Positions 1 through 64,000 of a stretch of DNA of 64,000 bases are shown here, piece by piece; position 1 is the first letter of the stretch; each line of letters opens with the position of its first letter. The notes under the pieces are model-generated. The model was not told the origin of the DNA. It did no database searches and saw only the letters and a list, made by a program, of their open reading frames with translations. The DNA is taken from contig NZ_CP091804.1 of the NCBI RefSeq assembly GCF_022024275.1, positions 682,001-746,000 on the forward strand, in the 5' to 3' direction. Both the position numbers and the translations under genes were made by a program. This DNA is from Sphingopyxis sp. BSN-002. Its GTDB lineage: Bacteria; Pseudomonadota; Alphaproteobacteria; Sphingomonadales; Sphingomonadaceae.

Positions 1-565
1 GCGCTCGGTCGGCAAGCCCTTGCGCGGAGTCGAGATGCAGGTGGTCGATGAGGGCGGCAATCCCCTGCCCCCGCGCGAAATCGGCGAGATCGCGATCCGT
101 ACGCAGGCGAATATGCGCGAATATTGGGCACGGCCCGAAGCGACCGCGGAAACGATCGACGGCGACGGCTGGCTGCGCACCGGGGATGCCGGCTACACCG
201 ACGAAGGGGGCTATTTCTACCTCCACGACCGGGTGAAGGACATGATCATTTCGGGCGGCGAGAATGTCTATCCGGCCGAGGTCGAGAATGCGATCTACGG
301 CCACCCTGCCATCGCCGACGTCGCGGTGGTCGGCGTGCCCGACGACAAATGGGGCGAAGCGGTGAAGGCCTGCGTCGTCCTCCGCGAAGGCCAGAGCGCC
401 GACGCGAGCGAGATCATCGGCTGGGCGCGGACACGGATCGCGGGCTATAAATGCCCGAAGTCGGTCGACTTCATCCCCGCACTGCCGCGTAACCCGTCGG
501 GCAAGATCCTTCGCCGCGAACTACGCGCGCCCTATTGGGAAGGGCGCGAGCGGCAGATCAGCTAG
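1..565 (+). CDS. Acyl-CoA synthetase (AMP-forming), C-terminal part
   Basis: This is the 3' end of a gene that begins before the window; the frame is open from base 2. It should activate a carboxylic acid to its CoA thioester through an acyl-adenylate, in the cytoplasm. The visible part carries late ANL-superfamily motifs: WLRTGD, the hinge region YLHDRVKDMIISGGENVYPAEVE, seen here in pieces as DRVKDMI and GGENVYP, and the C-terminal NPSGKILRREL with the catalytic lysine. The tail length after this lysine is normal, so the end is intact. Its last 8 bases overlap the end of the convergent SDR gene. As the first gene of a region rich in acyl-CoA dehydrogenases and thiolases, it probably primes the substrate or a side-chain acid. 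The exact substrate cannot be read from the sequence. Confidence 0.93.
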   Translation, partial: RSVGKPLRGVEMQVVDEGGNPLPPREIGEIAIRTQANMREYWARPEATAETIDGDGWLRTGDAGYTDEGGYFYLHDRVKDMIISGGENVYPAEVENAIYGHPAIADVAVVGVPDDKWGEAVKACVVLREGQSADASEIIGWARTRIAGYKCPKSVDFIPALPRNPSGKILRRELRAPYWEGRERQIS

Positions 566-1370
566 CTTGCAGCTTCGCCATCGCCGCGCCGACTGCGGCG
601 GCGATGTCGTGCTCCTGCGGATTGCCGCGCAACGCGAGCCCGCCATTGGGCTGCAAATTCTCGCCGGTCACGAACGCCTCGTCGCTCGCCAGCCACAAGC
701 ATGCGTTGGCGACATCCTGCGACGTGTTGAGCCGCCCCAGCGGATAGCGCGGCAGGAAGGCATCGACGAGTCCCGGCGTCGCGAACGCGCCTTCGGTCAT
801 CGGCGACTCCGTAAAGGCCGGCGAAACGATATTCGCGCGAATGCCCGCCGCACCGAAGTCGTTGGCGACGCAGCGGATCAGCGCCTCCGACCCGGTCTTG
901 GTGCCGATATAGGCCGCGTGATTGCTGATCGGCGACCGCGTCGTCGCCGACGAGATCTGGATGATCGACCCGCCGCTCGGATCGTTCGCCAGCATCGCGC
1001 CGACGAACGCCTGCAGGAAATGATGCACGCCGGTGAATTGCAGCGCGACGATGCTCGCGAGTTCCTCCTCGGTCACGTCGAGCAAGGGCTTGAGCAGCCC
1101 CCAGCCGCTGGCGTTCAATGCGACGTCGACCCCGCCCATCTTCGCCTTCGCCGCATCGGCGAGCGCGAAGACCGACGCCTTGTCGGTGATATCGCAGAGC
1201 GCCGCATGGCCGCCGATCTCGGCCGCAAGCACATCGAGCGGTTCGGCCTTGCGCCCCGCGACCATCACCGTCGCGCCCTCGCGCGCGAACAGCCGCGCGG
1301 TCACCTGCGCCATATTTCCCGTCGATGCCGCGCCGATGATGACGGCGCGCTTGCCGACCAGCCTGCCCAT
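558..1370 (-). CDS. SDR family NAD(P)-dependent oxidoreductase
   Basis: A 270-residue short-chain dehydrogenase/reductase, the usual length for classical SDRs, which oxidise or reduce hydroxyl/keto groups. The N-terminal Rossmann strand reads VIIGAASTGNMAQ, so the usual TGxxxGxG loop is altered at its third glycine. The catalytic YxxxK is present as YIGTKTG, preceded by a serine stretch (ISSATTRSP). The C-terminal TGENLQPNGGLALRG resembles the usual tail. It lies downstream of the CurA-like reductase gene with a 12-base gap, so the two are probably cotranscribed on the minus strand. The start has an AAGGAGGTCGAC-type ribosome site just upstream. A hydroxyacyl-CoA or sterol-alcohol dehydrogenase role is plausible but unproven. 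Confidence 0.9.
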   Translation of the reverse strand: MGRLVGKRAVIIGAASTGNMAQVTARLFAREGATVMVAGRKAEPLDVLAAEIGGHAALCDITDKASVFALADAAKAKMGGVDVALNASGWGLLKPLLDVTEEELASIVALQFTGVHHFLQAFVGAMLANDPSGGSIIQISSATTRSPISNHAAYIGTKTGSEALIRCVANDFGAAGIRANIVSPAFTESPMTEGAFATPGLVDAFLPRYPLGRLNTSQDVANACLWLASDEAFVTGENLQPNGGLALRGNPQEHDIAAAVGAAMAKLQAS

Positions 1371-1382
1371 GTCGACCTCCTT

Positions 1383-2381
1383 TTAAAGCTTCAAAAGTTG
1401 CTTGCCGCGGTTCTGGCCGCTGAACAGGCGCTTCAGCGTATCGGGCGCATTTTCGAACCCGTGCTGCACATCTTCGCGATAGTTCAGCCGGCCATCGAGC
1501 ACGAAGCCCTCCAGCCGCTTGCGGATCTCGGGAAACTCGCTCGCCCAGTCGAGCACGATGAAGCCCGCCATCGAGCCCCGGCGAAAGATCAGGTTGAAAT
1601 AATTCTGCGGTCCCGCGGGCAGCGTCCCCATCTCGTAGCGGCTGATCCCGCCGCACACCGCGACGCGCGCGCCGGTCGCGATCTCGCCGAGCATGTCGTT
1701 GAGGATCTTGCCCCCGACATTGTCGAAGATGACGTTCACGCCGCCGGGGCAATGTTCCTTGATCTGGCCGCGGACATTGTCGGCCTTGTAATCGATCGCC
1801 GCGTCGTAACCGGCCTCCTCGACGAGCCAGCGACACTTGTCCTCGCCACCCGCGATGCCGACCGCGCGGCACCCCGCGATCTTCGCGAGCTGGCCGACGA
1901 CCGATCCCGTCGCCCCCGCCGCACCCGACACCAGCACCGTGTCGCCCGCGACCGGGCGCCCGACCTTGAACAGCCCGCAATAGGCGGTGACCCCTGTGGT
2001 CCCGAGCACCGACAGCATCGCGGTCGGCGGCAATTGCGTGTCGATCTTCACCAGCCCCTCGCCGTTCGACAGGTGCCATTCGGTCCAGCCGGTCGATCCC
2101 ATGACGAGGTCGCCGGCCGCAAAGCCTGGATGGTTGCTCTCGACGACTTCGCTGATCCCGCTGCCGCGCATCACGTCGCCGATCGCCATCGGTGCGACAT
2201 AGTCGGCGATATTTTCCATCCAGCCCTTCTGCGCCGGATCGAAGCCGAGATAGAGCGTCTTCAGCAGCAGTTCGCCCGCGCCCGGCGCGCCGATGTCGGT
2301 TTCGACGAGCCGGAAATCGCCATCCTCGATCCCGCGCCCGCGCGGATGTCCGTTCAGCAGCCACTGGCGCGATGTCGGCAT
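1383..2381 (-). CDS. CurA-like NADP-dependent oxidoreductase (MDR superfamily)
   Basis: A 332-residue zinc-independent medium-chain reductase of the prostaglandin-reductase / CurA / leukotriene B4 12-hydroxydehydrogenase type, which reduces the double bond of enones using NADPH. The N-terminus (RQWLLNGHPRG, then DPAQKGWM) is typical of this family. The nucleotide-binding motif is VSGAAGATGSVVGQLA, and the distal IIFDNVGGKILND segment is also characteristic. A paralogue of the same family lies at 4633-5649, on the other side of the molybdopterin oxidoreductase. The ATG at 2381 has a GGGGAGAG ribosome site. It probably shares a divergent promoter region with the oxidoreductase gene at 2497. Confidence 0.92.
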   Translation of the reverse strand: MPTSRQWLLNGHPRGRGIEDGDFRLVETDIGAPGAGELLLKTLYLGFDPAQKGWMENIADYVAPMAIGDVMRGSGISEVVESNHPGFAAGDLVMGSTGWTEWHLSNGEGLVKIDTQLPPTAMLSVLGTTGVTAYCGLFKVGRPVAGDTVLVSGAAGATGSVVGQLAKIAGCRAVGIAGGEDKCRWLVEEAGYDAAIDYKADNVRGQIKEHCPGGVNVIFDNVGGKILNDMLGEIATGARVAVCGGISRYEMGTLPAGPQNYFNLIFRRGSMAGFIVLDWASEFPEIRKRLEGFVLDGRLNYREDVQHGFENAPDTLKRLFSGQNRGKQLLKL

Positions 2382-2436
2382 CGATACTCTCCCCTTTATC
2401 GCCGTCGAAACTGCGCCCGCGTGCCGCGACCAGCCA

Positions 2437-2463
2437 CCGCCAAAAGTGCCAGTCGATTGGCGG
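2437..2463. promoter_or_regulatory. Inverted repeat in the divergent promoter region
   Basis: CCGCCAA at 2437-2443 is matched exactly by TTGGCGG at 2457-2463 around a 13-base spacer. It lies midway in the 115-base gap between the divergent CurA-like gene and the molybdopterin oxidoreductase gene, where an operator would be expected. No second copy was seen in the window, so the regulator is unknown. Confidence 0.35.
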
Positions 2464-2496
2464 CCGCCGCGGCCTAGGGTGTCATCAGGGAGAGAG

Positions 2497-4623
2497 ATGA
2501 TGCCCGAGGTCCGCCGCAGTTTTTGCCGCTTCTGTCACGCCAATTGCGCGATGCTCGTCACCGTCGACGAGGGCCGCGTCACCAAGGTCCAGGGCGACGC
2601 CAGCGACCCGGTGTTCGGCGGCTACACCTGTATCAAGGGTCGCCAGCTTGCCGAGGCGCACAACGGCCCGCAGCGGCTGACGGTGTCGCAGAAGCGCGTC
2701 GATGGTACGTTCACCGACATCGCGATGGACACCGCGCTCGATGAGATCGGCGCGAAGCTCGCCGCGATCATCGCCGAGCACGGCCCGCATGCGGTCGCCA
2801 TCTACGGCGGCACCTACGCGTTTCAGAACAGCGCCGGGGTCGGCAGCGCGATGGCGTTCGCGCAGGGGCTCGGCACGCGCAACATCTATACCTCGGTGAC
2901 GCTCGACCAGCCCGCGAAAGTCTATACGACGATGCGCTACGGCAGCTGGATGGGCGGGATGCACACCTTTGCCGAGGCCGACGTCGCCTTCTTCATCGGC
3001 AACAACCCGATCGTCTCGCATTACGGCCCGCCGGGCGGCCTGCCGCCCTTCTCGCCCTCGCGGCGCCTGCGCGACGCCCTCGAAGGCGGGCTCAAACTGA
3101 TCGTCGCCGACCCGCGTCAGAGCGACGTCGCGGCGCTCGCGCATATCCACCTGCCCGTCCGCCCGGGCGAAGACCCCGCGCTGCTTGCGGGGATCATCAA
3201 CGTGATCTTGTCCGGGGGCCTCTACGACAAGGCGTTCGTCCAGCGCTATGTCGACGGCCTCGACGAGTTGCAGCGCGCGGTCGCGGGCTTCACCCCCGAC
3301 GTCGCGGCGGCGCGCGCGGGGGTCGAGGAAAGCCAGCTCGTCGCCGCCGCGCGGATGTTCGCGAATGGCACCAAGGGTGTCGTCTCGACCGGCACCGGCC
3401 CCGAGATGGCGGGCAACGGCACGCTCACGCAGTATCTGGTCTCGTCGCTCAACATCATCTGCGGGCGCTTCTGCCGCGAGGGCGAGAAGAGCTCGATCCC
3501 GCGCGTCTTCACCCCTGTCACGCCGCGCCGCGCGCAGGTCGCGCCGCCGATGGCGCTCTATGGCGAGGGCTTCCCCGCTTCGCGCATCCGCGGCCTCACC
3601 CACCTCGGCATGGAGATGCCGTGCAACGTCCTCGCCGACGAGATGCTGACGCCGGGCGAAGGCCAGGTGCGTGCGCTGATCGTGATCGGCGGTAACCCCG
3701 TGGTCGCCTTCCCCGATCAGGACAAGATGACGCGCGCGATCGACGGGCTGGAGCTGCTCGTCTCGATCGACGTCAACGCCGAGTCCGCAACCGCGAAACG
3801 CGCCGACTATATCCTCGCGCCCAAGATGTGCCTCGAGCGCGAGGACATCAGCAACCTTTCCGAATGGTGGTACGAAATCCCCTACGCCCGCTATACCGAG
3901 GCGATGATCGAAGCGCCCGAGGGGCTGCTCGAGGAGTGGGAGATGCTCTGGGAACTCGCGCACCGGATCGGCACCGGCATGCCGCTTGCGGGCGGCGCCT
4001 GCCCGATGGACGAACGGCCCACGAAAGAGGCCTTCCTCGACCTGATGGTCGCAGGCTGCACGGTGGCGCCGAGCAAGGTACGCAGCGACACCGTCGACGG
4101 AAAGGCGGTGATCTATGCCGACCTCCACCCGGTCGTGGAGCCGGGCGATCCCGACGCGCCCGGCCGTTTCGACATCTCGGTCGGCGGTATGCCCGACCAG
4201 CTCATTGCCTATGGCAGCGCCGACCAGCCGACCCCCGAATTTCCCTGGCGCATGGTCTCACGGCGCAGCCGCCACCGCTTCAACTCGACCGGGCAGAACC
4301 TGCCAGCGCTCCGTGCAAAGCGGACGACAAATCCCGCCTTTCTCCATCCCGACGATCTGGCGCTGATCCCCTGCGCCGACGGCGACACCGTCCGCATCCG
4401 CTCGGCGGCAGGCGAAATCGTCGCGGTCGCGCGCGCGGCGGAGAATATGCGCCCCGGCGTCGTGTCGATGGCGCATGCCTTCGGCGGCCCCGACATCGGC
4501 GCCGACGGCGTGCATGAGCATGGCGCCTCGACCAACCGCCTCGTCAGCGAGAGCGTGTCCTACGACCCCATCACCGGCCAGTCGCTGCAAAGCGCGATCC
4601 CGGTGTCCATCGTCCCCGCCTGA
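2497..4623 (+). CDS. Molybdopterin (bis-MGD) oxidoreductase with N-terminal 4Fe-4S site
   Basis: A 708-residue member of the DMSO-reductase superfamily. Cysteines 10, 13, 17 and 45 (CRFCHANC, then YTCIKGR) form the N-terminal 4Fe-4S site. The central part has FFIGNNPIVSHYG and the cofactor-contacting VIGGNPVVAFPD. The C-terminal dinucleotide-binding domain ends around FGGPDIGADGVHEHG. There is no Tat signal: the cluster cysteines start 10 residues from the N-terminus, so the enzyme should be cytoplasmic. Tandem ATGs at 2497 and 2500 follow GGGAGAG; spacing slightly favours 2500. It could hydroxylate, dehydrogenate or reduce a substrate of the surrounding catabolic genes; the reaction is not evident. 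A second, divergent member lies at 29543. A MobA for the guanylated cofactor is encoded at 54847. Confidence 0.92.
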   Translation: MMPEVRRSFCRFCHANCAMLVTVDEGRVTKVQGDASDPVFGGYTCIKGRQLAEAHNGPQRLTVSQKRVDGTFTDIAMDTALDEIGAKLAAIIAEHGPHAVAIYGGTYAFQNSAGVGSAMAFAQGLGTRNIYTSVTLDQPAKVYTTMRYGSWMGGMHTFAEADVAFFIGNNPIVSHYGPPGGLPPFSPSRRLRDALEGGLKLIVADPRQSDVAALAHIHLPVRPGEDPALLAGIINVILSGGLYDKAFVQRYVDGLDELQRAVAGFTPDVAAARAGVEESQLVAAARMFANGTKGVVSTGTGPEMAGNGTLTQYLVSSLNIICGRFCREGEKSSIPRVFTPVTPRRAQVAPPMALYGEGFPASRIRGLTHLGMEMPCNVLADEMLTPGEGQVRALIVIGGNPVVAFPDQDKMTRAIDGLELLVSIDVNAESATAKRADYILAPKMCLEREDISNLSEWWYEIPYARYTEAMIEAPEGLLEEWEMLWELAHRIGTGMPLAGGACPMDERPTKEAFLDLMVAGCTVAPSKVRSDTVDGKAVIYADLHPVVEPGDPDAPGRFDISVGGMPDQLIAYGSADQPTPEFPWRMVSRRSRHRFNSTGQNLPALRAKRTTNPAFLHPDDLALIPCADGDTVRIRSAAGEIVAVARAAENMRPGVVSMAHAFGGPDIGADGVHEHGASTNRLVSESVSYDPITGQSLQSAIPVSIVPA

Positions 4624-4632
4624 GGAGTTTTC

Positions 4633-5649
4633 ATGCCCGACAACCGCCGCTTCCTGCTGACCCGCCGCCCCAATGGCGAGCCCGTGCAGGACGACTTCTC
4701 GCTCGTGACCGAACCGACGCCCGAGCTCGCCGACGGCGAGTTTCTGATCCGCAACCATTATGCATCGCTCGACCCCGCAATCCGCGGCTGGATGGACGAT
4801 GCGCCGAGCTATATGCCGCCGATCCCGCTCGGCGCGCCGGTGCGTGCCTCGACCGTCGGCATCGTCGAGGCGAGCAAGGCCGAGGGCTTCGCACCCGGCC
4901 AATGGGTGATGGGCCTCAACGGGATCGAGGATTATTCGGTCGGCACCGTCGGCGGCTTCACCCAGCCGATCGACGCATCGCTCGTCCCGTCGGTGACCAA
5001 CTATCTCTCGGTCCTCGGCGCGGTCGGGATGACCGCCTATTTCGGTTATATCGACGTCTGCGAACCCAAACCCGGCGACGTCGTGCTCGTTACCGGCGCG
5101 GCGGGTGCAGTCGGTTCGCTCGTCGGGCAGATCGCGAATATCAAGGGCGCGAGCAAGGTCATCGGCATCGCGGGCGGACCCGAGAAATGCGCGAAACTCA
5201 TCGATCGCTACTGCTTCGACGCCGCGATCGACTATCGCGGCAAGGACCTCGCCGCGCTCACCGATGCGATCCGCGCCGAGGCGCCCGACGGCGTCGACAT
5301 CATCTTCGAGAATGTCGGCGGCGACATCCTCGACGCGGGCCTCAACAATCTGCGTGACGGCGCGCGCATCGGCCTCTGCGGCCTGATCAGCGAGTATAAC
5401 AGCGTCGAAAAGATCGGCGCGCGCAACATCTGGCAGCTCATCGTCCACCGCGCCTCGATCCGCGGGCTGCTCGTCGCCGACTATATCGCGCGCTTCGCCG
5501 AGGGTGGAGCCGAGATGGGGGGCTGGCTGCAACAGGGCAAACTCATCGCCGACGAGCATGTCGACGAGGGGATCGAGAACAGTTTCGACGCCTTCATGCG
5601 GCTGTTCGCCGGGAGCAACCAGGGCAAGATGATCCTGAAGATCGCATGA
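4633..5649 (+). CDS. CurA-like NADP-dependent oxidoreductase, second copy
   Basis: A 338-residue paralogue of the reductase at 1383-2381, starting 10 bases after the molybdopterin enzyme, with a GAGG ribosome site. It shows the family N-terminus (RRFLLTRRPNGEP, then SLDPAIRGWMDD), the NADPH-binding motif VTGAAGAVGSLVGQIA and the IIFENVGGDILDAG segment. No zinc ligands are seen, as expected for enone/quinone-type reductases. The two copies flanking a molybdopterin enzyme suggest they act on related alpha,beta-unsaturated intermediates. Its stop overlaps the next start (ATGA), so the genes are translationally coupled. Confidence 0.92.
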   Translation: MPDNRRFLLTRRPNGEPVQDDFSLVTEPTPELADGEFLIRNHYASLDPAIRGWMDDAPSYMPPIPLGAPVRASTVGIVEASKAEGFAPGQWVMGLNGIEDYSVGTVGGFTQPIDASLVPSVTNYLSVLGAVGMTAYFGYIDVCEPKPGDVVLVTGAAGAVGSLVGQIANIKGASKVIGIAGGPEKCAKLIDRYCFDAAIDYRGKDLAALTDAIRAEAPDGVDIIFENVGGDILDAGLNNLRDGARIGLCGLISEYNSVEKIGARNIWQLIVHRASIRGLLVADYIARFAEGGAEMGGWLQQGKLIADEHVDEGIENSFDAFMRLFAGSNQGKMILKIA

Positions 5650-6422
5650 CGGGATCGCGCCGCCTTCTCGTCCTTTCGGGCGGCCACCCCTATGAAGCCG
5701 AACCCTTCGCCGACCTGCTCGCAAGCTTCACCGGCTGGACGGTCACGCATCTGATCCATCCCGAGGCCGAAACCGCCGTCGCAGCAGGCGCGGCGGCGGG
5801 GGTCGATGCGATTCTCTTTTACGACATGCCGGGTTACAGCTTCGGCGACGGCAAGGCGGCGACGCGCCCGCCTTCCTGGACGTACCGGCGCGCGATCACC
5901 GACCATTTCGCGCGCGGCGGCGGCGCGGTCGCGATGCATCATGCGATCGCGGGCTGGGCCGAATGGCCCGAATGGGCGGAAATGATCGGGGGGCGCTTCC
6001 TTTACGCCCCCGGCGAGGCCAATGGCGAAACCCATCTCGACTCGGGCTACCGACACGACGTGCGCTACGACGCGGTCGTCCTCGACCCCGATCATCCGGT
6101 GACGGCGGGCCTGCCACCGCGCTTTCCGCTCTGCGACGAACTCTATCTCGCGCCGGTGTGGGGTGCCGCCAAGCCCCTGCTCCGCGCCGATCACGCCTTC
6201 GTCCGCGACAATTTCTATTCGGCATCGCAGGCCGTGGCGGGACGCATGTTCAGTAACGACGGCTGGAATCATCGCCCCGAAAGCGACCTGATAGCGTGGG
6301 AAAAGCCCGTCGGCACGGGCCGCCTCGTCTATCTTCAGCCGGGCGACGGACCCGCGGCCTATGCCGATCCGAACCTCCGCCGGTTCCTCTCCAATGCGCT
6401 TGCCCATGTCGCGGCCGCCTAA
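5646..6422 (+). CDS. ThuA-like domain protein
   Basis: A 258-residue protein of the trehalose-utilisation (ThuA) / class I glutamine-amidotransferase-like fold. It opens with a strand and turn (RRLLVLSGGHPYEAEPF), continues with DAILFYDMPG, and has the typical GGGAVAMHHAIAGW segment, in which ThuA proteins carry a conserved histidine. The late YLQPGDGPAAYADPNLRRFL end is also family-like. ThuA-like proteins near oxidoreductases are thought to act on sugars or sugar-like rings; here the gene lies between CurA-like and P450 genes, so a role in modifying a polycyclic or lactone intermediate is only a guess. The start overlaps the preceding stop. Confidence 0.85.
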   Translation: MTGSRRLLVLSGGHPYEAEPFADLLASFTGWTVTHLIHPEAETAVAAGAAAGVDAILFYDMPGYSFGDGKAATRPPSWTYRRAITDHFARGGGAVAMHHAIAGWAEWPEWAEMIGGRFLYAPGEANGETHLDSGYRHDVRYDAVVLDPDHPVTAGLPPRFPLCDELYLAPVWGAAKPLLRADHAFVRDNFYSASQAVAGRMFSNDGWNHRPESDLIAWEKPVGTGRLVYLQPGDGPAAYADPNLRRFLSNALAHVAAA

Positions 6423-6497
6423 CGAAATTGTGCATCGCGCGGGGGGAGCGGCTGCATATAGTTGCGCGTATAAAGAGAAGATCGAGGGAAGAGGCGC

Positions 6498-7745
6498 GTG
6501 AACGATATCGCCGCAAGCAGTTTTTTCGACCCGCAGGTGATCGCGGACCCGTTCGACTATTATCGCGCGTGGATGCCGAAGAGCCCCGTCGTGCAATTGT
6601 CACCCGGCATGTTCCTCGTCCTCTCCTATGAGCTTTGTTCGCAGGCGACGGGCGACGTCGAGACCTTCTCGAACAATTTTCAGGGCACGCTGTCGGGCGC
6701 GATGGCGGAGGATGGCGACGTGTCGGCGATCCTTGCCGAGGGCTGGCCACAGGTAGACACGCTGCTTACCGCCGATCCGCCAACGCACACGCGCTTCCGC
6801 AAGCTCGTCAACCTCGCTTTCTCGATGAAGCGCGTCGCCGCGATCGAAGAGGATATGCGCGGGGTCGTCGCCGGGCTGATCGACCGCATGGCCGAAAAGG
6901 GCGAGGCCGATTTCGTCCGCGACTTCGGCATTCCCTTGCCCGTCGCGATGATCGCGAGCCAGATCGGCATGACCAAGGACGATCTGGACAAAGTGAAGCG
7001 CTGGTCGGACGCCTTCGTCGACCGGCTCGGACGGATGATCCCCAAGGAGCGCGAGCTCGAATGCGCGCGCGAGGTGGTCGAATTCCAGCATTTCGTGAAA
7101 GCGAAGATCGACGAGCGCCGCGCGAACCGCACCGACGACCTGCTGTCCGACCTCGTCCATGCCGAGGTCGATGGCGAACGCCCGCTCGAGGATGCCGAAA
7201 TCCTGTCGATCATGCAGCAACTGATGGTCGCCGGAAACGAGACGACGACCTCGGCGCTGGCGGGCGGACTGCTCCAGCTGATCGAGAATCCCGATCAGAT
7301 GGCTAAAGCTGTTGCCGCCGCCGACAACGGCAACGAGCGCGCGATCATCAACCTCGTCGAGGAGGTGCTCCGCATCGAGAGTCCGACCGCGGGGATGTGG
7401 CGCATGGTGCTGAAGGATGCCGAGCTTAGCGGGATGAATATCCCCAAGGGCGCGATGGTTCAGCTCCGCTATGCTGCGGCGAACCGCGACCCGGCCAAAT
7501 ACCCCGATCCCGATCGTTTCGACATCGAGCGCGCCAACGCGCGCAGTCACCTCGCCTTCGGCAAGGGCATCCATATGTGCGTAGGCAATATGCTGAGCCG
7601 CAAGGAAATGGCGGTCGCCTACTCCGAACTGCTGAAGCGACTGACCGACTTCCGCGTCGCCGAGGGGCACACGCCGAGCTGGCCGCCGAACATGCTGCTG
7701 CGCGGGCTCACCACCCTGCCGATCACCTTCGAGCGCCGCGCATGA
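6498..7745 (+). CDS. Cytochrome P450
   Basis: A 415-residue bacterial class I-type P450 that would insert oxygen into a C-H bond. The oxygen-activating helix reads VAGNETTTSALAGG around residues 241-254. The ExxR motif is EEVLRIESPT, and the heme-binding loop FGKGIHMCVG places the thiolate at Cys361. No membrane anchor is seen, so it is soluble. The start is GTG at 6498, supported by GGGAAGAGG 4-12 bases upstream. No ferredoxin or ferredoxin reductase gene is in the window, so electrons must come from partners encoded elsewhere. It overlaps the following acyl-CoA dehydrogenase start by four bases (ATGA) and probably begins the side-chain oxidation sequence. Confidence 0.95.
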   Translation: MNDIAASSFFDPQVIADPFDYYRAWMPKSPVVQLSPGMFLVLSYELCSQATGDVETFSNNFQGTLSGAMAEDGDVSAILAEGWPQVDTLLTADPPTHTRFRKLVNLAFSMKRVAAIEEDMRGVVAGLIDRMAEKGEADFVRDFGIPLPVAMIASQIGMTKDDLDKVKRWSDAFVDRLGRMIPKERELECAREVVEFQHFVKAKIDERRANRTDDLLSDLVHAEVDGERPLEDAEILSIMQQLMVAGNETTTSALAGGLLQLIENPDQMAKAVAAADNGNERAIINLVEEVLRIESPTAGMWRMVLKDAELSGMNIPKGAMVQLRYAAANRDPAKYPDPDRFDIERANARSHLAFGKGIHMCVGNMLSRKEMAVAYSELLKRLTDFRVAEGHTPSWPPNMLLRGLTTLPITFERRA

Positions 7746-8803
7746 ATTTCGACCTCGACGAAGACCAGCAGCTCACGCGCGACATGGTCGGCCGCTTTCT
7801 CGGCCCGGTCGACATTGCGGCGCGGCACGCGATGCGGAAGGCCGAAGGCGGTTATCCCCGCACGCGTTGGCAAGAGATTGCCGACCTTGGCTTGCTGGCG
7901 CTCCCCGCCCCCGAAGCGATGGGCGGCATCGGCGGGACGATGGTCGATCTCGCGCTCGTTGCGGAGGCGCTCGGCAAGGGCGTCGCGATCGATCCCTGGC
8001 TCGAAAATGGCGTGCTGCCGATCCGGCTGGCGACGGCAGCGGGCGATCATGCACTCGTCGCCGACCTGACCATCGGCGCGCAATTCGCCGCGGTCGCTTT
8101 CGCTGAACCGGGTCGCCGATACGAAACCGAAGCCGTCGGCACCAAGGCCGAAGACGACCGGATCACCGGCGCCAAGACCTTCGTCCTCGGCGCACCGCTC
8201 ACCGACACGCTGCTGGTCACGGTTGCGGGCGACAAGCTCGCCAAAATCGCGATGGGCGCCGCCGGTGTCGTCAGGCGGGATTATCCAGTCATCGACGGTT
8301 CGAACGCTGCCACAATCGACCTGCATCGTGCTTCGGCCGACCTGCTTGAACTGCCCGAAGCCAGGTTCCAGCGCGTCATCGGCGACGTCCGCATGCTCGC
8401 CGCCGCCGAAATGGTCGGGCTCGCGCAGACAATGTTCGACGACACGCTGGCCTATGTCGGCGAGCGCCAGCAATTCGGCGCCGCGATCGGCAGCTTTCAG
8501 GCCCTCCAGCACCGGCTCGTCGAATGCTATGCCGCGCTCGAACAGGCGCGCTCGATGATGCTGCGCACGGCGATGCTCGATCCCACGACCGACGATGCGA
8601 ACTGGCCGCGGATCGCCGCCGGCGCCAAGGCCTTCGTCGGCGAAGCGACGACAAAGATCGGGCTCGAGGCAGTGCAGATGCACGGCGGCATGGGGCAAAC
8701 CGACGAGCTCGCGATCGGCCATGCGCTGAAACGCGTGATGCTGCTCGACAAAGTGTTCGGCGATCAGGACCATTGCCTGCGCAGCTATGCGAGGGCCGCA
8801 TGA
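7742..8803 (+). CDS. Acyl-CoA dehydrogenase, short form (probable heteromer partner)
   Basis: A 353-residue acyl-CoA dehydrogenase, shorter than the usual 380-400. It starts MNFDLDEDQQL, overlapping the P450 stop. The middle domain is compact and lacks a clear T-E-P-x-x-G-S-D-type substrate loop (it reads AFAEPGRRYET). The C-terminus has ERQQFGAAIGSFQALQH and QMHGGMGQTDELAIGH. In actinobacterial sterol catabolism two unlike dehydrogenase subunits (ChsE-type) form one heterotetramer; pairing this short protein with the 402-residue protein at 10345 would fit that pattern. This is inferred from length and gene order. Confidence 0.92.
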   Translation: MNFDLDEDQQLTRDMVGRFLGPVDIAARHAMRKAEGGYPRTRWQEIADLGLLALPAPEAMGGIGGTMVDLALVAEALGKGVAIDPWLENGVLPIRLATAAGDHALVADLTIGAQFAAVAFAEPGRRYETEAVGTKAEDDRITGAKTFVLGAPLTDTLLVTVAGDKLAKIAMGAAGVVRRDYPVIDGSNAATIDLHRASADLLELPEARFQRVIGDVRMLAAAEMVGLAQTMFDDTLAYVGERQQFGAAIGSFQALQHRLVECYAALEQARSMMLRTAMLDPTTDDANWPRIAAGAKAFVGEATTKIGLEAVQMHGGMGQTDELAIGHALKRVMLLDKVFGDQDHCLRSYARAA

Positions 8804-9192
8804 GCGCGCTCGCGCCTATCGCTCCCGGCCTGTGGACCGACGAAGCCGAGCCGCGCCTCATCGGTGCCCGCCGGGCCGATGGCGAGATCGTCTTTCCGGT
8901 GCCCGACGGCGACGCCGCGGCGCTCGTCGAACCCGTCGCGCTCTCGCGCAAGGGCAAGCTCTGGTCGTGGACCACCCAAGGCTTCGAACCCAAGGAGCCA
9001 TATAGCGGCCCCCAGCCCTTCCAGCCTTTCCTCATCGGCTATGTCGAGCTGCCCGGCGAAGTGATCGTCGAGACGCGGATCGTCGATGCCGCCGCCGCCG
9101 ACCTCGTCATCGGGATGCCGATGGAGTTCGCCGTCGTTGCCTTCGACGATGCGCGGTCGACCTATGCCTTCCGTCCGGAGCGCCAGCCATGA
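8800..9192 (+). CDS. DUF35-type OB-fold protein lacking the zinc ribbon
   Basis: A 130-residue protein of the DUF35 / acyl-CoA-associated OB-fold family. These proteins bind to thiolases or aldolases and help position CoA substrates. The region PRLIGARRADGEIVFPVP aligns with the place where the family normally has a four-cysteine rubredoxin-like ribbon, but this protein has no cysteine at all. The following KGKLWSWTTQGFEP and IGYVELPGEVIVETRI match the OB-fold. It overlaps its neighbours on both sides (ATGA at each end), directly before the thiolase-like gene, which is the standard arrangement for a two-subunit complex. Confidence 0.87.
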   Translation: MSALAPIAPGLWTDEAEPRLIGARRADGEIVFPVPDGDAAALVEPVALSRKGKLWSWTTQGFEPKEPYSGPQPFQPFLIGYVELPGEVIVETRIVDAAAADLVIGMPMEFAVVAFDDARSTYAFRPERQP

Positions 9193-10337
9193 ACGACGAC
9201 GTCTATATCATCGGCGCGGGCATCCATCCCTTCGGCCGTACCGACGGCCGTTCGGGTCGCGATCAGGGCGTCTATGCGGTGCGCGAGGCGCTTGGCGATG
9301 CCGGGATCGAATGGAGCGACGTCGAATTCGCCTATGGCGGCTCGGCGGCGGCGGGGTCGGCCGACATCATGGTCAACGAACTCGGACTGACGAGTGTCCC
9401 CTTCATCAACGTCGCCAACGGCTGCGCGACCGGCGGCAGCGCGTTGACCGCCGCGCGCAACGCGATCGCGGCGGGCGCCTGCGACATCGCGCTCGCGGTC
9501 GGCTTCGACAAGCATCCCCGCGGGGCGTTCAACGCCAAGCCTTCCGACTACGGCCTGCCCGAATGGTATGGTGAAACCGGGCTGATGCTGACCACGCAAT
9601 TCTTCGCGCTCAAGATCCAGCGGTACATGGCGCTCCACGGCATCAGCCGGCGGACGCTCGGCCTCGTCGCCGAAAAGGCGTTCCGCAACGGGACGCTGTG
9701 CGACCATGCCTGGCGCCGCTCGCCGGTCGATCTCGATACGATCCTCAATGCTCCGATGGTCAACGATCCGCTGACCAAATATATGTTCTGCTCGCCCGCG
9801 GAGGGCGCGGTCGCGCTCGTTCTCGCCAGCGGCAAGAGGGTCCGCGAACTCGGCTCTGACGCCGTCCGCATCGCCAGCGTCGCCTTCCGCACCCGCCCCG
9901 AAGGCTCGTTCGAAGTCTTCGCACCGTCGATCAGCGTCAATGGCGGCGGCAAGCCGACCCAGATCGCCAGCAAGGCCGCCTTCGAAATGGCGGGCATCGG
10001 CCCCGAGGATGTCGCGGTCGCGCAGTTGCAGGACACCGAAAGCGGCGCCGAGATCATGCACATGGCCGAAAACGGCTTCTGCGCCGACGGCGAGCAAGAA
10101 CAATGGCTGGCCGAGGGCTGGAGCGAGATCGGCGGAAAAATGCCGATCAACACCGACGGCGGCTGCCTTGCGTGCGGCGAACCGATCGGCGCGTCGGGCC
10201 TCCGTCAAGTTTACGAAAACACGGTGCAGCTACGTGGCCGCGGCGGCGAGCGACAGGTGCCGAATGGCCCCAAGGTGGGTTACTCTCATGTCTATGGAGC
10301 GCCCGGCCTGTCGGCGGTGGCGATCCTCGAACGCTAG
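9189..10337 (+). CDS. Thiolase-like enzyme (SCP2 thiolase / Ltp2-type aldolase)
   Basis: A 382-residue thiolase-superfamily protein. The N-terminus is DVYIIGAGIHPFGR, and the nucleophile region is NVANGCATGGSALTAA, with the cysteine present. The C-terminal loop reads GGCLACGEPIGASGLRQVYE, where degradative thiolases have GHPxGASG; the histidine is replaced by glutamate. Loss of that histidine, together with a DUF35 partner immediately upstream, resembles Ltp2-type retro-aldolases that cut sterol side chains. It could thus release a short acyl-CoA from a branched hydroxyacyl-CoA. Ordinary thiolytic cleavage remains possible. Confidence 0.9.
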   Translation: MNDDVYIIGAGIHPFGRTDGRSGRDQGVYAVREALGDAGIEWSDVEFAYGGSAAAGSADIMVNELGLTSVPFINVANGCATGGSALTAARNAIAAGACDIALAVGFDKHPRGAFNAKPSDYGLPEWYGETGLMLTTQFFALKIQRYMALHGISRRTLGLVAEKAFRNGTLCDHAWRRSPVDLDTILNAPMVNDPLTKYMFCSPAEGAVALVLASGKRVRELGSDAVRIASVAFRTRPEGSFEVFAPSISVNGGGKPTQIASKAAFEMAGIGPEDVAVAQLQDTESGAEIMHMAENGFCADGEQEQWLAEGWSEIGGKMPINTDGGCLACGEPIGASGLRQVYENTVQLRGRGGERQVPNGPKVGYSHVYGAPGLSAVAILER

Positions 10338-10344
10338 AAATAAT

Positions 10345-11553
10345 ATGGATCTGGATCTTACCAAGGACGAACTGGAATTTCGCGAGGAGGTCCGCGACTT
10401 CCTGCGCACGTCGCTGCCGGACCATGTGCGCGACGGCGCGCGGCGCACCCCCGGCGTCTTCGTCGAGCCCGATATCGGTCTCGTCTGGCACCGCATCCTC
10501 AACGACAAGGGCTGGGTCGCCTATCACTGGCCCGAGGATTGCGGCGGCACCGGCTGGACGCCGATGCAGCGCTATATCTTCGAAAAGGAATGCGCGATTG
10601 CCGGGGCGCCGGCGCTGTCGGTGCTCGGCCTGCGCCTCGTCGGCCCGGTCATCTGCGCCTTCGGGACGCAGGAGCAGAAGGACCGCTTCCTGCCCGCGAT
10701 CCGCGCCGGCACCGATTACTGGTGTCAGGGCTATTCCGAACCGCAAAGCGGATCCGACCTTGCCTCGCTGCGTACCCGCGCGCGGCGCGACGGCGGCGAA
10801 TATGTCGTCGACGGGTCCAAGATCTGGACCACCCATGCGCACCACGCGAACTGGATCTTCTGCCTCGTCCGCACCGACGGCGAAGTGAAGAAGCAGGCGG
10901 GCATCAGCTTCCTCCTGATCCCGATGGACCAGCCCGGCGTTACCGTCACCCCGATCATCACGATGGCGGGCGATCACGAGGTCAATCAGGTCTTCCTCGA
11001 CGGCGCGCGCACATCGGTCGACAACCGCATCGGCGAAGAAGGCCAGGGCTGGACGATCGCCAAATTCCTGCTCGAGAATGAGCGCGGCGGATCGTTCCAT
11101 GCGCCGCGACTGATCCGCGCGATTGACCATCTCGAGCAGCTCGCGGGCATCGCTCCGAGCGGGCACAATGGCGCACTTGGCGGCGACATCCAGATCGCGA
11201 CGCGCATCGCGAGGCTCCGCCTCGAAGCCGAAGCGCTCGAGACCACCGAACTGCGCATCCTTGCGGACATTGCAAAGGGCCGCCCAGCCGGGCCGCAGAC
11301 CTCGCTCGTCAAATTGCTATCGTCCGAAATCCACCAGCGGATCGACGGACTCGCGATGGACCTGCACGGCTACGACGGACTGCAGCTGCCGACCGTGCGC
11401 CCTCTCTACGGCAACGAGGCGCCGCCCGCGATCGGCGACGAGGACGCGCAGGTCGCGGCCGCCCGCTATCTCAACAGTCGTGCCTGGACCGTCTTCGGCG
11501 GTTCGAGCGAAGTCCAGAAGAACATCATAGCAAAGACGGTGCTACGCCTATGA
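10345..11553 (+). CDS. Acyl-CoA dehydrogenase, full-length
   Basis: A 402-residue FAD-dependent acyl-CoA dehydrogenase. It starts MDLDLTKDELEFREEVRDF, seven bases after the thiolase stop. The flavin/substrate loop is CQGYSEPQSGSDLASL, followed by GSKIWTTHAHHANWIF. The C-terminal FAD contact is VFGGSSEVQKNIIAKTVL, typical of FadE17/FadE26-like proteins. The overall form suits the flavin-binding subunit of a heteromer with the short protein at 7742. It would introduce the alpha,beta double bond in the side-chain acyl-CoA. The stop overlaps the start of the LuxR-type regulator. Confidence 0.94.
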   Translation: MDLDLTKDELEFREEVRDFLRTSLPDHVRDGARRTPGVFVEPDIGLVWHRILNDKGWVAYHWPEDCGGTGWTPMQRYIFEKECAIAGAPALSVLGLRLVGPVICAFGTQEQKDRFLPAIRAGTDYWCQGYSEPQSGSDLASLRTRARRDGGEYVVDGSKIWTTHAHHANWIFCLVRTDGEVKKQAGISFLLIPMDQPGVTVTPIITMAGDHEVNQVFLDGARTSVDNRIGEEGQGWTIAKFLLENERGGSFHAPRLIRAIDHLEQLAGIAPSGHNGALGGDIQIATRIARLRLEAEALETTELRILADIAKGRPAGPQTSLVKLLSSEIHQRIDGLAMDLHGYDGLQLPTVRPLYGNEAPPAIGDEDAQVAAARYLNSRAWTVFGGSSEVQKNIIAKTVLRL

Positions 11554-12416
11554 CACATGCATTGCGACTTGCCGACCAGTGTGAAATAGTCCCCGCGATG
11601 GGAGAGAGAGCAGCCAAGCTGCCGGACGACGGGTTCGCACCTCCGATGAATGCCAGGGCACTCGTTGAAGCGGTTACGGTCCGCAGCGTGGAGGATATCC
11701 ACGATGCTGCGGTCGCGCTGCGCGATTATGCCGCCGCCCAAGGCCTGCGCGCCGCGCTCTGCGACGATATTGCATCGAAAGAAACGATGGTCGACGCCGA
11801 TGGCGCGGTCCTTGCTGCCGACCTGTTCGGCTGGCTCGGCGACGGTGAACGCTGGTGGGAGGATCACAGGCTCGCGCTTCACTCGCCGCTGCCCCGCTCG
11901 TGCCGCTATGAAAGCGAGCCCTTCTGGTGCAACGGCGAAGGGTTCCGCACCGCGAACCCCAACCCCTATCTCGATGACATCGACCTCTCGCGCTATTTCG
12001 CTGCCAACCAGCGCTACAAGGCGGCGATCGTGGTGCCGGTCCACCTGCCCTTCGGCCAGATCTCGGCGAACAGCTATCACCCGACGGATCATGAGATCAC
12101 CGACCTCAGTGACCAGTTCGCGGAGATCGGGCATATCCTCGGTGCGGCGACACGGCGCTTCATTTCGGGCTATGCGTCGGCGATGCGGACCAAGCGGCGT
12201 ATCCCGTCGGACTGCGAGCTGTCGAAGCGCGAGGTCGAATGCCTACGCTGGGCGGCGATCGGCAAGACCGACCGCGAGATCGGGATGATCATTTCGCTGA
12301 GCCACGCGACGGTGCGCTATCACGTTCACCGTGCGGGCGAGAAGCTGAACTCGGTCAACCGCGCACAGACGATCTTCAAGGCCGGGCAGCTCGGCTACCT
12401 CGGGGCTAACAGCTAG
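11550..12416 (+). CDS. LuxR-type regulator with autoinducer-binding-like domain (solo)
   Basis: A 288-residue regulator. Residues about 50-200 form an autoinducer-binding-like domain with WWEDHRLALHSPLPRSCRYESEPFWC. Residues about 220-285 form a LuxR/GerE helix-turn-helix (LSKREVECLRWAAIGKTDREIG, with SHATVRYHVHRAGEKL). No luxI synthase is visible in the window, so it is a LuxR solo. It is coupled by ATGA overlap to the end of the P450/acyl-CoA dehydrogenase operon, which it may control. An internal start at 11598, near a GGGAGAGAG stretch, cannot be excluded. A small-molecule ligand other than homoserine lactone, for instance a pathway intermediate, is possible. Confidence 0.9.
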   Translation: MTHALRLADQCEIVPAMGERAAKLPDDGFAPPMNARALVEAVTVRSVEDIHDAAVALRDYAAAQGLRAALCDDIASKETMVDADGAVLAADLFGWLGDGERWWEDHRLALHSPLPRSCRYESEPFWCNGEGFRTANPNPYLDDIDLSRYFAANQRYKAAIVVPVHLPFGQISANSYHPTDHEITDLSDQFAEIGHILGAATRRFISGYASAMRTKRRIPSDCELSKREVECLRWAAIGKTDREIGMIISLSHATVRYHVHRAGEKLNSVNRAQTIFKAGQLGYLGANS

Positions 12417-12446
12417 CCGCCCGCCGCCCGCCAGCGGGAGGGATAA

Positions 12447-12983
12447 TCAACCAAGCGATCTCAGCGGTTCGCTGCCGTCCCAATTCTTCGCTGCGTCGCG
12501 CATCATCGCGAACAGTTCGCGCGTGCCCGCCTGCGGTTCGAGCAGTTCGACCAGCGTCCCCGGGCCGGTACCCGGATCGGCGTAGATCACGCCGCCCGTA
12601 TCGCCGACCGGCGCTTCGAAGATGATTGCCGCACCGACTTCCGCGCAGCGCGCCCGCGCTTCGGCGATCGAGTCGACAAGCACGCACACATGGTGCAGCC
12701 CCTCGCCCACCGCATATTCGCCGCGATAGAGCGACTTCGCGTCATTCTCGGGCCGGATCAGCTCGATCTGCATGTCACCCCAATAGCCCAGAGCCATGGT
12801 GAAGACCGGATCGCTCGCCTCGCCGCGATAGCGTCCACCGGGAAGCGACACGTTCGGCAACAGGAAGAAGGGGCCGGCGCCCATCACCTCGGTCCAATGC
12901 TTCACCGCGGCGTCGAAATCGGACGGCACAAAAGCGAGCTGCATGATGTCGCCGAGCGATGCGAGCGTTGCGGGTCCGGCCAT
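12447..12983 (-). CDS. VOC (glyoxalase/bleomycin-resistance fold) family protein
   Basis: A 178-residue vicinal-oxygen-chelate protein resembling methylmalonyl-CoA epimerase and glyoxalase-like enzymes. It begins MAGPATLASLGDIMQLAFVPSDFDAAVKHW. Metal-ligand positions appear in IMQLAFV (a glutamine in place of histidine), MQIELIRP, HHVCVLVD and GTLVELLEPQ. The start at 12983 is preferred because GGGGAGAG lies directly before it; an upstream in-frame ATG at 13013 would add 10 residues. It is divergent from the Rieske oxygenase operon. An isomerase, extradiol dioxygenase or lyase activity on a pathway intermediate is possible. Confidence 0.87.
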   Translation of the reverse strand: MAGPATLASLGDIMQLAFVPSDFDAAVKHWTEVMGAGPFFLLPNVSLPGGRYRGEASDPVFTMALGYWGDMQIELIRPENDAKSLYRGEYAVGEGLHHVCVLVDSIAEARARCAEVGAAIIFEAPVGDTGGVIYADPGTGPGTLVELLEPQAGTRELFAMMRDAAKNWDGSEPLRSLG

Positions 12984-13006
12984 GTCTCTCCCCTCAAAAG
13001 CGTTAG

Positions 13007-13030
13007 CGCACAAGCGCCTGCCTTTGTGCG
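13007..13030. promoter_or_regulatory. Inverted repeat between VOC and Rieske genes
   Basis: CGCACAA at 13007-13013 is the exact reverse complement of TTGTGCG at 13024-13030, with a 10-base spacer. It lies in the 98-base divergent gap, 24 bases upstream of the VOC start and about 50 upstream of the Rieske start. It is a candidate operator; no second copy was noticed in the window. Confidence 0.35.
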
Positions 13031-13081
13031 ATAAGCTTTTCGAGACCCGGAGTCATACTGGGCAAAATGTGAGGGATAGCC

Positions 13082-14311
13082 ATGGCCGAGTCCGATCCGA
13101 AGATCGCGCCGCAAGACTGGTTCGCGGTCCGCAAGCGCAACGCGCGCGCGGGTCTGCGCAAGCTGGTGTCGATCATCGCCGAGAACCGCACCGACCGCGC
13201 CGAGGGGCCGCTGCCGCTGCACAAATCCGTCTATATGAGCGATGCGCGCAACGCCGCCGAGATGGAACATATCTTCCGGAACGAACCGATCGTCGCCGGG
13301 CTGTCGGGCGACATTCCGAAGACCGGCGATACGCTCGTCTTCGACTCGGTCGGCCCGTCGATCCTCGTCACGCGCGGCAAGGACGGCGTCGCGCGCGCTT
13401 TCCTCAATATGTGTACGCACCGCGGTGCGAAGCTGGTCGAGGAAAAGGAGCCCTGGCAGGGTTCGCGCCCGCGCCTCGTCTGCCCCTTCCACGCCTGGAC
13501 TTTCGACCCTGCGGGCCAGCTCGTCGGCCAGCCCGGCAAGGAAGGCTTCGCGAACTGCGAGATCGGGGCCCGCAACCTCATCGAACTGCCCTGCGCCGAG
13601 CATCTCGGCCTGATCTTCGTGCGCGCCAATCCTGACGGCGAGCCGATCGATGCCGCGGCGCATCTCGGCGACTTCGGCCCGGTGCTCGCGCAGCTCGAAC
13701 TCCACCGCGCCGAGCCGGTCAAGAAGGGTATCCTCACCGCCGACGCCAACTGGAAATTCGCGCTCGACACCTATGGCGAGGGCTATCATTTCAAGATGCT
13801 TCACGCCTCGACGATCGGCGGTACGCACTACAGCGACCGCAACGTCTATGAACCGATCGGCCGCCATCATCGCGTCAGCTTTCCTGACCTGTCGATCGGC
13901 AATCTCGTCGGCAAGGACGAAAGCGAATGGCCCGAGACCGACTATGGCGGGGTGCATTTCCTGTTCCCCAATACCGTCGTCTTCTTCGGCGCGGTGACGC
14001 CGGGAGTCTATTTCACCCAGCTCTTCCGCCTCTTCCCCGACGGTGCCGGCAAGATGTTCTGCCAGTTCGCCGTCTATGCGCCCTTCGGCGTCGAGAACGA
14101 ACAGCATCGCGCGATGTGCGAGATGGCCTATGACGCGACCGCGACCGTCGTCCAGACCGAGGATTATCGCGTCGCGAGCAGCGGCTATTCGAACCTCGTC
14201 ACCGCGCCCGAAGACTTCCATGTCGTACTCGGCGCGAACGAGCCGGCGCTGCACGGCGTCCACCGCTCGATCGCCGCCGCATGCAAGATGCCGCTCGACC
14301 AGATCGCCTGA
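13082..14311 (+). CDS. Rieske non-heme iron oxygenase, alpha subunit
   Basis: A 409-residue aromatic-ring-hydroxylating oxygenase alpha subunit. The Rieske cluster is bound by MCTHRGAKL (Cys about 111) and LVCPFHAWTF (Cys about 135). The catalytic domain has DTYGEGYHFKMLH, the two-histidine part of the mononuclear iron site. The protein would hydroxylate or demethylate a ring or side chain using O2 and two electrons. No beta subunit, ferredoxin or reductase gene is adjacent, so it is probably a homomultimeric (RHO alpha-only) type, such as ketosteroid 9-hydroxylase (KshA-like) or O-demethylases. It is followed 18 bases later by a second alpha subunit. Confidence 0.94.
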   Translation: MAESDPKIAPQDWFAVRKRNARAGLRKLVSIIAENRTDRAEGPLPLHKSVYMSDARNAAEMEHIFRNEPIVAGLSGDIPKTGDTLVFDSVGPSILVTRGKDGVARAFLNMCTHRGAKLVEEKEPWQGSRPRLVCPFHAWTFDPAGQLVGQPGKEGFANCEIGARNLIELPCAEHLGLIFVRANPDGEPIDAAAHLGDFGPVLAQLELHRAEPVKKGILTADANWKFALDTYGEGYHFKMLHASTIGGTHYSDRNVYEPIGRHHRVSFPDLSIGNLVGKDESEWPETDYGGVHFLFPNTVVFFGAVTPGVYFTQLFRLFPDGAGKMFCQFAVYAPFGVENEQHRAMCEMAYDATATVVQTEDYRVASSGYSNLVTAPEDFHVVLGANEPALHGVHRSIAAACKMPLDQIA

Positions 14312-14329
14312 CCCTTCCGGAGCTTATCG

Positions 14330-15757
14330 ATGAACGACCTCTCCCCGCCCCAGGCTTCCGACCGCGACGACCGCTGCCCGGGCACCAGCTACACCGACAT
14401 GCTGAACGCCGACACGCGGCGCGTTCCCGACTACCTCTTCGCCGAATCCAATCAGGAGCTCGGCGACGAGCCGATCGCGATCGAGCGTTATGTCAGCGAG
14501 GACTGGGCGAAGCTCGAACGCCAGAAGATGTGGCCGAACATCTGGCAGTTCGCCGCCCGCGAAGAGGATATGCCGAACCCCGGCGACACCGTCGTCTATG
14601 ACATCAACGAGAAGAGCATATTGCTCGTCCGGCAGAAGGATCTGTCGGTAAAGGCCTTCTACAACGTCTGCCTCCACCGCGGCCGCAAGCTGCGCACCGA
14701 GAGCGGACCCGCTGTACATCTGCGTTGCCCCTTCCACGGCTTTTCCTGGCATCATGACGGCCGCTTCAAGGAAGCGCCCTGCGCGTGGGACTTCAAGCAT
14801 CTCGAAGATAAGGACATGAGCCTGCCCGAGCTGAAGGTCGAAAGCTGGCAGGGCTTCCTGCTCGTCACCGAGAACCACGATCTGCCGAGCTTCCGCGACT
14901 GGGTCGGCCCCGGCGTCGAGCATTATGACAACTGGCGGCTCGACGAATGCTATACCGGCGCATGGGTCGGCCGCGTCATTCCGGCCAACTGGAAGGCGGT
15001 CGCCGAGGCGTTCATGGAGGCGTGGCACAGCATCGTCACCCATCCGCAGATCCTCGGCTTCACCGCCGATGCGAACACGCGCTACGACCTCTACGGCGAC
15101 TTCCTCAATCGGGCGATCACCCCGGCCGGCGCAATGTCGCCGCACATCAAGGGCAAGGATCAATTCTATGTCCTGAAATCGCTCGAGGAATTCATCGGCG
15201 GCGGCGACAGCCGCGCACGCCGCGCGACCGGCGACCCGGCCGATCTGAAAGGCTTCGAAGCCGACGATCCGATGCTCGCACGCAAGGTGCTGGCGCAGGC
15301 GAACCGCGACGCGTTCACGGCGATGAACGGGCATGACTATTCGGCCGCGACCGACAGCGAGATGCTCGACAATTTCACCTATAATGTCTTCCCCAACTGG
15401 GCGCCGTGGGGCGGGCTGGTGCCGAACATCGTCTATCGCTGGCGGCCGTGGGGCGATGCCGATCACAGCCTGATGGAAGTCCGCATCCTGATGCGTACGC
15501 CGAAGGGCGAGAGGCCGCCCAAGTCGCCGCCCATGCACCTGATCACCGACGACCAGCCCTTCGCCAGCGCCAGCCATCTGATCGGCGCCGCGCTCGCGGG
15601 CGTGTTCGATCAGGACATGGAAAACCTGCCGTTCGTGCAGGAGGGGATGAAATCGTCCCCCAACGGCGTGATCGAACTCGGCCATTATCAGGAAAGCCGC
15701 ATCCGCCATTTCCACCGCACGCTCGGCAAATATATCGACGGTGAGTTGCCCGGCTAA
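14330..15757 (+). CDS. Second Rieske non-heme iron oxygenase, alpha subunit
   Basis: A 475-residue Rieske oxygenase alpha subunit, distinct from its neighbour. The cluster motifs are NVCLHRGRKL and HLRCPFHGFSW, and the catalytic iron segment is EAFMEAWHSIVTHPQ. The start follows GGAG at a normal distance. It has an extended N-terminus (DRDDRCPGTSYTDMLNADTR) before the Rieske domain. No beta subunit or electron-transfer gene lies nearby. The stop TAA overlaps the following ATG by one base. Two consecutive alpha-type subunits suggest either two sequential hydroxylations or a heteromeric oxygenase. Confidence 0.94.
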   Translation: MNDLSPPQASDRDDRCPGTSYTDMLNADTRRVPDYLFAESNQELGDEPIAIERYVSEDWAKLERQKMWPNIWQFAAREEDMPNPGDTVVYDINEKSILLVRQKDLSVKAFYNVCLHRGRKLRTESGPAVHLRCPFHGFSWHHDGRFKEAPCAWDFKHLEDKDMSLPELKVESWQGFLLVTENHDLPSFRDWVGPGVEHYDNWRLDECYTGAWVGRVIPANWKAVAEAFMEAWHSIVTHPQILGFTADANTRYDLYGDFLNRAITPAGAMSPHIKGKDQFYVLKSLEEFIGGGDSRARRATGDPADLKGFEADDPMLARKVLAQANRDAFTAMNGHDYSAATDSEMLDNFTYNVFPNWAPWGGLVPNIVYRWRPWGDADHSLMEVRILMRTPKGERPPKSPPMHLITDDQPFASASHLIGAALAGVFDQDMENLPFVQEGMKSSPNGVIELGHYQESRIRHFHRTLGKYIDGELPG

Positions 15758-16554
15758 TGGCGCGCGCAGCCCCGCTGCTGTCGCTCGCGGCGGGGGTATT
15801 ACCCGAATTTTCGCCCGAGCAGACGGTCGCGGCTGCGGCCGCAGGTGGCTGGCCGGCGACAGGCATCTGGTACGATCCCGAGACATGGACGCCCGCAACG
15901 ACAATTGAGGTGCGCGACCGCGCCGCCGATGCAGGAATCGCGATCCTCGACATCGAGGTGATCTGGCTGAAGCCCGGCACCGACGATCCCGCGCATTTCG
16001 GGGCGATCGACGCCGGTGCGGAAATCGGCGCGCGCAACGTGTTGATCGTCAGTTCGGAGGATGATGCCGGACGCGCTGCTGCCAAGCTGAACCGGCTCGG
16101 CCATCATGCCGCAGCGGCGGGGATGCGGGCCTGTCTGGAATTTGCGGCCTTCACCACGGTCGGCAGCATCGCGAGTGCAACCGCCCTGCTCGACGCCGCC
16201 GACTGCGACAATCTCGGCCTGCTGATCGACCCGCTACATCTTGCGCGGACCGGCGGCTCGCCCGCCGATCTCAGTTCGGTCGATCCGGGGCGGTTCCCTT
16301 ATGCGCAATTCTGCGACGCCCCGGCACGGGGCCCGCCGCCAAGCGATGTACCGGAGATCATCCGCGAAGCGCTCGATCTGCGCCTGATGCCAGGCGACGG
16401 CGCGTTGCCGCTGGACGATCTGCTCGCCGCGTTACCGCTTGCTACACCGCTCAGCGTCGAGCTGCGGAGCGCCGCATTGCGCAACAGTCACCCCGACCCC
16501 ACCGATCGCGCGCAAGCCCTGCTCGCCGTGACGCAGCGCTGGTTCACCGCCTAG
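15757..16554 (+). CDS. Sugar-phosphate isomerase/epimerase-like TIM-barrel protein
   Basis: A 265-residue protein of the xylose-isomerase-like / AP-endonuclease-2 TIM-barrel family. Segments match successive barrel strands: LLSLAAGVLPEF at the start, AILDIEVIWLKPG with a probable metal-ligand Glu, ACLEFAAFTTVG, LGLLIDPLHLARTGG with the Asp/His pair, and PLSVELRSAAL at the end. Such proteins near ring oxygenases often act as hydrolases, isomerases or dehydratases on ring-cleavage products; the actual reaction is unknown. The start overlaps the upstream stop, so it belongs to the Rieske operon. It ends in a 4-base overlap with the convergent NmrA-like gene. Confidence 0.85.
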   Translation: MARAAPLLSLAAGVLPEFSPEQTVAAAAAGGWPATGIWYDPETWTPATTIEVRDRAADAGIAILDIEVIWLKPGTDDPAHFGAIDAGAEIGARNVLIVSSEDDAGRAAAKLNRLGHHAAAAGMRACLEFAAFTTVGSIASATALLDAADCDNLGLLIDPLHLARTGGSPADLSSVDPGRFPYAQFCDAPARGPPPSDVPEIIREALDLRLMPGDGALPLDDLLAALPLATPLSVELRSAALRNSHPDPTDRAQALLAVTQRWFTA

Positions 16555-17453
16555 GTCCAGTCCTGCCGCTTCGCCCATTCCGAAAAGGGCGTCGGCGTCA
16601 CGCCCAGCAACCGCGCCGCCGGTACGGTGTCGAGCGCCACAGGCGACACCGGCTGGTCGTTGTACCAGCGATAGAATTTCGCCATCCCATCATAGATGCT
16701 AGCAGGCTGCACCTCGCGCGAGCCGGTCACAAGTTCGCTCATCCGCGCGGCGAATTCGTCGGGCGACAGGCTCTGGAAGCGCACAGGGCGCCCCGCCGCG
16801 ACCGACAGCCGCTCGGCAACCTCTGCCCCCACCAGCGCCTCGGGTCCGCCCACCGCGATCCGGTCGGCGATCAGATCCTCGTGCAGCAGCGCCGAAACCA
16901 TATAGGCCGCGACATCCTCCAGGCAGACCCAGCTGATCTTCAGCGTCTCGGCCGCCGGATAGGCGAAGATCCCGCTGTTCACGATCGCCGGGCGCGACCA
17001 GATGCGAGTGATATTGTCCATGAATACCATCGGCTCGATGATCACATAGGGCACGCCGCTATCATGGATTGCGCGCTCGATGTCGCGCCGCCCGTCGTGC
17101 GCCGACAGGTCGAGGTCGCTGTCGGCGACGAAGCAGCTGGTGTTGAAGACGATCTTCTGCAGCCCCGCCGCGCTCGCTGCCGCGGCGATGTTGCGCCCCA
17201 TCGCCGCGGCGCGCTCGCGGTCGAATTCGAACGGCAGGTGCATGGCGAGCGCATCCTGCCCGCTGAACGCGGCAGTCAGGCTGGCGACGTCGTAAAGGTC
17301 GGCCGCGACCTCTGGCACATCGGGATGGACCGTCGCCGCCATGGCACCCGGGCGCCGCACCCCGGCGGTCGGTTCTAGGCCCCGCGCCTTCAGCGCCGTC
17401 AGCAGCGGGATGCCCTGATCGGCGGGCGCGCCGAGGACGAGGATCTTCTTCAT
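16551..17453 (-). CDS. NmrA-like NAD(P)-binding protein (atypical SDR)
   Basis: A 300-residue protein that starts MKKILVLGAPADQGIPLL, a Rossmann dinucleotide-binding segment of the atypical SDR/NmrA type. Later features include the family-like IVFNTSCFVADSD, YVIIEPMVFMDNI and LEDVAAYMVSAL. No clear YxxxK catalytic pair is visible, as is common in NmrA-like proteins, which may sense NAD(P) or reduce quinones and alkenes. It is the last gene of the minus-strand operon that begins near 23115, and its ATG overlaps the stop of the flavoprotein gene. Confidence 0.88.
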   Translation of the reverse strand: MKKILVLGAPADQGIPLLTALKARGLEPTAGVRRPGAMAATVHPDVPEVAADLYDVASLTAAFSGQDALAMHLPFEFDRERAAAMGRNIAAAASAAGLQKIVFNTSCFVADSDLDLSAHDGRRDIERAIHDSGVPYVIIEPMVFMDNITRIWSRPAIVNSGIFAYPAAETLKISWVCLEDVAAYMVSALLHEDLIADRIAVGGPEALVGAEVAERLSVAAGRPVRFQSLSPDEFAARMSELVTGSREVQPASIYDGMAKFYRWYNDQPVSPVALDTVPAARLLGVTPTPFSEWAKRQDWT

Positions 17454-19099
17454 GCCGCACCCTCCAGCTGCTTCGCCGAAACCTTCGCCGCGTGTCGCCC
17501 CGCGAGGAAGCCGAAGACCATCCCCGGCGCGATCGTCCCGCCCGGCCCGCCGTAGGTCATGCCCATCGCCGAGGCCATGACGTTGCCCGCGGCGTAAAGG
17601 CCCGCGATCGGTCCGCCGTCGACGCTCAGCACCTGCGCATTGGCATCGGTCTGCGGCCCGCCCTTGGTGCCGAGCGCGCCGCTCTTGATCTCGATCGCGA
17701 AGAAAGGCCCCTTGCCGATCGGCCCCAGCGTCGCGGCGGTCGAGCCGCGCCCCTCGGGATCGCCCCACCATTGGTCGTGCGCCGCGTCGCCGCGCCCGAA
17801 ATCGGGATCGCGGCCGGTGGCGCAATGGGTGTTGAACCGCTCGACCGTCGCATCGAGGGCATCGGCATCGATCCCGAGCCTCGCCGCGAGTTCGGACAGG
17901 CTTTCGGCGCGCATCGCCCATTGCGGCGGCGCGACGCCGCGCTCGCCGCTGATCATCCCGAAGCCGAAGCGGTCGATATATTGCTGGTCGAAGATCAGCC
18001 AGCACGGCAGGTTCGCATAGTCGAACGCGCTGACGTCCTGATCGTGGAACGCCGCGCCGATCGCATTGTAGTTCGCCGCCTCGTTGGTGAAGCGCTTGCC
18101 GGCACGGTTGACCATGATCGAATGCGGCAGGCTGCGCTGCCCCGCGACGAGAGTTTTTCCCATGGAGCAATCGCTTTCCGGCACCTCGGCGACCGGCATC
18201 CACCACGCCTCTCGCATATTGCCGAGCATCGCGCCGACGCGCATCGCCATCTTCAGCCCGTCGCCGGTGTTGGTCTTCGGACTCAGCGGATGCGTCAGCG
18301 GCCCGCGGATGAAGGCGCGGAGCAGATCAGCATCCCATTCGAACCCACCGGTGGCGAGCACCACCGCATCGGCCGCGACCTCGATTTCGCCGTCCGCCGT
18401 TTCGAAAACAGCACCCGCCACGCGATCGCCGTCCATGAGCAGCCGCACCGCGCGATGTCCCGTCTTTGGTTCGATCCCGCGGTCGAGGCATGCGCGGAGC
18501 AGCCGCCCGATCAGCGCCTGCCCGCTCCCGCGCAAATCGCCGTCGATCCGCCGCTGCAACTCCTCGGGCGCCAGCGGCTGCGGCTTCGCCTGCCCCAGCG
18601 GCGTGTCGTAGATCGAAAAATGCGGCGAGGGATAATAGGGCGACTTCGTGACCTTGTCGGCCCATTCACCAAGCTCGTGAAACGAAAAGAGCGGGCAGTC
18701 GAGCGAACGCCCACCATTGAGCATCCCGCCCGGAAATTCGGCATGATAGTCGGGAAACTCGGGGATCGGCCGAAACTGCACCGGCGTGTTCGCTTCGAGG
18801 AACGCGACCATCTCCGGCCCATGATCGAGGAAGGCCTCGACCAGATGCTGCTGCATCAGCCCGTGCGACATCGACATGAGGTAAGTCAGCGCCTTGGCGC
18901 GGCTGTCCTCGACGCCCAGCGTCCCCTCATGATGATTGTTGGGAATCCAGATCATCCCGCCCGACCAGGCGGTCGTCCCGCCGACCTGATCGCCCTTTTC
19001 GAACAGCGACACGCGCGCCCCGGCTTCGTGCGCCGACAGCGCCGCGGTGAAGCCCGCACCGCCTGTACCGAGGACGAGGACGTGCGGCGCTTCGCTCAT
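17450..19099 (-). CDS. FAD-dependent oxidoreductase, 3-ketosteroid dehydrogenase-like
   Basis: A 549-residue FAD-binding_2 family protein. The dinucleotide motif GTGGAG is at residues 11-16, with ARVSLFEKG and GGTTAWSGGMIWIPNN. The C-terminal end YAAGNVMASAMGM, then TYGGPGGTIAPGMVFG (Tyr about 516), matches the segment that in 3-ketosteroid delta-1-dehydrogenases carries the active-site tyrosine and a backbone-donating glycine. Related enzymes desaturate ring A of 3-ketosteroids or reduce fumarate-like substrates. The context (P450s, Rieske oxygenases, heteromer-like acyl-CoA dehydrogenases) suits a polycyclic isoprenoid substrate, but the family is broad. It is coupled to the NmrA-like gene downstream. 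Confidence 0.9.
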   Translation of the reverse strand: MSEAPHVLVLGTGGAGFTAALSAHEAGARVSLFEKGDQVGGTTAWSGGMIWIPNNHHEGTLGVEDSRAKALTYLMSMSHGLMQQHLVEAFLDHGPEMVAFLEANTPVQFRPIPEFPDYHAEFPGGMLNGGRSLDCPLFSFHELGEWADKVTKSPYYPSPHFSIYDTPLGQAKPQPLAPEELQRRIDGDLRGSGQALIGRLLRACLDRGIEPKTGHRAVRLLMDGDRVAGAVFETADGEIEVAADAVVLATGGFEWDADLLRAFIRGPLTHPLSPKTNTGDGLKMAMRVGAMLGNMREAWWMPVAEVPESDCSMGKTLVAGQRSLPHSIMVNRAGKRFTNEAANYNAIGAAFHDQDVSAFDYANLPCWLIFDQQYIDRFGFGMISGERGVAPPQWAMRAESLSELAARLGIDADALDATVERFNTHCATGRDPDFGRGDAAHDQWWGDPEGRGSTAATLGPIGKGPFFAIEIKSGALGTKGGPQTDANAQVLSVDGGPIAGLYAAGNVMASAMGMTYGGPGGTIAPGMVFGFLAGRHAAKVSAKQLEGAA

Positions 19100-19103
19100 G
19101 ATC

Positions 19104-19496
19104 TCAGGCCTTCAATTGCTCGACCATGTGGGCCGTGTCGAAATAATGGATGCGCATCGACGCCATCTTGCCCGCGTCGTCGAACTCGGTGACCTCGGCG
19201 ATATGCGTCTCGAAGCGCTTGCCGCTCGATTTCGCGGTCACAGTGAAATGGAGCAAAGCAACGGCATATTTCTCGCCGCCGACCAGCTCCATCCAGCGGA
19301 CCACCGGCTCTTCCCAATAGCCCATGACATGCGCGTAGAGCTTCTGCAGCGCGTCGCGCCCGCGCCACTCGCCGCCATAGGGAAGCGAGGTCGGTTCATG
19401 GATGACGAGATCGTCGGCCATGAAGGTCGCGACCTCGTCCCAGTCGCCGCGCGCAACAGCGGCGTACATCGCCTTGCTGGCTTCCAGCGGCGTCAT
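19104..19496 (-). CDS. NTF2/SnoaL-like small protein
   Basis: A 130-residue single-domain protein of the nuclear-transport-factor-2-like (SnoaL) fold. The order of elements fits the family: the N-terminal helix ASKAMYAAVARGDWDEVATFM, then DDLVIHEPTSLPYGGEWRGRDALQKLY and the sheet VALLHFTVTAKSSGKRFET. SnoaL-like proteins serve as isomerases (ketosteroid isomerase is one), cyclases or hydrolases. No clear KSI Tyr/Asp triad can be fixed by eye. The start overlaps the stop of the lipoyl-domain gene, so translation is coupled. Confidence 0.85.
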   Translation of the reverse strand: MTPLEASKAMYAAVARGDWDEVATFMADDLVIHEPTSLPYGGEWRGRDALQKLYAHVMGYWEEPVVRWMELVGGEKYAVALLHFTVTAKSSGKRFETHIAEVTEFDDAGKMASMRIHYFDTAHMVEQLKA

Positions 19497-19723
19497 TCGA
19501 TCGTGCCGACGAGCGCGCCGACCGGATAGACTTCGCCCTCGACGCCGGTCGGGCGGATCGTGCCCGCGACCTGCGCCTCGATCTCGACCGTCGTCTTGTC
19601 GGTCTCGACCGTGTAGATGATGTCGCCGACCTCGACGCGCTCACCGTCGCCGAACATCCATTCGTTCAGCGTCATTTCAGTCGCCGACATGCCGATCTTC
19701 GGGATGCGCAGTTCTTCCGCCAT
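19493..19723 (-). CDS. Free-standing lipoyl (biotinyl/lipoyl attachment) domain
   Basis: A 76-residue protein consisting only of a lipoyl-type domain. The modification site is in VETDKTTVEIEA, with lysine 43 as the likely lipoylated residue. The ETDK context is the standard lipoyl signature rather than the biotin AMKM motif. In usual 2-oxoacid dehydrogenases this domain is fused to the E2 acyltransferase; here no E2 core, peripheral-subunit-binding domain or E3 gene follows, since the NTF2-like gene begins at the overlapping stop. It lies directly after the E1 beta gene (4-base gap), so it presumably accepts acyl groups from that E1. Confidence 0.9.
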   Translation of the reverse strand: MAEELRIPKIGMSATEMTLNEWMFGDGERVEVGDIIYTVETDKTTVEIEAQVAGTIRPTGVEGEVYPVGALVGTIE

Positions 19724-19727
19724 CGCC

Positions 19728-20717
19728 TCAGCCCTTCCAGTTCACGGCGGTGCGCACCGCGTCGGCGATGGCGTCCTTGTTCGGGATCCACGCCTGTTCG
19801 AGCGCATTCGCCATCGGCACGGCCGAGAAAGCGCCGCCGATGCGCGTCACCGGGGCCTTGAGCTTGCCGAACAGTTTCTCGTTCAGGCGCGACGCGATCT
19901 CGGCGCCGGTGCCATATTGCTTCACCGCCTCATGCAGCACGATGGCGCGGCCGGTCTTTTCGACCGATGCGGTAACGGTCGCCTCGTCGTAAGGCGCGAT
20001 GGTGCGCAGATCGATGACCTCGACCGAAATCCCTTCGTCGGCGAGCTTGCCGGCGATTTCGAGCGCGTCGAGCACGGTGCGGCCATAGGTGACGATGGTG
20101 CAATCGCTCCCCTCGCGCGCCACGGCCGCCTTACCGAGCGGTACGACATGCCCCGGCCCCGGATCGTCGGATTTCAGGCCGTAACATAGGATATTCTCGA
20201 TGAAGATCACCGGGTCGTTGCACGCGATCGCCGCGCGCATCAGCCCCTGCGCGTCGGCGGCGTTCGACGGGGTGACGATCTTCAGCCCCGCGACATGCGC
20301 GAACCAGGCTTCGAGCATGTCCGAATGCTGCCCGCCGAAGCCGACCCCGACGCCGGTCGTGGTGCGGATCACCAGCGGCACGTTGGTCTGCCCGCCAGAC
20401 ATGAAGCGCAGCTTCGCGGCGTGGTTGACGATCTGGTCCATCGCGACCGTCACGAAGTTCATCAGCATGATCTCGGCGATCGGACGGAAGCCCGCGAGCG
20501 CGGCGCCGACGCAGGCGCCGACGATCGCCTGCTCCGAAATCGGCGTCGCGCGAATGCGGTTCTCGCCATATTTTTCGGTCAGCCCCGACGAGATCTTGAA
20601 CACACCCCCGCCCTGCTTCGCCGCGACATCCTCGCCGAGCAGGATCACCCCCGCATCCTCGGCCATCGCCTCGTCGATCGCGCGGTTGATCGCCTGCGTC
20701 ATCGTGATCTGTGTCAT
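19728..20717 (-). CDS. 2-oxoacid/acetoin dehydrogenase E1 component, beta subunit
   Basis: A 329-residue E1 beta subunit (transketolase central plus C-terminal domains). It begins ITMTQAINRAIDEAMAEDAGVILLGEDVA, has the conserved GVFKISSGLTEKYG and RATPISEQAIVGACVGAALAGFRP, and the C-terminal transketolase part with VIDLRTIAPYDE. With the alpha subunit it would decarboxylate a 2-oxoacid, or cleave acetoin, on thiamine diphosphate. The start overlaps the alpha-subunit stop. The substrate is unknown; a branched or polycyclic 2-oxoacid would suit the context. Confidence 0.95.
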   Translation of the reverse strand: MTQITMTQAINRAIDEAMAEDAGVILLGEDVAAKQGGGVFKISSGLTEKYGENRIRATPISEQAIVGACVGAALAGFRPIAEIMLMNFVTVAMDQIVNHAAKLRFMSGGQTNVPLVIRTTTGVGVGFGGQHSDMLEAWFAHVAGLKIVTPSNAADAQGLMRAAIACNDPVIFIENILCYGLKSDDPGPGHVVPLGKAAVAREGSDCTIVTYGRTVLDALEIAGKLADEGISVEVIDLRTIAPYDEATVTASVEKTGRAIVLHEAVKQYGTGAEIASRLNEKLFGKLKAPVTRIGGAFSAVPMANALEQAWIPNKDAIADAVRTAVNWKG

Positions 20718-21694
20718 GCCGCAATCTCCTCTTCGAAGACGTCCTTGCGGATTTCCTCAGGCCCCGGCAGCGGACTGTTCGCAGCGAATTCGGCAGCGGC
20801 GTCCATCTGGGCGTCAAGGTCGGCGACGATCGCGTCGAGCTCGGCCTCGGTGAACTGATGGTCGAGCATCAGCTGGCGCAGCCGCGGCAACGGATCCTCC
20901 GCCGCCATCTCGGCCAGATGCTCCTTGGGCATGTAGGAGAAGTCCGAGCCGAAGAAATGGCCCATCATCCGGTAGCACATCGCCTCGATCAGCGTCGGCC
21001 CCTCGCCCGCGCGGGCGCGGTCGACCGCGGCCTTGGTGGTGTTGTACATCGCGATCGCGTCGTTGCCGTCGACATGCACGCCGGCCATCCCATAGGCCTT
21101 GGCGCGGGTGACGATCGAATCGACCTTGGTGTGATCGGCAAAGGCAGTGTGCTCGCCGTAGCGGTTGTTCTGGCAGAGGAAGATCACGGGCAGTTTCCAC
21201 AGCTGCGCCATGTTCATCGCCTCGTGAAAGGCGCCGATGTTGGTCGCGCCGTCGCCGAAACAGACCATCGTAACCTTGCCGTCGCCGCGGTTCTGTGACG
21301 CGAGCGCCAATCCGTTGGCGATCGGCAGCCCCGATCCGACGACGCCCGTCGTCACCATCACCCCGGTTTCGGGATGGGTGATGTGCATCGACCCGCCCTT
21401 GCCGCGGCAGGTTCCGCCGACCTTGCCCGCAATCTCGGCAAACAGCGGATTCAGCGGCACGCCCTTGGCGATCTGGTCGTGCTGGCCGCGATAGGTGGTG
21501 ACCAGATAGTCGCTCGGTTCGAGCGCCGCCATCGCCGCCGCCGACACCAGCTCCTGCCCGCGCACGGTGTAATAGATCACCGCCAGCTTGCCGGTCATCA
21601 GCAGCGAACGGAATTTCTCGTCGGCGCGCGCGACGCGCATCGTGCGGGTGTAGATATCGCGCAGCTTGTCGCGGTCGATCGTCGTGTCGGTCAT
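20714..21694 (-). CDS. 2-oxoacid/acetoin dehydrogenase E1 component, alpha subunit
   Basis: A 326-residue thiamine-diphosphate-binding E1 alpha subunit. The cofactor motif is CFGDGATNIGAFHEAMNMAQLW, seen as GDGATN followed by the helix and VIFLCQNN. The substrate-side loop has CRGKGGSMHI. The start MTDTTIDRDKLRDIYTRTMR at 21694 is chosen because it overlaps the GST stop by four bases. The gene order alpha, beta, lipoyl domain without E2 and E3 implies that the complex borrows these from elsewhere or that the lipoyl protein serves another acceptor. Confidence 0.95.
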   Translation of the reverse strand: MTDTTIDRDKLRDIYTRTMRVARADEKFRSLLMTGKLAVIYYTVRGQELVSAAAMAALEPSDYLVTTYRGQHDQIAKGVPLNPLFAEIAGKVGGTCRGKGGSMHITHPETGVMVTTGVVGSGLPIANGLALASQNRGDGKVTMVCFGDGATNIGAFHEAMNMAQLWKLPVIFLCQNNRYGEHTAFADHTKVDSIVTRAKAYGMAGVHVDGNDAIAMYNTTKAAVDRARAGEGPTLIEAMCYRMMGHFFGSDFSYMPKEHLAEMAAEDPLPRLRQLMLDHQFTEAELDAIVADLDAQMDAAAEFAANSPLPGPEEIRKDVFEEEIAA

Positions 21695-22338
21695 GCAGGC
21701 TCTCCGATGCCCAGTTTGGGGTTGGCGCTGGCGGCGGCGCCGGGTCGGGCCGCGACGCGGTCGCGCCAAGCGGCCAGGTTGGTCAGTGCGGGATCGAGCG
21801 GCTGCCCAACCATCGCGCCGAATTCGACGAAGGAATAAAGCAGGATGTCAGCCAGACTGAAGCGATCGCCCGCGAGCCACGGCCCCGCGCCGACGATCCG
21901 GTCGACCTGCACCAGCCCGTCGGCCGCGAGGCGCTTCAGGTCGGCGGCGGCATCGGGCAGGCAAAGCAGCCGGCTCTGGAACATCGGCAGCCCCTCGGCG
22001 CCGCGGAAGCCCGCGGTCATAGGCACGACAACGAGCTGGTCGACGATCCGGACCAGCATCCGCGTCTGCGCCCGCTGCTCTGCGGTCGCGCCCAGCAGCG
22101 CATGACCGCCCAGCGTCTCGTCGAAATATTCGCAGATCGCGACGCTCTCGGCGATGCAACCACCGTCGTCGAGTTCGAGCAGCGGCGTATGCCCGAGCGG
22201 GCTTTTTACGCAGAAATCGGGCTGGCGGTTTTCGGCCGCCATGATGTCCACGAACCGGCGATCGACCTGCACCCCGGTCTCGGCGAGGTACATCAGCACC
22301 ACGCGCGGATTAGGGCCGAGCGACTGATAGAGTTTCAT
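21691..22338 (-). CDS. Glutathione S-transferase family protein
   Basis: A 215-residue GST. The N-terminal thioredoxin-like domain reads MKLYQSLGPNPRVVLMYLAE, with the cis-proline motif SPLGHTPLLELDDG and ESVAICEYFDE. The helical C-terminal domain contains ADILLYSFVEFGAMVG. The active-site serine/tyrosine position is near SLGPNPR. In sphingomonads GSTs take part in ether cleavage, dehalogenation and isomerisation of catabolic intermediates. It lies 12 bases after the SDR gene and overlaps the E1 alpha start. Confidence 0.9.
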   Translation of the reverse strand: MKLYQSLGPNPRVVLMYLAETGVQVDRRFVDIMAAENRQPDFCVKSPLGHTPLLELDDGGCIAESVAICEYFDETLGGHALLGATAEQRAQTRMLVRIVDQLVVVPMTAGFRGAEGLPMFQSRLLCLPDAAADLKRLAADGLVQVDRIVGAGPWLAGDRFSLADILLYSFVEFGAMVGQPLDPALTNLAAWRDRVAARPGAAASANPKLGIGEPA

Positions 22339-22350
22339 CGCGCGCTTCTC

Positions 22351-23115
22351 TTAGAACTGGACGCGCTTGGTGAAGCCGCCGTCGATGACCAGATGCGCGC
22401 CGGTCATGTACGGACACGCCGGCGAGGCCATGAACACGATCGCCTTCGCGACCTCTTCGGGTTCGCCGAAGCGCCCCATCGGCATCTGCGCGAGCGTGCC
22501 TTCATAGAGCGGCGGCACCGCCGATTTGATCACTTCCCAATTGCCGCCGGCATAATAGATCGCGCCGGGCGATACGATGTTGACGCGGATATTCTGCGCC
22601 GCGAGCGCCTGGCTCAGCTGCGAGCCATAGGTGATCAGCGCCGCCTTCAGCGCGTTGAACGCCTGCGGGACGATGAAGGTCTCGACCGCCGCGGTCGAAG
22701 ACATGAAGATGATCGACCCCGACCCCGATGCCGCCAGCGCCTCGGTCAGCACCTCGACGCCGTGGACTGCACCCATGATGTCCATGTCGAGCCCGCGCTG
22801 CCAGTCGCCCGTCGCGCCCTGCCCCGACGAGCTCGCGGTGTGGATGAAAATATCGCAGCCGCCGAGCGTGTCGCGCGCCTTTTCCAGCCAGGCGCGATAG
22901 CCGTCGGGGTTACCCGTCATGTCGAACTGTTCGCCGAACACCTTCCCCGGCCCCGCCGCATCGATCGCCGCCACTGCTGCTGCGACCTTCTCGGCATCGC
23001 GCGAAAAAAAGGCGACGTCGGCGCCTTCCGCCGCGAAAATCTTGAGCGAGGCGAGCCCCAGCCCGTGTGCGCCGCCGTTGATGATCACCTTCTTGCCGGC
23101 AAGACCCAGATCCAT
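22351..23115 (-). CDS. SDR family protein with Phe in place of the catalytic Tyr
   Basis: A 254-residue short-chain dehydrogenase-like protein. The glycine motif is INGGAHGLGLAS, and the active-site serine stretch FMSSTAAVE is present. The YxxxK pair reads PQAFNALKAAL, so the catalytic tyrosine is phenylalanine while lysine remains. The C-terminus MTGAHLVIDGGF is standard. Loss of the tyrosine suggests altered chemistry (for instance a lyase, isomerase or binding role) rather than simple alcohol oxidation. It is the first gene of an eight-gene minus-strand operon with a promoter in 23116-23286. The start follows GAGGAGGATG. Confidence 0.9.
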   Translation of the reverse strand: MDLGLAGKKVIINGGAHGLGLASLKIFAAEGADVAFFSRDAEKVAAAVAAIDAAGPGKVFGEQFDMTGNPDGYRAWLEKARDTLGGCDIFIHTASSSGQGATGDWQRGLDMDIMGAVHGVEVLTEALAASGSGSIIFMSSTAAVETFIVPQAFNALKAALITYGSQLSQALAAQNIRVNIVSPGAIYYAGGNWEVIKSAVPPLYEGTLAQMPMGRFGEPEEVAKAIVFMASPACPYMTGAHLVIDGGFTKRVQF

Positions 23116-23221
23116 CGCATCCTCCTCATGTCATTTTGAGAATGAGACTATCCTGCCCCGCGATGCCGGGACATCAGCAAAAATGGGAGCGTGGCGACCA
23201 AGCCTGGCTTCGAGAGAAATT

Positions 23222-23243
23222 TGACAAAAACTATTTTTCGTCA
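23222..23243. promoter_or_regulatory. 22-bp palindromic operator, family 1, site A
   Basis: The half-site TGACaAAAA (from 23222) faces TTTTcGTCA (to 23243) across CTAT. It matches 18 of 22 positions of its own reverse complement. The same arrangement occurs at 29450 and 32334. It lies between the divergent SDR operon and the phosphotransferase gene. A TTGACA at 23221-23226 could serve as a -35 element for the rightward promoter, with a weak CATTTC -10 at a 17-base distance. The TetR protein encoded at 31709-32308 is the likely ligand. Confidence 0.72.
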
Positions 23244-23286
23244 CATTTCTTTCCGGGACCGCATCATGGCGGCACGGGAGAGATGG

Positions 23287-24408
23287 ATGGCCGACGATAG
23301 CGCACTTGCTGCAAGCCGGGCGATTACGGGAGCGACGCAGGGCGGGGAAGACCGGAATGTCGCCGAACGGCTCAGGGCCTTTCTGAACCGGCAGGCGTCG
23401 CTCGACGGAAAGGTCGGTGCGATCCGGATCGACGCGGGCCGGCGTTCGGCCGGCGCGTCGAGCGGTACGATCCTTTTCGATGCCGACATCGCTGGCGACG
23501 GCGAAGCACCCCGGCGGCTCGTCTTCCGTTACGATCTTGGCGGTGCATTCTTCAGCCAATATTCGCTGCCGCCCCAATTCTCGATCATGCAGGGCCTCCA
23601 CGCGCGCGGGCTTCCGGTTCCCGAGGCGCTCTGGCTCGACGCCGAGGGCGCGGTGAACGGCAAGCCCGGATTGTTCATGGAACGGATCGAGGGGATAGCG
23701 CCGAGCACCATGCCGTTCAACGAAGGCCCCTATATGGCCGCGGACGCCGCGGGCCGGCACGCGATGCTGCTAGAGGCGGCGCGGACGCTCGCACTGATGC
23801 ACGCGACCTCCCCCGACGGTCTCGCCGACGGGCATTTCGCGCAGCGCGGCGGCGATGGTCATTATCTTGATCGCGAGATCGGCTGGACGCTGATCGAGCT
23901 GCGGCGGACGATCCCGCCCGCCGCGCCGGGCGCAAAGGCGGATTTCTATCGCAACATTCGCGAAACGCTGGAGACGGTCGCCGACTGGCTGACAGCGCAC
24001 GCGCCGCGCCACCGCGCACCCGAGCTCGCGCATGGCGACGCGAACATATCGAACTTCATGTATGGCCACGACGGTAAGGTCGTCGCCCTGCTCGACTGGG
24101 AACTGACGCATCATGGCGTCGGCGAAGCCGATCTCGCCTATCAGATCGCCGGAATCGCGCATTTCGCGCTGCTCGCGCCCCCCGTCGACGGCATTCCGAC
24201 CCCCGACGAGATGATCGCGGCCTATACGCAGGCGCGCGGCAAGCTCGACGACTGGGAGTTCGCACAAGTGCTCGGCGAATGGCGCCTAGCCGTCTTCGCC
24301 TCGATGGGAATGAGCCGCCTGCCGCCCGAACTCGAAGACGTCGAGCGCACCTATTGGACCGCCTCGCGCAAGCGGCTCGCGGCGCTGGTTCCGGGGATCG
24401 ACGGATGA
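23287..24408 (+). CDS. Aminoglycoside-phosphotransferase-fold kinase (APH family)
   Basis: A 373-residue phosphotransferase with the APH/choline-kinase fold. The Brenner motif is HGDANISN (His249, Asp251, Asn256), and the metal-binding Asp270 is in ALLDWELTHHG. The ATP-binding N-lobe spans residues about 50-120. The start at 23287 is preferred over an in-frame ATG at 23266 because GGGAG sits six bases before it. Many members of this family near acyl-CoA dehydrogenases (ACAD10/11-like) phosphorylate hydroxyacyl-CoA or alcohol substrates before elimination. That role is an inference here. It is coupled by ATGA to the AttH-like gene. Confidence 0.9.
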   Translation: MADDSALAASRAITGATQGGEDRNVAERLRAFLNRQASLDGKVGAIRIDAGRRSAGASSGTILFDADIAGDGEAPRRLVFRYDLGGAFFSQYSLPPQFSIMQGLHARGLPVPEALWLDAEGAVNGKPGLFMERIEGIAPSTMPFNEGPYMAADAAGRHAMLLEAARTLALMHATSPDGLADGHFAQRGGDGHYLDREIGWTLIELRRTIPPAAPGAKADFYRNIRETLETVADWLTAHAPRHRAPELAHGDANISNFMYGHDGKVVALLDWELTHHGVGEADLAYQIAGIAHFALLAPPVDGIPTPDEMIAAYTQARGKLDDWEFAQVLGEWRLAVFASMGMSRLPPELEDVERTYWTASRKRLAALVPGIDG

Positions 24409-25415
24409 TCCCCGCCAAGGATATCGTCATCCTGCCGGTCGGGGACGAGTGGCCGCATGCCCCCGAAACCGACGCGCATTGGCAGGAAAGCGTCGTGCTC
24501 TGTTTTCAGGACATCGAACAGGGATTGGGCGGTTTCATCCGGATCGGGCACCATCCGAACCTCGGCACCGGCAATTGCACCTTCGGCGTCGTGGCGCCGG
24601 GCATCGGCTACAACCGCTCGCGGATCGACGTGCCGATGCGCGAGGGCGACCGCTTCACGAACGGCTTCGCAATCGACGGCTTCCTGACCGCGACCTTCGA
24701 CAGCGCGACCAATCGCTGGGTCGCCGAGGACGGCGACTGCGCGCTCGACCTGCACGTCGAAAACCTGCACCCCCACTATGACGCCTGGGCTCTCTCGGGC
24801 CTGACCGGCGGCTTTCGCGAGAAGTTCGCGGCGATGCATACCGAGGTTGCGGGGCGCGTGCGCGGAACGATGCGGATCGGCGACCGGACATGGGCGGTCG
24901 ACGGCTTCGGCCACCGCGACCATAGCTGGGGGGTGCGCAAGCATGACGATCCCGAGGCGGCGCTCGCGACCTTCTTCTGGCTCGTCGGCTCGTTCGGTCC
25001 CGAGCTCATTTTCAGCATGAGCGAGTCGATCACCTTTTCGGGCAAGCGCAACCGCACCGGCTTCGTGATCCGCGACGGCGAGCTCGCCCGGCCGATCACG
25101 CAGGATGCGCGCTTCGGCGTGACGCTCGACGGCATGACGATGCGCGATGCGCGCGTGACCTTCGACGCCGGCGCGCTTGGCGCCCACACGGTCGAACTCG
25201 AAGGCCTGGGCAATGTCCTCCTCGGCATGGGTGGGCGCTATCTCGAGGTCGGCATGCCGGCACGCGGGCACTGGAACGGCCGCACCGGCGGAGTTCACCT
25301 CAGCACGATGTTCAACGCGCGCGGAGGAACCGGCCAGCCGCCGATGCTGTTCGGCACCTCACCCGCCAACGGACTTTACCGCACGCAGGCCTTTCAGGAC
25401 GTGCGAAGACCCTAG
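24405..25415 (+). CDS. AttH/CrtC-like lipocalin-fold protein (DUF7064/7065 type)
   Basis: A 336-residue protein resembling AttH and hydroxyneurosporene-synthase-like proteins (two calycin-like beta barrels). Diagnostic pieces are ESVVLCFQD near the N-terminus, GNCTFGVVAP, and the central GFGHRDHSWGVR, the invariant region of this family. Members are associated with isoprenoid, carotenoid or sterol modification and may hydrate double bonds or bind lipids. No signal peptide is seen. It shares an operon with the upstream kinase (ATGA overlap) and ends in a 4-base overlap with the convergent EthD gene. Confidence 0.8.
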   Translation: MIPAKDIVILPVGDEWPHAPETDAHWQESVVLCFQDIEQGLGGFIRIGHHPNLGTGNCTFGVVAPGIGYNRSRIDVPMREGDRFTNGFAIDGFLTATFDSATNRWVAEDGDCALDLHVENLHPHYDAWALSGLTGGFREKFAAMHTEVAGRVRGTMRIGDRTWAVDGFGHRDHSWGVRKHDDPEAALATFFWLVGSFGPELIFSMSESITFSGKRNRTGFVIRDGELARPITQDARFGVTLDGMTMRDARVTFDAGALGAHTVELEGLGNVLLGMGGRYLEVGMPARGHWNGRTGGVHLSTMFNARGGTGQPPMLFGTSPANGLYRTQAFQDVRRP

Positions 25416-25783
25416 TCGCCGACGATCGTGTGCGAACGGGCGAAGAAGATCGGCGAGCGCGCAAGGTCGATGAAACGCTGCTCGTCCTCGAACAGCTCGC
25501 GATTGGCATCGCGCCGCGCCGGATCGTTGCCGCCGCCGAGCAGGTCGGCCTCGCTGTTCCAGCCGAGTTCGGCGACACCATCGAAGGGCTGATCGGCCAG
25601 CCGCCCCTTGAGCAGCGCCCCGAGCACAGGATCGTCGAGCCGGTGATGCTGACGGTAGAGCGCGAGCCCGATCGTCGGCGCATGGCGCGCGACCAGCGGC
25701 GCGTGCGTTTCCAGCCAATAAGTCTGGAACTCGTCAAGACCGAGCGACGGCAGCCGGTGAAGGCAGAAGAGCATCCGGATCAT
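25412..25783 (-). CDS. EthD-domain protein
   Basis: A 123-residue ferredoxin-like-fold protein of the EthD family. The start IRMLFCLHRLPSLGLDEFQTYWLETHAPLV, seen in pieces as LFCLHR and YWLETHAPLV, is the characteristic EthD segment. EthD proteins accompany cytochrome P450 systems (for instance in ethyl tert-butyl ether degradation) and may be accessory or dehydratase-like enzymes. It starts nine bases after the stop of a P450 gene, matching that association. Confidence 0.88.
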   Translation of the reverse strand: MIRMLFCLHRLPSLGLDEFQTYWLETHAPLVARHAPTIGLALYRQHHRLDDPVLGALLKGRLADQPFDGVAELGWNSEADLLGGGNDPARRDANRELFEDEQRFIDLARSPIFFARSHTIVGD

Positions 25784-25792
25784 GGGGCGACC

Positions 25793-27046
25793 CTATCGCG
25801 TCTTGTAGGCGATCGGCAAACGCTTCAGCCCGCTGACGAAGTTCGAGGCGACCCATGCCGGATCGCCTGCGAGTTCGATCGCATCGATCCGCGCGAGCAA
25901 CTCCTCGAAAAAGATGCGGATTTCCATCTTGGCCAGATGCTGGCCGAGGCAGAGGTGCGGGCCATAGCCGAAACCGAGGTGCCGGTTCGGCGGCCGCGAC
26001 AGGTCGAAACGGAACGGGTCGGTAAAGGCGTCGGCGTCGCGATTGGCCGAGGGATAGCACATCATCAGATGGTCCCCTGCCCGGATCGTCTTTCCGCGCA
26101 GGTCGTAATCCTCGACCGCGGTGCGGAAGAAATGCTTCACCGGGGTGACCCAGCGCACCATCTCGTCGACGCCGCCCGCGGCAAGGATCGCGGGATCGGC
26201 ACGCAGTCGCTCCATCTCGGCCGGGTTCTGCAGCAACGCGAGCAGCCCGCCCGCGATCGTCGAACTGGTCGTGTCATGCCCCGCGGTCGCGATGATGATG
26301 TAATAGGACATCAGCTCGAGCGTGCCGATCGGTTCTCCGTCGACCTCTGCAGTCGACAGCAGCGTTGCGATATCGTCCGACGGATCGCGGCGCCGCGCCT
26401 CGGTCAGCTCGGCGAAATAGTCGGTAAAACCCTTGATCGTCGTCGCCAGATCGGGCTTCGGCCCCTTGCGGATATCGGGATCGTCGGGGCCGAAAATATC
26501 TCGCGTCAGCACGAGCATCCGCGCCTCGTCCTCGGCCGGGACGCCAAGGATGCGCATGATGACGCGGAGCGGGTACCAGACCGCGACGTCGTCGACGAAT
26601 TCGCAGGCGCCGCCGCGCTCGACCATCTGACCGACGAAATGCCGCGCAAGCGCACGCAGATCCTCTTCGATCGCCTTCAGCCGCCCCGGCATGAACCACG
26701 CCTGCGTCAGCTTGCGGTGCGCCATGTGATCGCGGCCGTCCATATGGACGATGTCGCGCAGCATCAGCGCGCTGCCGCCGGTGAGCTTGCGCACCTGCTC
26801 CTCGACCGAGACCGGCCGAAGCATCATTCGCGGCGCGTTCAGGAATTGCGCGGCGTTCCGCTCCACGTCCTGAATGTCCGCGAACCGGGTGACGCTCCAG
26901 AAGGGACGATAATCCGCGGGCTCGGTCCAGTGGACCGGATCCTCCTCCCGCAGCCGGGCAAAGAGCCGGTCATAGGCGTCCGGATCGGCGTAGGTCGCGG
27001 GTGCGACGATCGCGTCGTCGTCGATAGGCGGCGCGATCGTGGCCAT
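25793..27046 (-). CDS. Cytochrome P450, second copy
   Basis: A 417-residue soluble P450. The oxygen-activating helix is IATAGHDTTSSTIAGG, the ExxR equivalent is EMVRWVTPVKH, and the heme loop FGYGPHLCLGQHLA puts the thiolate at Cys366. It starts MATIAPPIDDDAIV; the ATG shares one base with the TonB receptor stop, so translation is coupled. It is only distantly similar to the P450 at 6498 by inspection. With an outer-membrane receptor upstream and EthD downstream, it likely performs an early hydroxylation of the imported compound. Redox partners are absent from the window. Confidence 0.95.
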   Translation of the reverse strand: MATIAPPIDDDAIVAPATYADPDAYDRLFARLREEDPVHWTEPADYRPFWSVTRFADIQDVERNAAQFLNAPRMMLRPVSVEEQVRKLTGGSALMLRDIVHMDGRDHMAHRKLTQAWFMPGRLKAIEEDLRALARHFVGQMVERGGACEFVDDVAVWYPLRVIMRILGVPAEDEARMLVLTRDIFGPDDPDIRKGPKPDLATTIKGFTDYFAELTEARRRDPSDDIATLLSTAEVDGEPIGTLELMSYYIIIATAGHDTTSSTIAGGLLALLQNPAEMERLRADPAILAAGGVDEMVRWVTPVKHFFRTAVEDYDLRGKTIRAGDHLMMCYPSANRDADAFTDPFRFDLSRPPNRHLGFGYGPHLCLGQHLAKMEIRIFFEELLARIDAIELAGDPAWVASNFVSGLKRLPIAYKTR

Positions 27047-29367
27047 CAGAAGTTGAACCCGACGCGCACGCCATAGGTTGCCGGCGGCGCCGCACGCGCA
27101 TTGCGGACAAGGCCGCTGATCGGCAGGCCGCTGTCGAAATATTTCTCGTCGGTGATGTTCGCCGCGAACAGCGACACCAGCCAGCGATCGTCGGGCGCGG
27201 TATAGGTCAGGCTGGCGTCGACAAGCTGCATGCTCCGCGCGGTCGCGCCGCCCGTGCCGGTCAGATTCTCGGCATCGAAATAATAGCCGTCGTTGTGCGA
27301 CGCATCGACCGACAGCTTCAGTTCGCCGTCGCCGACCGGATATTTGACGTCGGCGCCGATCGACAGCACGAACTTCGGAGCGCCGGCGAGCCGGTTGCCC
27401 TTGATGAAGAGCACCCCTGCCCCGCCCGCCGATTGCACGTCGCGGTCGTAGCTGGTGTCGAGCACCAGCCCGTTCGAGCGCAGCGTGAACATCGGCGACA
27501 CCTGCCACAGCAGGTCATATTGCGCGCCGGTGATCTTGGCACCGGTGCCGTTGACGAGGATGTTCGATCCGCTCGCCGAGTCCGTATAGGCGATATGGAT
27601 ATTGCCATAGTCGTAGTGGAAGGCGCCGAGATTGAGCCGCGCGTCGGGCGACAGGCGGATTTTCGCGCCGCCCTCGAACGAGGTGATCGTCTCGGGCGTC
27701 ACGCCGGGGCTGAGAAGGTTGGTGTTCGAGAGCGTCGCGCCCTTGAACCCGGTCGAAACCCCGGCGTAGAGCAGCAGGTCGCCGGTGTCATACTGGATAC
27801 GGCCGGTATAGGTGAACTTCGATCCCTTGAGCACCTGCCGCCCCTGGTTCGGGGTACCGAACACGTTGCGCGGGTCGGTCAGCGAGATGAAGTCGTTGCT
27901 GGTATATTTCTCGTCGGTGTAGCGGCCGCCGGCGGTGACGCTGAGCCGCTCGGTGATCGGCACGGTGATCTGGCCGAAGCCGGCGACCGATTTGTTCTGC
28001 CAGCGGTTGTCGGCGGTCAGCGCCGACAGCGGCGGCAGGTCGCCGGTGAGCAGGACGTCGCCGGCGGCGTCGAGATAGACGACACCCGCGATCCACTGAA
28101 CGGGCGAATCCACCGATGCGATCTGGAACTCCTGCTGCCAGGTCCGCGACGGGAAATCGCCGGTGAAGCCGACCGATCCGCCCTGGAAACCGACCGGATA
28201 GCTTGTCGGGTCAGCGAACAACACTTCGGTCGCCGACAGCGATTGCGCCGTCTGATATGCGGTCAGCGAACTCAGCTCGACCGAACCGAGGTCGAGCGTG
28301 GCCTTCGCCGAATAGGTCTCCGTATTGAGCTGCACGAACGATCCCGCCGGTCCCGGACGCAGGACACCGCGCGTCGAACCATTTGCTTCATTGTCATAGG
28401 TCGCGCCGTGCTTGGTGCTGAAGCGCAGGTTTGCAGCCGCGGTCATCGCATCGCCGGCGGAAACGCCGAAGCTTTGCAGCAGCCCGGCATAATAGAGCTG
28501 CGACCCGTTGAGCCCGGTGCCGCCGACGTCGATGTCCAGCCCGACCGCCTGATAGCCCTGCCCCGACCGATCGTCGGATTCGAAATGCTGCGCACGCAGC
28601 ACCAGATTGAACTGTTCGGACGGCTTGAAGACGAGGACCGCCCCGATCGACTTGGAATCGCGGTCGTAGAAGTCGTCGTTCGTGGCCCCGACGCCCGGCG
28701 CATTCAGATTCCGGATATAGCCGTCGCGCTTGCGGATCGACCCGTTGACCGAGAAAGCGAACATGTCGCCAAGCCCGCCCGAAATGATCCCCGACGCTTC
28801 GCGATTGTCGTAATTGCCGTAACCGGCGCGGAAGCGGCCCGAGATCGGATCGCCCGGTCGCGGCGTCTTCGTCGTCACGACGATCGCACCGCCGGTCGCG
28901 TTGCGGCCGTAAAGCGCACCCTGCGGCCCTTCGAGGACCTGGACCTGTTCGACATTGTCGAGGTCGAAGGCCGCGCTCGTCAGCGTCGAGATATAGACCC
29001 CGTCGACATAGGTCGCGACGCTGGCCGCCTGCCCCGCCCCGGTGACGGTCGAGCCGACGCCGCGGATGAAGGGCGTGACGTTGCTCGCCTGATTCTGGAC
29101 GGTCAGCGACGGCGTCAGCTTCGGCAGGTCTTGCAGGGTCGAGACGTTGCGCGCCTCGAGCACTTCGGGCTCGACGGCGGTCACCACAACGGGAACTTTC
29201 TGGAGGTTCTCGGACCGGCGCTGCGCGGTCACGACGATATCGACCAAGCCCCCGCTGTCGGTCGTCGTACCGCCTTCCGCGGCCGGCGCCGGAGACTCCT
29301 CCGCCCAAGCCGGCGAAACGCTCACAGTGGCGATGGCGACACTGGCCATCAGAACAGCCTTACGCAT
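27046..29367 (-). CDS. TonB-dependent outer-membrane receptor
   Basis: A 773-residue TonB-dependent transporter. A signal peptide of about 22 residues ends ...SPAWA before EES. The TonB-box/plug start is GLVDIVVTAQRRSENLQKVPV, followed by plug motifs NQASNVTPFIRGVGS and LEGPQGALYGRNATGGAI. The beta-barrel ends with the aromatic terminal strand VRVGFNF. This type, without a siderophore-synthesis neighbourhood, is common in sphingomonads for uptake of organic substrates. The start at 29367 is supported by GGAGGGAGACG. It leads the TonB receptor-P450-EthD operon, and its promoter region carries both operator families found in the window. Confidence 0.95.
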   Translation of the reverse strand: MRKAVLMASVAIATVSVSPAWAEESPAPAAEGGTTTDSGGLVDIVVTAQRRSENLQKVPVVVTAVEPEVLEARNVSTLQDLPKLTPSLTVQNQASNVTPFIRGVGSTVTGAGQAASVATYVDGVYISTLTSAAFDLDNVEQVQVLEGPQGALYGRNATGGAIVVTTKTPRPGDPISGRFRAGYGNYDNREASGIISGGLGDMFAFSVNGSIRKRDGYIRNLNAPGVGATNDDFYDRDSKSIGAVLVFKPSEQFNLVLRAQHFESDDRSGQGYQAVGLDIDVGGTGLNGSQLYYAGLLQSFGVSAGDAMTAAANLRFSTKHGATYDNEANGSTRGVLRPGPAGSFVQLNTETYSAKATLDLGSVELSSLTAYQTAQSLSATEVLFADPTSYPVGFQGGSVGFTGDFPSRTWQQEFQIASVDSPVQWIAGVVYLDAAGDVLLTGDLPPLSALTADNRWQNKSVAGFGQITVPITERLSVTAGGRYTDEKYTSNDFISLTDPRNVFGTPNQGRQVLKGSKFTYTGRIQYDTGDLLLYAGVSTGFKGATLSNTNLLSPGVTPETITSFEGGAKIRLSPDARLNLGAFHYDYGNIHIAYTDSASGSNILVNGTGAKITGAQYDLLWQVSPMFTLRSNGLVLDTSYDRDVQSAGGAGVLFIKGNRLAGAPKFVLSIGADVKYPVGDGELKLSVDASHNDGYYFDAENLTGTGGATARSMQLVDASLTYTAPDDRWLVSLFAANITDEKYFDSGLPISGLVRNARAAPPATYGVRVGFNF

Positions 29368-29449
29368 CTTCGTCTCCCTCCAGATCGCGAAGCTTTTCGC
29401 TTCATCTTTCTGCTTGCCAGTCCGCGCCACAGTAGCGCATATCCCGACA

Positions 29450-29471
29450 CGACAAAAATAGATATTCGTCG
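29450..29471. promoter_or_regulatory. 22-bp palindromic operator, family 1, site C
   Basis: CGACaAAAA from 29450 faces TATTcGTCG to 29471 across TAGA. It is the third match to the GACRAAAA-N4-TWTTYGTC pattern. It lies in the divergent gap between the TonB receptor and the molybdopterin oxidoreductase. For the rightward promoter, a TATTTT hexamer at 29472-29477 would be a -10 placed just after the palindrome, the same geometry as at the other two sites. Confidence 0.65.
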
Positions 29472-29494
29472 TATTTTATTCTGTCAACCGGGAT

Positions 29495-29512
29495 TTTAAA
29501 TGCTCATTTAAA
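29495..29512. promoter_or_regulatory. 18-bp palindromic operator, family 2, single site
   Basis: TTTAAATG, CT, CATTTAAA form a perfect 8-2-8 palindrome. Near-identical copies occur as a tandem pair at 39095 and 39119. It lies 24 bases downstream of the family 1 palindrome and 31 bases before the molybdopterin oxidoreductase ATG, so bound protein would block that promoter or its early transcript region. Confidence 0.7.
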
Positions 29513-29542
29513 CGGGTGATTCCACGGGTTTTCGGCGAATGG

Positions 29543-31708
29543 ATGGAGAGTAAATTGGCTAGCGAAGCCCCGATTCGAACCGAGACGACAAGCTTTTGTC
29601 GGCTGTGCGAGGCCTTTTGCGGCACCGTGATCGCGATCGAGGATGGCCGACCGGTCAAACTCTCCCCCGACCGCGACAATCCGCACACGCAGGGGCATAT
29701 CTGCGTCAAGGGTGCGGCGATCGTCGACGTCGCGAACGATCCCGACCGCGTGCTGCGACCGTTGAAACGCATCGGCGGTCCCGGCGAATTCGCCGAGGTA
29801 TCGTGGGACGAAGCCCTCGACGATATCACCGCGCGACTGAAGGCGATCATCGACACCGACGGGCCGGAGGCGGTCGCGACCTATTTCGGCAATCCCGGCG
29901 CCTTTTCGACCGACACTTTCATGTCGAGCCAGTGGTTCCTGCAACGGATCGGGAGCACCAAATTCTATGCGGCGGGATCGCAGGACAGTACCTCGCGCCA
30001 CCTCGCGAGCTGGATCCTCTATGGCGTCGCCTTTCGCAACGCGATTCCCGACCTGCCGCATTGCGATTTCCTGATCATAACGGGCGCCAACCCTTTGGTA
30101 TCGCACGGTGGCCTGCTCACCGCGCCGCGGATGCGACACGACCTCGACGCCATTGCCGAACGCGGGCGCGTGATCGTGATCGACCCGCGCCGGACCGAAA
30201 CCGCGAAGCGTTACGAGCATGTCGCGATCCAGCCCGATGCCGACGCGTGGCTTCACGCGGCAATGCTCAAGGTGATGATCGGCGCGGAGGTCGTCGACGA
30301 AGCCTTCCTCGCCGCGCATTGCACCGGCTGGGACGATCTGCGCGATGCCGTAATGCAGGTCGATCTCGACGAGGCGACAGCGGCCACCGGCGTCCCGCGC
30401 GGCACCATCGAACAACTTGCACTCGACTTCGCCGCCGCGCCGCGTGCCGCGATGTACGGCCGCGTCGGCCTGTGCCGTGGCCGCTTCTCGACGATTGCCA
30501 ACCTGCTGCTCGACGCGATCAACATTGCCGGCGGCAAGTTCGGCAAGCCGGGCGGGTCGACCTTCGGCGCCTTTCCGCTCGCCGAAGGCGCCGAACCGCT
30601 GTCGGGCTATGGCGAGCATCGCACGCGCATCGGCGACCTGCCGGTCGTTGCGGGCCTGATGCCGGCCGCTGCGCTGCCCGACGACATATTGGAACCCGGC
30701 GACGGCCGGGTCCGCGCCATGATGGTCATCGCCGGCAATCCCGTCCTGTCGGCGCCGGGGGGCGAGCGGCTCGAAAGGGCACTCGAGTCGCTCGCCCTCC
30801 TCTTCTCGGTCGATCTCTATGTGACCGAGACGAACCGCTTCGCGCACTATATCCTGCCCGCCGCCACCTTCCTCGAAAAGGACGATATTCCGCTGATCGG
30901 GCTGTCGCACATGGTGCGGCCCTATATCCAGTACGCCCGCGCCGCGGTGCCGCCGATGGGCGAGGCACGCGAGGAAAAGGCGATTTTCGACGATCTCGTC
31001 GCGCGCATGGGGCTCGGCTCGATCGCGCCGACCCCGGGCCTGCGCTGGCTGGAGCGGCAGGGCATGTCGATCACGCCGCTGACCCTCGTCGAAATCGCCC
31101 TTCGATACGGGCCGCTCGGCAAACAGCGCGGCGACGATGCGCTGAGCTTCGCGAAACTGGCGGAGATGCCGCACGGCACGATGCTCGACCTGCCGCTCAC
31201 CTATGATGGCTGGGCCGGACATATCGCCACCGAGGATCGCAAGATCCGCCTCTGGCACCCGATCGTCGCCGACGAATTCGCACGCTTCGCGGCGCAGCAG
31301 TCCCCGACCGGCAGCGATGGAAGGCTGAAGCTGTTCAGCCAGCGCAAACTCAAGTCGATGAACAGCTGGATGCACAATCCCGAAAAGCTGGCGCGATCGC
31401 AGGAGCCCGCACTGCTCGTCCACCCCGCCGACGCAGCGCGATACGGCCTCAGCGATGGCGGCCAGGCCAGCGTAGCGAACGAACATGGCGCCGTCGAAGT
31501 CGCGGTCGAAGTGACCGAAGATGTGGTCGAGGGTGCGGTCTGCTATCCGCACGGATGGGGTCACAATGGCGGCTGGCGCCATGCCAACACCCTGCCCGGC
31601 GCGAACATCAACCTGTTGCTCGGGCTCGGGCCGGAAGCGGTCGAGCTCGTCTCGGGAACGACGTTCATCGACGGCATCCCGGTAACGGTCACCCCGATCG
31701 CCGCCTGA
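29543..31708 (+). CDS. Molybdopterin (bis-MGD) oxidoreductase, second copy
   Basis: A 721-residue DMSO-reductase-superfamily protein, a distant relative of the one at 2497. Cysteines 19, 22, 26 and 54 (CRLCEAFC, then HICVKGA) bind the N-terminal 4Fe-4S cluster. Cofactor-contacting pieces are YFGNPGAFS, AAGSQDSTSRHLAS, ITGANPLVSHGG and VIAGNPVLSAPGG, and the C-terminal domain has VCYPHGWGHNGGW. No Tat signal is seen, so it is cytoplasmic. The start is uncertain: ATG 29543 has a weak ribosome site, while an in-frame TTG at 29555 follows GGAGAG. It converges end to end with the TetR gene. Confidence 0.92.
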   Translation: MESKLASEAPIRTETTSFCRLCEAFCGTVIAIEDGRPVKLSPDRDNPHTQGHICVKGAAIVDVANDPDRVLRPLKRIGGPGEFAEVSWDEALDDITARLKAIIDTDGPEAVATYFGNPGAFSTDTFMSSQWFLQRIGSTKFYAAGSQDSTSRHLASWILYGVAFRNAIPDLPHCDFLIITGANPLVSHGGLLTAPRMRHDLDAIAERGRVIVIDPRRTETAKRYEHVAIQPDADAWLHAAMLKVMIGAEVVDEAFLAAHCTGWDDLRDAVMQVDLDEATAATGVPRGTIEQLALDFAAAPRAAMYGRVGLCRGRFSTIANLLLDAINIAGGKFGKPGGSTFGAFPLAEGAEPLSGYGEHRTRIGDLPVVAGLMPAAALPDDILEPGDGRVRAMMVIAGNPVLSAPGGERLERALESLALLFSVDLYVTETNRFAHYILPAATFLEKDDIPLIGLSHMVRPYIQYARAAVPPMGEAREEKAIFDDLVARMGLGSIAPTPGLRWLERQGMSITPLTLVEIALRYGPLGKQRGDDALSFAKLAEMPHGTMLDLPLTYDGWAGHIATEDRKIRLWHPIVADEFARFAAQQSPTGSDGRLKLFSQRKLKSMNSWMHNPEKLARSQEPALLVHPADAARYGLSDGGQASVANEHGAVEVAVEVTEDVVEGAVCYPHGWGHNGGWRHANTLPGANINLLLGLGPEAVELVSGTTFIDGIPVTVTPIAA

Positions 31709-32308
31709 TCAGCGCGCCATCACCGTCGGCGCCAGAAAGTCGCGGACCAGCGCATCCATTCCGGCACGATCGTCGAGATCCTCGGCGGGACGCTGGAGCA
31801 GCGCGCGATAGACGAAGCTCAGCCACCATTCGATCCGCTCGACCGAAATATCGCCCCGCACCCGTCCCGTCGCGGCGATCCGCTCGATCACCGGCGCCCA
31901 ATAGTCGTGCATCATCCGCTCGATGACCTGCGAATGTTCGGCGAGTTCGTTGACATAACCCATTGAGCCTTCCTCGAAGAGGCCCTCGAAGATCGGCATG
32001 GCGCGAGCGGCATCGACGAGTGCGAGCACCGCCGCCGATAGCAGCGCCTCGCCCTCCAGGTCATCGGGAATATTTTCCTTCGCGCGCTCATTCACCAGCG
32101 CGCCTTCGCGGAGCAGTACTGCGGTCGCGAGCTGCTGCTTGTTCGGGAAATAATTATAGATCGTCTGGCGCGTGATCCCCGAGCCCTTCGCGACGGCTTC
32201 CATCCGCAACCGTTTGTACCCGACCTTCGCGATCACCTGATTCGCAGCGTCCAATATGCGGGCCTGCGTCCGGCGCGCGACGTCGGTTTCAAGTTCATTG
32301 TCCATCAT
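31709..32308 (-). CDS. TetR-family transcriptional regulator (TetR-1)
   Basis: A 199-residue TetR-type repressor. The N-terminal helix-turn-helix runs from ARILDAANQVIAKVGYKRLRMEAVAKGSGITRQTIYNYFPNKQQL, visible as the TRQTIYNYFPNKQQL recognition helix region. The C-terminal ligand-binding part is about 130 residues. It is divergent from the amidohydrolase gene; the gap of 84 bases holds a family 1 palindrome 26 bases from its own start. Autoregulation and control of the neighbouring genes are therefore likely. The ligand is unknown, presumably a pathway intermediate. Confidence 0.93.
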   Translation of the reverse strand: MMDNELETDVARRTQARILDAANQVIAKVGYKRLRMEAVAKGSGITRQTIYNYFPNKQQLATAVLLREGALVNERAKENIPDDLEGEALLSAAVLALVDAARAMPIFEGLFEEGSMGYVNELAEHSQVIERMMHDYWAPVIERIAATGRVRGDISVERIEWWLSFVYRALLQRPAEDLDDRAGMDALVRDFLAPTVMAR

Positions 32309-32333
32309 ATAGCCCGCAGAAAATCCCTAAATT

Positions 32334-32355
32334 TGACGAAAATGAATTTTTGTCG
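32334..32355. promoter_or_regulatory. 22-bp palindromic operator, family 1, site B
   Basis: TGACgAAAA from 32334 faces TTTTtGTCG to 32355 across TGAA. It lies between the divergent TetR-1 and amidohydrolase genes, the usual place for a TetR self-operator. TTGACG at 32333-32338 can act as the -35 for the amidohydrolase with CATTCT as -10 at a 17-base spacing. The flanking bases after the palindrome (CATTCTTCCC) resemble those at site A (CATTTCTTTCC). Confidence 0.75.
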
Positions 32356-32392
32356 CATTCTTCCCGCATAACGACATACCGGGAGATTTGTC

Positions 32393-34135
32393 ATGTACGG
32401 ATTCGACCTCGTCATCAAGAACGGGACGATCATCGACGGCACGCGCTTTCCGCGCTTCAGGTCCGACATCGGGATCAGGGACGGGAAAATTGCACGGATC
32501 GGGCACATCGCCGATCCCGGCAGCGCGCGCGTGGTCGATGCGGACGGACTGATCGTCGCTCCCGGCCATATCGACACCCACACCCATTATGACGCGCAGA
32601 TTTTCTGGGATCCGACGTGCTCGAACGCCGGCGAGAACGGTATCACCACCGTCGTGACCGGCAATTGCGGCTTCGGCTTCGCTCCCGTCCATGTAAGGGA
32701 TCGCGAGCGCGCGATGCTCATGATGGAAACGACCGAACAGGTTCCCGCGATCCAGATGCAGACCGCCCTCCCCTGGTCGTGGGAAACCTTCCCCGAGCTC
32801 GTCGAGGCGATGCGGCGGACGCCCAAGGCGGTGAACCTCACCATGTTCCTGCCGCTCAACGCGGTGATGTTCTATGTGATGGGCGAGGATGCGAAGCACC
32901 GCCGCCCGACCGCGGCCGAGATCAATACGATCAAGGGGCTGATCCACGAGGCGATGGACGCCGGCGCGTGCGGCCTGTCGCTTAGCTTCATGGGGCACGA
33001 GAACAACCATGTCGACGTCGACGGATCGCCGATGCCGACCGACATCATGTATCCCGACGATGCCGTCGCGATGGCGAGCGCGCTGAAGGACCGGCAGGAA
33101 GGGATCATCCAGGTCATCTCGCAGATCGGCCCGGTCGGCGACCGGAGCATCAGCGAAAAGCTGGCGCGCGAGACCGGCCGCCCGATCCTGCACAACGTGT
33201 TCTCGGTCAGCGAATACACCCCCGACCTCCACCGCCAGAGCATGGCGTGGCTGGACGCGATGAACGAAGAGGACGGCGTCGAGATGTACGCCGCGACGGT
33301 GATCTGCCGCGCGTGGAACGAGACCGAACTCTTCAACTCGCCCGGCTGCTCGCTCGACGCGCTCGACGTCTATCGCGAGCTGACCTTCTGCAAGGATCCG
33401 GCCGACAAGCGCGCCAAGCTGCTCGATCCCGAATTCCGCCGCCGTTTCAACGAGAGCTATGACCCAGTGATGTTCGAGGCGACCGCGGGCGGGCTCGCCG
33501 ACTATACGGTGATCGGAATGGGCGAAGGCTCGAACGACGCCAAGGGCTATCTCGGCAAGACATTGGGCGAGATCGCCGCGGCCGAAGGCAAGACCGAGGT
33601 TGACGCCTTCATCGACACCGCACTCGAAAGCGACCTGCGGATCGAACTCAAGACTCCCGGCATCGCGATCGACCCCGCAAAGGTCGCCGACCTGCTGTCG
33701 AACGGGCGCGTCCTCGCGGGGGCCTCGGACGGCGGCGCGCACACCAAGAATTTCAGCGGAGGCCAGTGGACCACCGACCTGATCCTGTGGCTGGTACGCG
33801 ACAATGACTTCCTCTCGCTCGAGGAAATGCACTACCGTCTTTCCTATCAGCCCGCGCGCGCGATGGGCATCAAGGATCGCGGCGCGCTGCTCGAAGGCAT
33901 GGCGGCCGACATTCTCGTCTATGATCTGGCCGAGCTGTATTTCGACCAGGATCGGTTCGACGTCGTCCATGACCAGCCCGGCGGCGACTGGCGGCGCAAG
34001 GCGCGCGCCGGCGGATATCGCCAGATCTTCGTGAACGGCGAGCAGACGTTCGAGCGCGACCGCCCGGTCGGCGCGACGCCCGGCGTCTATCTGGGCGATG
34101 GCGTGCCCCGCCCGCAGATCGCCCGCGCCGCCTGA
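32393..34135 (+). CDS. N-acyl-D-amino-acid deacylase-like amidohydrolase
   Basis: A 580-residue metal-dependent amidohydrolase of the D-aminoacylase family. The metal-binding HxH lies in HIDTHTHYDAQIFWD, and NGITTVVTGNCGFGFAP follows, as in this family. Later LSFMGHENNHVD, VISQIG, GASDGGAHTKNF (metal Asp region) and the terminal QPGGDWRRKARAGGYRQIFVNG are consistent. It would hydrolyse an amide, lactam or cyclic ester bond. In this catabolic setting a ring-opening hydrolase is an alternative to true deacylation. The start has a GGGAG site. It is followed 8 bases later by an SDR gene. Confidence 0.9.
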   Translation: MYGFDLVIKNGTIIDGTRFPRFRSDIGIRDGKIARIGHIADPGSARVVDADGLIVAPGHIDTHTHYDAQIFWDPTCSNAGENGITTVVTGNCGFGFAPVHVRDRERAMLMMETTEQVPAIQMQTALPWSWETFPELVEAMRRTPKAVNLTMFLPLNAVMFYVMGEDAKHRRPTAAEINTIKGLIHEAMDAGACGLSLSFMGHENNHVDVDGSPMPTDIMYPDDAVAMASALKDRQEGIIQVISQIGPVGDRSISEKLARETGRPILHNVFSVSEYTPDLHRQSMAWLDAMNEEDGVEMYAATVICRAWNETELFNSPGCSLDALDVYRELTFCKDPADKRAKLLDPEFRRRFNESYDPVMFEATAGGLADYTVIGMGEGSNDAKGYLGKTLGEIAAAEGKTEVDAFIDTALESDLRIELKTPGIAIDPAKVADLLSNGRVLAGASDGGAHTKNFSGGQWTTDLILWLVRDNDFLSLEEMHYRLSYQPARAMGIKDRGALLEGMAADILVYDLAELYFDQDRFDVVHDQPGGDWRRKARAGGYRQIFVNGEQTFERDRPVGATPGVYLGDGVPRPQIARAA

Positions 34136-34143
34136 TCGCACCC

Positions 34144-34929
34144 ATGCTCCAGGACCGGGTCATTCTCGTCGTCGGCGGGTCGACGGGCATCGGACGCGCC
34201 ACCGCCATCGCCTGCGGGCAGGCCGGTGCGACCGTCGTCGTCGGCGCCCGCGACCGCGCGAAAGCGGAAGAGGTCGCCGGCGAAGCTGCACGCGCCGGGG
34301 CGCCCCGGACGCTGGGGCTGCCGGTCGACGTGCGCACGTCGGAAGCGGTCGATGCATTCGTCTCGACGGCCGCCGACACCTTCGGTCGTCTCGACGGCGC
34401 GGTGAACAACGCAGGTATCGAGGGCCGCATGGCACCGATGCATGATCTCACCGACGTCGACTATGCGGACATCATGGATGTGAACGCGCGCGGCATCTTC
34501 TTTGCGATGCGTGCCGAGATCGCCGCGATGGGCGCCACGGGGGGCGCGATCGTCAATGTCGGGTCGGTCGGCTCGTTCACCGGGCTCGTCGGCCAGTCGG
34601 TCTATGCCGCGTCCAAACATGCCGTCTGGGCGCTTACCCGTTCAGCGGCGGTCGAAAACGCCGGGCGCGGGATCCGCATCAACATGATCGCCCCCGCCGG
34701 CACCGAGACCCCGATGCTTCACCGCGTGCTGCAGGGCAATGAGGAGGCGATGCGCGGCGCGGCAAGAATGCATCCGATCGGCCGGTTCGGCACGCCCGAA
34801 GAGAGCGCCGCAGCGATCGTCTGGCTGCTCTCCGACGCCGCTTCCTTCGTCTGCGGCCAGTCGATCGGAGTCGACGGCGGCTATTCGGCGACGCTCGGCT
34901 TCAACCCGCAGGCTGCGCTCGCCGACTAA
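34144..34929 (+). CDS. SDR family oxidoreductase
   Basis: A 261-residue classical SDR. The nucleotide motif is VVGGSTGIGRATA, NNAGIEG follows, the serine/tyrosine/lysine triad is in NVGSVGSFTGLVGQSVYAASKHAV (pieces VGSVGS and YAASKHAV), and the end FVCGQSIGVDGGYSA is typical. All catalytic residues are intact, unlike the SDR at 22351. Its position after the amidohydrolase suggests oxidation of the alcohol released by that enzyme. The last 4 bases overlap the convergent TetR gene. Confidence 0.93.
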   Translation: MLQDRVILVVGGSTGIGRATAIACGQAGATVVVGARDRAKAEEVAGEAARAGAPRTLGLPVDVRTSEAVDAFVSTAADTFGRLDGAVNNAGIEGRMAPMHDLTDVDYADIMDVNARGIFFAMRAEIAAMGATGGAIVNVGSVGSFTGLVGQSVYAASKHAVWALTRSAAVENAGRGIRINMIAPAGTETPMLHRVLQGNEEAMRGAARMHPIGRFGTPEESAAAIVWLLSDAASFVCGQSIGVDGGYSATLGFNPQAALAD

Positions 34930-35546
34930 CGCGCGAGCAGCCCGCCGACGATCAGTTCGCTTACCGTCGTGGCATAGCGTTCGACGAGGTCGTGATCGAG
35001 CGAACCGTCGCCAAGGATCGTGTGCCGCGACTGCACCGACGAGAAAAGATGCGCGCAGGCGCCGTCGATCGCAAAGCTGACCAGGTTGGCGTCGACCGCG
35101 CGAAACTCGCCGCACGCGATGCCGTCGGCTATGATCGCTCGCCGTGCCTCGATCACCGGCCGGACAAAGGTCGCGCCGACCTTTGCCGAGGCTTCGGGCG
35201 ACGCTTCGCGCAGCAGCTTCTGGAGCAGGCGATTGAGATAAGGCCGCTCGAAATAAGCCTCGATCAATCCCTTGATATGGATTTCCATCTTCGCCGTCGG
35301 AGCAATATCCGCGGCTAGCAGGCGTTCAAGATGCCCCGAGGCGCGCCGTGCATCGCCCTCGATGATCGCGATCATCAGCCCTTCGCGGTTGCCGAAATAA
35401 TAGCTGACGAGCGCAACGTTGGTGCCGGCCCGCTCCGAAATGTCGGCGATCGACACCTCGAGCAGCCCGCGCTCAATCATCAGGCTGCGCGCCGCCTCGA
35501 CGATGCGCTGCGCCGTCGCCGGCTGGTCGGTCAGATCCTCGGCCAT
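34926..35546 (-). CDS. TetR-family transcriptional regulator (TetR-2)
   Basis: A 206-residue TetR-type regulator. Its helix-turn-helix is in RIVEAARSLMIERGLLEVSIADISERAG, followed by the recognition region NVALVSYYFGNREGL. The C-terminal part resembles the TetR_C domains that bind acyl-CoA or fatty-acid-like ligands. It starts 10 bases after the CoA-transferase stop and is probably the last gene of the thiolase-fusion / CoA-transferase / TetR-2 operon. The promoter of that operon carries the tandem family 2 palindromes, so autoregulation is likely. Confidence 0.92.
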   Translation of the reverse strand: MAEDLTDQPATAQRIVEAARSLMIERGLLEVSIADISERAGTNVALVSYYFGNREGLMIAIIEGDARRASGHLERLLAADIAPTAKMEIHIKGLIEAYFERPYLNRLLQKLLREASPEASAKVGATFVRPVIEARRAIIADGIACGEFRAVDANLVSFAIDGACAHLFSSVQSRHTILGDGSLDHDLVERYATTVSELIVGGLLAR

Positions 35547-35556
35547 GCTGCCCCCG

Positions 35557-36732
35557 TCATTGCCCCTTCAGCCTCGCGCGGATCCGGTCGGACTGTTCGC
35601 CCAGCCGCGGCGCATGACGCTTGGCTGATTCGAGCGGCTTTGCAAAGCGCACCGGATGCTCCATCGCGAAATAGCCCCCTTCGCTCGGATGCTCCTGCCG
35701 CGAGAAAAAGCCTGTCGCTGCCAGATGCGGGTCGTCCATGATATCGGCGATATCGCGCACCGGCTGCGCAGGTATCTGCGCCGCATGGCATTTCGCGATC
35801 AGTTCGTCCGTGGTAAAAGCCGGGGTCAGCCGGGCCATTTCGCGGTAGAGCAGCGCCAGATTGACCGTCCGCGCCTTGCGGGTCGCGAACCGCTCGTCAT
35901 TCAGAAACCCCGGATTGCCGAGCACCTCGAACATCTTCGGCCAGGCTTCATCGGTATAGGGCACGATACTGACGAAGCCGTCGCGCGTCGGGAAAGGCTG
36001 CCGGTCGGGATCGATCTGGCGGAAATAGCCGACGGGCGCGTTCGGGGGATCGAAGCTCTGTCCGGCGAGATGTTCGAGGAGCATGAAATGGCTGAACGCC
36101 TCGAACATCGCGATCTCTATCTTCTGCCCCTCTCCCGTCCTGAGCTTGTGGATCACGGCGGCGAGCACCGCATAGGCGGCGTGAAGGCCCGCGACCTTGT
36201 CGGCGATCAGCGACGGCAGGTAGCGCGCACGCGGATTGCCGTCGACGCGCGGCAACAAGGTTGCCGTCCCCGTCGCCGCCTGGATCACATCGTCATAGGC
36301 CTGCAGGTCGGCATAGGGGCCGTGCTGCCCGAAGCCCACGCAATGCGCATAGATGATATCGGGATTGATCGCCCGCACCGCGGCATAGTCGAGCCCCAGC
36401 CGCTCGACCGCCTTGCCGCGCACGTTGAGCACGAACACGTCGGCGTCTTCGAGCAGCGCCTTCATGCACGCGAGGTCATCGGGGGTCTTGAGATCGAGCG
36501 CGACCGACTGCTTGCCGCGGTTGATCGCCATGAAGCCGGGACTCATCCCAGGCGTCGCCGCGGCCTTGCCCGACCAGCGGAATGCATCGCCCGCGCCCGG
36601 TGCCTCGACCTTGATCACCTCGGCGCCGAGTTCGGCGAGGATATGCGTGCAATAGGGGCCGAAGACGACGCTCGTCAGATCGACCACCCGGATCCCGTCC
36701 AGCATCGGCCTGCCGTCCATCGCAATCGTCAC
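35557..36732 (-). CDS. CaiB/BaiF family III CoA-transferase
   Basis: A 391-residue family III CoA-transferase, which moves CoA between carboxylates. The N-terminus VVDLTSVVFGPYCTHILAELGAEVIKVE, seen as the pieces GPYCTHILAELGAEVIKVE, is the family signature, and the catalytic aspartate is in QAYDDVIQAATG. The start is uncertain. A GTG at 36732 overlaps the upstream stop (GTGA) and has GGAG six bases before it; ATG at 36744 and ATG at 36720 are alternatives with weaker sites. It likely activates an intermediate acid using CoA from a product thioester. Confidence 0.9.
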   Translation of the reverse strand: MTIAMDGRPMLDGIRVVDLTSVVFGPYCTHILAELGAEVIKVEAPGAGDAFRWSGKAAATPGMSPGFMAINRGKQSVALDLKTPDDLACMKALLEDADVFVLNVRGKAVERLGLDYAAVRAINPDIIYAHCVGFGQHGPYADLQAYDDVIQAATGTATLLPRVDGNPRARYLPSLIADKVAGLHAAYAVLAAVIHKLRTGEGQKIEIAMFEAFSHFMLLEHLAGQSFDPPNAPVGYFRQIDPDRQPFPTRDGFVSIVPYTDEAWPKMFEVLGNPGFLNDERFATRKARTVNLALLYREMARLTPAFTTDELIAKCHAAQIPAQPVRDIADIMDDPHLAATGFFSRQEHPSEGGYFAMEHPVRFAKPLESAKRHAPRLGEQSDRIRARLKGQ

Positions 36733-39071
36733 GATCCGCTCCATTCGGGTTTGCGCTTTTCGGCAAAGGCGCTGACGCCCTCGCGGAAATCGCGCGTGCG
36801 CATCAGCCGTCCGAAGATGCGTCCGTTGGCCGCCATCGCCTCCTCGAGCGATTCCAGATCTTCGAGTTTGTTGAGCGCCTCTTTCGAGGCGCGGATCGCC
36901 GACGGCGAATTTTCGAGCAGCCGTTCGGCGAGCGCCCGCGCGGCGCCCAGCGCATCGCCATCGACGACATCGTTGATGACGCCAAGTTCCCGCGCCTCGG
37001 TAGCGTCGAAATGCCGTCCCGTCAGAATGAGTTCCATCGCCGCCTTGCGCCCGATCTGACGCGTCAGCCGCTGGACGCCGCCCGCCGCCGCATAAAGGCC
37101 GACCTTTACTTCCGGCAGCGCGAAGCGTGCGCTCGCCGCGGCAACGGCAAGGTCGCAGGCAAGGACGATTTCAAGGCCTCCGCCCATAGCCACCCCGTTC
37201 ACCGCGGCGATGACCGGCTTGGTCCGGTCGAAGCGCGAGCAGAGTCCTGCAAAGCCGGATGGCGGGATCGACATGTCCCCGCCCTTCGCCGTGACTTTCA
37301 GGTCGTTGCCGCTGCAAAAGGCCCGGTCGCCCGCCCCCGTGACGATCGCGACCCACAGGTCGGGGTCGCGCTCGAAATCATCCCAGATCTCGTGCAGCTC
37401 GAAATGCACCCCGCTGAAAAGCGCGTTCATGGCCTCGGGCCGGTTTAGCGTGACCTCGAGGACATGCCCGTGACGCTCGACCAGCACATGCCCGAACCGC
37501 CGCGCCGCCAGCCCAGCTGCGGGTGCGGGCTCGCAGAGCCGGCTTGCAGGTTCGACGAAATTTACACCCTGCTCGTGAACGATGCGAACCGACCGGCCGA
37601 TCGCATCCTGTTCGGCAAGGCACGCCAGCGTCGCGCGGTGCCCCGTACGGACCCGGGCCAGTACGCGCCCCTTTTCGTTTGACGCGATGACATAGCCGCG
37701 TGAAGGCTGCCCCTTCTTCCAGGTCACCGTATAACTGTCGATAAGCGCGTCGGTGGTCTCGGCGAGCAAGGCCGGCGCAGGCGCGTCGTCGATGTCGCGC
37801 TGCCCGGCGTCGTCGCGGCGCGGCCGCCAGTTTTCGACGGGCTCGGTCGAATAGACGCCGGCCGCTTCCTTCGAGAGGAAACCGCCATTGGCGAGGATGA
37901 GACCGAATTCGCCGGGCGAAGCGCGGAGCCGATCGGCCATCGTTGCGATGGCGTGCATCGAATAATTGTTCCCCGCCCCTCCGAAGAAGGGCAACCCGCC
38001 GGTGACGGTGCAGCGGGTATGCCGCCAGTCCACCCCCAGTGCCTCTGCTGCGAGCAGCACCGCACAGGGAAAGCAACTGTAGAGATCGAACCGGTCGATG
38101 CCGGGCACCGTCTTCCCCGCCATATCGAGCGCGCCCTGTAGCGCCGCCTCGATCGCGCGCGACCGCGACAGATCGGGCCGCTCCATGACCGGCCGATCCT
38201 TTACGGCGGCATAGCCATGCAGATAGACCCATTTGGCGGGATCGATTCCGGCACGCCGCGCTGCACCGACGGAGGTCAGGATGACCGCCGCCCCCTGATT
38301 CACCGCGTCCTGCGCGACATGCCATTTGAGATAGGGCTCGGCGACCGGATAATTGGCGTCGCCCGGCGTCGCGAGGAAATCGCGCGAGCGGCTCTGCGGG
38401 AATTGCGAATAAGGGTTCTCCGCTGCAACCTGCGAGAAGCCCTCCCACAGCTCGGACATCAGCGCGACATAGGCGGACCGGTCAAGCCCCAACCGTGCGC
38501 GCAGCGCCTGCTCGAACGCCGGATAGGTCTGCGTGGGCATGGCCAAGCCGTTCACGCGCTCATAGTCTGTCAGGAGCGACGGCCCCAGCCCGCGGTCCTC
38601 CCATGGGCCCTCGACACTGTACGACCAGTCAAGCGTCAGCCGCGCCTTCAACGCCTGCTTCATCGCCGCCGTCGCCTCGGCCCCTGCCAGCAGAACCGCT
38701 TCGGCATCGCCCGCAAAGATCGCCTCCGCCGCCTCGTTCACCAGCGCCTGTGGCTGATCGCCCCCCACGACCGAATAGATGCAGCGCGCGCCCTCGATCC
38801 CCAGTTCCGCCGCCAGCGTGGCGGGCGGGTTGGTGCAGCGCCCGAACGGATGGCGCACGCCCTCGATCGAGTCGTGATTGGCACGCAAGACGACAACGCC
38901 GTCGATCATCCGGCGCAGCGCCTCGGCAGCGCCGCTATCGGCGAGCGCCCGTTTGGCCGCTGCGAGTTGAAGCCCGAGCGGGCCCGGTGCGTCGTCGATA
39001 CCCTGACCGTCCCAATGGCGAACGATCTGGCCGACGCCGACCAATATGGGGGTTTGCGGATCGATGGCCAT
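36729..39071 (-). CDS. Thiolase-like (TLP1-type) / enoyl-CoA hydratase fusion
   Basis: A 780-residue fusion. Residues 1 to about 420 are a thiolase-like domain starting PQTPILVGVGQIV. The nucleophile region reads YSVVGGDQPQALVNEAA with no cysteine, and the late loop FFGGAGNNYSMHA lacks the GHP histidine. Residues about 430-500 (SYTVTWKKGQPSRGYVIA, then RVRTGHRATL) resemble the extra C-terminal domain of thiolase-like protein type 1. Residues about 515-780 are an enoyl-CoA hydratase/isomerase with FCSGNDLK and GGGLEIVLACDLAVAA. The fusion should bind acyl-CoA in the first half and hydrate or isomerise in the second. It begins the operon, with AAGGAGAGG before the ATG. Confidence 0.88.
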   Translation of the reverse strand: MAIDPQTPILVGVGQIVRHWDGQGIDDAPGPLGLQLAAAKRALADSGAAEALRRMIDGVVVLRANHDSIEGVRHPFGRCTNPPATLAAELGIEGARCIYSVVGGDQPQALVNEAAEAIFAGDAEAVLLAGAEATAAMKQALKARLTLDWSYSVEGPWEDRGLGPSLLTDYERVNGLAMPTQTYPAFEQALRARLGLDRSAYVALMSELWEGFSQVAAENPYSQFPQSRSRDFLATPGDANYPVAEPYLKWHVAQDAVNQGAAVILTSVGAARRAGIDPAKWVYLHGYAAVKDRPVMERPDLSRSRAIEAALQGALDMAGKTVPGIDRFDLYSCFPCAVLLAAEALGVDWRHTRCTVTGGLPFFGGAGNNYSMHAIATMADRLRASPGEFGLILANGGFLSKEAAGVYSTEPVENWRPRRDDAGQRDIDDAPAPALLAETTDALIDSYTVTWKKGQPSRGYVIASNEKGRVLARVRTGHRATLACLAEQDAIGRSVRIVHEQGVNFVEPASRLCEPAPAAGLAARRFGHVLVERHGHVLEVTLNRPEAMNALFSGVHFELHEIWDDFERDPDLWVAIVTGAGDRAFCSGNDLKVTAKGGDMSIPPSGFAGLCSRFDRTKPVIAAVNGVAMGGGLEIVLACDLAVAAASARFALPEVKVGLYAAAGGVQRLTRQIGRKAAMELILTGRHFDATEARELGVINDVVDGDALGAARALAERLLENSPSAIRASKEALNKLEDLESLEEAMAANGRIFGRLMRTRDFREGVSAFAEKRKPEWSGS

Positions 39072-39094
39072 CGCGGCGCCTCTCCTTGACGCAG

Positions 39095-39136
39095 TTTAAA
39101 TGTTCATTTAATCGAGCGTTTAAATGCTCATTTAAT
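39095..39136. promoter_or_regulatory. Tandem 18-bp palindromic operators, family 2
   Basis: Two copies of TTTAAATG-YT-CATTTAAT sit at 39095-39112 (centre TT) and 39119-39136 (centre CT), separated by CGAGCG, giving a 24-base repeat period. A third copy is at 29495. They fill the 96-base divergent gap between the thiolase/hydratase fusion operon and the aldehyde dehydrogenase gene. TetR-2, encoded at the end of the leftward operon, is the best candidate ligand. Confidence 0.75.
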
Positions 39137-39167
39137 CCGAGTCAATCGGATCGCAGGAGAGGCCATC

Positions 39168-40586
39168 ATGAATTTCGAGACCGGATATTCGATGCTCATC
39201 GACGGCGCGCTGGTGACCGGCGACGCACAGATAGAGGTGATCAATCCCGCGAACGGGCAGATATTCGCGGCTGCCCCCGATTGCTCGCCGGAACAACTCG
39301 ATATTGCGGTGGCGGCCGCGCGGCGGGCGTTCAGGGCATGGCGTGCGGTGCCGATCGGCGAGCGGCAGGCCTGTCTGCTGAAAGCCGCGGACATTCTCGA
39401 CGCCAATGCCGAACAGCTTGCGCGGCTTTTCACGCGCGAACAGGGCCGTCCGACCGATGGTGCCCTGTCGGAAATCGGTATCGCGGTGGCGTGGCTCCGC
39501 GCCTATGCGGCGATGACACCGCCCGCGCATGTCATCGATAACGGCGATGGCCAGCGGGTCGAGACGAATTATGTGCCGCTCGGCGCCGTCTGTGCGATTT
39601 CGCCGTGGAATTTCCCGGTCAATCTCTCGATCTGGAAGATCGCCCCCGCTCTCGCCGCCGGCAATACCATCGTGCTCAAGCCTTCGCCCTTCACCCCGCT
39701 CTGCATGCTCAAGATCGGCGAATTGCTGAAAGACGCGTTCCCCGCGGGCGTTCTCAATATCATTTCGGGCGGCGACGCGCTCGGCCCGCTGATGACCGCG
39801 CATCCGGGCTTTGCGAAGATCTCTTTCACCGGATCGACCGCGACCGGCAAGCGCGTGATGGAAAGCGCGGCGAAGGATCTGAAGCGCCTGACGCTCGAGC
39901 TTGGCGGCAACGATGCGGCGATCGTCATGTCCGACGTCGATCTCGACGACGTGGCGCAGAAAATATTCTTCGGCGCCTTTTTCAACAGCGCCCAGATCTG
40001 CGTCGCAACCAAGCGCCTCTACGTCCATGACAGCATTTATGACGGACTGCGCGACCGGCTCGCGGCGATCGCGCAGTCCGTGAAACTCGGTGACGGAAGC
40101 GAACAGGGTACCGTTCTCGGCCCCCTGCAGAACCGGCGCCAGTTCGAGCGGGTATCGGCGCTGATCGAAGACGCAAGGGACGCCGGGCTGACGCTTGTGG
40201 AGGGGCCGGCCGGCCCCGACACGGGGGGCTATTTCATCCCCGTCACGATCATCGACAACCCGCCCGAGGATTCGGCCGTCGTGCAGGAGGAGGCCTTCGG
40301 CCCCGTTCTGCCGATGATGCGCTTTCACGATCTCGACGAAGTCATCGATCGCGCCAACGCCAGCGAATATGGTCTCGCCGGTGCGGTGTGGTCGAAGAAT
40401 GTCGATCAGGCCGTCGCCGTCGCCCGCCGACTTGAAACCGGGACGGTCTGGATCAACCAGAATCTGATGCTCCGGCCCGATACGCCGTTCGCGGGACACA
40501 AGCAAAGCGGGTTCGGCGTGGAGAACGGCATGGACGGCATGCTCGAATATATGGCGCCGCAAAGCATCTACATCGCGGCCGGATAG
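39168..40586 (+). CDS. NAD(P)-dependent aldehyde dehydrogenase
   Basis: A 472-residue aldehyde dehydrogenase superfamily member. The cofactor region is AISPWNFPVNLSIW and ISFTGSTATGKRVM, the general base glutamate is in LTLELGGNDAAIV, and the nucleophile is in FFNSAQICVATKRLY. The pieces QEEAFGPVLPMMRF and LMLRPDTPFAGHKQSGFG mark the C-terminal third. It oxidises an aldehyde to an acid, probably one produced by the P450 or retro-aldol steps. The ATG follows AGGAGAGG. It is divergent from the thiolase fusion across the tandem operators. Confidence 0.95.
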   Translation: MNFETGYSMLIDGALVTGDAQIEVINPANGQIFAAAPDCSPEQLDIAVAAARRAFRAWRAVPIGERQACLLKAADILDANAEQLARLFTREQGRPTDGALSEIGIAVAWLRAYAAMTPPAHVIDNGDGQRVETNYVPLGAVCAISPWNFPVNLSIWKIAPALAAGNTIVLKPSPFTPLCMLKIGELLKDAFPAGVLNIISGGDALGPLMTAHPGFAKISFTGSTATGKRVMESAAKDLKRLTLELGGNDAAIVMSDVDLDDVAQKIFFGAFFNSAQICVATKRLYVHDSIYDGLRDRLAAIAQSVKLGDGSEQGTVLGPLQNRRQFERVSALIEDARDAGLTLVEGPAGPDTGGYFIPVTIIDNPPEDSAVVQEEAFGPVLPMMRFHDLDEVIDRANASEYGLAGAVWSKNVDQAVAVARRLETGTVWINQNLMLRPDTPFAGHKQSGFGVENGMDGMLEYMAPQSIYIAAG

Positions 40587-40644
40587 GCGCCCGTTACCAC
40601 GGCCGGCCCGCCACCCCGCGTGAATGATTCGATATTTCCATCTT

Positions 40645-40662
40645 GTTTCGGGCTGCCGAAAC
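40645..40662. repeat. Perfect 7-bp hairpin with GCTG loop
   Basis: GTTTCGG at 40645-40651 pairs exactly with CCGAAAC at 40656-40662 around GCTG. It lies 17 bases before the ATG of the membrane-anchored HTH gene and 59 bases after the aldehyde dehydrogenase stop. No T-run follows on either strand, so it is more likely an operator or leader hairpin than a terminator. Confidence 0.4.
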
Positions 40663-40678
40663 ATGGTTATTCGCGCGC

Positions 40679-41224
40679 ATGGGCGCGACGGATAAAAATG
40701 GCGGGGACTTCGCATCGCTGACCGACAAGCAGGCGGCGGTGCTGGACCTGCTTGCGAACGGCCGCACCTCGAAGGAGATCGCCTCGGCGCTCGACCTCTC
40801 CGAATCTGCCGTCAATCGCCGGATCGAGCTGCTGCGCACGCGGTTTTCGGGGATCACCCGGCTCGAACTGGCGCGCCGGTATCGCGACTGGGCGATGGCG
40901 AAACTGCCGTCGGAAACCGCGCCGGCCGCACGTGTAGAAACTTACAGGCAAAGTCTTCGTCTCGCCCCGGCGCCCGAACCCGGTCAGAACCCGGTCGAGG
41001 ACAGCCATGACGATCCGCTGCGCTTCGGGGACTCGCTCGAGATATCGATTGATCCCCCCTGGACTGCGGTGAAGCTCCCAAAGGTTGTTCCCGGGGTGCT
41101 CGACGGCGAAAATGCCGCACTGACCCGTGGCGCCGCGATCGCGATCATCTTGTTCGGGATCGTTGCAAGCCTCGTCCTCGGCCTGGCCGCGGCGGGTGCT
41201 CTCACGGCGGTGGTCGGCAAATAG
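40679..41224 (+). CDS. LuxR/GerE-type HTH protein with C-terminal membrane helix
   Basis: A 181-residue protein (ATG 40679; an in-frame TTG at 40643 would add 12). Residues about 10-65 form a LuxR/sigma-70-region-4-like helix-turn-helix (FASLTDKQAAVLDLLANGRTSKEIA, then SESAVNRRIELLRTRF). A charged, proline-rich middle follows. The C-terminus is one strong hydrophobic helix (AAIAIILFGIVASLVLGLAAAGALTAVV, in pieces IILFGIVASLVLG). The layout puts a DNA-binding head in the cytoplasm and an anchor in the inner membrane. No receiver or ligand domain is seen. It heads a module with RadC-like and MarR-like genes. Confidence 0.85.
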   Translation: MGATDKNGGDFASLTDKQAAVLDLLANGRTSKEIASALDLSESAVNRRIELLRTRFSGITRLELARRYRDWAMAKLPSETAPAARVETYRQSLRLAPAPEPGQNPVEDSHDDPLRFGDSLEISIDPPWTAVKLPKVVPGVLDGENAALTRGAAIAIILFGIVASLVLGLAAAGALTAVVGK

Positions 41225-41280
41225 CGGCCCCGATCGTTGACGGACCTTCGCGTGCGAGCCCGGGGTCCGGGGGAACTGCC

Positions 41281-41616
41281 ATGACCACACCCATTCCAGC
41301 GTATATGACGCGAATTCGCACCCAGATCCGCAGGGCAGAATCGAAGGCTGACGAGAGCCTGCTCGCGAAACTGGAAGTCCTGAGTTCGATACTCCGGACG
41401 CGGCAGAGCGAGGAAGCCCCTGCCCCGCATATCGGGCAGGACGCCATCGTCCGGCTGGGCCGCGCGATCCAGTCCGACATCGCCTCGGCCAACGACGTTT
41501 TTCGGTCGCACGACGCCCTTGTCCGCGCGAAAGTCCGGATCACCGGATCGTCGGGGCACGAAGATACGGATCCCTTCGGCGAGACGGGAAATCTCGGGCA
41601 GGAAAACGCCGCCTAG
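41281..41616 (+). CDS. Hypothetical small helical protein
   Basis: A 111-residue protein that I do not recognise. It is predicted mostly helical and charged: IRTQIRRAESKADESLLAKLEVLSSIL looks like an amphipathic helix (in pieces RRAESKADESLL). A second helix is RLGRAIQSDIASANDVFRSHD, seen as AIQSDIASAND, and the tail is acidic. It has no membrane segment, signal peptide or cysteine. Base composition and codon use resemble the neighbours. It lies 56 bases after the membrane-anchored HTH gene and 38 before a 4-TM protein gene, on the same strand. The evidence for expression is only its intact frame and context. Confidence 0.6.
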   Translation: MTTPIPAYMTRIRTQIRRAESKADESLLAKLEVLSSILRTRQSEEAPAPHIGQDAIVRLGRAIQSDIASANDVFRSHDALVRAKVRITGSSGHEDTDPFGETGNLGQENAA

Positions 41617-41654
41617 CAATTGACGACACCGCCGCGCGCAGCCACCGTGGTCAC

Positions 41655-42152
41655 ATGACCTGGCTGTGGGAATTCAACCTGACGACGATGCTGCTTCTTA
41701 TCGTGGCGGCCTGGCGTTGGGGGGCAGCACCCGAACGGCTTTGCGTGGCGGTGATCGTTTTCATGAATCTGGGCGACCGGTTGTATCACGCGGTCATTGA
41801 TCGCGGCACGATATATGCCTCCGTCGACCTTGGTCATCTTTTCATCGACGTCACTGCCGCCGCCGTCTTCATCGGCGTCGCCTTGTCGGCGAACCGGGTC
41901 TATCCGCTATGGCTCTCGGCCTTTCAGCTCGTTTCCGTCATCTCGCACTTCGCGCGCGAGGTGGACGCAAAGCTCGTGAAGTCGGCGTACGGGCTGATGA
42001 CGTACGGGCCCTTCTACTTCATCCTGCTGATCCTGGCGGGAGGGATATGGATGCACGCGAGGCGCGTGAAGCGTTACGGGCCTTACCCGCCGTGGCGAAC
42101 CTCCTCGAGCCCTTCGCGGGCGGCCTCGCAGAAATTGCCGCCGACCGGCTGA
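41655..42152 (+). CDS. Small multi-pass membrane protein
   Basis: A 165-residue protein with four likely membrane helices: about residues 8-20 (LTTMLLLIVAAW), 28-40 (CVAVIVFMNLG), 60-80 (FIDVTAAAVFIGVALSA) and 120-135 (YFILLILAGGIWM). The family is not recognised. Its 3' end overlaps the RadC-like gene by 106 bases in another frame, an unusually long overlap. The last 30 residues (RRVKRYGPYPPWRTSSSPSRAA) are read from bases that also encode the RadC N-terminus, so the functional protein may effectively end near the last helix. Confidence 0.65.
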   Translation: MTWLWEFNLTTMLLLIVAAWRWGAAPERLCVAVIVFMNLGDRLYHAVIDRGTIYASVDLGHLFIDVTAAAVFIGVALSANRVYPLWLSAFQLVSVISHFAREVDAKLVKSAYGLMTYGPFYFILLILAGGIWMHARRVKRYGPYPPWRTSSSPSRAASQKLPPTG

Positions 42153-42676
42153 TCCGCCATTTCGGCGGCCTTGGCCGTGCGCTTGCAGCTAGCCCCGAGC
42201 AACTCGTCGCCGCGCTTGAAGGCGACCGGCGGCTTGCCGACGCTATCGTCGCCGCGCGGACGCTCTTCGGTGCCGGACTGCGCGAAACCATTTCGCGAGC
42301 TCCCGTGTCGATCAACGATCCGGCTTTCCGGGAATATCTGCGCTTCAGCATAGGCCGGTCGGCAACCGAATGCCTGCACGCAACCTTTGTCACGCGAGGC
42401 TGGGGCTATCTTGCCGACGAGCAGATCGCGGACGGGGCCACCGCCCATGTCGAGGTCAATCTGCGACGGCTCCTCGGCCGTGCCTTTGACCTGGGGGCGC
42501 ATGGCATCATTCTGGCGCACAATCATCCGTCGCATTCCGCCGAACCGAGCGCCGAGGACATCGCCCTGACGCGCCGGATCGCCCAACTCACCAAATCTGT
42601 CGGAATCCAGCTGCTCGACCATCTAGTCGTGGGCGGGAACGATATCGTCAGCATGAGACAAAGGGGTCTTCTGTAA
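42047..42676 (+). CDS. RadC-like JAB/MPN (JAMM) domain protein
   Basis: A 209-residue protein of the RadC (UPF0758) family. An N-terminal helix-hairpin-helix-like part (RLIRHFGGLGRALAASPEQL) is followed by the MPN/JAB domain with the metal motif HNHPSHSAEPSAED (His158, His160, Asp near 171). The upstream glutamate of the JAMM site may be in ATECLHATFV. The start at 42047 is fixed by GGGAGGGAT directly before the ATG. RadC is not a proven repair enzyme, and related proteins occur in mobile and stress-linked loci. It overlaps the 4-TM gene and ends on the ATG of the MarR-like gene (TAATG). Confidence 0.9.
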   Translation: MDAREAREALRALPAVANLLEPFAGGLAEIAADRLIRHFGGLGRALAASPEQLVAALEGDRRLADAIVAARTLFGAGLRETISRAPVSINDPAFREYLRFSIGRSATECLHATFVTRGWGYLADEQIADGATAHVEVNLRRLLGRAFDLGAHGIILAHNHPSHSAEPSAEDIALTRRIAQLTKSVGIQLLDHLVVGGNDIVSMRQRGLL

Positions 42677-43119
42677 TGGGCCAGGAAATCTTCCAGCAGA
42701 TGCAGAACGCATCGGTGCGCGCGCCTCTGCCGCCCACCAACGGATATGAGAGCGAGGAAAGCCTTCTCGCTGCGATCGCACAGGCGGAATATGCCAGCCG
42801 CAGGCGACGCGATGCACTCTTCCACCCGGGGATTTTCGCCGAGCCGGCATGGGATATGCTGCTCGATCTCTATGTTCAGGAACATCTGAAACGCCCCGTC
42901 AGCATTCACAGCCTTTGCATCGCCGCCGCCGTGCCGCCAACGACCGCGCTCCGCTGGATCGGCCGCCTCGTCGAATGCGGGCTGATGGCGCGCGAGCCGT
43001 CGCACCGCGACAATCGCGTCGTGCACGTCGCGCTGACCGCAACCGGCCGCGGCGAAATGGAGCAATATCTGCGCAGCCGGCTGGCTGCAGGCGCTATCGG
43101 CCATTCGCGAGGCGCCTAG
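42676..43119 (+). CDS. MarR-like winged-helix regulator
   Basis: A 147-residue protein whose second half is a winged helix: WDMLLDLYVQEHLKRPVSIHSLCIAAAVPPTTALRWIGRLVECGLM, seen as CIAAAVPPTTALRWIGRL (recognition helix), followed by the wing REPSHRDNRVVHVALTATG. It resembles the MarR/PadR-like regulators paired with LuxR-HTH proteins in sphingomonads. The N-terminal 45 residues are variable. The start overlaps the RadC stop, so the RadC-like and MarR-like proteins are translated together. The signal and target are unknown. Confidence 0.85.
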   Translation: MGQEIFQQMQNASVRAPLPPTNGYESEESLLAAIAQAEYASRRRRDALFHPGIFAEPAWDMLLDLYVQEHLKRPVSIHSLCIAAAVPPTTALRWIGRLVECGLMAREPSHRDNRVVHVALTATGRGEMEQYLRSRLAAGAIGHSRGA

Positions 43120-43135
43120 AAGACCGGCACCGGGT

Positions 43136-43166
43136 TGCACGGAATTGCGGGTTGCCGCATCGTGCA
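43136..43166. repeat. Nested stem-loop in the gap before the acyl-CoA dehydrogenase
   Basis: TGCACG at 43136-43141 pairs with CGTGCA at 43161-43166, and inside it GCGG at 43147-43150 pairs with CCGC at 43155-43158. It lies 17 bases after the MarR-like stop. The lack of a following T-run argues against a simple intrinsic terminator; a weak terminator or transcript-stabilising structure is possible. Confidence 0.35.
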
Positions 43167-43219
43167 GCACCGCTAAGGGCAATGGCACCATATCTTTCGA
43201 CGACAGGAAGAGGAGCCAC

Positions 43220-44374
43220 ATGCCCGAGCTATCGCATCCCGAAATCCGCGAGTCCGTTCGCCGGCTCTGCGCCGATTTTCCCGGCAGCTACTGGCAGGCG
43301 CTCGACCGCGACCGCATTTATCCGACCGAGTTCGTCCGCACCCTTACCGAGGCAGGGTTCCTGTCGGTGCTGGTGCCCGAAGAGTTCGGCGGCGCGGGCC
43401 TCGGCCTGTCGGCCGCGACCGCCATCCTCGAGGAAATCCATCGTTCGGGCTGCAACGGCGGCGCCTGCCACGCCCAGATGTACACGATGGGCACCATCCT
43501 GAAGCACGGCTCGTCGGAACAGAAGGCGCGTTACCTTCCCGCGATCGCCAGCGGCGCGCTTCGCCTGCAGGCCTTTGGCGTTACCGAACCGACAAGCGGC
43601 ACCGACACCACACGGATCAAGACCTTCGCGCGCCGCGACGGCGACGATTATGTTGTGAGCGGCCAGAAGATCTGGATCAGCCGCGCCGAGCATAGCGATC
43701 TGATGGTCCTGCTCGTCCGCACGACCCCGCGCGATCAGGTCGCCAAATCGTCGGACGGGATGAGCGTGCTGCTCGTCGACATGCGCGAGGCGGTCGGCAA
43801 CGGGCTGACCATTCGCCCTGTCCGCACGATGCTCAACCATGCAACGACCGAATTGTTCTTCGACGACCTGCGCGTGCCCGCCGCCAACCTGATCGGTGAG
43901 GAAGGCAAGGGCTTCAAATATATTCTCGACGGCATGAACGCCGAGCGCATCCTGATCGCGAGCGAATGCATCGGCGACGGGCGCTTCTTCATCGACCGCG
44001 CGTCGGCCTATGCCGCCGGGCGCGAGGTGTTCGGACGTCCCATCGGCGAAAATCAGGGGATCCAGTTCCCGATCGCGCGCGCCTATGTCCAGCTATCCGC
44101 AGCCGCCGCGATGGTCGATCAGGCGGCGGCGATGTTCGAGGCGGGCGAACCGTGCGGGACCGAGGCGAACATGTCGAAGATGCTCGCGTCCGAAGCGAGC
44201 TGGTACGCCGCCGACATGTGCATCCAGACGCACGGCGGCTTCGGCTTTGCCGAGGAATATGACATCGAGCGCAAGTTCCGCGAAACGCGGCTCTATCAGG
44301 TCGCGCCGATCAGCACGAACCTGATATTGAGCCACGTCGCGACACATGTCCTGAAGCTCCCGAAGAGCTTCTGA
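43220..44374 (+). CDS. Acyl-CoA dehydrogenase
   Basis: A 384-residue acyl-CoA dehydrogenase. The substrate/flavin loop is FGVTEPTSGTDTTRI, followed by GQKIWISRAEHSD. The C-terminal region has GREVFGRPIGENQGIQFPIA and QTHGGFGFAEEYDIERKFRETRLY, seen as THGGFGFAEEYD, with the probable catalytic base nearby. Length and motifs are normal for a homotetrameric enzyme. The start is fixed by AGGAG before the ATG. It converges with another acyl-CoA dehydrogenase gene eight bases beyond its stop. Confidence 0.94.
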   Translation: MPELSHPEIRESVRRLCADFPGSYWQALDRDRIYPTEFVRTLTEAGFLSVLVPEEFGGAGLGLSAATAILEEIHRSGCNGGACHAQMYTMGTILKHGSSEQKARYLPAIASGALRLQAFGVTEPTSGTDTTRIKTFARRDGDDYVVSGQKIWISRAEHSDLMVLLVRTTPRDQVAKSSDGMSVLLVDMREAVGNGLTIRPVRTMLNHATTELFFDDLRVPAANLIGEEGKGFKYILDGMNAERILIASECIGDGRFFIDRASAYAAGREVFGRPIGENQGIQFPIARAYVQLSAAAAMVDQAAAMFEAGEPCGTEANMSKMLASEASWYAADMCIQTHGGFGFAEEYDIERKFRETRLYQVAPISTNLILSHVATHVLKLPKSF

Positions 44375-44381
44375 CGCACCC

Positions 44382-45626
44382 TCAGTGCCGCGACAGCTCG
44401 TCGCGGCCGACGACCATATAGTGGACCTCGTCGGGACCGTCGGCGAAGCGCAGGTGACGCACGTCGGCGTAGAGTTCTGCCAGCGGCGTCCAGTGCGAGA
44501 TGCCGGTCGCACCGTGGATCTGGATCGCCTGGTCGATGATCTGGCACGCCCGCTCGGGGATCATCGCCTTGGCCATGCTGACCCAGACGCGCGCCTCGCG
44601 GTTGCCGAGCAGGTCCATCGCCTTGGCGGCCTTGAGCACGATCAGCCGCATCGCCTCGATGTCGCAGCGCGCCCGCGCAATAACTTCAAGATTCTTGCCG
44701 AGTTGCGACAGCGGCCGGCCGAAGGCGGTGCGCGAGTTGCCGCGCTTCACCATCAGGTCGAGCGCGACCTCGGCCTTGCCGATGGTACGCATGCAGTGAT
44801 GGATGCGGCCCGGGCCGAGGCGCATCTGCGAAATCTCGAACCCCCTGCCCTCGCCGAGCAGGATATTCTCGCGTGGGACGCGGACATTCTCGAACCGCAT
44901 GTGCATATGCCCCTGCGGCGCATGGTCGGCGCCGAAGACGCGCATCGGCCCGAGCACCTTCACCCCGGGTGTGTCCATCGGCACGAGAATCTGAGAATGC
45001 TGACCCTTCCGCGACGCTTCGGGGTTCGTCTTGAGCATGCAGATCAGGATCTTGCAGCGCGGATCGCCCGCGCCGCTGATGAAATATTTCTCGCCGTTGA
45101 TGACCCACTCGTCGCCGTCGAGCACCGCACTTGTTTCGAGATTGCTGGCGTCGGATGACGCGACGCCCGGCTCGGTCATCACATAGGCCGAACGGATTTC
45201 ACCGTTGAGCAACGGTTTCAGCCAGCGATCCTTCTGCTCTGGCGTGCCGACCATTTCGAGCACTTCCATATTGCCCGTGTCGGGCGCCGAGCAGTTCAGC
45301 GATTCCGACGCAAGCGGAGACTTGCCGAGTTCGGCAGCGATATAGGCATAGTCGAGGTTCGAAAGCGGGGTACCGGTGTCGCCGTGCGGGAGGAAGAAAT
45401 TCCAGAGGCCCGAGGCCTTGGCCTTTGCCTTGGCACCTTCGAGCAGTTCGAGCTGACCGGGAGCCCAGCTCCAGCGGTCGGCGCGGTTCTCGCCCAGCTT
45501 GAAGAATTCCTCGGTGATCGGATCGACATTCTCCGCGATATGGCGCTTCACCGCATCGAAGAGCGGTTGCGCCTCCTTCGACATGCGCAGATCGTTGAGT
45601 TCGGCTTGAAGTTCGATTTCGGTCAT
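44382..45626 (-). CDS. Acyl-CoA dehydrogenase, ACAD10/11-like
   Basis: A 414-residue acyl-CoA dehydrogenase of the large ACAD10/11-like group. The N-terminus is extended (LRMSKEAQPLFDAVKRHIAENVDPI). The loop reads YVMTEPGVASSDASNLET, with GEKYFISGAGDPRCK. The C-terminal pieces are IQIHGATGISHWTPLAEL and RHLRFADGPDEVH. ACAD10/11 relatives handle long-chain or 4-hydroxyacyl-CoA substrates, sometimes with an APH-fold kinase, as encoded at 23287. It is preceded by a strong pair of palindromes and by a LysR gene in the same orientation. Confidence 0.94.
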   Translation of the reverse strand: MTEIELQAELNDLRMSKEAQPLFDAVKRHIAENVDPITEEFFKLGENRADRWSWAPGQLELLEGAKAKAKASGLWNFFLPHGDTGTPLSNLDYAYIAAELGKSPLASESLNCSAPDTGNMEVLEMVGTPEQKDRWLKPLLNGEIRSAYVMTEPGVASSDASNLETSAVLDGDEWVINGEKYFISGAGDPRCKILICMLKTNPEASRKGQHSQILVPMDTPGVKVLGPMRVFGADHAPQGHMHMRFENVRVPRENILLGEGRGFEISQMRLGPGRIHHCMRTIGKAEVALDLMVKRGNSRTAFGRPLSQLGKNLEVIARARCDIEAMRLIVLKAAKAMDLLGNREARVWVSMAKAMIPERACQIIDQAIQIHGATGISHWTPLAELYADVRHLRFADGPDEVHYMVVGRDELSRH

Positions 45627-45666
45627 GGACGGCTTCTCCGCTGGATTTGGTGCGAAGCTAGCCGCC

Positions 45667-45709
45667 CTCTATCATCAATGAAAATGATAGAGCGGAATAT
45701 CCGATATTC
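45667..45709. promoter_or_regulatory. Paired palindromes before the ACAD gene, probable LysR box
   Basis: CTCTATCAT at 45667-45675 is the exact reverse complement of ATGATAGAG at 45684-45692 (8-base centre). Three bases later GAATATC and GATATTC (45695-45709) form a 7-1-7 palindrome. The first contains T-N11-A geometry, the hallmark of LysR-type binding boxes. They occupy the gap between the LysR gene and the acyl-CoA dehydrogenase gene, 41 to 83 bases upstream of the latter's ATG. Confidence 0.65.
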
Positions 45710-45722
45710 ATATTGCGAATGA

Positions 45723-46637
45723 TCAGTCGGGCTTCGCCATCTCGTCGATGATGATCCTGCGCAGCCATTCGAGCGCCGGATCGGCCTGCGCGGCCTGATG
45801 CCAGTAGAGATAGGTTCCGCCCCGTTCCACCGGTAGCGGCAGTTCGACAAGCTGCATCGGCCACACCGCGTCGAGCACCTCAGCGTGCGAGCGCGGCAGC
45901 GAATAGAGCATGTCGGATTCGGCGATGATCTGCCACGCGGTGATCGCATGCTGGCAACGCACCGCGACACGGCGGCCGAGCCCCATGCGTTCGAGCGCCA
46001 TATCCTCGATCCCCGGCCCGTGCGGCCGCGCGGTCGCGACGACATGGTCGAGCGCCAGATAGGTATCGAGGTCGATCGCGCCATCGACGCGCGAATGTCC
46101 CTTGCGTGCGACCACCACGAGCGGCTCGGTGCCGAGATAGTGGCGGCAGAGGCGATCGTCGGCAGGGAGCGCGACATCGAGCGCGAGGTCGAGATCACCA
46201 TTGGCGAGCGCCATCACCAGATCGCGGCGGCGGAAGGTCACGCTGGCGAGCGCGATATGCGGCGCCTCGCGCCGGACGCGGCCGACGAGCGAAGAGAAGC
46301 GTGGCATCTCGCCCGACAGACGAACGCCGATGCGAAACTCGCGCGTCGATTGCGCCGGATCGAAGGAGGCTGCCGCATCGAGTGCCGCGTCGAGCCCGCG
46401 CAGCGCCTCGCGCACCGGCCCGGCGATCGCGCGCGCTGCGGGGGTGGGCACGAGCTTGTTGCCCTGCCGCACGAACAGCGGGTCATCGAACGCATCCCGC
46501 AGCTTCGCGAGCGCATGGCTGATCGCGGGCTGCGACAGGTTGAGGTGCCGTGCCGCCGCCGACACGCCCCCCTTCGCGTGGATCGCGTCGAACACCTGCA
46601 ACAGGTTGAGGTCGAAGCGCGCGAGCCTGCGCATCAT
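45723..46637 (-). CDS. LysR-family transcriptional regulator
   Basis: A 304-residue LysR-type regulator. The winged helix-turn-helix is in FDLNLLQVFDAIHAKGGVSAAARHLNLSQPAISHALAKL, recognised by SAAARHLNLSQPAISHAL, followed by the LysR_substrate domain. The start ATG at 46637 overlaps the regA stop (ATGA); ATG 46634 is an alternative. It is likely cotranscribed with regB/regA but probably governs the adjacent acyl-CoA dehydrogenase, whose upstream region has palindromes of LysR-box form. The inducer is unknown. Confidence 0.94.
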   Translation of the reverse strand: MMRRLARFDLNLLQVFDAIHAKGGVSAAARHLNLSQPAISHALAKLRDAFDDPLFVRQGNKLVPTPAARAIAGPVREALRGLDAALDAAASFDPAQSTREFRIGVRLSGEMPRFSSLVGRVRREAPHIALASVTFRRRDLVMALANGDLDLALDVALPADDRLCRHYLGTEPLVVVARKGHSRVDGAIDLDTYLALDHVVATARPHGPGIEDMALERMGLGRRVAVRCQHAITAWQIIAESDMLYSLPRSHAEVLDAVWPMQLVELPLPVERGGTYLYWHQAAQADPALEWLRRIIIDEMAKPD

Positions 46638-47167
46638 TTCACCTGCCGCTTCTCGAGCTTCCGCGCGAGCGTCCGCCGGTGCATACCCAGCCGCCGCGCT
46701 GCCTCCGAAATGTTGAAATTCGTCTCGACGAGCGTCTGGTGGATATGCTCCCACTCGACCGTCTTGATCGACGATGGCCGCGCGTCGAGCGGCGCGTCGA
46801 CATTGCCTTCGGACCGTTCGAAAGCCGCCTCGATATCATCGGTGTTGGACGGCTTGGCGAGATAATAGGAGGCGCCGAGCTTCACGGCCTCGACCGCGGT
46901 TGCAATACTCGCGAACCCCGTGAGCACGACGATCCGCATCGCCGCATCCGCCGCCCGCAAGGTCTGGACGCAGGCAAGCCCAGACGCATTGCCGAGCTTC
47001 AGGTCGACCACCGCATAGCCCGGCGTCCAGTCAGCGAGCAGCGCCTCGGCCTCCTCGGGGCTGGCGGCGACGCGTACTGCATAGTCCCGCCTTTCGAACG
47101 AGCGCTTGAGCGTCCGCGCAAAGGCATCATCGTCTTCGACGATCAGAAGCTGCCGCTGCGTGCTCAT
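46634..47167 (-). CDS. regA: Redox response regulator, RegA/PrrA/ActR type
   Basis: A 177-residue response regulator. The receiver starts QLLIVEDDDAFARTLKRSFERR with the phosphoacceptor in AVVDLKLG, followed by VVLTGFASIATAVEAVKLGA and the Lys of LAKPSN. The C-terminal Fis-like helix-turn-helix NISEAARRLGMHRRTLARKLEKR is nearly the RegA/ActR/PrrA signature. It acts with RegB to adjust respiration and redox genes. It overlaps the regB stop and the LysR start, and its operon begins with cytochrome bo3 genes, a likely target. Confidence 0.93.
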   Translation of the reverse strand: MSTQRQLLIVEDDDAFARTLKRSFERRDYAVRVAASPEEAEALLADWTPGYAVVDLKLGNASGLACVQTLRAADAAMRIVVLTGFASIATAVEAVKLGASYYLAKPSNTDDIEAAFERSEGNVDAPLDARPSSIKTVEWEHIHQTLVETNFNISEAARRLGMHRRTLARKLEKRQVK

Positions 47168-48465
47168 ATCGCCTCCTGTTCCGCCGCAACGGCATCGAGC
47201 GGCAACATGATGCGGACGACGGCGCCGCCGGCGTCACGGTTCTCCGCGCTCGCCCAGCCGCCAAGCTTGCGCAGGACATTGACCAGCAGGAACAGGCCCA
47301 GCCCTCCCCCCGGCCGCCCTTTCGTCGAGCGGTAGGGCTGGCCAAAGCCCTCGATCATGTCATCGCTGAAGCCGGGTCCGCGATCGACGACCTCGATCAC
47401 CGCGGTGTCGCCGTCGCGCGAAGCCGTAATTCCCAGCCATTCGGGCGAGACTTCGGCGGCATTGTCGATGACATTGCCGATTACCTGCCGCAGCGCGGGA
47501 TCCGAAACGATGGCGACATCGGCCCCGAAACGGTCGTTGAAATCGAGCCGTCCTGCAAAGCGCGCGGCGTGGTCGGCGACGACCGAGTTCAGGAAGATAC
47601 GCATCGTCGTCATTTCGGGCGCGATCCCGCGCGCCTCGCCCGCCGACATCAGGATGCCGCTGACGATCGTCTTGCAGCGTCGCACCGCCGCATCCATCTC
47701 GGCGAGATCGTCCTGCAAATCCTGCTTCTTCGCGAGCGCTCGCGCGCCCTTCCAGTCGCCGATCAGCACCGACAGCGTCGACAGCGGCGTCCCCAGTTCG
47801 TGCGCAGCGCCCGAAGCAAGCAAACCCATGCGGACGATATGATCCTCCTCCGCCGCGCGCTGACGGCTTGCCGCGAGTGCCGCATCGCGCTCGCGCAGAT
47901 TACGCGCGATCCGCGTGACAAAAGCGACGAGCAGCACGGCGATCAGCAGGAAGCAGACCAGGCTGCCCTGGAGATAGAGCCCCATGGGATCGGTGGCGTA
48001 AGGCGGCGGCAGGACAAGCGGCGTCGGATTGATCGTCAGCATCGCGATCGCGAAGAGCGCCGCCGCCACGATCCCCCATGAGGATCGCGACGTCAGCAGG
48101 ATCGCGCCGATCACCACCTGCAACAGGAAAAGCGAAGCAAAGGGATTGGTGAGACCGCCGCTGTGGTGCAGCTGCCAGCCAAGTACCGCGACATCGCAAA
48201 GCAGTTCGGCGGTCAGTTCGGCATTGGTAACCGCGCGTCGGCGGCGAAGCAGGGCAATGCTTGCGAAGTTGATCGCGATCAGTGCCGCGACCGCCCCCAT
48301 CAATGGGGCAATCGGCAGTCGAATATCCATCACCCCGGTGACGATGCCGATCGTCGCCAATTGGCCTCCGACCGCAAGCCAGCGCAGCTGGATCAGCAAC
48401 GCCATGTTCCGCCGGCCGGCGTCGGCTTCGGCGGGGGCGGTCGGCAGGATCGTCGGAGCGCTCAT
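47164..48465 (-). CDS. regB: Redox sensor histidine kinase, RegB/PrrB type
   Basis: A 433-residue membrane sensor kinase. About six hydrophobic segments occupy residues 25-190. The quinone-sensing motif GGLTNPFASLF lies between them. The H-box is GAAHELGTPLSTLSVL, and a conserved cysteine about 42 residues further on (AAVRRCKTIVSGIL) matches the redox-active cysteine region of RegB. The ATP-binding part has NVIDNAAEVSPE, DRGPGFSDDM and GGGLGLFLLVNV. The ATG overlaps the SURF1 stop (ATGA). This is a membrane-bound aerobic/anaerobic redox sensor for RegA. Confidence 0.93.
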   Translation of the reverse strand: MSAPTILPTAPAEADAGRRNMALLIQLRWLAVGGQLATIGIVTGVMDIRLPIAPLMGAVAALIAINFASIALLRRRRAVTNAELTAELLCDVAVLGWQLHHSGGLTNPFASLFLLQVVIGAILLTSRSSWGIVAAALFAIAMLTINPTPLVLPPPYATDPMGLYLQGSLVCFLLIAVLLVAFVTRIARNLRERDAALAASRQRAAEEDHIVRMGLLASGAAHELGTPLSTLSVLIGDWKGARALAKKQDLQDDLAEMDAAVRRCKTIVSGILMSAGEARGIAPEMTTMRIFLNSVVADHAARFAGRLDFNDRFGADVAIVSDPALRQVIGNVIDNAAEVSPEWLGITASRDGDTAVIEVVDRGPGFSDDMIEGFGQPYRSTKGRPGGGLGLFLLVNVLRKLGGWASAENRDAGGAVVRIMLPLDAVAAEQEAI

Positions 48466-49166
48466 TCCTCCCGCATATGCCAGAGCCGCCAGGCAAAAAA
48501 GAGGCTGAGCGCGCAAAGCGCGAACCAGGTCAGCGCATAGACCAGATGGTTGTCGGGAAAGCGGACCACGGTCAGCCCTCCGACCGGATAGCCGCCGGGA
48601 TTCGGCGTCGCATCGGCGTCGACGAAATAGGGTGCGGTCCGGCCCAGTCCCCTCGCCTTCGCGATCGCGGCAACATCGCGCGAGTACCAGCGGTTTGCTG
48701 ACGGGTCATTCGCGCGGAGAAACGCGCCTCCCGGCTCGGCGATACGGAGCAGGCCCGTCACCTTCACCGGTCCGGTGACATTGCCCCTGGCACGCCTCGC
48801 CTCATCGCTCCGCTCTTTCGGAACGAAACCGCGGTTGACGAGCAAGATGAAATCCGGCGTTTCGAGCGGGGTCAGCACCCAATAGCCCGCACCGCGCTCG
48901 GTCACTGCCTGCACCAGAGTCTCGCGGTCGTGGGCAAAGCGACCCGTCGCCGTGACGCGTCGATAGGCGTCGTCCTTCGCGTCGAGGCCCCGCCAACGAT
49001 CGGGGCCGGGCGCCGCAACCGGCGCCGCATGAATGCGCGCATTGACCGCCGCGACCAGTTCGTGCTTCCACGCACGGCGCTCGACTTGCCAGACTCCGAG
49101 CGCCGCGAGAAGCGCCGCCGCGACCAGCGCCGCGGCGGCAAAAGCCGCGCGGCGGGTGCGTGTCAC
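48462..49166 (-). CDS. SURF1 family cytochrome oxidase assembly protein
   Basis: A 234-residue SURF1/Shy1-like protein with two membrane helices, at residues about 7-25 (AAFAAAALVAAALLAALGVWQ) and near the C-terminus (LVYALTWFALCALSLFFAWRL). The soluble part has WQVERRAWKHEL at the start and VNRGFVPKE, both family-typical. GTG at 49166 overlaps the cyoD stop (GTGA); a longer ATG start at 49229 would lie within cyoD. It aids heme insertion or assembly of the terminal oxidase. Confidence 0.9.
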   Translation of the reverse strand: MTRTRRAAFAAAALVAAALLAALGVWQVERRAWKHELVAAVNARIHAAPVAAPGPDRWRGLDAKDDAYRRVTATGRFAHDRETLVQAVTERGAGYWVLTPLETPDFILLVNRGFVPKERSDEARRARGNVTGPVKVTGLLRIAEPGGAFLRANDPSANRWYSRDVAAIAKARGLGRTAPYFVDADATPNPGGYPVGGLTVVRFPDNHLVYALTWFALCALSLFFAWRLWHMREE

Positions 49167-49540
49167 GGCAGCTGGCTCGTGTCGGGCATCGGCGGCATCA
49201 TGTTGGTATTGAGGTGATGCATCACCCACAGCGAGCCCGCGAGCATGATCACGACGACGATTACGGTGAAGACGAGCGAGGTCAGCGACCAGCCGCCCTC
49301 GGCCTTTGGCGTCATATGGAGGAAGAAGACCATGTGGACGACGATCTGCACTGCCGCGAAGACCATGATGATCGCCGCGGTTGCGCCCGCCGAAAAGGGC
49401 CGTTCCATCACCAGCCAGAACGGGATCGCGGTCAGGATCACCGACAGGACGAAGCCGATCACATAATCACGCATCGAGGCATGCGGCATCTCGATCTCGT
49501 GATGACCGTCGGCCGCGTGGCCGTGAGGATCGGCGCTCAT
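49163..49540 (-). CDS. cyoD: Cytochrome o ubiquinol oxidase subunit IV
   Basis: A 125-residue small membrane subunit with three helices: MRDYVIGFVLSVILTAIPFWLVM, AAIIMVFAAVQIVVHMVFFLHM and a third around VFTVIVVVIMLAGSLWVM, each matching CyoD. The N-terminus is His-rich (DPHGHAADGHHEIE). The ATG at 49540 overlaps the cyoC stop. It follows cyoA, cyoB and cyoC in order and stabilises the bo3 complex during assembly. Confidence 0.94.
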   Translation of the reverse strand: MSADPHGHAADGHHEIEMPHASMRDYVIGFVLSVILTAIPFWLVMERPFSAGATAAIIMVFAAVQIVVHMVFFLHMTPKAEGGWSLTSLVFTVIVVVIMLAGSLWVMHHLNTNMMPPMPDTSQLP

Positions 49541-50163
49541 CGCAGCACTCCCATCAGATAGACAATCGTGAAGACGCCGATCCACACGACGTCGAGGAAG
49601 TGCCAGAACATGCTGAGGCACATCACGCGGCGCTTGTTCGCCGCGATCAGCCCGTGCTTGCCGAGCTGGACCATCAGCACGACCAGCCAGACGATGCCGA
49701 AGGTCACGTGCAGCCCGTGGGTTCCGACCAGTGTGAAAAAGCTCGACAGGAAAGCGCTGCGTTGCGGCGTCGCACCGATCTCGATCAGGTGGTGGAATTC
49801 GTAAAGCTCGATTCCCAGGAACGCGAGGCCGAACAGCCCGGTGATCGCGAGCCACAGCTGCGTCCCTTTCACCTTGCCCTGCTGCATCTGCAGCACCGCA
49901 AAGCCATAGGTAATCGACGAGAAGAGCAGCATCGCGGTGTTGAGCGCGACGAGCGGCAGGTCGAACAGATCCTTCGGCGACGGCCCAGCGGCATAGCTGC
50001 CGCCGAGCACCGCGAAGCAGGCAAACAGGATCGCAAAGATGAGGCAGTCGCTCATCAGATAGATCCAGAAGCCCAGCATCGTACTGTGCCCCTCGGGATG
50101 CGCATGCTCGTCGAGGTCGTAAAACTGGACGGGCTCGTCCGCGGTGATGGTTTTGGTGCTCAT
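49537..50163 (-). CDS. cyoC: Cytochrome o ubiquinol oxidase subunit III
   Basis: A 208-residue five-helix subunit. It starts MSTKTITADEPVQFYDLDEHAHPEG and has the family-typical FWIYLMSDCLIFAILFACFAVLGG, seen as WIYLMSDCLIFA, and LVGTHGLHVTFGIVWL near the C-terminal half. It belongs to heme-copper oxidase subunit III and lies four bases after cyoB. It supports oxygen delivery and stability of the oxidase. Confidence 0.96.
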   Translation of the reverse strand: MSTKTITADEPVQFYDLDEHAHPEGHSTMLGFWIYLMSDCLIFAILFACFAVLGGSYAAGPSPKDLFDLPLVALNTAMLLFSSITYGFAVLQMQQGKVKGTQLWLAITGLFGLAFLGIELYEFHHLIEIGATPQRSAFLSSFFTLVGTHGLHVTFGIVWLVVLMVQLGKHGLIAANKRRVMCLSMFWHFLDVVWIGVFTIVYLMGVLR

Positions 50164-50167
50164 CGCA

Positions 50168-52177
50168 TCAGGCTCCGGCCGCCAGCTGGCGGGTCCGCGC
50201 GTCCTCGACCGCGGTGACCGTGGCCGCCGGAATGTCGAAATCGCGCTTGTAATTGAAGGTATGCCAGATCGCGCCGACGATCGTCGCCGCGAAGCTCGCG
50301 ATGACCAGCCACCAGATGTGCCAGACCAGCGCGAAACCCATGACGAGGCAGAAGCCCGACAGGATCATCCCCGTCCCGGTGTTGCTCGGCATATGGATGT
50401 CGCGGAAGCCGCCCACCGGACGCTGATGCCCGCGCTTCTTCATGTCGTACCACGCGTCGAGATCGTGGATCACCGGCGTGAAGGCGAAATTATAATCGGG
50501 CGGCGGCGAGCTGGTCGCCCATTCGAGCGTGCGGCCGCCCCACGGATCGCCGCTTTCGTCGACCAGTTCCTTGCGCCGCCAGATGCTCACCGCAAACTGG
50601 ATCAGCATCGCGGCGATGCCGACGGCGATCACGGCCGCGCCGATCGCGGCGATCACGAACCAGATCTGCAGGCTCGGATCGTCGAACACGCGCATCCGGC
50701 GGGTCACCCCCATCAGGCCGAGGATATAGAGCGGCATGAAGGCAAGCCAGAAGCCGACGACCCAGCACCAGAAGCTGATCTTGCCCCAGAAGACGTCGAG
50801 CTTGAACCCGAATGCCTTCGGCCACCAGTAGTTGATCGCCGCGAACAGGCCGAAGAGCACGCCGCCGATGATCACGTTGTGAAAGTGCGCGATCAGGAAC
50901 AGCGAATTGTGCAGCACGAAGTCGGCGGGCGGCACCGCGAGCAGGACGCCGGTCATCCCGCCGACCACGAAGGTCAGCATGAAGGCGATCGTCCACATCA
51001 TCGGCAGCTCGAACCGGATCCGGCCGCGGTACATGGTGAAAAGCCAGTTGAAGAGCTTCGCCCCCGTCGGGATCGAGATCACCATCGTCGTGATGCCGAA
51101 GAAGCTGTTAACGCTCGCCCCCGACCCCATGGTGAAGAAATGGTGCAGCCAGACGATGTACGACAGAATGGTGATACACACCGTCGCATAGACCATCGAG
51201 CTGTAGCCGAAGAGCTTCTTGCCCGAGAAGGTCGAGGTGACCTCCGAATAGACCCCGAACAGCGGCAGGACGAGGATATAGACTTCGGGGTGCCCCCAGA
51301 TCCAGATCAGGTTCACATACATCATCGGCGAGCCGCCGAGATCGTTGGTGAAGAAATTGGTGCCCGCGTAGCGGTCGAGCGTCAGCAACGCGAGCGTTGC
51401 GGTCAGGATCGGGAAGCTCGCGACGATCAGGATGTTCGAGCAGAGGCTGGTCCAGGTGAAGACCGGCATCTTCATCAGGCCCATGCCCGGTGCGCGCAGC
51501 TTCAGGATCGTGACGATCAGGTTTATGCCGGACAGGGTCGTCCCGACCCCGGCTATCTGCAGACCCCAGATATAATAATCGACGCCGACATTGGGGCTGT
51601 ACGCGATCCCCGACAAAGGCGGATAGGCGAGCCAGCCGGTCTGCGCATATTCGCCGACGAACAGCGAGATCATCGTCAGCACGGCGCCGGAGGTCGTCAT
51701 CCAGAAGCTGAAGTTGTTGAGGAAGGGGAAGCTGACGTCGCGGGCGCCGATCTGTAGCGGGACGATATAGTTCATCAGACCGGTGATGAACGGCATCGCG
51801 ACGAAGAAGATCATGATCACGCCGTGCGCGGTGAAGACCTGATCATAGTGATGCGGCGGCAGATAGCCTTCGGATCCGCCGAACGCCATCGCCTGCTGCA
51901 GGCGCATCATGATCGCGTCGGAAAATCCGCGGAGGAACATGATCAGGCCAAGGATCATGTACATGATCCCGATGCGCTTGTGGTCGACCGTCGTGAACCA
52001 CTCGGTCCACAGATAGCCCCAGAGGCGATATTTGGTGATCGCCGCCAGCACGCCGATCGCGCCGAGCACGACGACGATGAAGGTGACGACGAGGATCGGC
52101 TCGTGCAGCGGCAGCGCTTCGAGCGACAATTTACCGAGGAACGGACCGGTCTCGGGAGCGGGATGCGGGGTGATCAT
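50168..52177 (-). CDS. cyoB: Cytochrome o ubiquinol oxidase subunit I
   Basis: A 669-residue heme-copper oxidase catalytic subunit with about 15 membrane helices. Signatures include [16 protein letters not shown] (low-spin heme ligand), the copper/heme centre [41 protein letters not shown] and [16 protein letters not shown]. It oxidises ubiquinol and reduces O2 to water while pumping protons. The length matches CyoB of other proteobacteria. It lies 16 bases downstream of cyoA. Confidence 0.97.
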
Positions 52178-52193
52178 GCGGGTTCGCCTGCGG

Positions 52194-53375
52194 TCAGGAG
52201 ATCGGACGGGTGGTGGCGGCGTTGAGCGCGGTGCGCTCGGGCGCCTTGTTCGGATGCGGCAGCCCTTCGCCCTTGAGGGGGGCGGGATTCACGGGCTTCG
52301 CGTCGGGACGGTCGGCCGACGCCATCGCCGCGCTGCAAAGCGCCGCAATATAGCGCACGCTCCAGCCGACGGTGCCCGTTGTGCCGCGCGCGGCATATTT
52401 GTCATAAGTGACGTCGCGGACGTTCCCGATGCCGGCGATGCCCGCGCCGCCCTTGGCGTCGATCGACATCATGTCGTGCATGCACATCTTACCGGGCTCG
52501 ACGCACATGTTGACGACGGCGTCGAACAGCTGCGGATCGGTCGCGGCGAAGCGGCGCACCGGTTCCTTCTGGCTCGGCTTTTCGAGCTTCAGATAGGCCA
52601 TCCGGTCGAGGTCACCCTCCGTGGCCGCCTTGGTCTTCGCGACCCAGCCGTCGAACTCGCCCGCGGGCAGGCTCTTCACCTTGAAACGCATCTGCGAGAA
52701 GCCCCAGCCCGAATAATTGGCCGAAAAGCCCTCGAACTCGCCGGTCTTGTCGAAGACGCCGTGGAGCTTGGTCTCCATCCCGGGCATCGCATAAATCTGC
52801 CCCGCGAGCGCCGGGACATAAAAGCTGTTCATGACGGACGAGGAGGAGATGCGAAAGCGGACCGGGCGGTTCACCGGCAGCGCGAGCTCATTGACCGTCG
52901 CGACGCCCTGTTCGGGGTAGATGAACAGCCATTTCCAGTCGAGCGCGACGACCTGGACGTCGAGCGGCTTGACGTCCGCCGCGATCGCCTGCCCCGGCCC
53001 GGTGCGCGCCAGCGGACGATACGGATCGAGCAGATGCGTGGCGACCCAGGTGACCGCGCCGAGGCAGATGATAATAAGCAGCGGCGCCGCCCAGATCACC
53101 AGCTCGAGCTGCGTCGAATGATCCCAGTCAGGCTTATAGGTAGCTTCCTTGTTGGCCGCACGGTAGCGCCACGCAAAGAAGATCGTCAGCGCCATCACGG
53201 GCACGATGATCAGCAGCATCAGCACGGTCGACAGGACGATCAGGTCACCCTGCTGGCGCGCGACGTCGCCCGCCGGATCGAGCACGACCATGTTGCAACC
53301 CGCGAGGAGCGGCAGCGCGCCCAGCACCGGCAACCACCGGAATCGGGCCATTAAAGGGGAGAGCTTCGTTGGCAT
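52194..53375 (-). CDS. cyoA: Cytochrome o ubiquinol oxidase subunit II
   Basis: A 393-residue lipoprotein subunit. The signal peptide ends in LPLLAGC, so cysteine is the likely lipid-modified residue. Two helices follow ([28 protein letters not shown] and [22 protein letters not shown]). The periplasmic cupredoxin-like domain has [21 protein letters not shown] and lacks the CuA cysteines, as expected for a quinol oxidase. The C-terminus is extended by about 60 residues with a cysteine-containing segment. Start 53375 or ATG 53351. It is the first gene of the cyo-SURF1-regBA-lysR operon. Confidence 0.96.
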
Positions 53376-53412
53376 GATGCGCGCCTAGGCCTCCTTTGTT
53401 GCAGTGCACATA

Positions 53413-53483
53413 GGACATTTTGTCCAATCCACTCGGCCCGCACGATAGCGCAGGGGCGATTTCATAAAGGGCGCTTTTGCCCT
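53413..53483. promoter_or_regulatory. Two inverted repeats in the cyoA / MFS divergent gap
   Basis: GGACA-TTT-TGTCC at 53413-53425 lies 38 bases upstream of cyoA. A second repeat, AGGGC at 53468-53472 and GCCCT at 53479-53483, lies nearer the MFS gene, flanked by CATA and TATG. Both are in the 156-base divergent region and are candidate binding sites for a redox or oxygen regulator. A RegA consensus could not be confirmed by eye. Confidence 0.4.
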
Positions 53484-53531
53484 ATGACCGACTCGCGCCG
53501 CAGAAGCGGCGCCAGCTGCAGGACCTGAACC

Positions 53532-54854
53532 ATGTCTGCCGAAACCGCCACGACCGAGGCCGAACGCGATGCCCGCGCATTGCACGACGACGGCCACCCC
53601 ATTGCTCCTGCCGAAATCGCAATCGGGGTGATCATAGGGCGGACTTCGGAGTTTTTCGACTTTTTCGTTTATGCGATCGCGTCGGTTCTCGTTTTTCCGA
53701 AGCTCGTCTTCCCGCACCTCGATCCACTGACCGGAACCCTCTGGTCTTTCGCGATTTTCGCGCTCGCCTTCGCCGCGCGTCCGGTCGGCACGATGATCTT
53801 TTCGTCGATCGACCGCGCCTATGGCCGCGGTGCGAAGCTGACGATTGCGCTCTTCCTCCTCGGCGGTTCGACCGCCGCGATCGCCTTCCTGCCAAGCTAC
53901 GAGTCGGCGGGGATCGGCGCCGCCCTGCTGCTCGCGCTGTTCCGCATGGGCCAGGGCGTCGCCCTAGGCGGGTCATGGGACGGCCTCGCCTCGCTGCTCG
54001 CGATCAACGCGCCCGAAGGCAAGCGCGGCTGGTACGCGATGATCCCCCAGCTCGGGGCCCCGCTAGGTCTGATCGTCGCCAGCCTGCTCTTCATGTTCCT
54101 GATCGCCGCGCTGCCGGCCGAGGATTTCCTCGACTGGGGCTGGCGCTATCCCTTTTTCGTCGCCTTCGCGATCAATGTCGTCGCGCTCTTCGCGCGCCTG
54201 CGCATCGTCGTGACCCCCGAATATGCCCGGCTTTTCGACGAGCGCGATCTTGAGCCTGCGAAACTGACCGAGACGCTGCGTTCGGAATGGCGGATCATCA
54301 TCATGGGTGCCTTCGCCCCGCTCGCGAGCTTCGCGATGTTCCATATGGTGACCGTGTTCCCGCTGTCGTGGGTCTTCCTGTTCACCGAAGAAACGCCGGT
54401 GCGCTTCCTGATGATCGAGGCGATCGCCGCGATGGTCGGGGTGATCGCGATCATCGCCTCGGGCTATCTGGCCGACCGCATCGGCCGCCGCACTTTGCTG
54501 GGAGCGACCGCCGCGGCGATCGCGGCATTCAGCGGCTTCGCGCCGCAGCTGCTTGCGGCGGGCGAAACCGGCGAAGCGGTGTTCATGATCCTCGGCTTCC
54601 TGATCCTCGGCCTCTCCTTCGGCCAGTCGTCGGGGGCGCTGTCGTCGAACTTCTCGCCGCGTCACCGCTACACCGGCTCAGCGCTGACGACCGACCTTGC
54701 CTGGCTGTTCGGCGCGGGCTTCGCGCCGATGGTCGCGCTCTGGCTGTCGAGCGAATTCGGCCTGCTCGCCGCGGGCGGCTATCTGCTCTCGGGCGCGATC
54801 TGCACGCTCGTCGCGCTGTGGCTCAACCGCGAACTGGCGCGGACGATTGACTGA
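53532..54854 (+). CDS. MFS transporter (metabolite:H+ symporter type)
   Basis: A 440-residue major-facilitator protein with 12 predicted helices. Motifs of the metabolite:proton symporter group include ARPVGTMIFSSIDRAYGRGAKLTIALF, seen as RPVGTMIFS and DRAYGRGAKLT, LFRMGQGVALGGSWDG and the middle loop GYLADRIGRRTLLG. The N-terminus is EIAIGVIIGRTSEFFDFFVYAIAS. It may carry organic acids or sugars in symport with protons. It is divergent from cyoA and overlaps the mobA start. Confidence 0.93.
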   Translation: MSAETATTEAERDARALHDDGHPIAPAEIAIGVIIGRTSEFFDFFVYAIASVLVFPKLVFPHLDPLTGTLWSFAIFALAFAARPVGTMIFSSIDRAYGRGAKLTIALFLLGGSTAAIAFLPSYESAGIGAALLLALFRMGQGVALGGSWDGLASLLAINAPEGKRGWYAMIPQLGAPLGLIVASLLFMFLIAALPAEDFLDWGWRYPFFVAFAINVVALFARLRIVVTPEYARLFDERDLEPAKLTETLRSEWRIIIMGAFAPLASFAMFHMVTVFPLSWVFLFTEETPVRFLMIEAIAAMVGVIAIIASGYLADRIGRRTLLGATAAAIAAFSGFAPQLLAAGETGEAVFMILGFLILGLSFGQSSGALSSNFSPRHRYTGSALTTDLAWLFGAGFAPMVALWLSSEFGLLAAGGYLLSGAICTLVALWLNRELARTID

Positions 54855-55377
54855 TCCGACGAAGCGGATCGCCGGCGTCGTCCTCGCCGGCGGCCGCTCG
54901 TCGCGTTTCGGCAGCGACAAGGCGGAGGTGCTCTATCGCGGCCGCCGGCTGATCGACTGGTCGATCGCCGCACTCGAACCCCATTGCGAAGTCCTGTTCG
55001 TTTCGGGCCATGCCCATCCGGATCATCATGGCGTATCCGATCGCCCGGAACCCGGCATGGGACCGCTAGGCGGCCTCGCCGGCGCAATGCAGGCCGCCAA
55101 AGCCGGCGGATTCACTCACCTCCTGTCGCTCCCGTGCGACACGCCCGAGGTGCGGCCGGACCTGCTGGAGCGGCTCTGCCGATCAGATGACGGCGCCTAT
55201 ATCGCAGGCTGTCCGGTCATCGGCCTGTGGCGTACCTCTGACGGCGGGGCGCTGGAAGACTGGCTGACCGAAGGCCGCGCGCGATCGGTTCAGGCGTGGG
55301 CAGAGGCGCAAGCTTATGCTGCGCTCGAAGCGCCACCGATCCTGAACATCAACCGGGTCGGGGATATCGGCGCCTAG
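54847..55377 (+). CDS. mobA: Molybdenum cofactor guanylyltransferase (MobA-like)
   Basis: A 176-residue nucleotidyltransferase. The signature AGVVLAGGRSSRFGSDKAEV begins at about residue 8, and GMGPLGGLAGAMQAA and SLPCDTPEVRPDLLE follow, as in MobA. It attaches GMP to molybdopterin to make the guanine-dinucleotide cofactor that the two DMSO-reductase-family enzymes in this window need. No ATG or GTG precedes the signature at a suitable distance, so TTG 54847, inside the end of the MFS gene, is taken as the start. The protein is shorter than E. coli MobA (about 194 residues). Confidence 0.9.
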   Translation: MTDPTKRIAGVVLAGGRSSRFGSDKAEVLYRGRRLIDWSIAALEPHCEVLFVSGHAHPDHHGVSDRPEPGMGPLGGLAGAMQAAKAGGFTHLLSLPCDTPEVRPDLLERLCRSDDGAYIAGCPVIGLWRTSDGGALEDWLTEGRARSVQAWAEAQAYAALEAPPILNINRVGDIGA

Positions 55378-56846
55378 TCGCCATCCAGATAGCGGCCGAG
55401 TGCGCCGAGCGTACCGTGGACCTCCATCGCCGCCAGCCAGTCCGACACGCCGGGGACCAGCGCCGGGTGCCCGGCGAGGTCACCGAACAGGGGCTCGAGC
55501 GCCAGCACTGCGCGCGCGTCGGCGGCGAGCGGGATCAGGGTATCCGCCATGACATGCCGCACCGCGATCGTCCGCCCCCGATCGTCGTATCCCCGCAGGC
55601 GCCGGATCCATGCCGCGAGCGCATAGAGCAGCAGAGGCGAGTCCTGCCCTGCCCGCACCCGGTCGCGGAGCGGATCGAGCAGATAGTTGAGCGGCGCGTC
55701 CATATTCACGCGCGCGGTCGTGTCGCGAATGTTCGGATTGGCGAACCGGCGGATCAGCGACGCCTTGTATGAGCCGAGATCAATGCCGGCCGGCGCCTCG
55801 ACCGTCGGCCCGGTCTCGCGGTCCATCAGCGCGGCCATATAGGCGCTCAGCCGCAGGTCATGCATTGCTTCGTCGATCAGCACGTGACCCGCCAGCTCGC
55901 CCGGCGCCGAAATCGCGAGGTGGCTCGCGTTGAGCAGGCGCAGCTTCATTTTCTCATAGGGCGTGACGTCCACGGCGAACTGTACGCCAACCTCTTCCCA
56001 CGCGGGACGCCCCGCAACGAAGCGGTCCTCGACGACCCATTGGCGGAAGGTCTCGGAGAAAACCGGCCACGCATCCTCGATGCCGTACCGCTCCGCAAAG
56101 GTCACGACGTCCGTCGGCTGCGTAACCGGCGTGATGCGGTCGACCATGGTATTCGGAAAGCTCGCGCGATCCTCGATCCAGCGCGCCAAGCCGGCCTCCT
56201 GCGCCTCGGCGAAGTCCAGAACCGCCCGCCCGAGAACATCGCCATTGTGCTGGATATTGTCGCAGCTGAGCGCGGTGAAAGCCGCCAGCCCTGCGTCCCG
56301 GCGGCGACGGAGCGCTGCCGCGATAATGCCGATCGCGCTTTGCGGCGCGTCAGGGTGCGCAAGATCGTGCGCGATCAGCGGGTGATCGGGATTGAGCCGC
56401 TTCGTTCCGGGATCGAGGCAATAGCCTGCCTCGGTCACCGTCAGGCTGACGATACGGGTCGATGGATCGTCGAGCGTGGCCCGGAGCGCCTCCGCTTCGG
56501 CGGGTGCGAAGATCGTCCGGGCGACGGGGCCGATGACCGTCGCCTGCTCGCTCTCGGCATCGCGCTCGACGAGCGTGTAGAGATTGTCCTGCAGCCCCAG
56601 CACTTCCGCGAGCCGGACATCGCCCGGCATCAGCCCGACGCCGCATATTCCCCATTCGAGCGCATCGGACCGGCGCTCCATCAGATCATGCGTGTAACGC
56701 GCCATATGCGCGCGGTGAAAACCGCCCATACCGATATGCACAATTCCGCCGCGCAGCAGCGCCCGATCATAGGATGGCCGCGCAACATCGACCGGAAGCC
56801 GGGCGAGATTGCGTTGGTTGAGCGGGATCGGCGGGGACATTCCCAC
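55374..56846 (-). CDS. Mannitol dehydrogenase family oxidoreductase
   Basis: A 490-residue polyol-specific long-chain dehydrogenase (mannitol 2-dehydrogenase / fructuronate reductase / UxaB-like). The N-terminal Rossmann part has IVHIGMGGFHRAHMARYTHDLM. Central motifs are LSCDNIQHNGDVLG and FPNTMVDRITPVT, where the family's SCDN...N...NTMVDRI pattern is complete. The catalytic lysine region is PYEKMKLRLLNASHLA. It interconverts a ketose or uronate with a polyol or hexonate using NAD(H). It converges with mobA over four bases. Start 56846 or the ATG at 56840. Confidence 0.93.
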   Translation of the reverse strand: MGMSPPIPLNQRNLARLPVDVARPSYDRALLRGGIVHIGMGGFHRAHMARYTHDLMERRSDALEWGICGVGLMPGDVRLAEVLGLQDNLYTLVERDAESEQATVIGPVARTIFAPAEAEALRATLDDPSTRIVSLTVTEAGYCLDPGTKRLNPDHPLIAHDLAHPDAPQSAIGIIAAALRRRRDAGLAAFTALSCDNIQHNGDVLGRAVLDFAEAQEAGLARWIEDRASFPNTMVDRITPVTQPTDVVTFAERYGIEDAWPVFSETFRQWVVEDRFVAGRPAWEEVGVQFAVDVTPYEKMKLRLLNASHLAISAPGELAGHVLIDEAMHDLRLSAYMAALMDRETGPTVEAPAGIDLGSYKASLIRRFANPNIRDTTARVNMDAPLNYLLDPLRDRVRAGQDSPLLLYALAAWIRRLRGYDDRGRTIAVRHVMADTLIPLAADARAVLALEPLFGDLAGHPALVPGVSDWLAAMEVHGTLGALGRYLDGD

Positions 56847-56944
56847 GACCTAGCGCATGGCGAACACGCGCGACAGCAACCCATCCGCCGAATTTCTTTG
56901 CCGCGCGAGCATCGCCGGTTGCCCCGAATCGAGCGCGCCGATAG

Positions 56945-58417
56945 GTGCGAAAGGCAGTGAACAGCAGCATCGAAATCGGGACCGACGAGCGGGGGGCCGC
57001 CGTTCACGTCAATGTGCAGGAGCTCCTTGCGACGCGTCTGCTCGTCCAGGGCAATTCGGGGTCGGGCAAGTCGCATCTGCTGCGCCGCCTGCTCGAAGAG
57101 AGCGCCGGTCTCGTCCAGCAGGTGGTGATCGACCCCGAAGGCGATTTCGTTACCCTCGCCGACCGCTACAATCACATCGTCGTCAACGCAGGCGACTATA
57201 GCGAGCGCGAAATCGCCGCGATGGGCGCGCGCATCCGCGAGCATCGTGCATCGGTTATCGTGGCGCTCGATACGCTCGACATCGAGGCGCAGATGAGCTG
57301 CGCCGCGATATTCCTGAACGCGCTGTTCGACGCCCCGCGCGAGCACTGGTTTCCCGCACTCGTCGTCGTCGACGAAGCGCAGATGTTCGCGCCGAGCGCA
57401 TCGGGCGACGTTTCCGATACGGTGCGCCGCGCCAGTCTGTCGGCGATGACCAACCTGATGTGCCGCGGGCGCAAGCGCGGCCTTGCCGGCGCGATCGCGA
57501 CGCAGCGGCTCGCCAAGCTGGCGAAGAATGTCGCCGCCGAGGCGAGCAATTTCCTGATGGGACGCACCTTCCTCGACATCGACATGGCGCGCGCCGCCGA
57601 CCTGCTCGGCATGGAACGGCGGCAGGCTGAGGCGATCCGCGACCTCGAACGCGGGCATTTCCTTGGGCTCGGCCCTGCCATCTCGCGGCGCCCGGTCGCG
57701 GTGAAGATCGGATCGACCGAAACTGCTACGCGCGCTGGCACGCACGGGCTGCTGCCGCTGCCGAGCGCCGAGCCGCAGGATATGCGCACGATGCTGTTCG
57801 CCGAGCTGGAAACGCAGGCGCTACCGACACCGGCGCCCGCGCCGCAGCCTGTCGCGGCGCAGGATCTGATCCGTCAGTTCGCCGAACAGGACGGTGACGA
57901 CGAAGTGCCCGCGGTGCCAACCACCTTGTTTCCCGAGACCGAGCTGCCCGATGCCGAGCCCGTGATCGTCGCGGCGCTCGAGGAGATGCTCGCCGATCCC
58001 GACTGCGCCTTTCACCCCGAATCCTTCCTCTATCAGGATTTCTCGGTGCGCTGCCGGATGCAAAAGCTCGGCCGCGTGCCGCTCGACCTGCCGCAGTTCC
58101 GCAAGCGCTTCGCGCTCGCCAAGGGCGGCATCTTCGATCCGGCGGACGCAAAATGGCGCGAACTGCTCGACGCCGCGAGCCGGCTGCCCGACGACATGCT
58201 CGCACCCTTCGTCGCGATCGCGCGCGCCGCGATAGAGGGCAGCCCCTGCCCCGACGACGACGCGCTCGGCCGCGCCTATGGCACGCGCTCGCCCGGCCGC
58301 ATCCGCCGCCTCGTCGAATATATGGAAAAGCAGGGCGCGGTCGTCGTCCGCTCCGACTTCGGCGGCAGGCGTTCGATCGGAATTCCCGAACTCGGCCTGA
58401 GCACCGAAGCCGAATAG
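56945..58417 (+). CDS. HerA/DUF87-like ATPase
   Basis: A 490-residue P-loop ATPase of the HerA/FtsK family. Walker A is LVQGNSGSGKSHLLRR, Walker B is LVVVDEAQMF, and MCRGRKRGLAGAIATQRLAKL is the sensor/arginine-finger region seen in HerA-like proteins. The C-terminal 170 residues form an extra domain of unknown function (FHPESFLYQDFSVRC onward), with a winged-helix-like end near IRRLVEYMEKQGAVVVRSDFGG. The start is GTG 56945; GTG 56957 is an alternative. No nurA-like nuclease gene is adjacent. A DNA-translocating or phage-defence-like role is possible. Confidence 0.87.
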   Translation: MRKAVNSSIEIGTDERGAAVHVNVQELLATRLLVQGNSGSGKSHLLRRLLEESAGLVQQVVIDPEGDFVTLADRYNHIVVNAGDYSEREIAAMGARIREHRASVIVALDTLDIEAQMSCAAIFLNALFDAPREHWFPALVVVDEAQMFAPSASGDVSDTVRRASLSAMTNLMCRGRKRGLAGAIATQRLAKLAKNVAAEASNFLMGRTFLDIDMARAADLLGMERRQAEAIRDLERGHFLGLGPAISRRPVAVKIGSTETATRAGTHGLLPLPSAEPQDMRTMLFAELETQALPTPAPAPQPVAAQDLIRQFAEQDGDDEVPAVPTTLFPETELPDAEPVIVAALEEMLADPDCAFHPESFLYQDFSVRCRMQKLGRVPLDLPQFRKRFALAKGGIFDPADAKWRELLDAASRLPDDMLAPFVAIARAAIEGSPCPDDDALGRAYGTRSPGRIRRLVEYMEKQGAVVVRSDFGGRRSIGIPELGLSTEAE

Positions 58418-58423
58418 CGACCG

Positions 58424-58996
58424 CTAGCCGATCAGCCCTGCGGTCTGCGCGAGCACCCACAGGCCGATCACGAGGAACAGCGCGGCCGCGACCATGCGCA
58501 CCTTGTTCAGATCGACGCGCTTCAGCAGCTCGTTACCTAGGAAGATCGCCGGCACGTTGGCGATCATCATGCCGAGCGTCGTCCCCGTCGTGACCGCGAG
58601 CACATTATGATATTGCGCGCCGAGCGCGATCGTCGCGACCTGCGTCTTGTCGCCCATCTCGACGAGGAAGAAGGCGATCAGCGTCGTTACGAACGCCCCA
58701 AACCGCGGCTTCGGCGCCTCGTCATCCTCGAGCTTGTCGGGGATCAGCGTCCACGCCGCCATCGCGACGAACGACAGGCCGATCGCATAGCGGAAGATCG
58801 GGCTGTCAAGGAAAGCGGCGGCCGATGCGCCGAGCAACGCCGCCAGCGCATGATTGGCGAGCGTCGCGACCAATATGCCGAGGATGATCGGCATCGGCCG
58901 GTGGAACCGCGTCGCGAGCAGGATAGCGAGCAGCTGCGTCTTGTCGCCGATCTCGGCGAGCGCGACGACGGCGGTCGACGTCAAAATAGCTTCCAT
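58424..58996 (-). CDS. GDT1/TMEM165 (UPF0016) family manganese exporter
   Basis: A 190-residue membrane protein with two copies of the family motif: EIGDKTQ at residues 15-21 and EMGDKTQ at 113-119, each inside a hydrophobic repeat of three helices. UPF0016 proteins export Mn2+ (or Ca2+) in exchange for protons. The upstream leader carries a yybP-ykoY riboswitch at 59080-59192, which independently argues for manganese. The ATG at 58996 has GGAG about 12 bases upstream, adjacent to a strong hairpin that could hide it. It ends seven bases from the ATPase stop (convergent). Confidence 0.94.
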   Translation of the reverse strand: MEAILTSTAVVALAEIGDKTQLLAILLATRFHRPMPIILGILVATLANHALAALLGASAAAFLDSPIFRYAIGLSFVAMAAWTLIPDKLEDDEAPKPRFGAFVTTLIAFFLVEMGDKTQVATIALGAQYHNVLAVTTGTTLGMMIANVPAIFLGNELLKRVDLNKVRMVAAALFLVIGLWVLAQTAGLIG

Positions 58997-59008
58997 GGGA
59001 TTCGGTAC

Positions 59009-59063
59009 TCCGGGGCCGGGCGGCAGGCAATTCCAACGGACATCGTACCCCGCCGCCCGGCCC
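59009..59063 (-). promoter_or_regulatory. Expression-platform hairpin of the Mn riboswitch
   Basis: On the transcript, a 12-base arm (bases 59063-59052) pairs perfectly with the arm at 59024-59013 around a 27-base loop. The ribosome site GGAG at 59012-59009 directly abuts the 3' arm, and its GGA can pair with TCC just outside the 5' arm (near 59068). This would control access to the exporter's ribosome site. No T-run follows, so translational control is more likely than termination. Confidence 0.6.
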
Positions 59064-59079
59064 GGACGGAGGGTTCGAT

Positions 59080-59192
59080 GCCATTGGTCTCGCCCAAGCG
59101 GTGATCCCGCTTCCACTGCACCATGACCTCTCGGCCAAGTATGTTGATGCAATGGCCCGTCGCGAACGACGGCTGGCTACTCCCCAGATGAC
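59080..59192 (-). promoter_or_regulatory. yybP-ykoY manganese riboswitch aptamer
   Basis: Read on the minus strand, the sequence has the diagnostic first element GGGGAGTAGCC (59186-59176), then TCAACATACTTGG (59148-59136), then GCGAGACC (59093-59086). Helix P1 forms from GTCAT-c-TGG (59192-59184) and CCA-ATGGC (59087-59080) with one bulged C. Order, spacing and conserved bases fit the yybP-ykoY class, which binds Mn2+ and turns on exporters. It lies 83 bases before the UPF0016 exporter ATG. Its 5' side overlaps the last five codons and stop of the upstream lipoprotein gene. Confidence 0.9.
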
Positions 59193-59461
59193 TTGGGCGC
59201 GTTAGACGGCTTTGCCGTGTCTGGCAAGGGCATGGGCGCGGTCCGCGGTATCTTGCCGCCCGGTTCGACCGCCACCGCCGGCCCCGACGGAGCCCCCCCA
59301 GCCGCTTTCGCGGCCTTTTCGGATTCGGCGATATCCTTGTCCATCGCCTTCGCCCGCGCGTCGATTTCCTTCGCTGCCTTGTCGTATCGCTCGTCGAAGC
59401 TCGGCTCCTGGTGGCAGGCGGCGAGCAAGAGCGGCAACACGAGAGCAAGGCGGCGCATCAA
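59177..59461 (-). CDS. Small lipoprotein
   Basis: A 94-residue protein. The signal peptide MRRLALVLPLLLAAC has a lipobox LLAAC, so the mature N-terminal cysteine should be lipid-modified. The mature part is charged (DERYDKAAKEIDARAKAMDKDIAESEKAAK, in pieces DERYDKAAKEI) and likely helical, then proline/alanine-rich. The family is not recognised. It overlaps the tamB stop by four bases, so it may be coupled to the TamAB system. Its stop codon TAG is part of the conserved GGGGAGTAG element of the downstream riboswitch. Confidence 0.8.
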   Translation of the reverse strand: MMRRLALVLPLLLAACHQEPSFDERYDKAAKEIDARAKAMDKDIAESEKAAKAAGGAPSGPAVAVEPGGKIPRTAPMPLPDTAKPSNAPKSSGE

Positions 59462-62400
59462 TAATCCTTGCGGTAGCGGACGCTAAGGTTCGACTGGCCG
59501 CCCGCGGCGCCGGTCTGGCTCAGGATCGACAGCGCCGGGGTCAGGCTGATCTCGAGCTGCGTCGCGGTATAGCCGCGCGCATCGGTGATCACCTCGAGAT
59601 AGATGTCCTTCGAGATATATTGCCCGGCGGCGAGCGCCGTCCCGCGTCCGACAGTGTCGTCGGGGCCGAGGATGCGGAGCCGGTCGATCCCCGTCGCCGA
59701 GCGCAGCGCGCCGAGCGGACTCAGCCCGCCTCCACCGCCACGCAGCGAATTGAGCGACGCGGCAAGCTGCACTGCCTGCAGCGGCGACAAAGAGGTTACG
59801 GAATCGCCGAACAGGATGCGCGAGACGATCTCGTCCTGCGGCAGGCCCGGGACCGACGAGAAGGTGATCTGCGGGTTCATAGCACGGCCGGAGACATTGA
59901 TATTCACCGTCACCGTTTCGATCGTGTCGCTCGCGAGCAGCCGCAGCGATGGGTCGAAGGCATCGCCGGTCGGGAAGGTCACCCGGCCCTCTTCCAGATC
60001 GAACGAGCGACCCGCGAAGCCGAGTGTCCCGCGCACCAGTTCGATCTCGCCTGCGACGCGCGGCGCCTGCGTCGTGCCCGTCAGCGTCACGTCGGCCTGC
60101 CATTCGGATTCGAGCCCCATGCCGCTGACATAGATTTCGTCGCCGGCGCGCAGATGGATGTTGAGCCGGATCAGGTCGAACAGGCTGCCGCCGACCGCCT
60201 CGAGCCCGTCGCCGCTGATCCGCCGCCGGCCGGTCGGCGGCTTGCGGCGCACACCGGTCAGTACCGGCACGCTGGCTGCGCCTTCGCGCACAATGCGGTA
60301 GCGCGTTTCGGGCAGGCGGAGATCGCCCGACAGCAGCGCGGTCTGACCCGCGACCTTTTCGAGCGTCAGCGTGCCCGTCGCGCGCGCCGCGATATTCTCG
60401 CTCTTTGCAAGACGGGCGTTGTCGAGCGTCGCACTGATGTTCATCGGATAACCGTCGGCTTCGGAAAGGCTGACGAAGCCCTTCGCCTTGACCATGCCGT
60501 CGCCCGCCGTCGCGGTCAGGTCGTCAATCTCCAGCCGGTTACCGGTAAAGCGGCCATTGACGACCATATTGGTCAGCCGCGTGCCATAGGCCTGATTTTC
60601 ATAGGCCATGCCATTACCGCGCACGACCCCTTCGAGACACGGATCGCTGACGCGGCAGCTGAAATCGGCCGCAACCGCGATCGGGCCCGAGACGCCCTGA
60701 TCGGCGGGGCCGAAGAAGCTGTAAAGCGTGTCGGCGGGGCCATTGTAGCGCACGCCGCCGCCGAGCGGTGCAGCACGAAGCCGCGTCGTCCAGTCGCCCG
60801 CGCCGGGGCCGAGGGGACGAAGCGAGGCCTGCATCCTGCCAATCACCGTCCCGCGCTTGCGGATCACCGCGCGCGCCTCGCCGCCATCGCTGAGCAGCTT
60901 GCCGGCAAAATTGATGTCGACCGGCTGGCTGACTGACGCGGCTGTGGTGCGCGTGAAGCCGTCGATTGTCAGCCGCGCATCGGCGCGCGGGAAGGCATCC
61001 TCGCTCGCCTGCTCGAAATCGATGCTGCCCGTCGCGCGTCCGCCGAGTCCAAGGCCGGGATAGATCGAGTTCACCAGCGCCATATTCGCCCGGTCGAGGC
61101 GGCTCTGGATCATGATCCCCTCGCCGAAACGCCCCGCCACGCGCGCGCTGCTGCCGCGGCCGAGGTCGACCGTCGTGGGGAGCAGCTCATAGCCGTTGCG
61201 CCCCGGAATGATCCGCGCCGGCGTCGTCGTGCGGAAATTGACCCCGGTCGCGCGGCCCTGCACCGAAGCGCGCCAGAGGTCGGGCTTCAGGTCGGCATTG
61301 GCGGCAATGCGGAACGGCACCCCGCTCGTTCCCTCGACCAGCGCCTGCGCCTGACCGCTGCCGTTGCGATAGTCGATCTTCACGCGCCCGACGGCGATAT
61401 CATAGGTTCGGATCTGGGTATCAGCGAGCTGGATGTCGGCGACGATATGCGGCTGGTCGTAGAGCGTGACGTCGGCGTCGACGATCGCCGACCCGACCGC
61501 GAGCTTCGCGGCGCCGGGCAACACGACATTGTTCGCGCGGACGTTGATCGCCGCCGCCTGATATTGCCCCGCCGCGCTCAGCCGGACGATCCCGCCGAGC
61601 CCCTGACCCGAAGCATCGAGCTGGCCCACGAATGGCCCGGCATTGCTCTTCACCAGCCGCCCATGGAAGCCGATCCCCGACAGGTCGCCGCGCTCGATAT
61701 CGATCGTCAGCGGGCCGACAGCGGTCAGCAGCACGACATCGGCCGATAGCGGGCCATAATCGGTCTCGCCCGTCGCCGCGAGGCGATAACCGTTCGGCGC
61801 GCCGTTGATCTTCGCCACCAGATTGGCGAGCCCGATGCCGAGGCCGGGACGGTCGGCGGTCACCACCGCGCGCGGATCGCTGATCGTGCCGGCGAGCTGG
61901 ACGCCTACAGGGCCATAGTCGGTCGAGTTCGCGCGCGCGGCGAGCTGGATCTGCCCGTTCGGCGCATAGCTCCCCTGCCCGCCCGTGACGCGCAGCTTAG
62001 GCGCGGTCATGCGGAGGTTCGCAAAGCGGATGATGCCGTCGGTGCCGTAGCGCACATCGCTCGACGCCGTGGCATTGCCGCCTAGGAAGTCGCGCACGCC
62101 CGAATTGAACAGCTTCGTCGAGCGCGCGCGGACGCGGCCGACGATCTCGAACCCGCCGCGCGGCGCGGTCTTGAGGTCCGCGTCGGTGTCGATATCGAAC
62201 AGGCCGACGCTCTCGATCCGGTAATCGTTGATCCGCCCGTCGACCGCGCCGGTATAGAAGCCCTTGTTCAGATCGGCGATCATGATGACCTTGGCATCGA
62301 TGCGCGGCGAGCGAAGACGAAGATTGTCGCTGAGGATGCGGCCGTTCGCATAGGCGAGATCGCCGTCGAGCCTTACCTGTGTCAGCGTCCCGCCCGCCAC

Positions 62401-63696
62401 GGTGTCGAGCCCGCGAATGCGAACCGCGCGGCCTGCGACCGGAATGACGATCTGGTCGGCATCGACACGCGCCTTGCCCGCGAGGTTCAGCGTCTCGACG
62501 ATGATGTCGTTGACCGCGAGGCTGTTGGCGTTGGCGGTATAGTCGACCGTCGGCAGATCGAAGGCGCCGTCAAGCTGCGCGGTGGCACGGAGGCCGTTGG
62601 CACGCAGGGCCGGTGCGATGGCGCCGGGCCGCAGGACGTTGAGCGCAAGTTTCAAACCGTCGTAGCGGCTGTTGCCGAGGTCGATCCCGCCGCTGACGCC
62701 CAGCTGCGCTGCGTCGGAGGTGAAGCGGCCGTCGATATCGGCCTTGCGCTCGTTCAGCCGCGCGGTGAGGTCGACCGAGGTTTCGGTGCCCAGAACGCCG
62801 GCCACCGGCCCCTCGGCAAGCAGGCGCGAGGCCTGCGTACTGCCCTTGACCGCGAAGGTTCCGTCACGGGCGCTGAGCGAAAGCCGTGCGAGCGGATTGG
62901 CGCCGAGGTTCGCGGTGAGATTGCCGTTCCAGACCTTCCAGTCGCCCCGCCCGTCGAGCTTCGCGGTCAGCGGCTCCTCAAATCCGCCGAGCGCCGCGAG
63001 CACGCCGCCTTTCGGCGCGGTCATGTCGAGCGTCATCGCAAGCCGGTTCTGCTCGGGCACCGCGTCGAGCAGCAGCTTCAGCGTATCGCCCTCGCCGCCC
63101 CCGCCCGCGATCGTCCGCGCATCGGCGGTGACCTGCGCGCGGCGATCGGCGATCGCGATCTTGCCGCTCAGCGTCGCGACCCGCCGCTGGCCGGCGACGG
63201 CGGGTTCGAAAACGAAACGGTCGACCTGCAACTTCGCGACGTCGATATCGATGTCGGGCAGCAAAGGCTCGCCCGTATCGGGAACCGGCTTGAACGCCGG
63301 AATCTTCTCCATCACGAGCGTTTTCGCGGTCGCCGAGCGGACGTCGACATGGTTCGACAGATAGGCGAACGGCCGCCAGTCGACGCGGAGCTCGGGCGAG
63401 CGCAGGAACACGCCCTTGGGATCGGACAGCGTAAAATCGCGAATCACCATCTCGCCGAACAGCGACCCGTCGAGCCGGCCGATGCCGATCTTCATCCCGT
63501 TTTCGAACTGGTATTTCTCGACCTGATTGGCGACGAAGCGCCGTCCGGCATCGCTGTTGAGCCCGATCAGGAAGATCGCGACCAGCGCGATCAGACCGAG
63601 CAAGGCGATACCGGTCCATTTCGCGATCCGCAGCGGCCATGATGGCTTCGCCGCCTTCGGCTCGCTTTCGGTCACGATGGCGCCGTCCTCCGCCAT
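59458..63696 (-). CDS. tamB: Translocation and assembly module protein TamB
   Basis: A 1412-residue TamB/DUF490 protein. One N-terminal membrane helix (residues about 21-46, WTGIALLGLIALVAIFLIGL) is followed by a long repeat-rich beta-structured region and the conserved C-terminal TamB domain (GTTQAPRVAGEIELVRGTL, and DPSLRLLASDTIETVTVNINVSGRAMNPQ, seen as MNPQITFSSVPGLPQDEIVSRILFG in part). TamB bridges the inner and outer membrane and helps move lipids or assemble autotransporters with TamA. The ATG shares one base with the upstream TamA/BamA-like stop. Confidence 0.95.
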   Translation of the reverse strand: MAEDGAIVTESEPKAAKPSWPLRIAKWTGIALLGLIALVAIFLIGLNSDAGRRFVANQVEKYQFENGMKIGIGRLDGSLFGEMVIRDFTLSDPKGVFLRSPELRVDWRPFAYLSNHVDVRSATAKTLVMEKIPAFKPVPDTGEPLLPDIDIDVAKLQVDRFVFEPAVAGQRRVATLSGKIAIADRRAQVTADARTIAGGGGEGDTLKLLLDAVPEQNRLAMTLDMTAPKGGVLAALGGFEEPLTAKLDGRGDWKVWNGNLTANLGANPLARLSLSARDGTFAVKGSTQASRLLAEGPVAGVLGTETSVDLTARLNERKADIDGRFTSDAAQLGVSGGIDLGNSRYDGLKLALNVLRPGAIAPALRANGLRATAQLDGAFDLPTVDYTANANSLAVNDIIVETLNLAGKARVDADQIVIPVAGRAVRIRGLDTVAGGTLTQVRLDGDLAYANGRILSDNLRLRSPRIDAKVIMIADLNKGFYTGAVDGRINDYRIESVGLFDIDTDADLKTAPRGGFEIVGRVRARSTKLFNSGVRDFLGGNATASSDVRYGTDGIIRFANLRMTAPKLRVTGGQGSYAPNGQIQLAARANSTDYGPVGVQLAGTISDPRAVVTADRPGLGIGLANLVAKINGAPNGYRLAATGETDYGPLSADVVLLTAVGPLTIDIERGDLSGIGFHGRLVKSNAGPFVGQLDASGQGLGGIVRLSAAGQYQAAAINVRANNVVLPGAAKLAVGSAIVDADVTLYDQPHIVADIQLADTQIRTYDIAVGRVKIDYRNGSGQAQALVEGTSGVPFRIAANADLKPDLWRASVQGRATGVNFRTTTPARIIPGRNGYELLPTTVDLGRGSSARVAGRFGEGIMIQSRLDRANMALVNSIYPGLGLGGRATGSIDFEQASEDAFPRADARLTIDGFTRTTAASVSQPVDINFAGKLLSDGGEARAVIRKRGTVIGRMQASLRPLGPGAGDWTTRLRAAPLGGGVRYNGPADTLYSFFGPADQGVSGPIAVAADFSCRVSDPCLEGVVRGNGMAYENQAYGTRLTNMVVNGRFTGNRLEIDDLTATAGDGMVKAKGFVSLSEADGYPMNISATLDNARLAKSENIAARATGTLTLEKVAGQTALLSGDLRLPETRYRIVREGAASVPVLTGVRRKPPTGRRRISGDGLEAVGGSLFDLIRLNIHLRAGDEIYVSGMGLESEWQADVTLTGTTQAPRVAGEIELVRGTLGFAGRSFDLEEGRVTFPTGDAFDPSLRLLASDTIETVTVNINVSGRAMNPQITFSSVPGLPQDEIVSRILFGDSVTSLSPLQAVQLAASLNSLRGGGGGLSPLGALRSATGIDRLRILGPDDTVGRGTALAAGQYISKDIYLEVITDARGYTATQLEISLTPALSILSQTGAAGGQSNLSVRYRKDY

Positions 63697-64000
63697 CAGA
63701 ACGCCTGCCCGATCGATACATAGACGCTGACCCGCGCCTCGCCCGGCTGACGGTCGATCGGCGTCGCGACGTCGAGGCGCATCGGGCCGAAATTGGTGTA
63801 GAAGCGCCCACCGACCCCCGCCCCGAAGCGCAGGTTGTCGAAGCGCGGCGTCGATCCGCGATAGACCTGTCCCGCGTCGACGAAACCGACGATGCCGAAA
63901 TTGCCGAAACGATAGCGCGCCTCGAACGCCGCCTCGTTCAGGCTGCGACCGCCGATCGGGTCGTTGTTCGGATCCTTCGGCCCCAGCTCCTGATAGCCAT
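63696..64000 (-). CDS. tamA: TamA/BamA-like outer-membrane protein, C-terminal part
   Basis: The 3' end of a gene that begins beyond the window. About 100 residues are visible: GGRSLNEAAFEARYRF, the barrel strands FGIVGFVDAGQVYRG and RFGAGVGGRFYTNFGPMRLDVATPI, seen in pieces, and a terminal strand YVSIGQAF ending in the C-terminal Phe typical of Omp85 barrels. Position directly before tamB makes TamA more likely than BamA. The stop shares a base with the tamB start. Confidence 0.88.
   Translation of the reverse strand, partial: GYQELGPKDPNNDPIGGRSLNEAAFEARYRFGNFGIVGFVDAGQVYRGSTPRFDNLRFGAGVGGRFYTNFGPMRLDVATPIDRQPGEARVSVYVSIGQAF

What the first reader, a model, noticed from the sequence alone, without database searches (positions are those of the whole stretch)
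23222..32355. A three-site 22-bp palindrome defines a TetR regulon in the catabolic region
Sites at 23222, 29450 and 32334 share GAC-R-AAAA-N4-TWTT-Y-GTC. Each lies in a divergent gap, and at each site the left half overlaps a possible -35 with a -10-like hexamer at 17 bases for the rightward gene (phosphotransferase, molybdopterin oxidoreductase, amidohydrolase). Site B sits between TetR-1 and its divergent neighbour. I infer that TetR-1 controls all three and that the site family marks a coherent, apparently undescribed regulon.
Basis: partly seen in the sequence, partly recalled or inferred. Interest (0 to 1): 0.8.

Follow-up and report, generated by a model that had tools for sequence, protein, structure and literature searches.

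The report
Two-repressor, two-operator catabolic island
Three matching DNA palindromes in front of breakdown genes are real and conserved; they belong to a compact, shared gene island in Sphingopyxis-type bacteria that is probably switched by two repressor proteins, each with its own DNA address, which is a sound and testable prediction but of an ordinary kind.

Summary
The three 22-bp palindromes (P1: 23222, 29450, 32334) are real. They fit GACRAAAA-N4-TWTTYGTC exactly, against 0.003 expected in the 3.73-Mb genome, and are its only intergenic matches with 0-1 mismatches. They recur at the same three promoters in eight other copies of a ~17.4-kb island (23218-40583) in Sphingopyxis and Novosphingobium, one on a megaplasmid. 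All 27 sites keep the GAC...GTC core and a rightward ATT. Among 80 congeneric genomes, all 6 with TetR-1 have 2-3 such sites in the island; none of the 74 without it has two or more. TetR-1 (31709-32308) is therefore the likely repressor.

A second palindrome, P2 (TTTAAATG-N2-CATTTAAA), lies 43 bp from site B and as a tandem pair at 39095-39136, and nowhere else in the genome. It tracks a second regulator, TetR-2 (34926-35546). All four divergent regions of the island carry P1 and/or P2; region B carries both. Best reading: two TetR repressors with separate operators and one doubly controlled uptake/oxidation region. No binding was tested.

The parts
23222..23243 (.). P1 operator, site A (TGACAAAAACTATTTTTCGTCA)
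   Evidence: Exact pattern match. Conserved in front of the phosphotransferase in 9 islands; in 8 aligned gaps 12/20 invariant columns against 14/137 in the rest of the gap, P=2e-6.
23221..23249 (+). Promoter-like pair TTGACA-N17-CATTTC overlapping site A
   Evidence: Both hexamer positions conserved in 9 of 9 orthologues, as CATTTC or CATTTT. Not called by the consensus scan.
23287..24408 (+). APH-family kinase (Rv3168-like); start inferred from the conserved ATG
   Evidence: Pfam PF01636 E=9e-23; PDB 3ats E=2e-19; start from the alignment.
24405..25415 (+). DUF7065/DUF7064 protein, Rv3169-like
   Evidence: Pfam; NCBIfam Rv3169_fam at 48 bits, below its cutoff of 150; start inferred from the EMRT-2 annotation.
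25412..25783 (-). EthD-domain protein
   Evidence: PF07110 E=1e-12.
25793..27046 (-). Cytochrome P450, CYP108-like
   Evidence: Best PDB match P450terp 1cpt E=2.5e-107, then 3tkt and P450tol; start inferred from EMRT-2.
27046..29367 (-). TonB-dependent receptor
   Evidence: PF00593 and PF07715.
29450..29471 (.). P1 operator, site B (CGACAAAAATAGATATTCGTCG)
   Evidence: 18/20 columns invariant in 8 islands. On the minus strand an invariant TTGACA (about 29482-29487) stands 17 bp before TATCTA inside the operator.
29495..29512 (.). P2 operator, single copy (TTTAAATGCTCATTTAAA), 43 bp centre to centre from site B
   Evidence: Perfect match; degenerate in L014 and L016.
29555..31708 (+). Molybdopterin oxidoreductase (formate-dehydrogenase-like); TTG start inferred (ATG in L014, L015)
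   Evidence: PF00384, PF01568 and PF04879; start from the alignment.
31709..32308 (-). TetR-1, proposed repressor that binds P1
   Evidence: PF00440 E=5e-15; helix-turn-helix stretch TRQTIYNYFPNK invariant in orthologues; one of only two TetR_N matches in the window.
32334..32355 (.). P1 operator, site C (TGACGAAAATGAATTTTTGTCG) between TetR-1 and the amidohydrolase
   Evidence: Present in all 9 islands.
32393..34135 (+). Amidohydrolase, D-aminoacylase type
   Evidence: PF07969 E=1e-18.
34144..34929 (+). Short-chain dehydrogenase
   Evidence: PF13561 E=1e-60.
34926..35546 (-). TetR-2, proposed repressor that binds P2
   Evidence: PF00440 and PF14514; PDB 2qtq E=1e-31. Abuts P2 directly in L014, L015 and G169.
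35557..36744 (-). CaiB-type CoA-transferase
   Evidence: PF02515 E=2e-104.
36729..39071 (-). Thiolase-like / enoyl-CoA hydratase fusion
   Evidence: PF00378, PF18313 and PF22691.
39095..39112 (.). P2 operator, tandem copy 1 (TTTAAATGTTCATTTAAT)
   Evidence: pitch to copy 2 is 22-24 bp in 9 islands.
39119..39136 (.). P2 operator, tandem copy 2 (TTTAAATGCTCATTTAAT)
39168..40586 (+). Aldehyde dehydrogenase
   Evidence: PF00171 E=2.5e-155.

Best explanation
The palindromes are operators of a self-contained, horizontally shared catabolic island (window 23218-40583) with two TetR-family repressors. TetR-1 binds P1 (YGACRAAAA-N4-TTTTYGTCR) and, without inducer, represses its own gene together with amidohydrolase-SDR (site C), the kinase/Rv3169-like pair (site A), and both arms of region B: TonB receptor-P450-EthD leftward and molybdopterin oxidoreductase rightward. 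P1 overlaps the -35/-10 region at each promoter, so repression would be by blocking polymerase. TetR-2 binds P2 (TTTAAATG-N2-CATTTAAA), represses thiolase/hydratase-CoA-transferase-TetR-2 and the aldehyde dehydrogenase from a tandem pair, and adds a second lock to region B. The likely inducers are the terpene-like or alkyl-aromatic substrate, or a CoA or acid intermediate, one for each repressor. Shown: the sites, their uniqueness, conservation, promoter register and co-inheritance with the regulators. Inferred: binding, repression, inducers and substrate.
For: P1: three exact sites, 0.003 expected per genome. The same promoters carry P1 in 9 islands, 27 of 27 sites keeping the core and ATT flank. 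In 80 congeneric genomes, 6 of 6 TetR-1 carriers have 2-3 sites in the island and 0 of 74 others have two or more; Fisher P=3e-9, ignoring shared ancestry and physical linkage. TetR-1 faces a gap that holds P1 only. P2: unique to the island at up to 3 mismatches. In L014, L015 and G169, which lack the CoA-transferase and thiolase fusion at this place, TetR-2 directly abuts the tandem P2, divergent from the aldehyde dehydrogenase. G201 keeps TetR-2 (68%), its neighbours and tandem P2 with no TetR-1 and no P1 there. The island holds the only two TetR genes of the window. The P450 is CYP108-like.
Against: No binding, expression or inducer data. Co-inheritance is partly physical linkage, because sites and regulators lie in one island. 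In gap C the site is no better conserved than the rest of the gap (P=0.21). The -10-like hexamers are weak, and the consensus promoter scan finds nothing above chance. P2 at region B is degenerate in L014 and L016, so the second lock may not be universal. TetR-1 could act as an activator, although overlap with -35/-10 speaks against it.
Confidence: 0.8

Rival explanations
1. P1 is bound by another DNA-binding protein encoded elsewhere in the genome, and TetR-1 only happens to sit beside it.
For: The genome has 26 TetR_N matches, and no binding was tested.
Against: P1 pairs appear only in genomes that carry TetR-1. A regulator of the wider genome would be expected to have other targets, and none exist with 0-1 mismatches outside the island except a chance-like hit in coding sequence. 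P1 lies in the TetR-1 divergent gap in all 9 islands.
Confidence: 0.1
2. The regulators are swapped or shared: TetR-2 binds P1, or both proteins bind both palindromes.
For: P1 and P2 lie 43 bp apart in gap B, in 8 of 9 islands at exactly that distance.
Against: Gap C beside TetR-1 holds only P1; the gap beside TetR-2 in L014, L015 and G169 holds only P2; G201 has TetR-2 with P2 but neither TetR-1 nor P1. The two palindromes share no half-site.
Confidence: 0.06
3. The palindromes are not operators but conserved promoter or DNA-structure elements, carried along with an island of recent common origin.
For: The island is 81-93% identical across copies, and P1 contains promoter-like hexamers.
Against: At site A the sequence upstream is unalignable and the rest of the gap is mostly variable while the arms stay fixed (P=2e-6). 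Three non-homologous promoters share the same palindrome. The central N4 varies while the arms do not.
Confidence: 0.04

Closest known systems
TetR-family autoregulated repressors with divergent targets (general kind)
   Same: TetR_N domain, all-helical model, palindrome in the divergent gap next to the regulator gene and overlapping a promoter-like pair.
   Different: Two regulators and two unrelated palindromes interleaved in one island, with one region holding both.
Mycobacterium tuberculosis Rv3167c / Rv3168-Rv3169 (PMC5340868)
   Same: A TetR repressor with a palindrome controls an APH-like kinase and an Rv3169-family partner. The window kinase matches PDB 3ats, which I recall to be Rv3168; the neighbour matches Rv3169_fam below its cutoff.
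   Different: In Mycobacterium the TetR lies directly beside the pair. Here it is ~7 kb away and would reach the pair through site A. The Rv3167c palindrome was not compared.
KstR (cholesterol catabolism TetR repressor)
   Same: Nearest solved relatives of the TetR-1 N-terminal part (E=2e-8, residues 3-79).
   Different: NCBIfam KstR score 41 against a cutoff of 280. P1 does not resemble the KstR motif as I recall it.
AlkX (Dietzia TetR repressor implicated in alkane degradation)
   Same: Top Foldseek match to the TetR-1 model (E=6e-6); also linked to hydrocarbon oxidation.
   Different: 22% identity, TM-score 0.56; many TetR proteins score about as well.
CYP108 oxidations (P450terp; CYP108j1 repressed by NarL in Rhodococcus P14, PMC7037279)
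   Same: The island P450 is CYP108-like.
   Different: No TetR control of a CYP108 gene was found in the searches made.

Membership tests
TetR family (TetR-1) | TetR_N helix-turn-helix domain | tested here: met
   PF00440 55.4 bits, cutoff 24.
TetR family (TetR-1) | All-helical fold with ligand-binding C-terminal domain | tested here: met
   AlphaFold2 model pLDDT 84, 11 helices; Foldseek matches are TetR-type proteins. The ligand pocket was not examined.
TetR family (TetR-1) | Palindromic operator near its own gene | tested here: met
   P1 in the TetR-1/amidohydrolase gap in 9 of 9 islands.
TetR family (TetR-1) | Binds the operator and is released by a ligand | not testable with these tools
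   Needs gel shift and ligand assays.
TetR family (TetR-2) | TetR_N domain and TetR-type C-terminal domain | tested here: met
   PF00440 47 bits and PF14514 89.9 bits.
TetR family (TetR-2) | Palindromic operator next to its own transcription unit | tested here: met
   Tandem P2 upstream of its operon; directly adjacent in L014, L015 and G169.
KstR | Score above the curated KstR equivalog cutoff | tested here: not met
   41 bits against 280.
Rv3167c-type locus | TetR gene divergent from and adjacent to the Rv3168-Rv3169 pair | tested here: not met
   TetR-1 is ~7 kb away; only site A is adjacent.
Rv3167c-type locus | Palindrome in front of an APH-Rv3169-like pair | tested here: met
   Site A.

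The most novel reading that the evidence does not exclude
Region B is a conserved two-input gate. TetR-1 on P1 and TetR-2 on P2, held 43 bp apart (about four helical turns), must both be released before the TonB receptor, P450 and molybdopterin oxidoreductase are fully made, so the island reads two different chemical signals, such as substrate and a CoA intermediate, before committing to uptake and oxidation.
Probability: 0.4. Interest if true: 0.55.

Novelty: new member of a known kind. Interest (0 to 1): 0.42.

Why it matters
It gives an uncharacterised, mobile catabolic island of sphingomonads a complete predicted control circuit: two regulators, two operator sequences and all six transcription units. 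It supplies two apparently undescribed, mutually distinct TetR operators that could be used to find the inducing compound, and so the substrate of the pathway, and could serve as orthogonal switches.

Tried and rejected
The near-match at 214020 was inspected and set aside: it lies inside an ORF that looks like a phage capsid gene. A consensus promoter scan found nothing above chance. No tRNA gene lies in the window, so no island attachment site is suggested. Paper searches for the P2 motif string, for CYP108 with TetR in Novosphingobium, and for TetR regulons of Sphingomonadales showed no description of either operator among the listed results; most of those papers were not read in full and the library holds only open-licence papers. 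A fold search for TetR-1 gave only generic TetR matches, from a model built on seven close relatives. P2 was sought in G198, which has TetR-2 at 63%: no match with up to 3 mismatches. By eye the gap holds two drifted TTAAA-type repeats about 21 bp apart beside a TTGAC box, left undecided.

Full report
What was checked. The three sites exist exactly as described: 23223-23242 GACAAAAACTATTTTTCGTC, 29451-29470 GACAAAAATAGATATTCGTC, 32335-32354 GACGAAAATGAATTTTTGTC, each extended to 22 bp by Y...R or T...A/G. With 3 mismatches allowed, the window gives 8 strand matches against 0.68 in shuffles. Under a first-order Markov model, exact matches are expected 0.003 times in the 3.73-Mb genome. In the genome the three are the only exact matches. 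One more with a single mismatch (214020) lies inside an ORF that I read as a phage capsid gene. Looser matches approach the reversed-pattern control (17 places against 6 at 3 mismatches).

Gene context. The genes around the sites were read from ORFs and Pfam/NCBIfam. Site A lies between an SDR (-) and an APH-like kinase (+), site B between a TonB receptor (-) and a molybdopterin oxidoreductase (+), and site C between TetR-1 (31709-32308, -) and an amidohydrolase (+). The finding's statement that site B sits beside TetR-1 is therefore wrong; site C does.

Conservation. Orthologues of TetR-1 (79-98% identity) were found in Novosphingobium (SCN 66-18, MD-1), in Sphingopyxis (two MAGs, strain HIX, S. 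panaciterrae) and in one further congeneric genome, G169. They sit in the same gene island, whose DNA similarity starts at window 23218, next to site A, and ends near 40583 after the aldehyde dehydrogenase. A further copy lies on megaplasmid pABRDHK22 of Novosphingobium sp. EMRT-2. The island is rare (6 of 80 genomes of the genus). Its DNA is closer to some Novosphingobium copies (89%) than to S. panaciterrae (81-83%), which suggests horizontal transfer (inference). The genus name Sphingopyxis is inferred from locus L024, taken from a congeneric genome and k-mer identical to the S. panaciterrae locus L016.

The palindromes stay at the same three promoters in all nine islands. In two draft genomes site A lies outside the first fetched stretch and was retrieved separately. 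In gap A the arms are fixed while the sequence upstream is unalignable: 12/20 invariant columns against 14/137, P=2e-6. Gap B gives P=1e-4. Gap C gives P=0.21 because the whole short gap is conserved.

Co-occurrence. With a relaxed palindrome pattern, all 6 TetR-1 genomes of the genus have 2-3 hits in the island and none of the other 74 has two or more distinct places. The Fisher value is 3e-9, but it ignores shared ancestry and linkage and should be read as descriptive.

The second half of the circuit. The gap between the thiolase/hydratase fusion (-) and the aldehyde dehydrogenase (+) holds a tandem of another palindrome, P2, TTTAAATG-N2-CATTTAAA (39095-39112, 39119-39136). A perfect single copy lies at 29495-29512 in gap B. 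With up to 3 mismatches P2 occurs nowhere else in the genome. It is present in the nine islands, though degenerate at gap B in L014 and L016. The distance between P1 and P2 centres in gap B is 43 bp in eight islands and 42 in one; the tandem pitch is 22-24 bp.

Which protein reads which palindrome. The window has two TetR genes of the 26 TetR_N matches in the genome, both in the island. TetR-1 faces a gap with P1 only. In L014, L015 and G169 the CoA-transferase and thiolase fusion are missing at this place and TetR-2 directly faces the aldehyde dehydrogenase across the tandem P2, with no P1. G201 has TetR-2 (68%), the CoA-transferase, the thiolase fusion, the aldehyde dehydrogenase and tandem P2, but no TetR-1 and no P1 beside them. 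This assigns P2 to TetR-2 and leaves P1 to TetR-1.

Mechanism. P1 overlaps TTGACA-N17-CATTTC at A and TTGACG-N17-CATTCT at C. At B it overlaps ACGACA-N17-TATTTT rightward, and leftward it covers the -10 position of an invariant TTGACA (minus strand). P2 copies in the 39-kb gap also stand just inside TTGAC boxes. Such placement fits blocking of polymerase. All four divergent regions of the island, and so all six transcription units plus TetR-1 itself, carry P1 and/or P2. Only region B carries both, which is consistent with a two-signal gate over uptake and first oxidation. This last step is inference.

Function of the island. The P450 is CYP108-like (P450terp E=2.5e-107; 3tkt, which I recall as CYP108D1; P450tol). 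With the TonB receptor, EthD protein, aldehyde dehydrogenase, CoA-transferase and thiolase/hydratase this suggests uptake, oxidation and CoA-dependent breakdown of a terpene-like or alkyl-aromatic compound; the substrate is not determined. The kinase resembles PDB 3ats and the kinase part of ACAD11, and its neighbour weakly matches the Rv3169 family. That recalls Rv3167c-Rv3168-Rv3169 of M. tuberculosis, where a TetR protein binds a palindrome and represses the pair (PMC5340868).

Verdict. The system is a new member of a known kind: autoregulated TetR repressors of a catabolic island, notable for two interleaved operators and a doubly controlled region.

Noticed in passing
29495-29512; 39095-39136: Second palindrome family TTTAAATG-N2-CATTTAAA, absent elsewhere in the genome, linked to TetR-2. 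Taken up in the main report.
   Followed up: yes
23287-25415: APH-like kinase and DUF7065/7064 (Rv3169-like) pair; the kinase also resembles the ACAD11 kinase domain, which hints at phosphorylation of a hydroxyacyl intermediate.
   Followed up: partly
L028 8398-11822 and 25138-25918: The EMRT-2 megaplasmid copy has three extra genes (amidohydrolase, dipeptidase, ornithine cyclodeaminase) between the Rv3169-like gene and EthD, and the gene right of the thiolase fusion is annotated energy transducer TonB instead of aldehyde dehydrogenase, although tandem P2 is kept at 25138-25179.
   Followed up: no
L029 3709-3726 and 18250-18290: Genome G201 has P2-like sites at the ALDH/thiolase gap and also before an MFS transporter gene, with a second, more distant TetR-2 relative (31%) nearby.
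   Followed up: partly
2293-4623: A second molybdopterin oxidoreductase, about 30% identical to the island's, lies upstream in the window outside the island.
   Followed up: no
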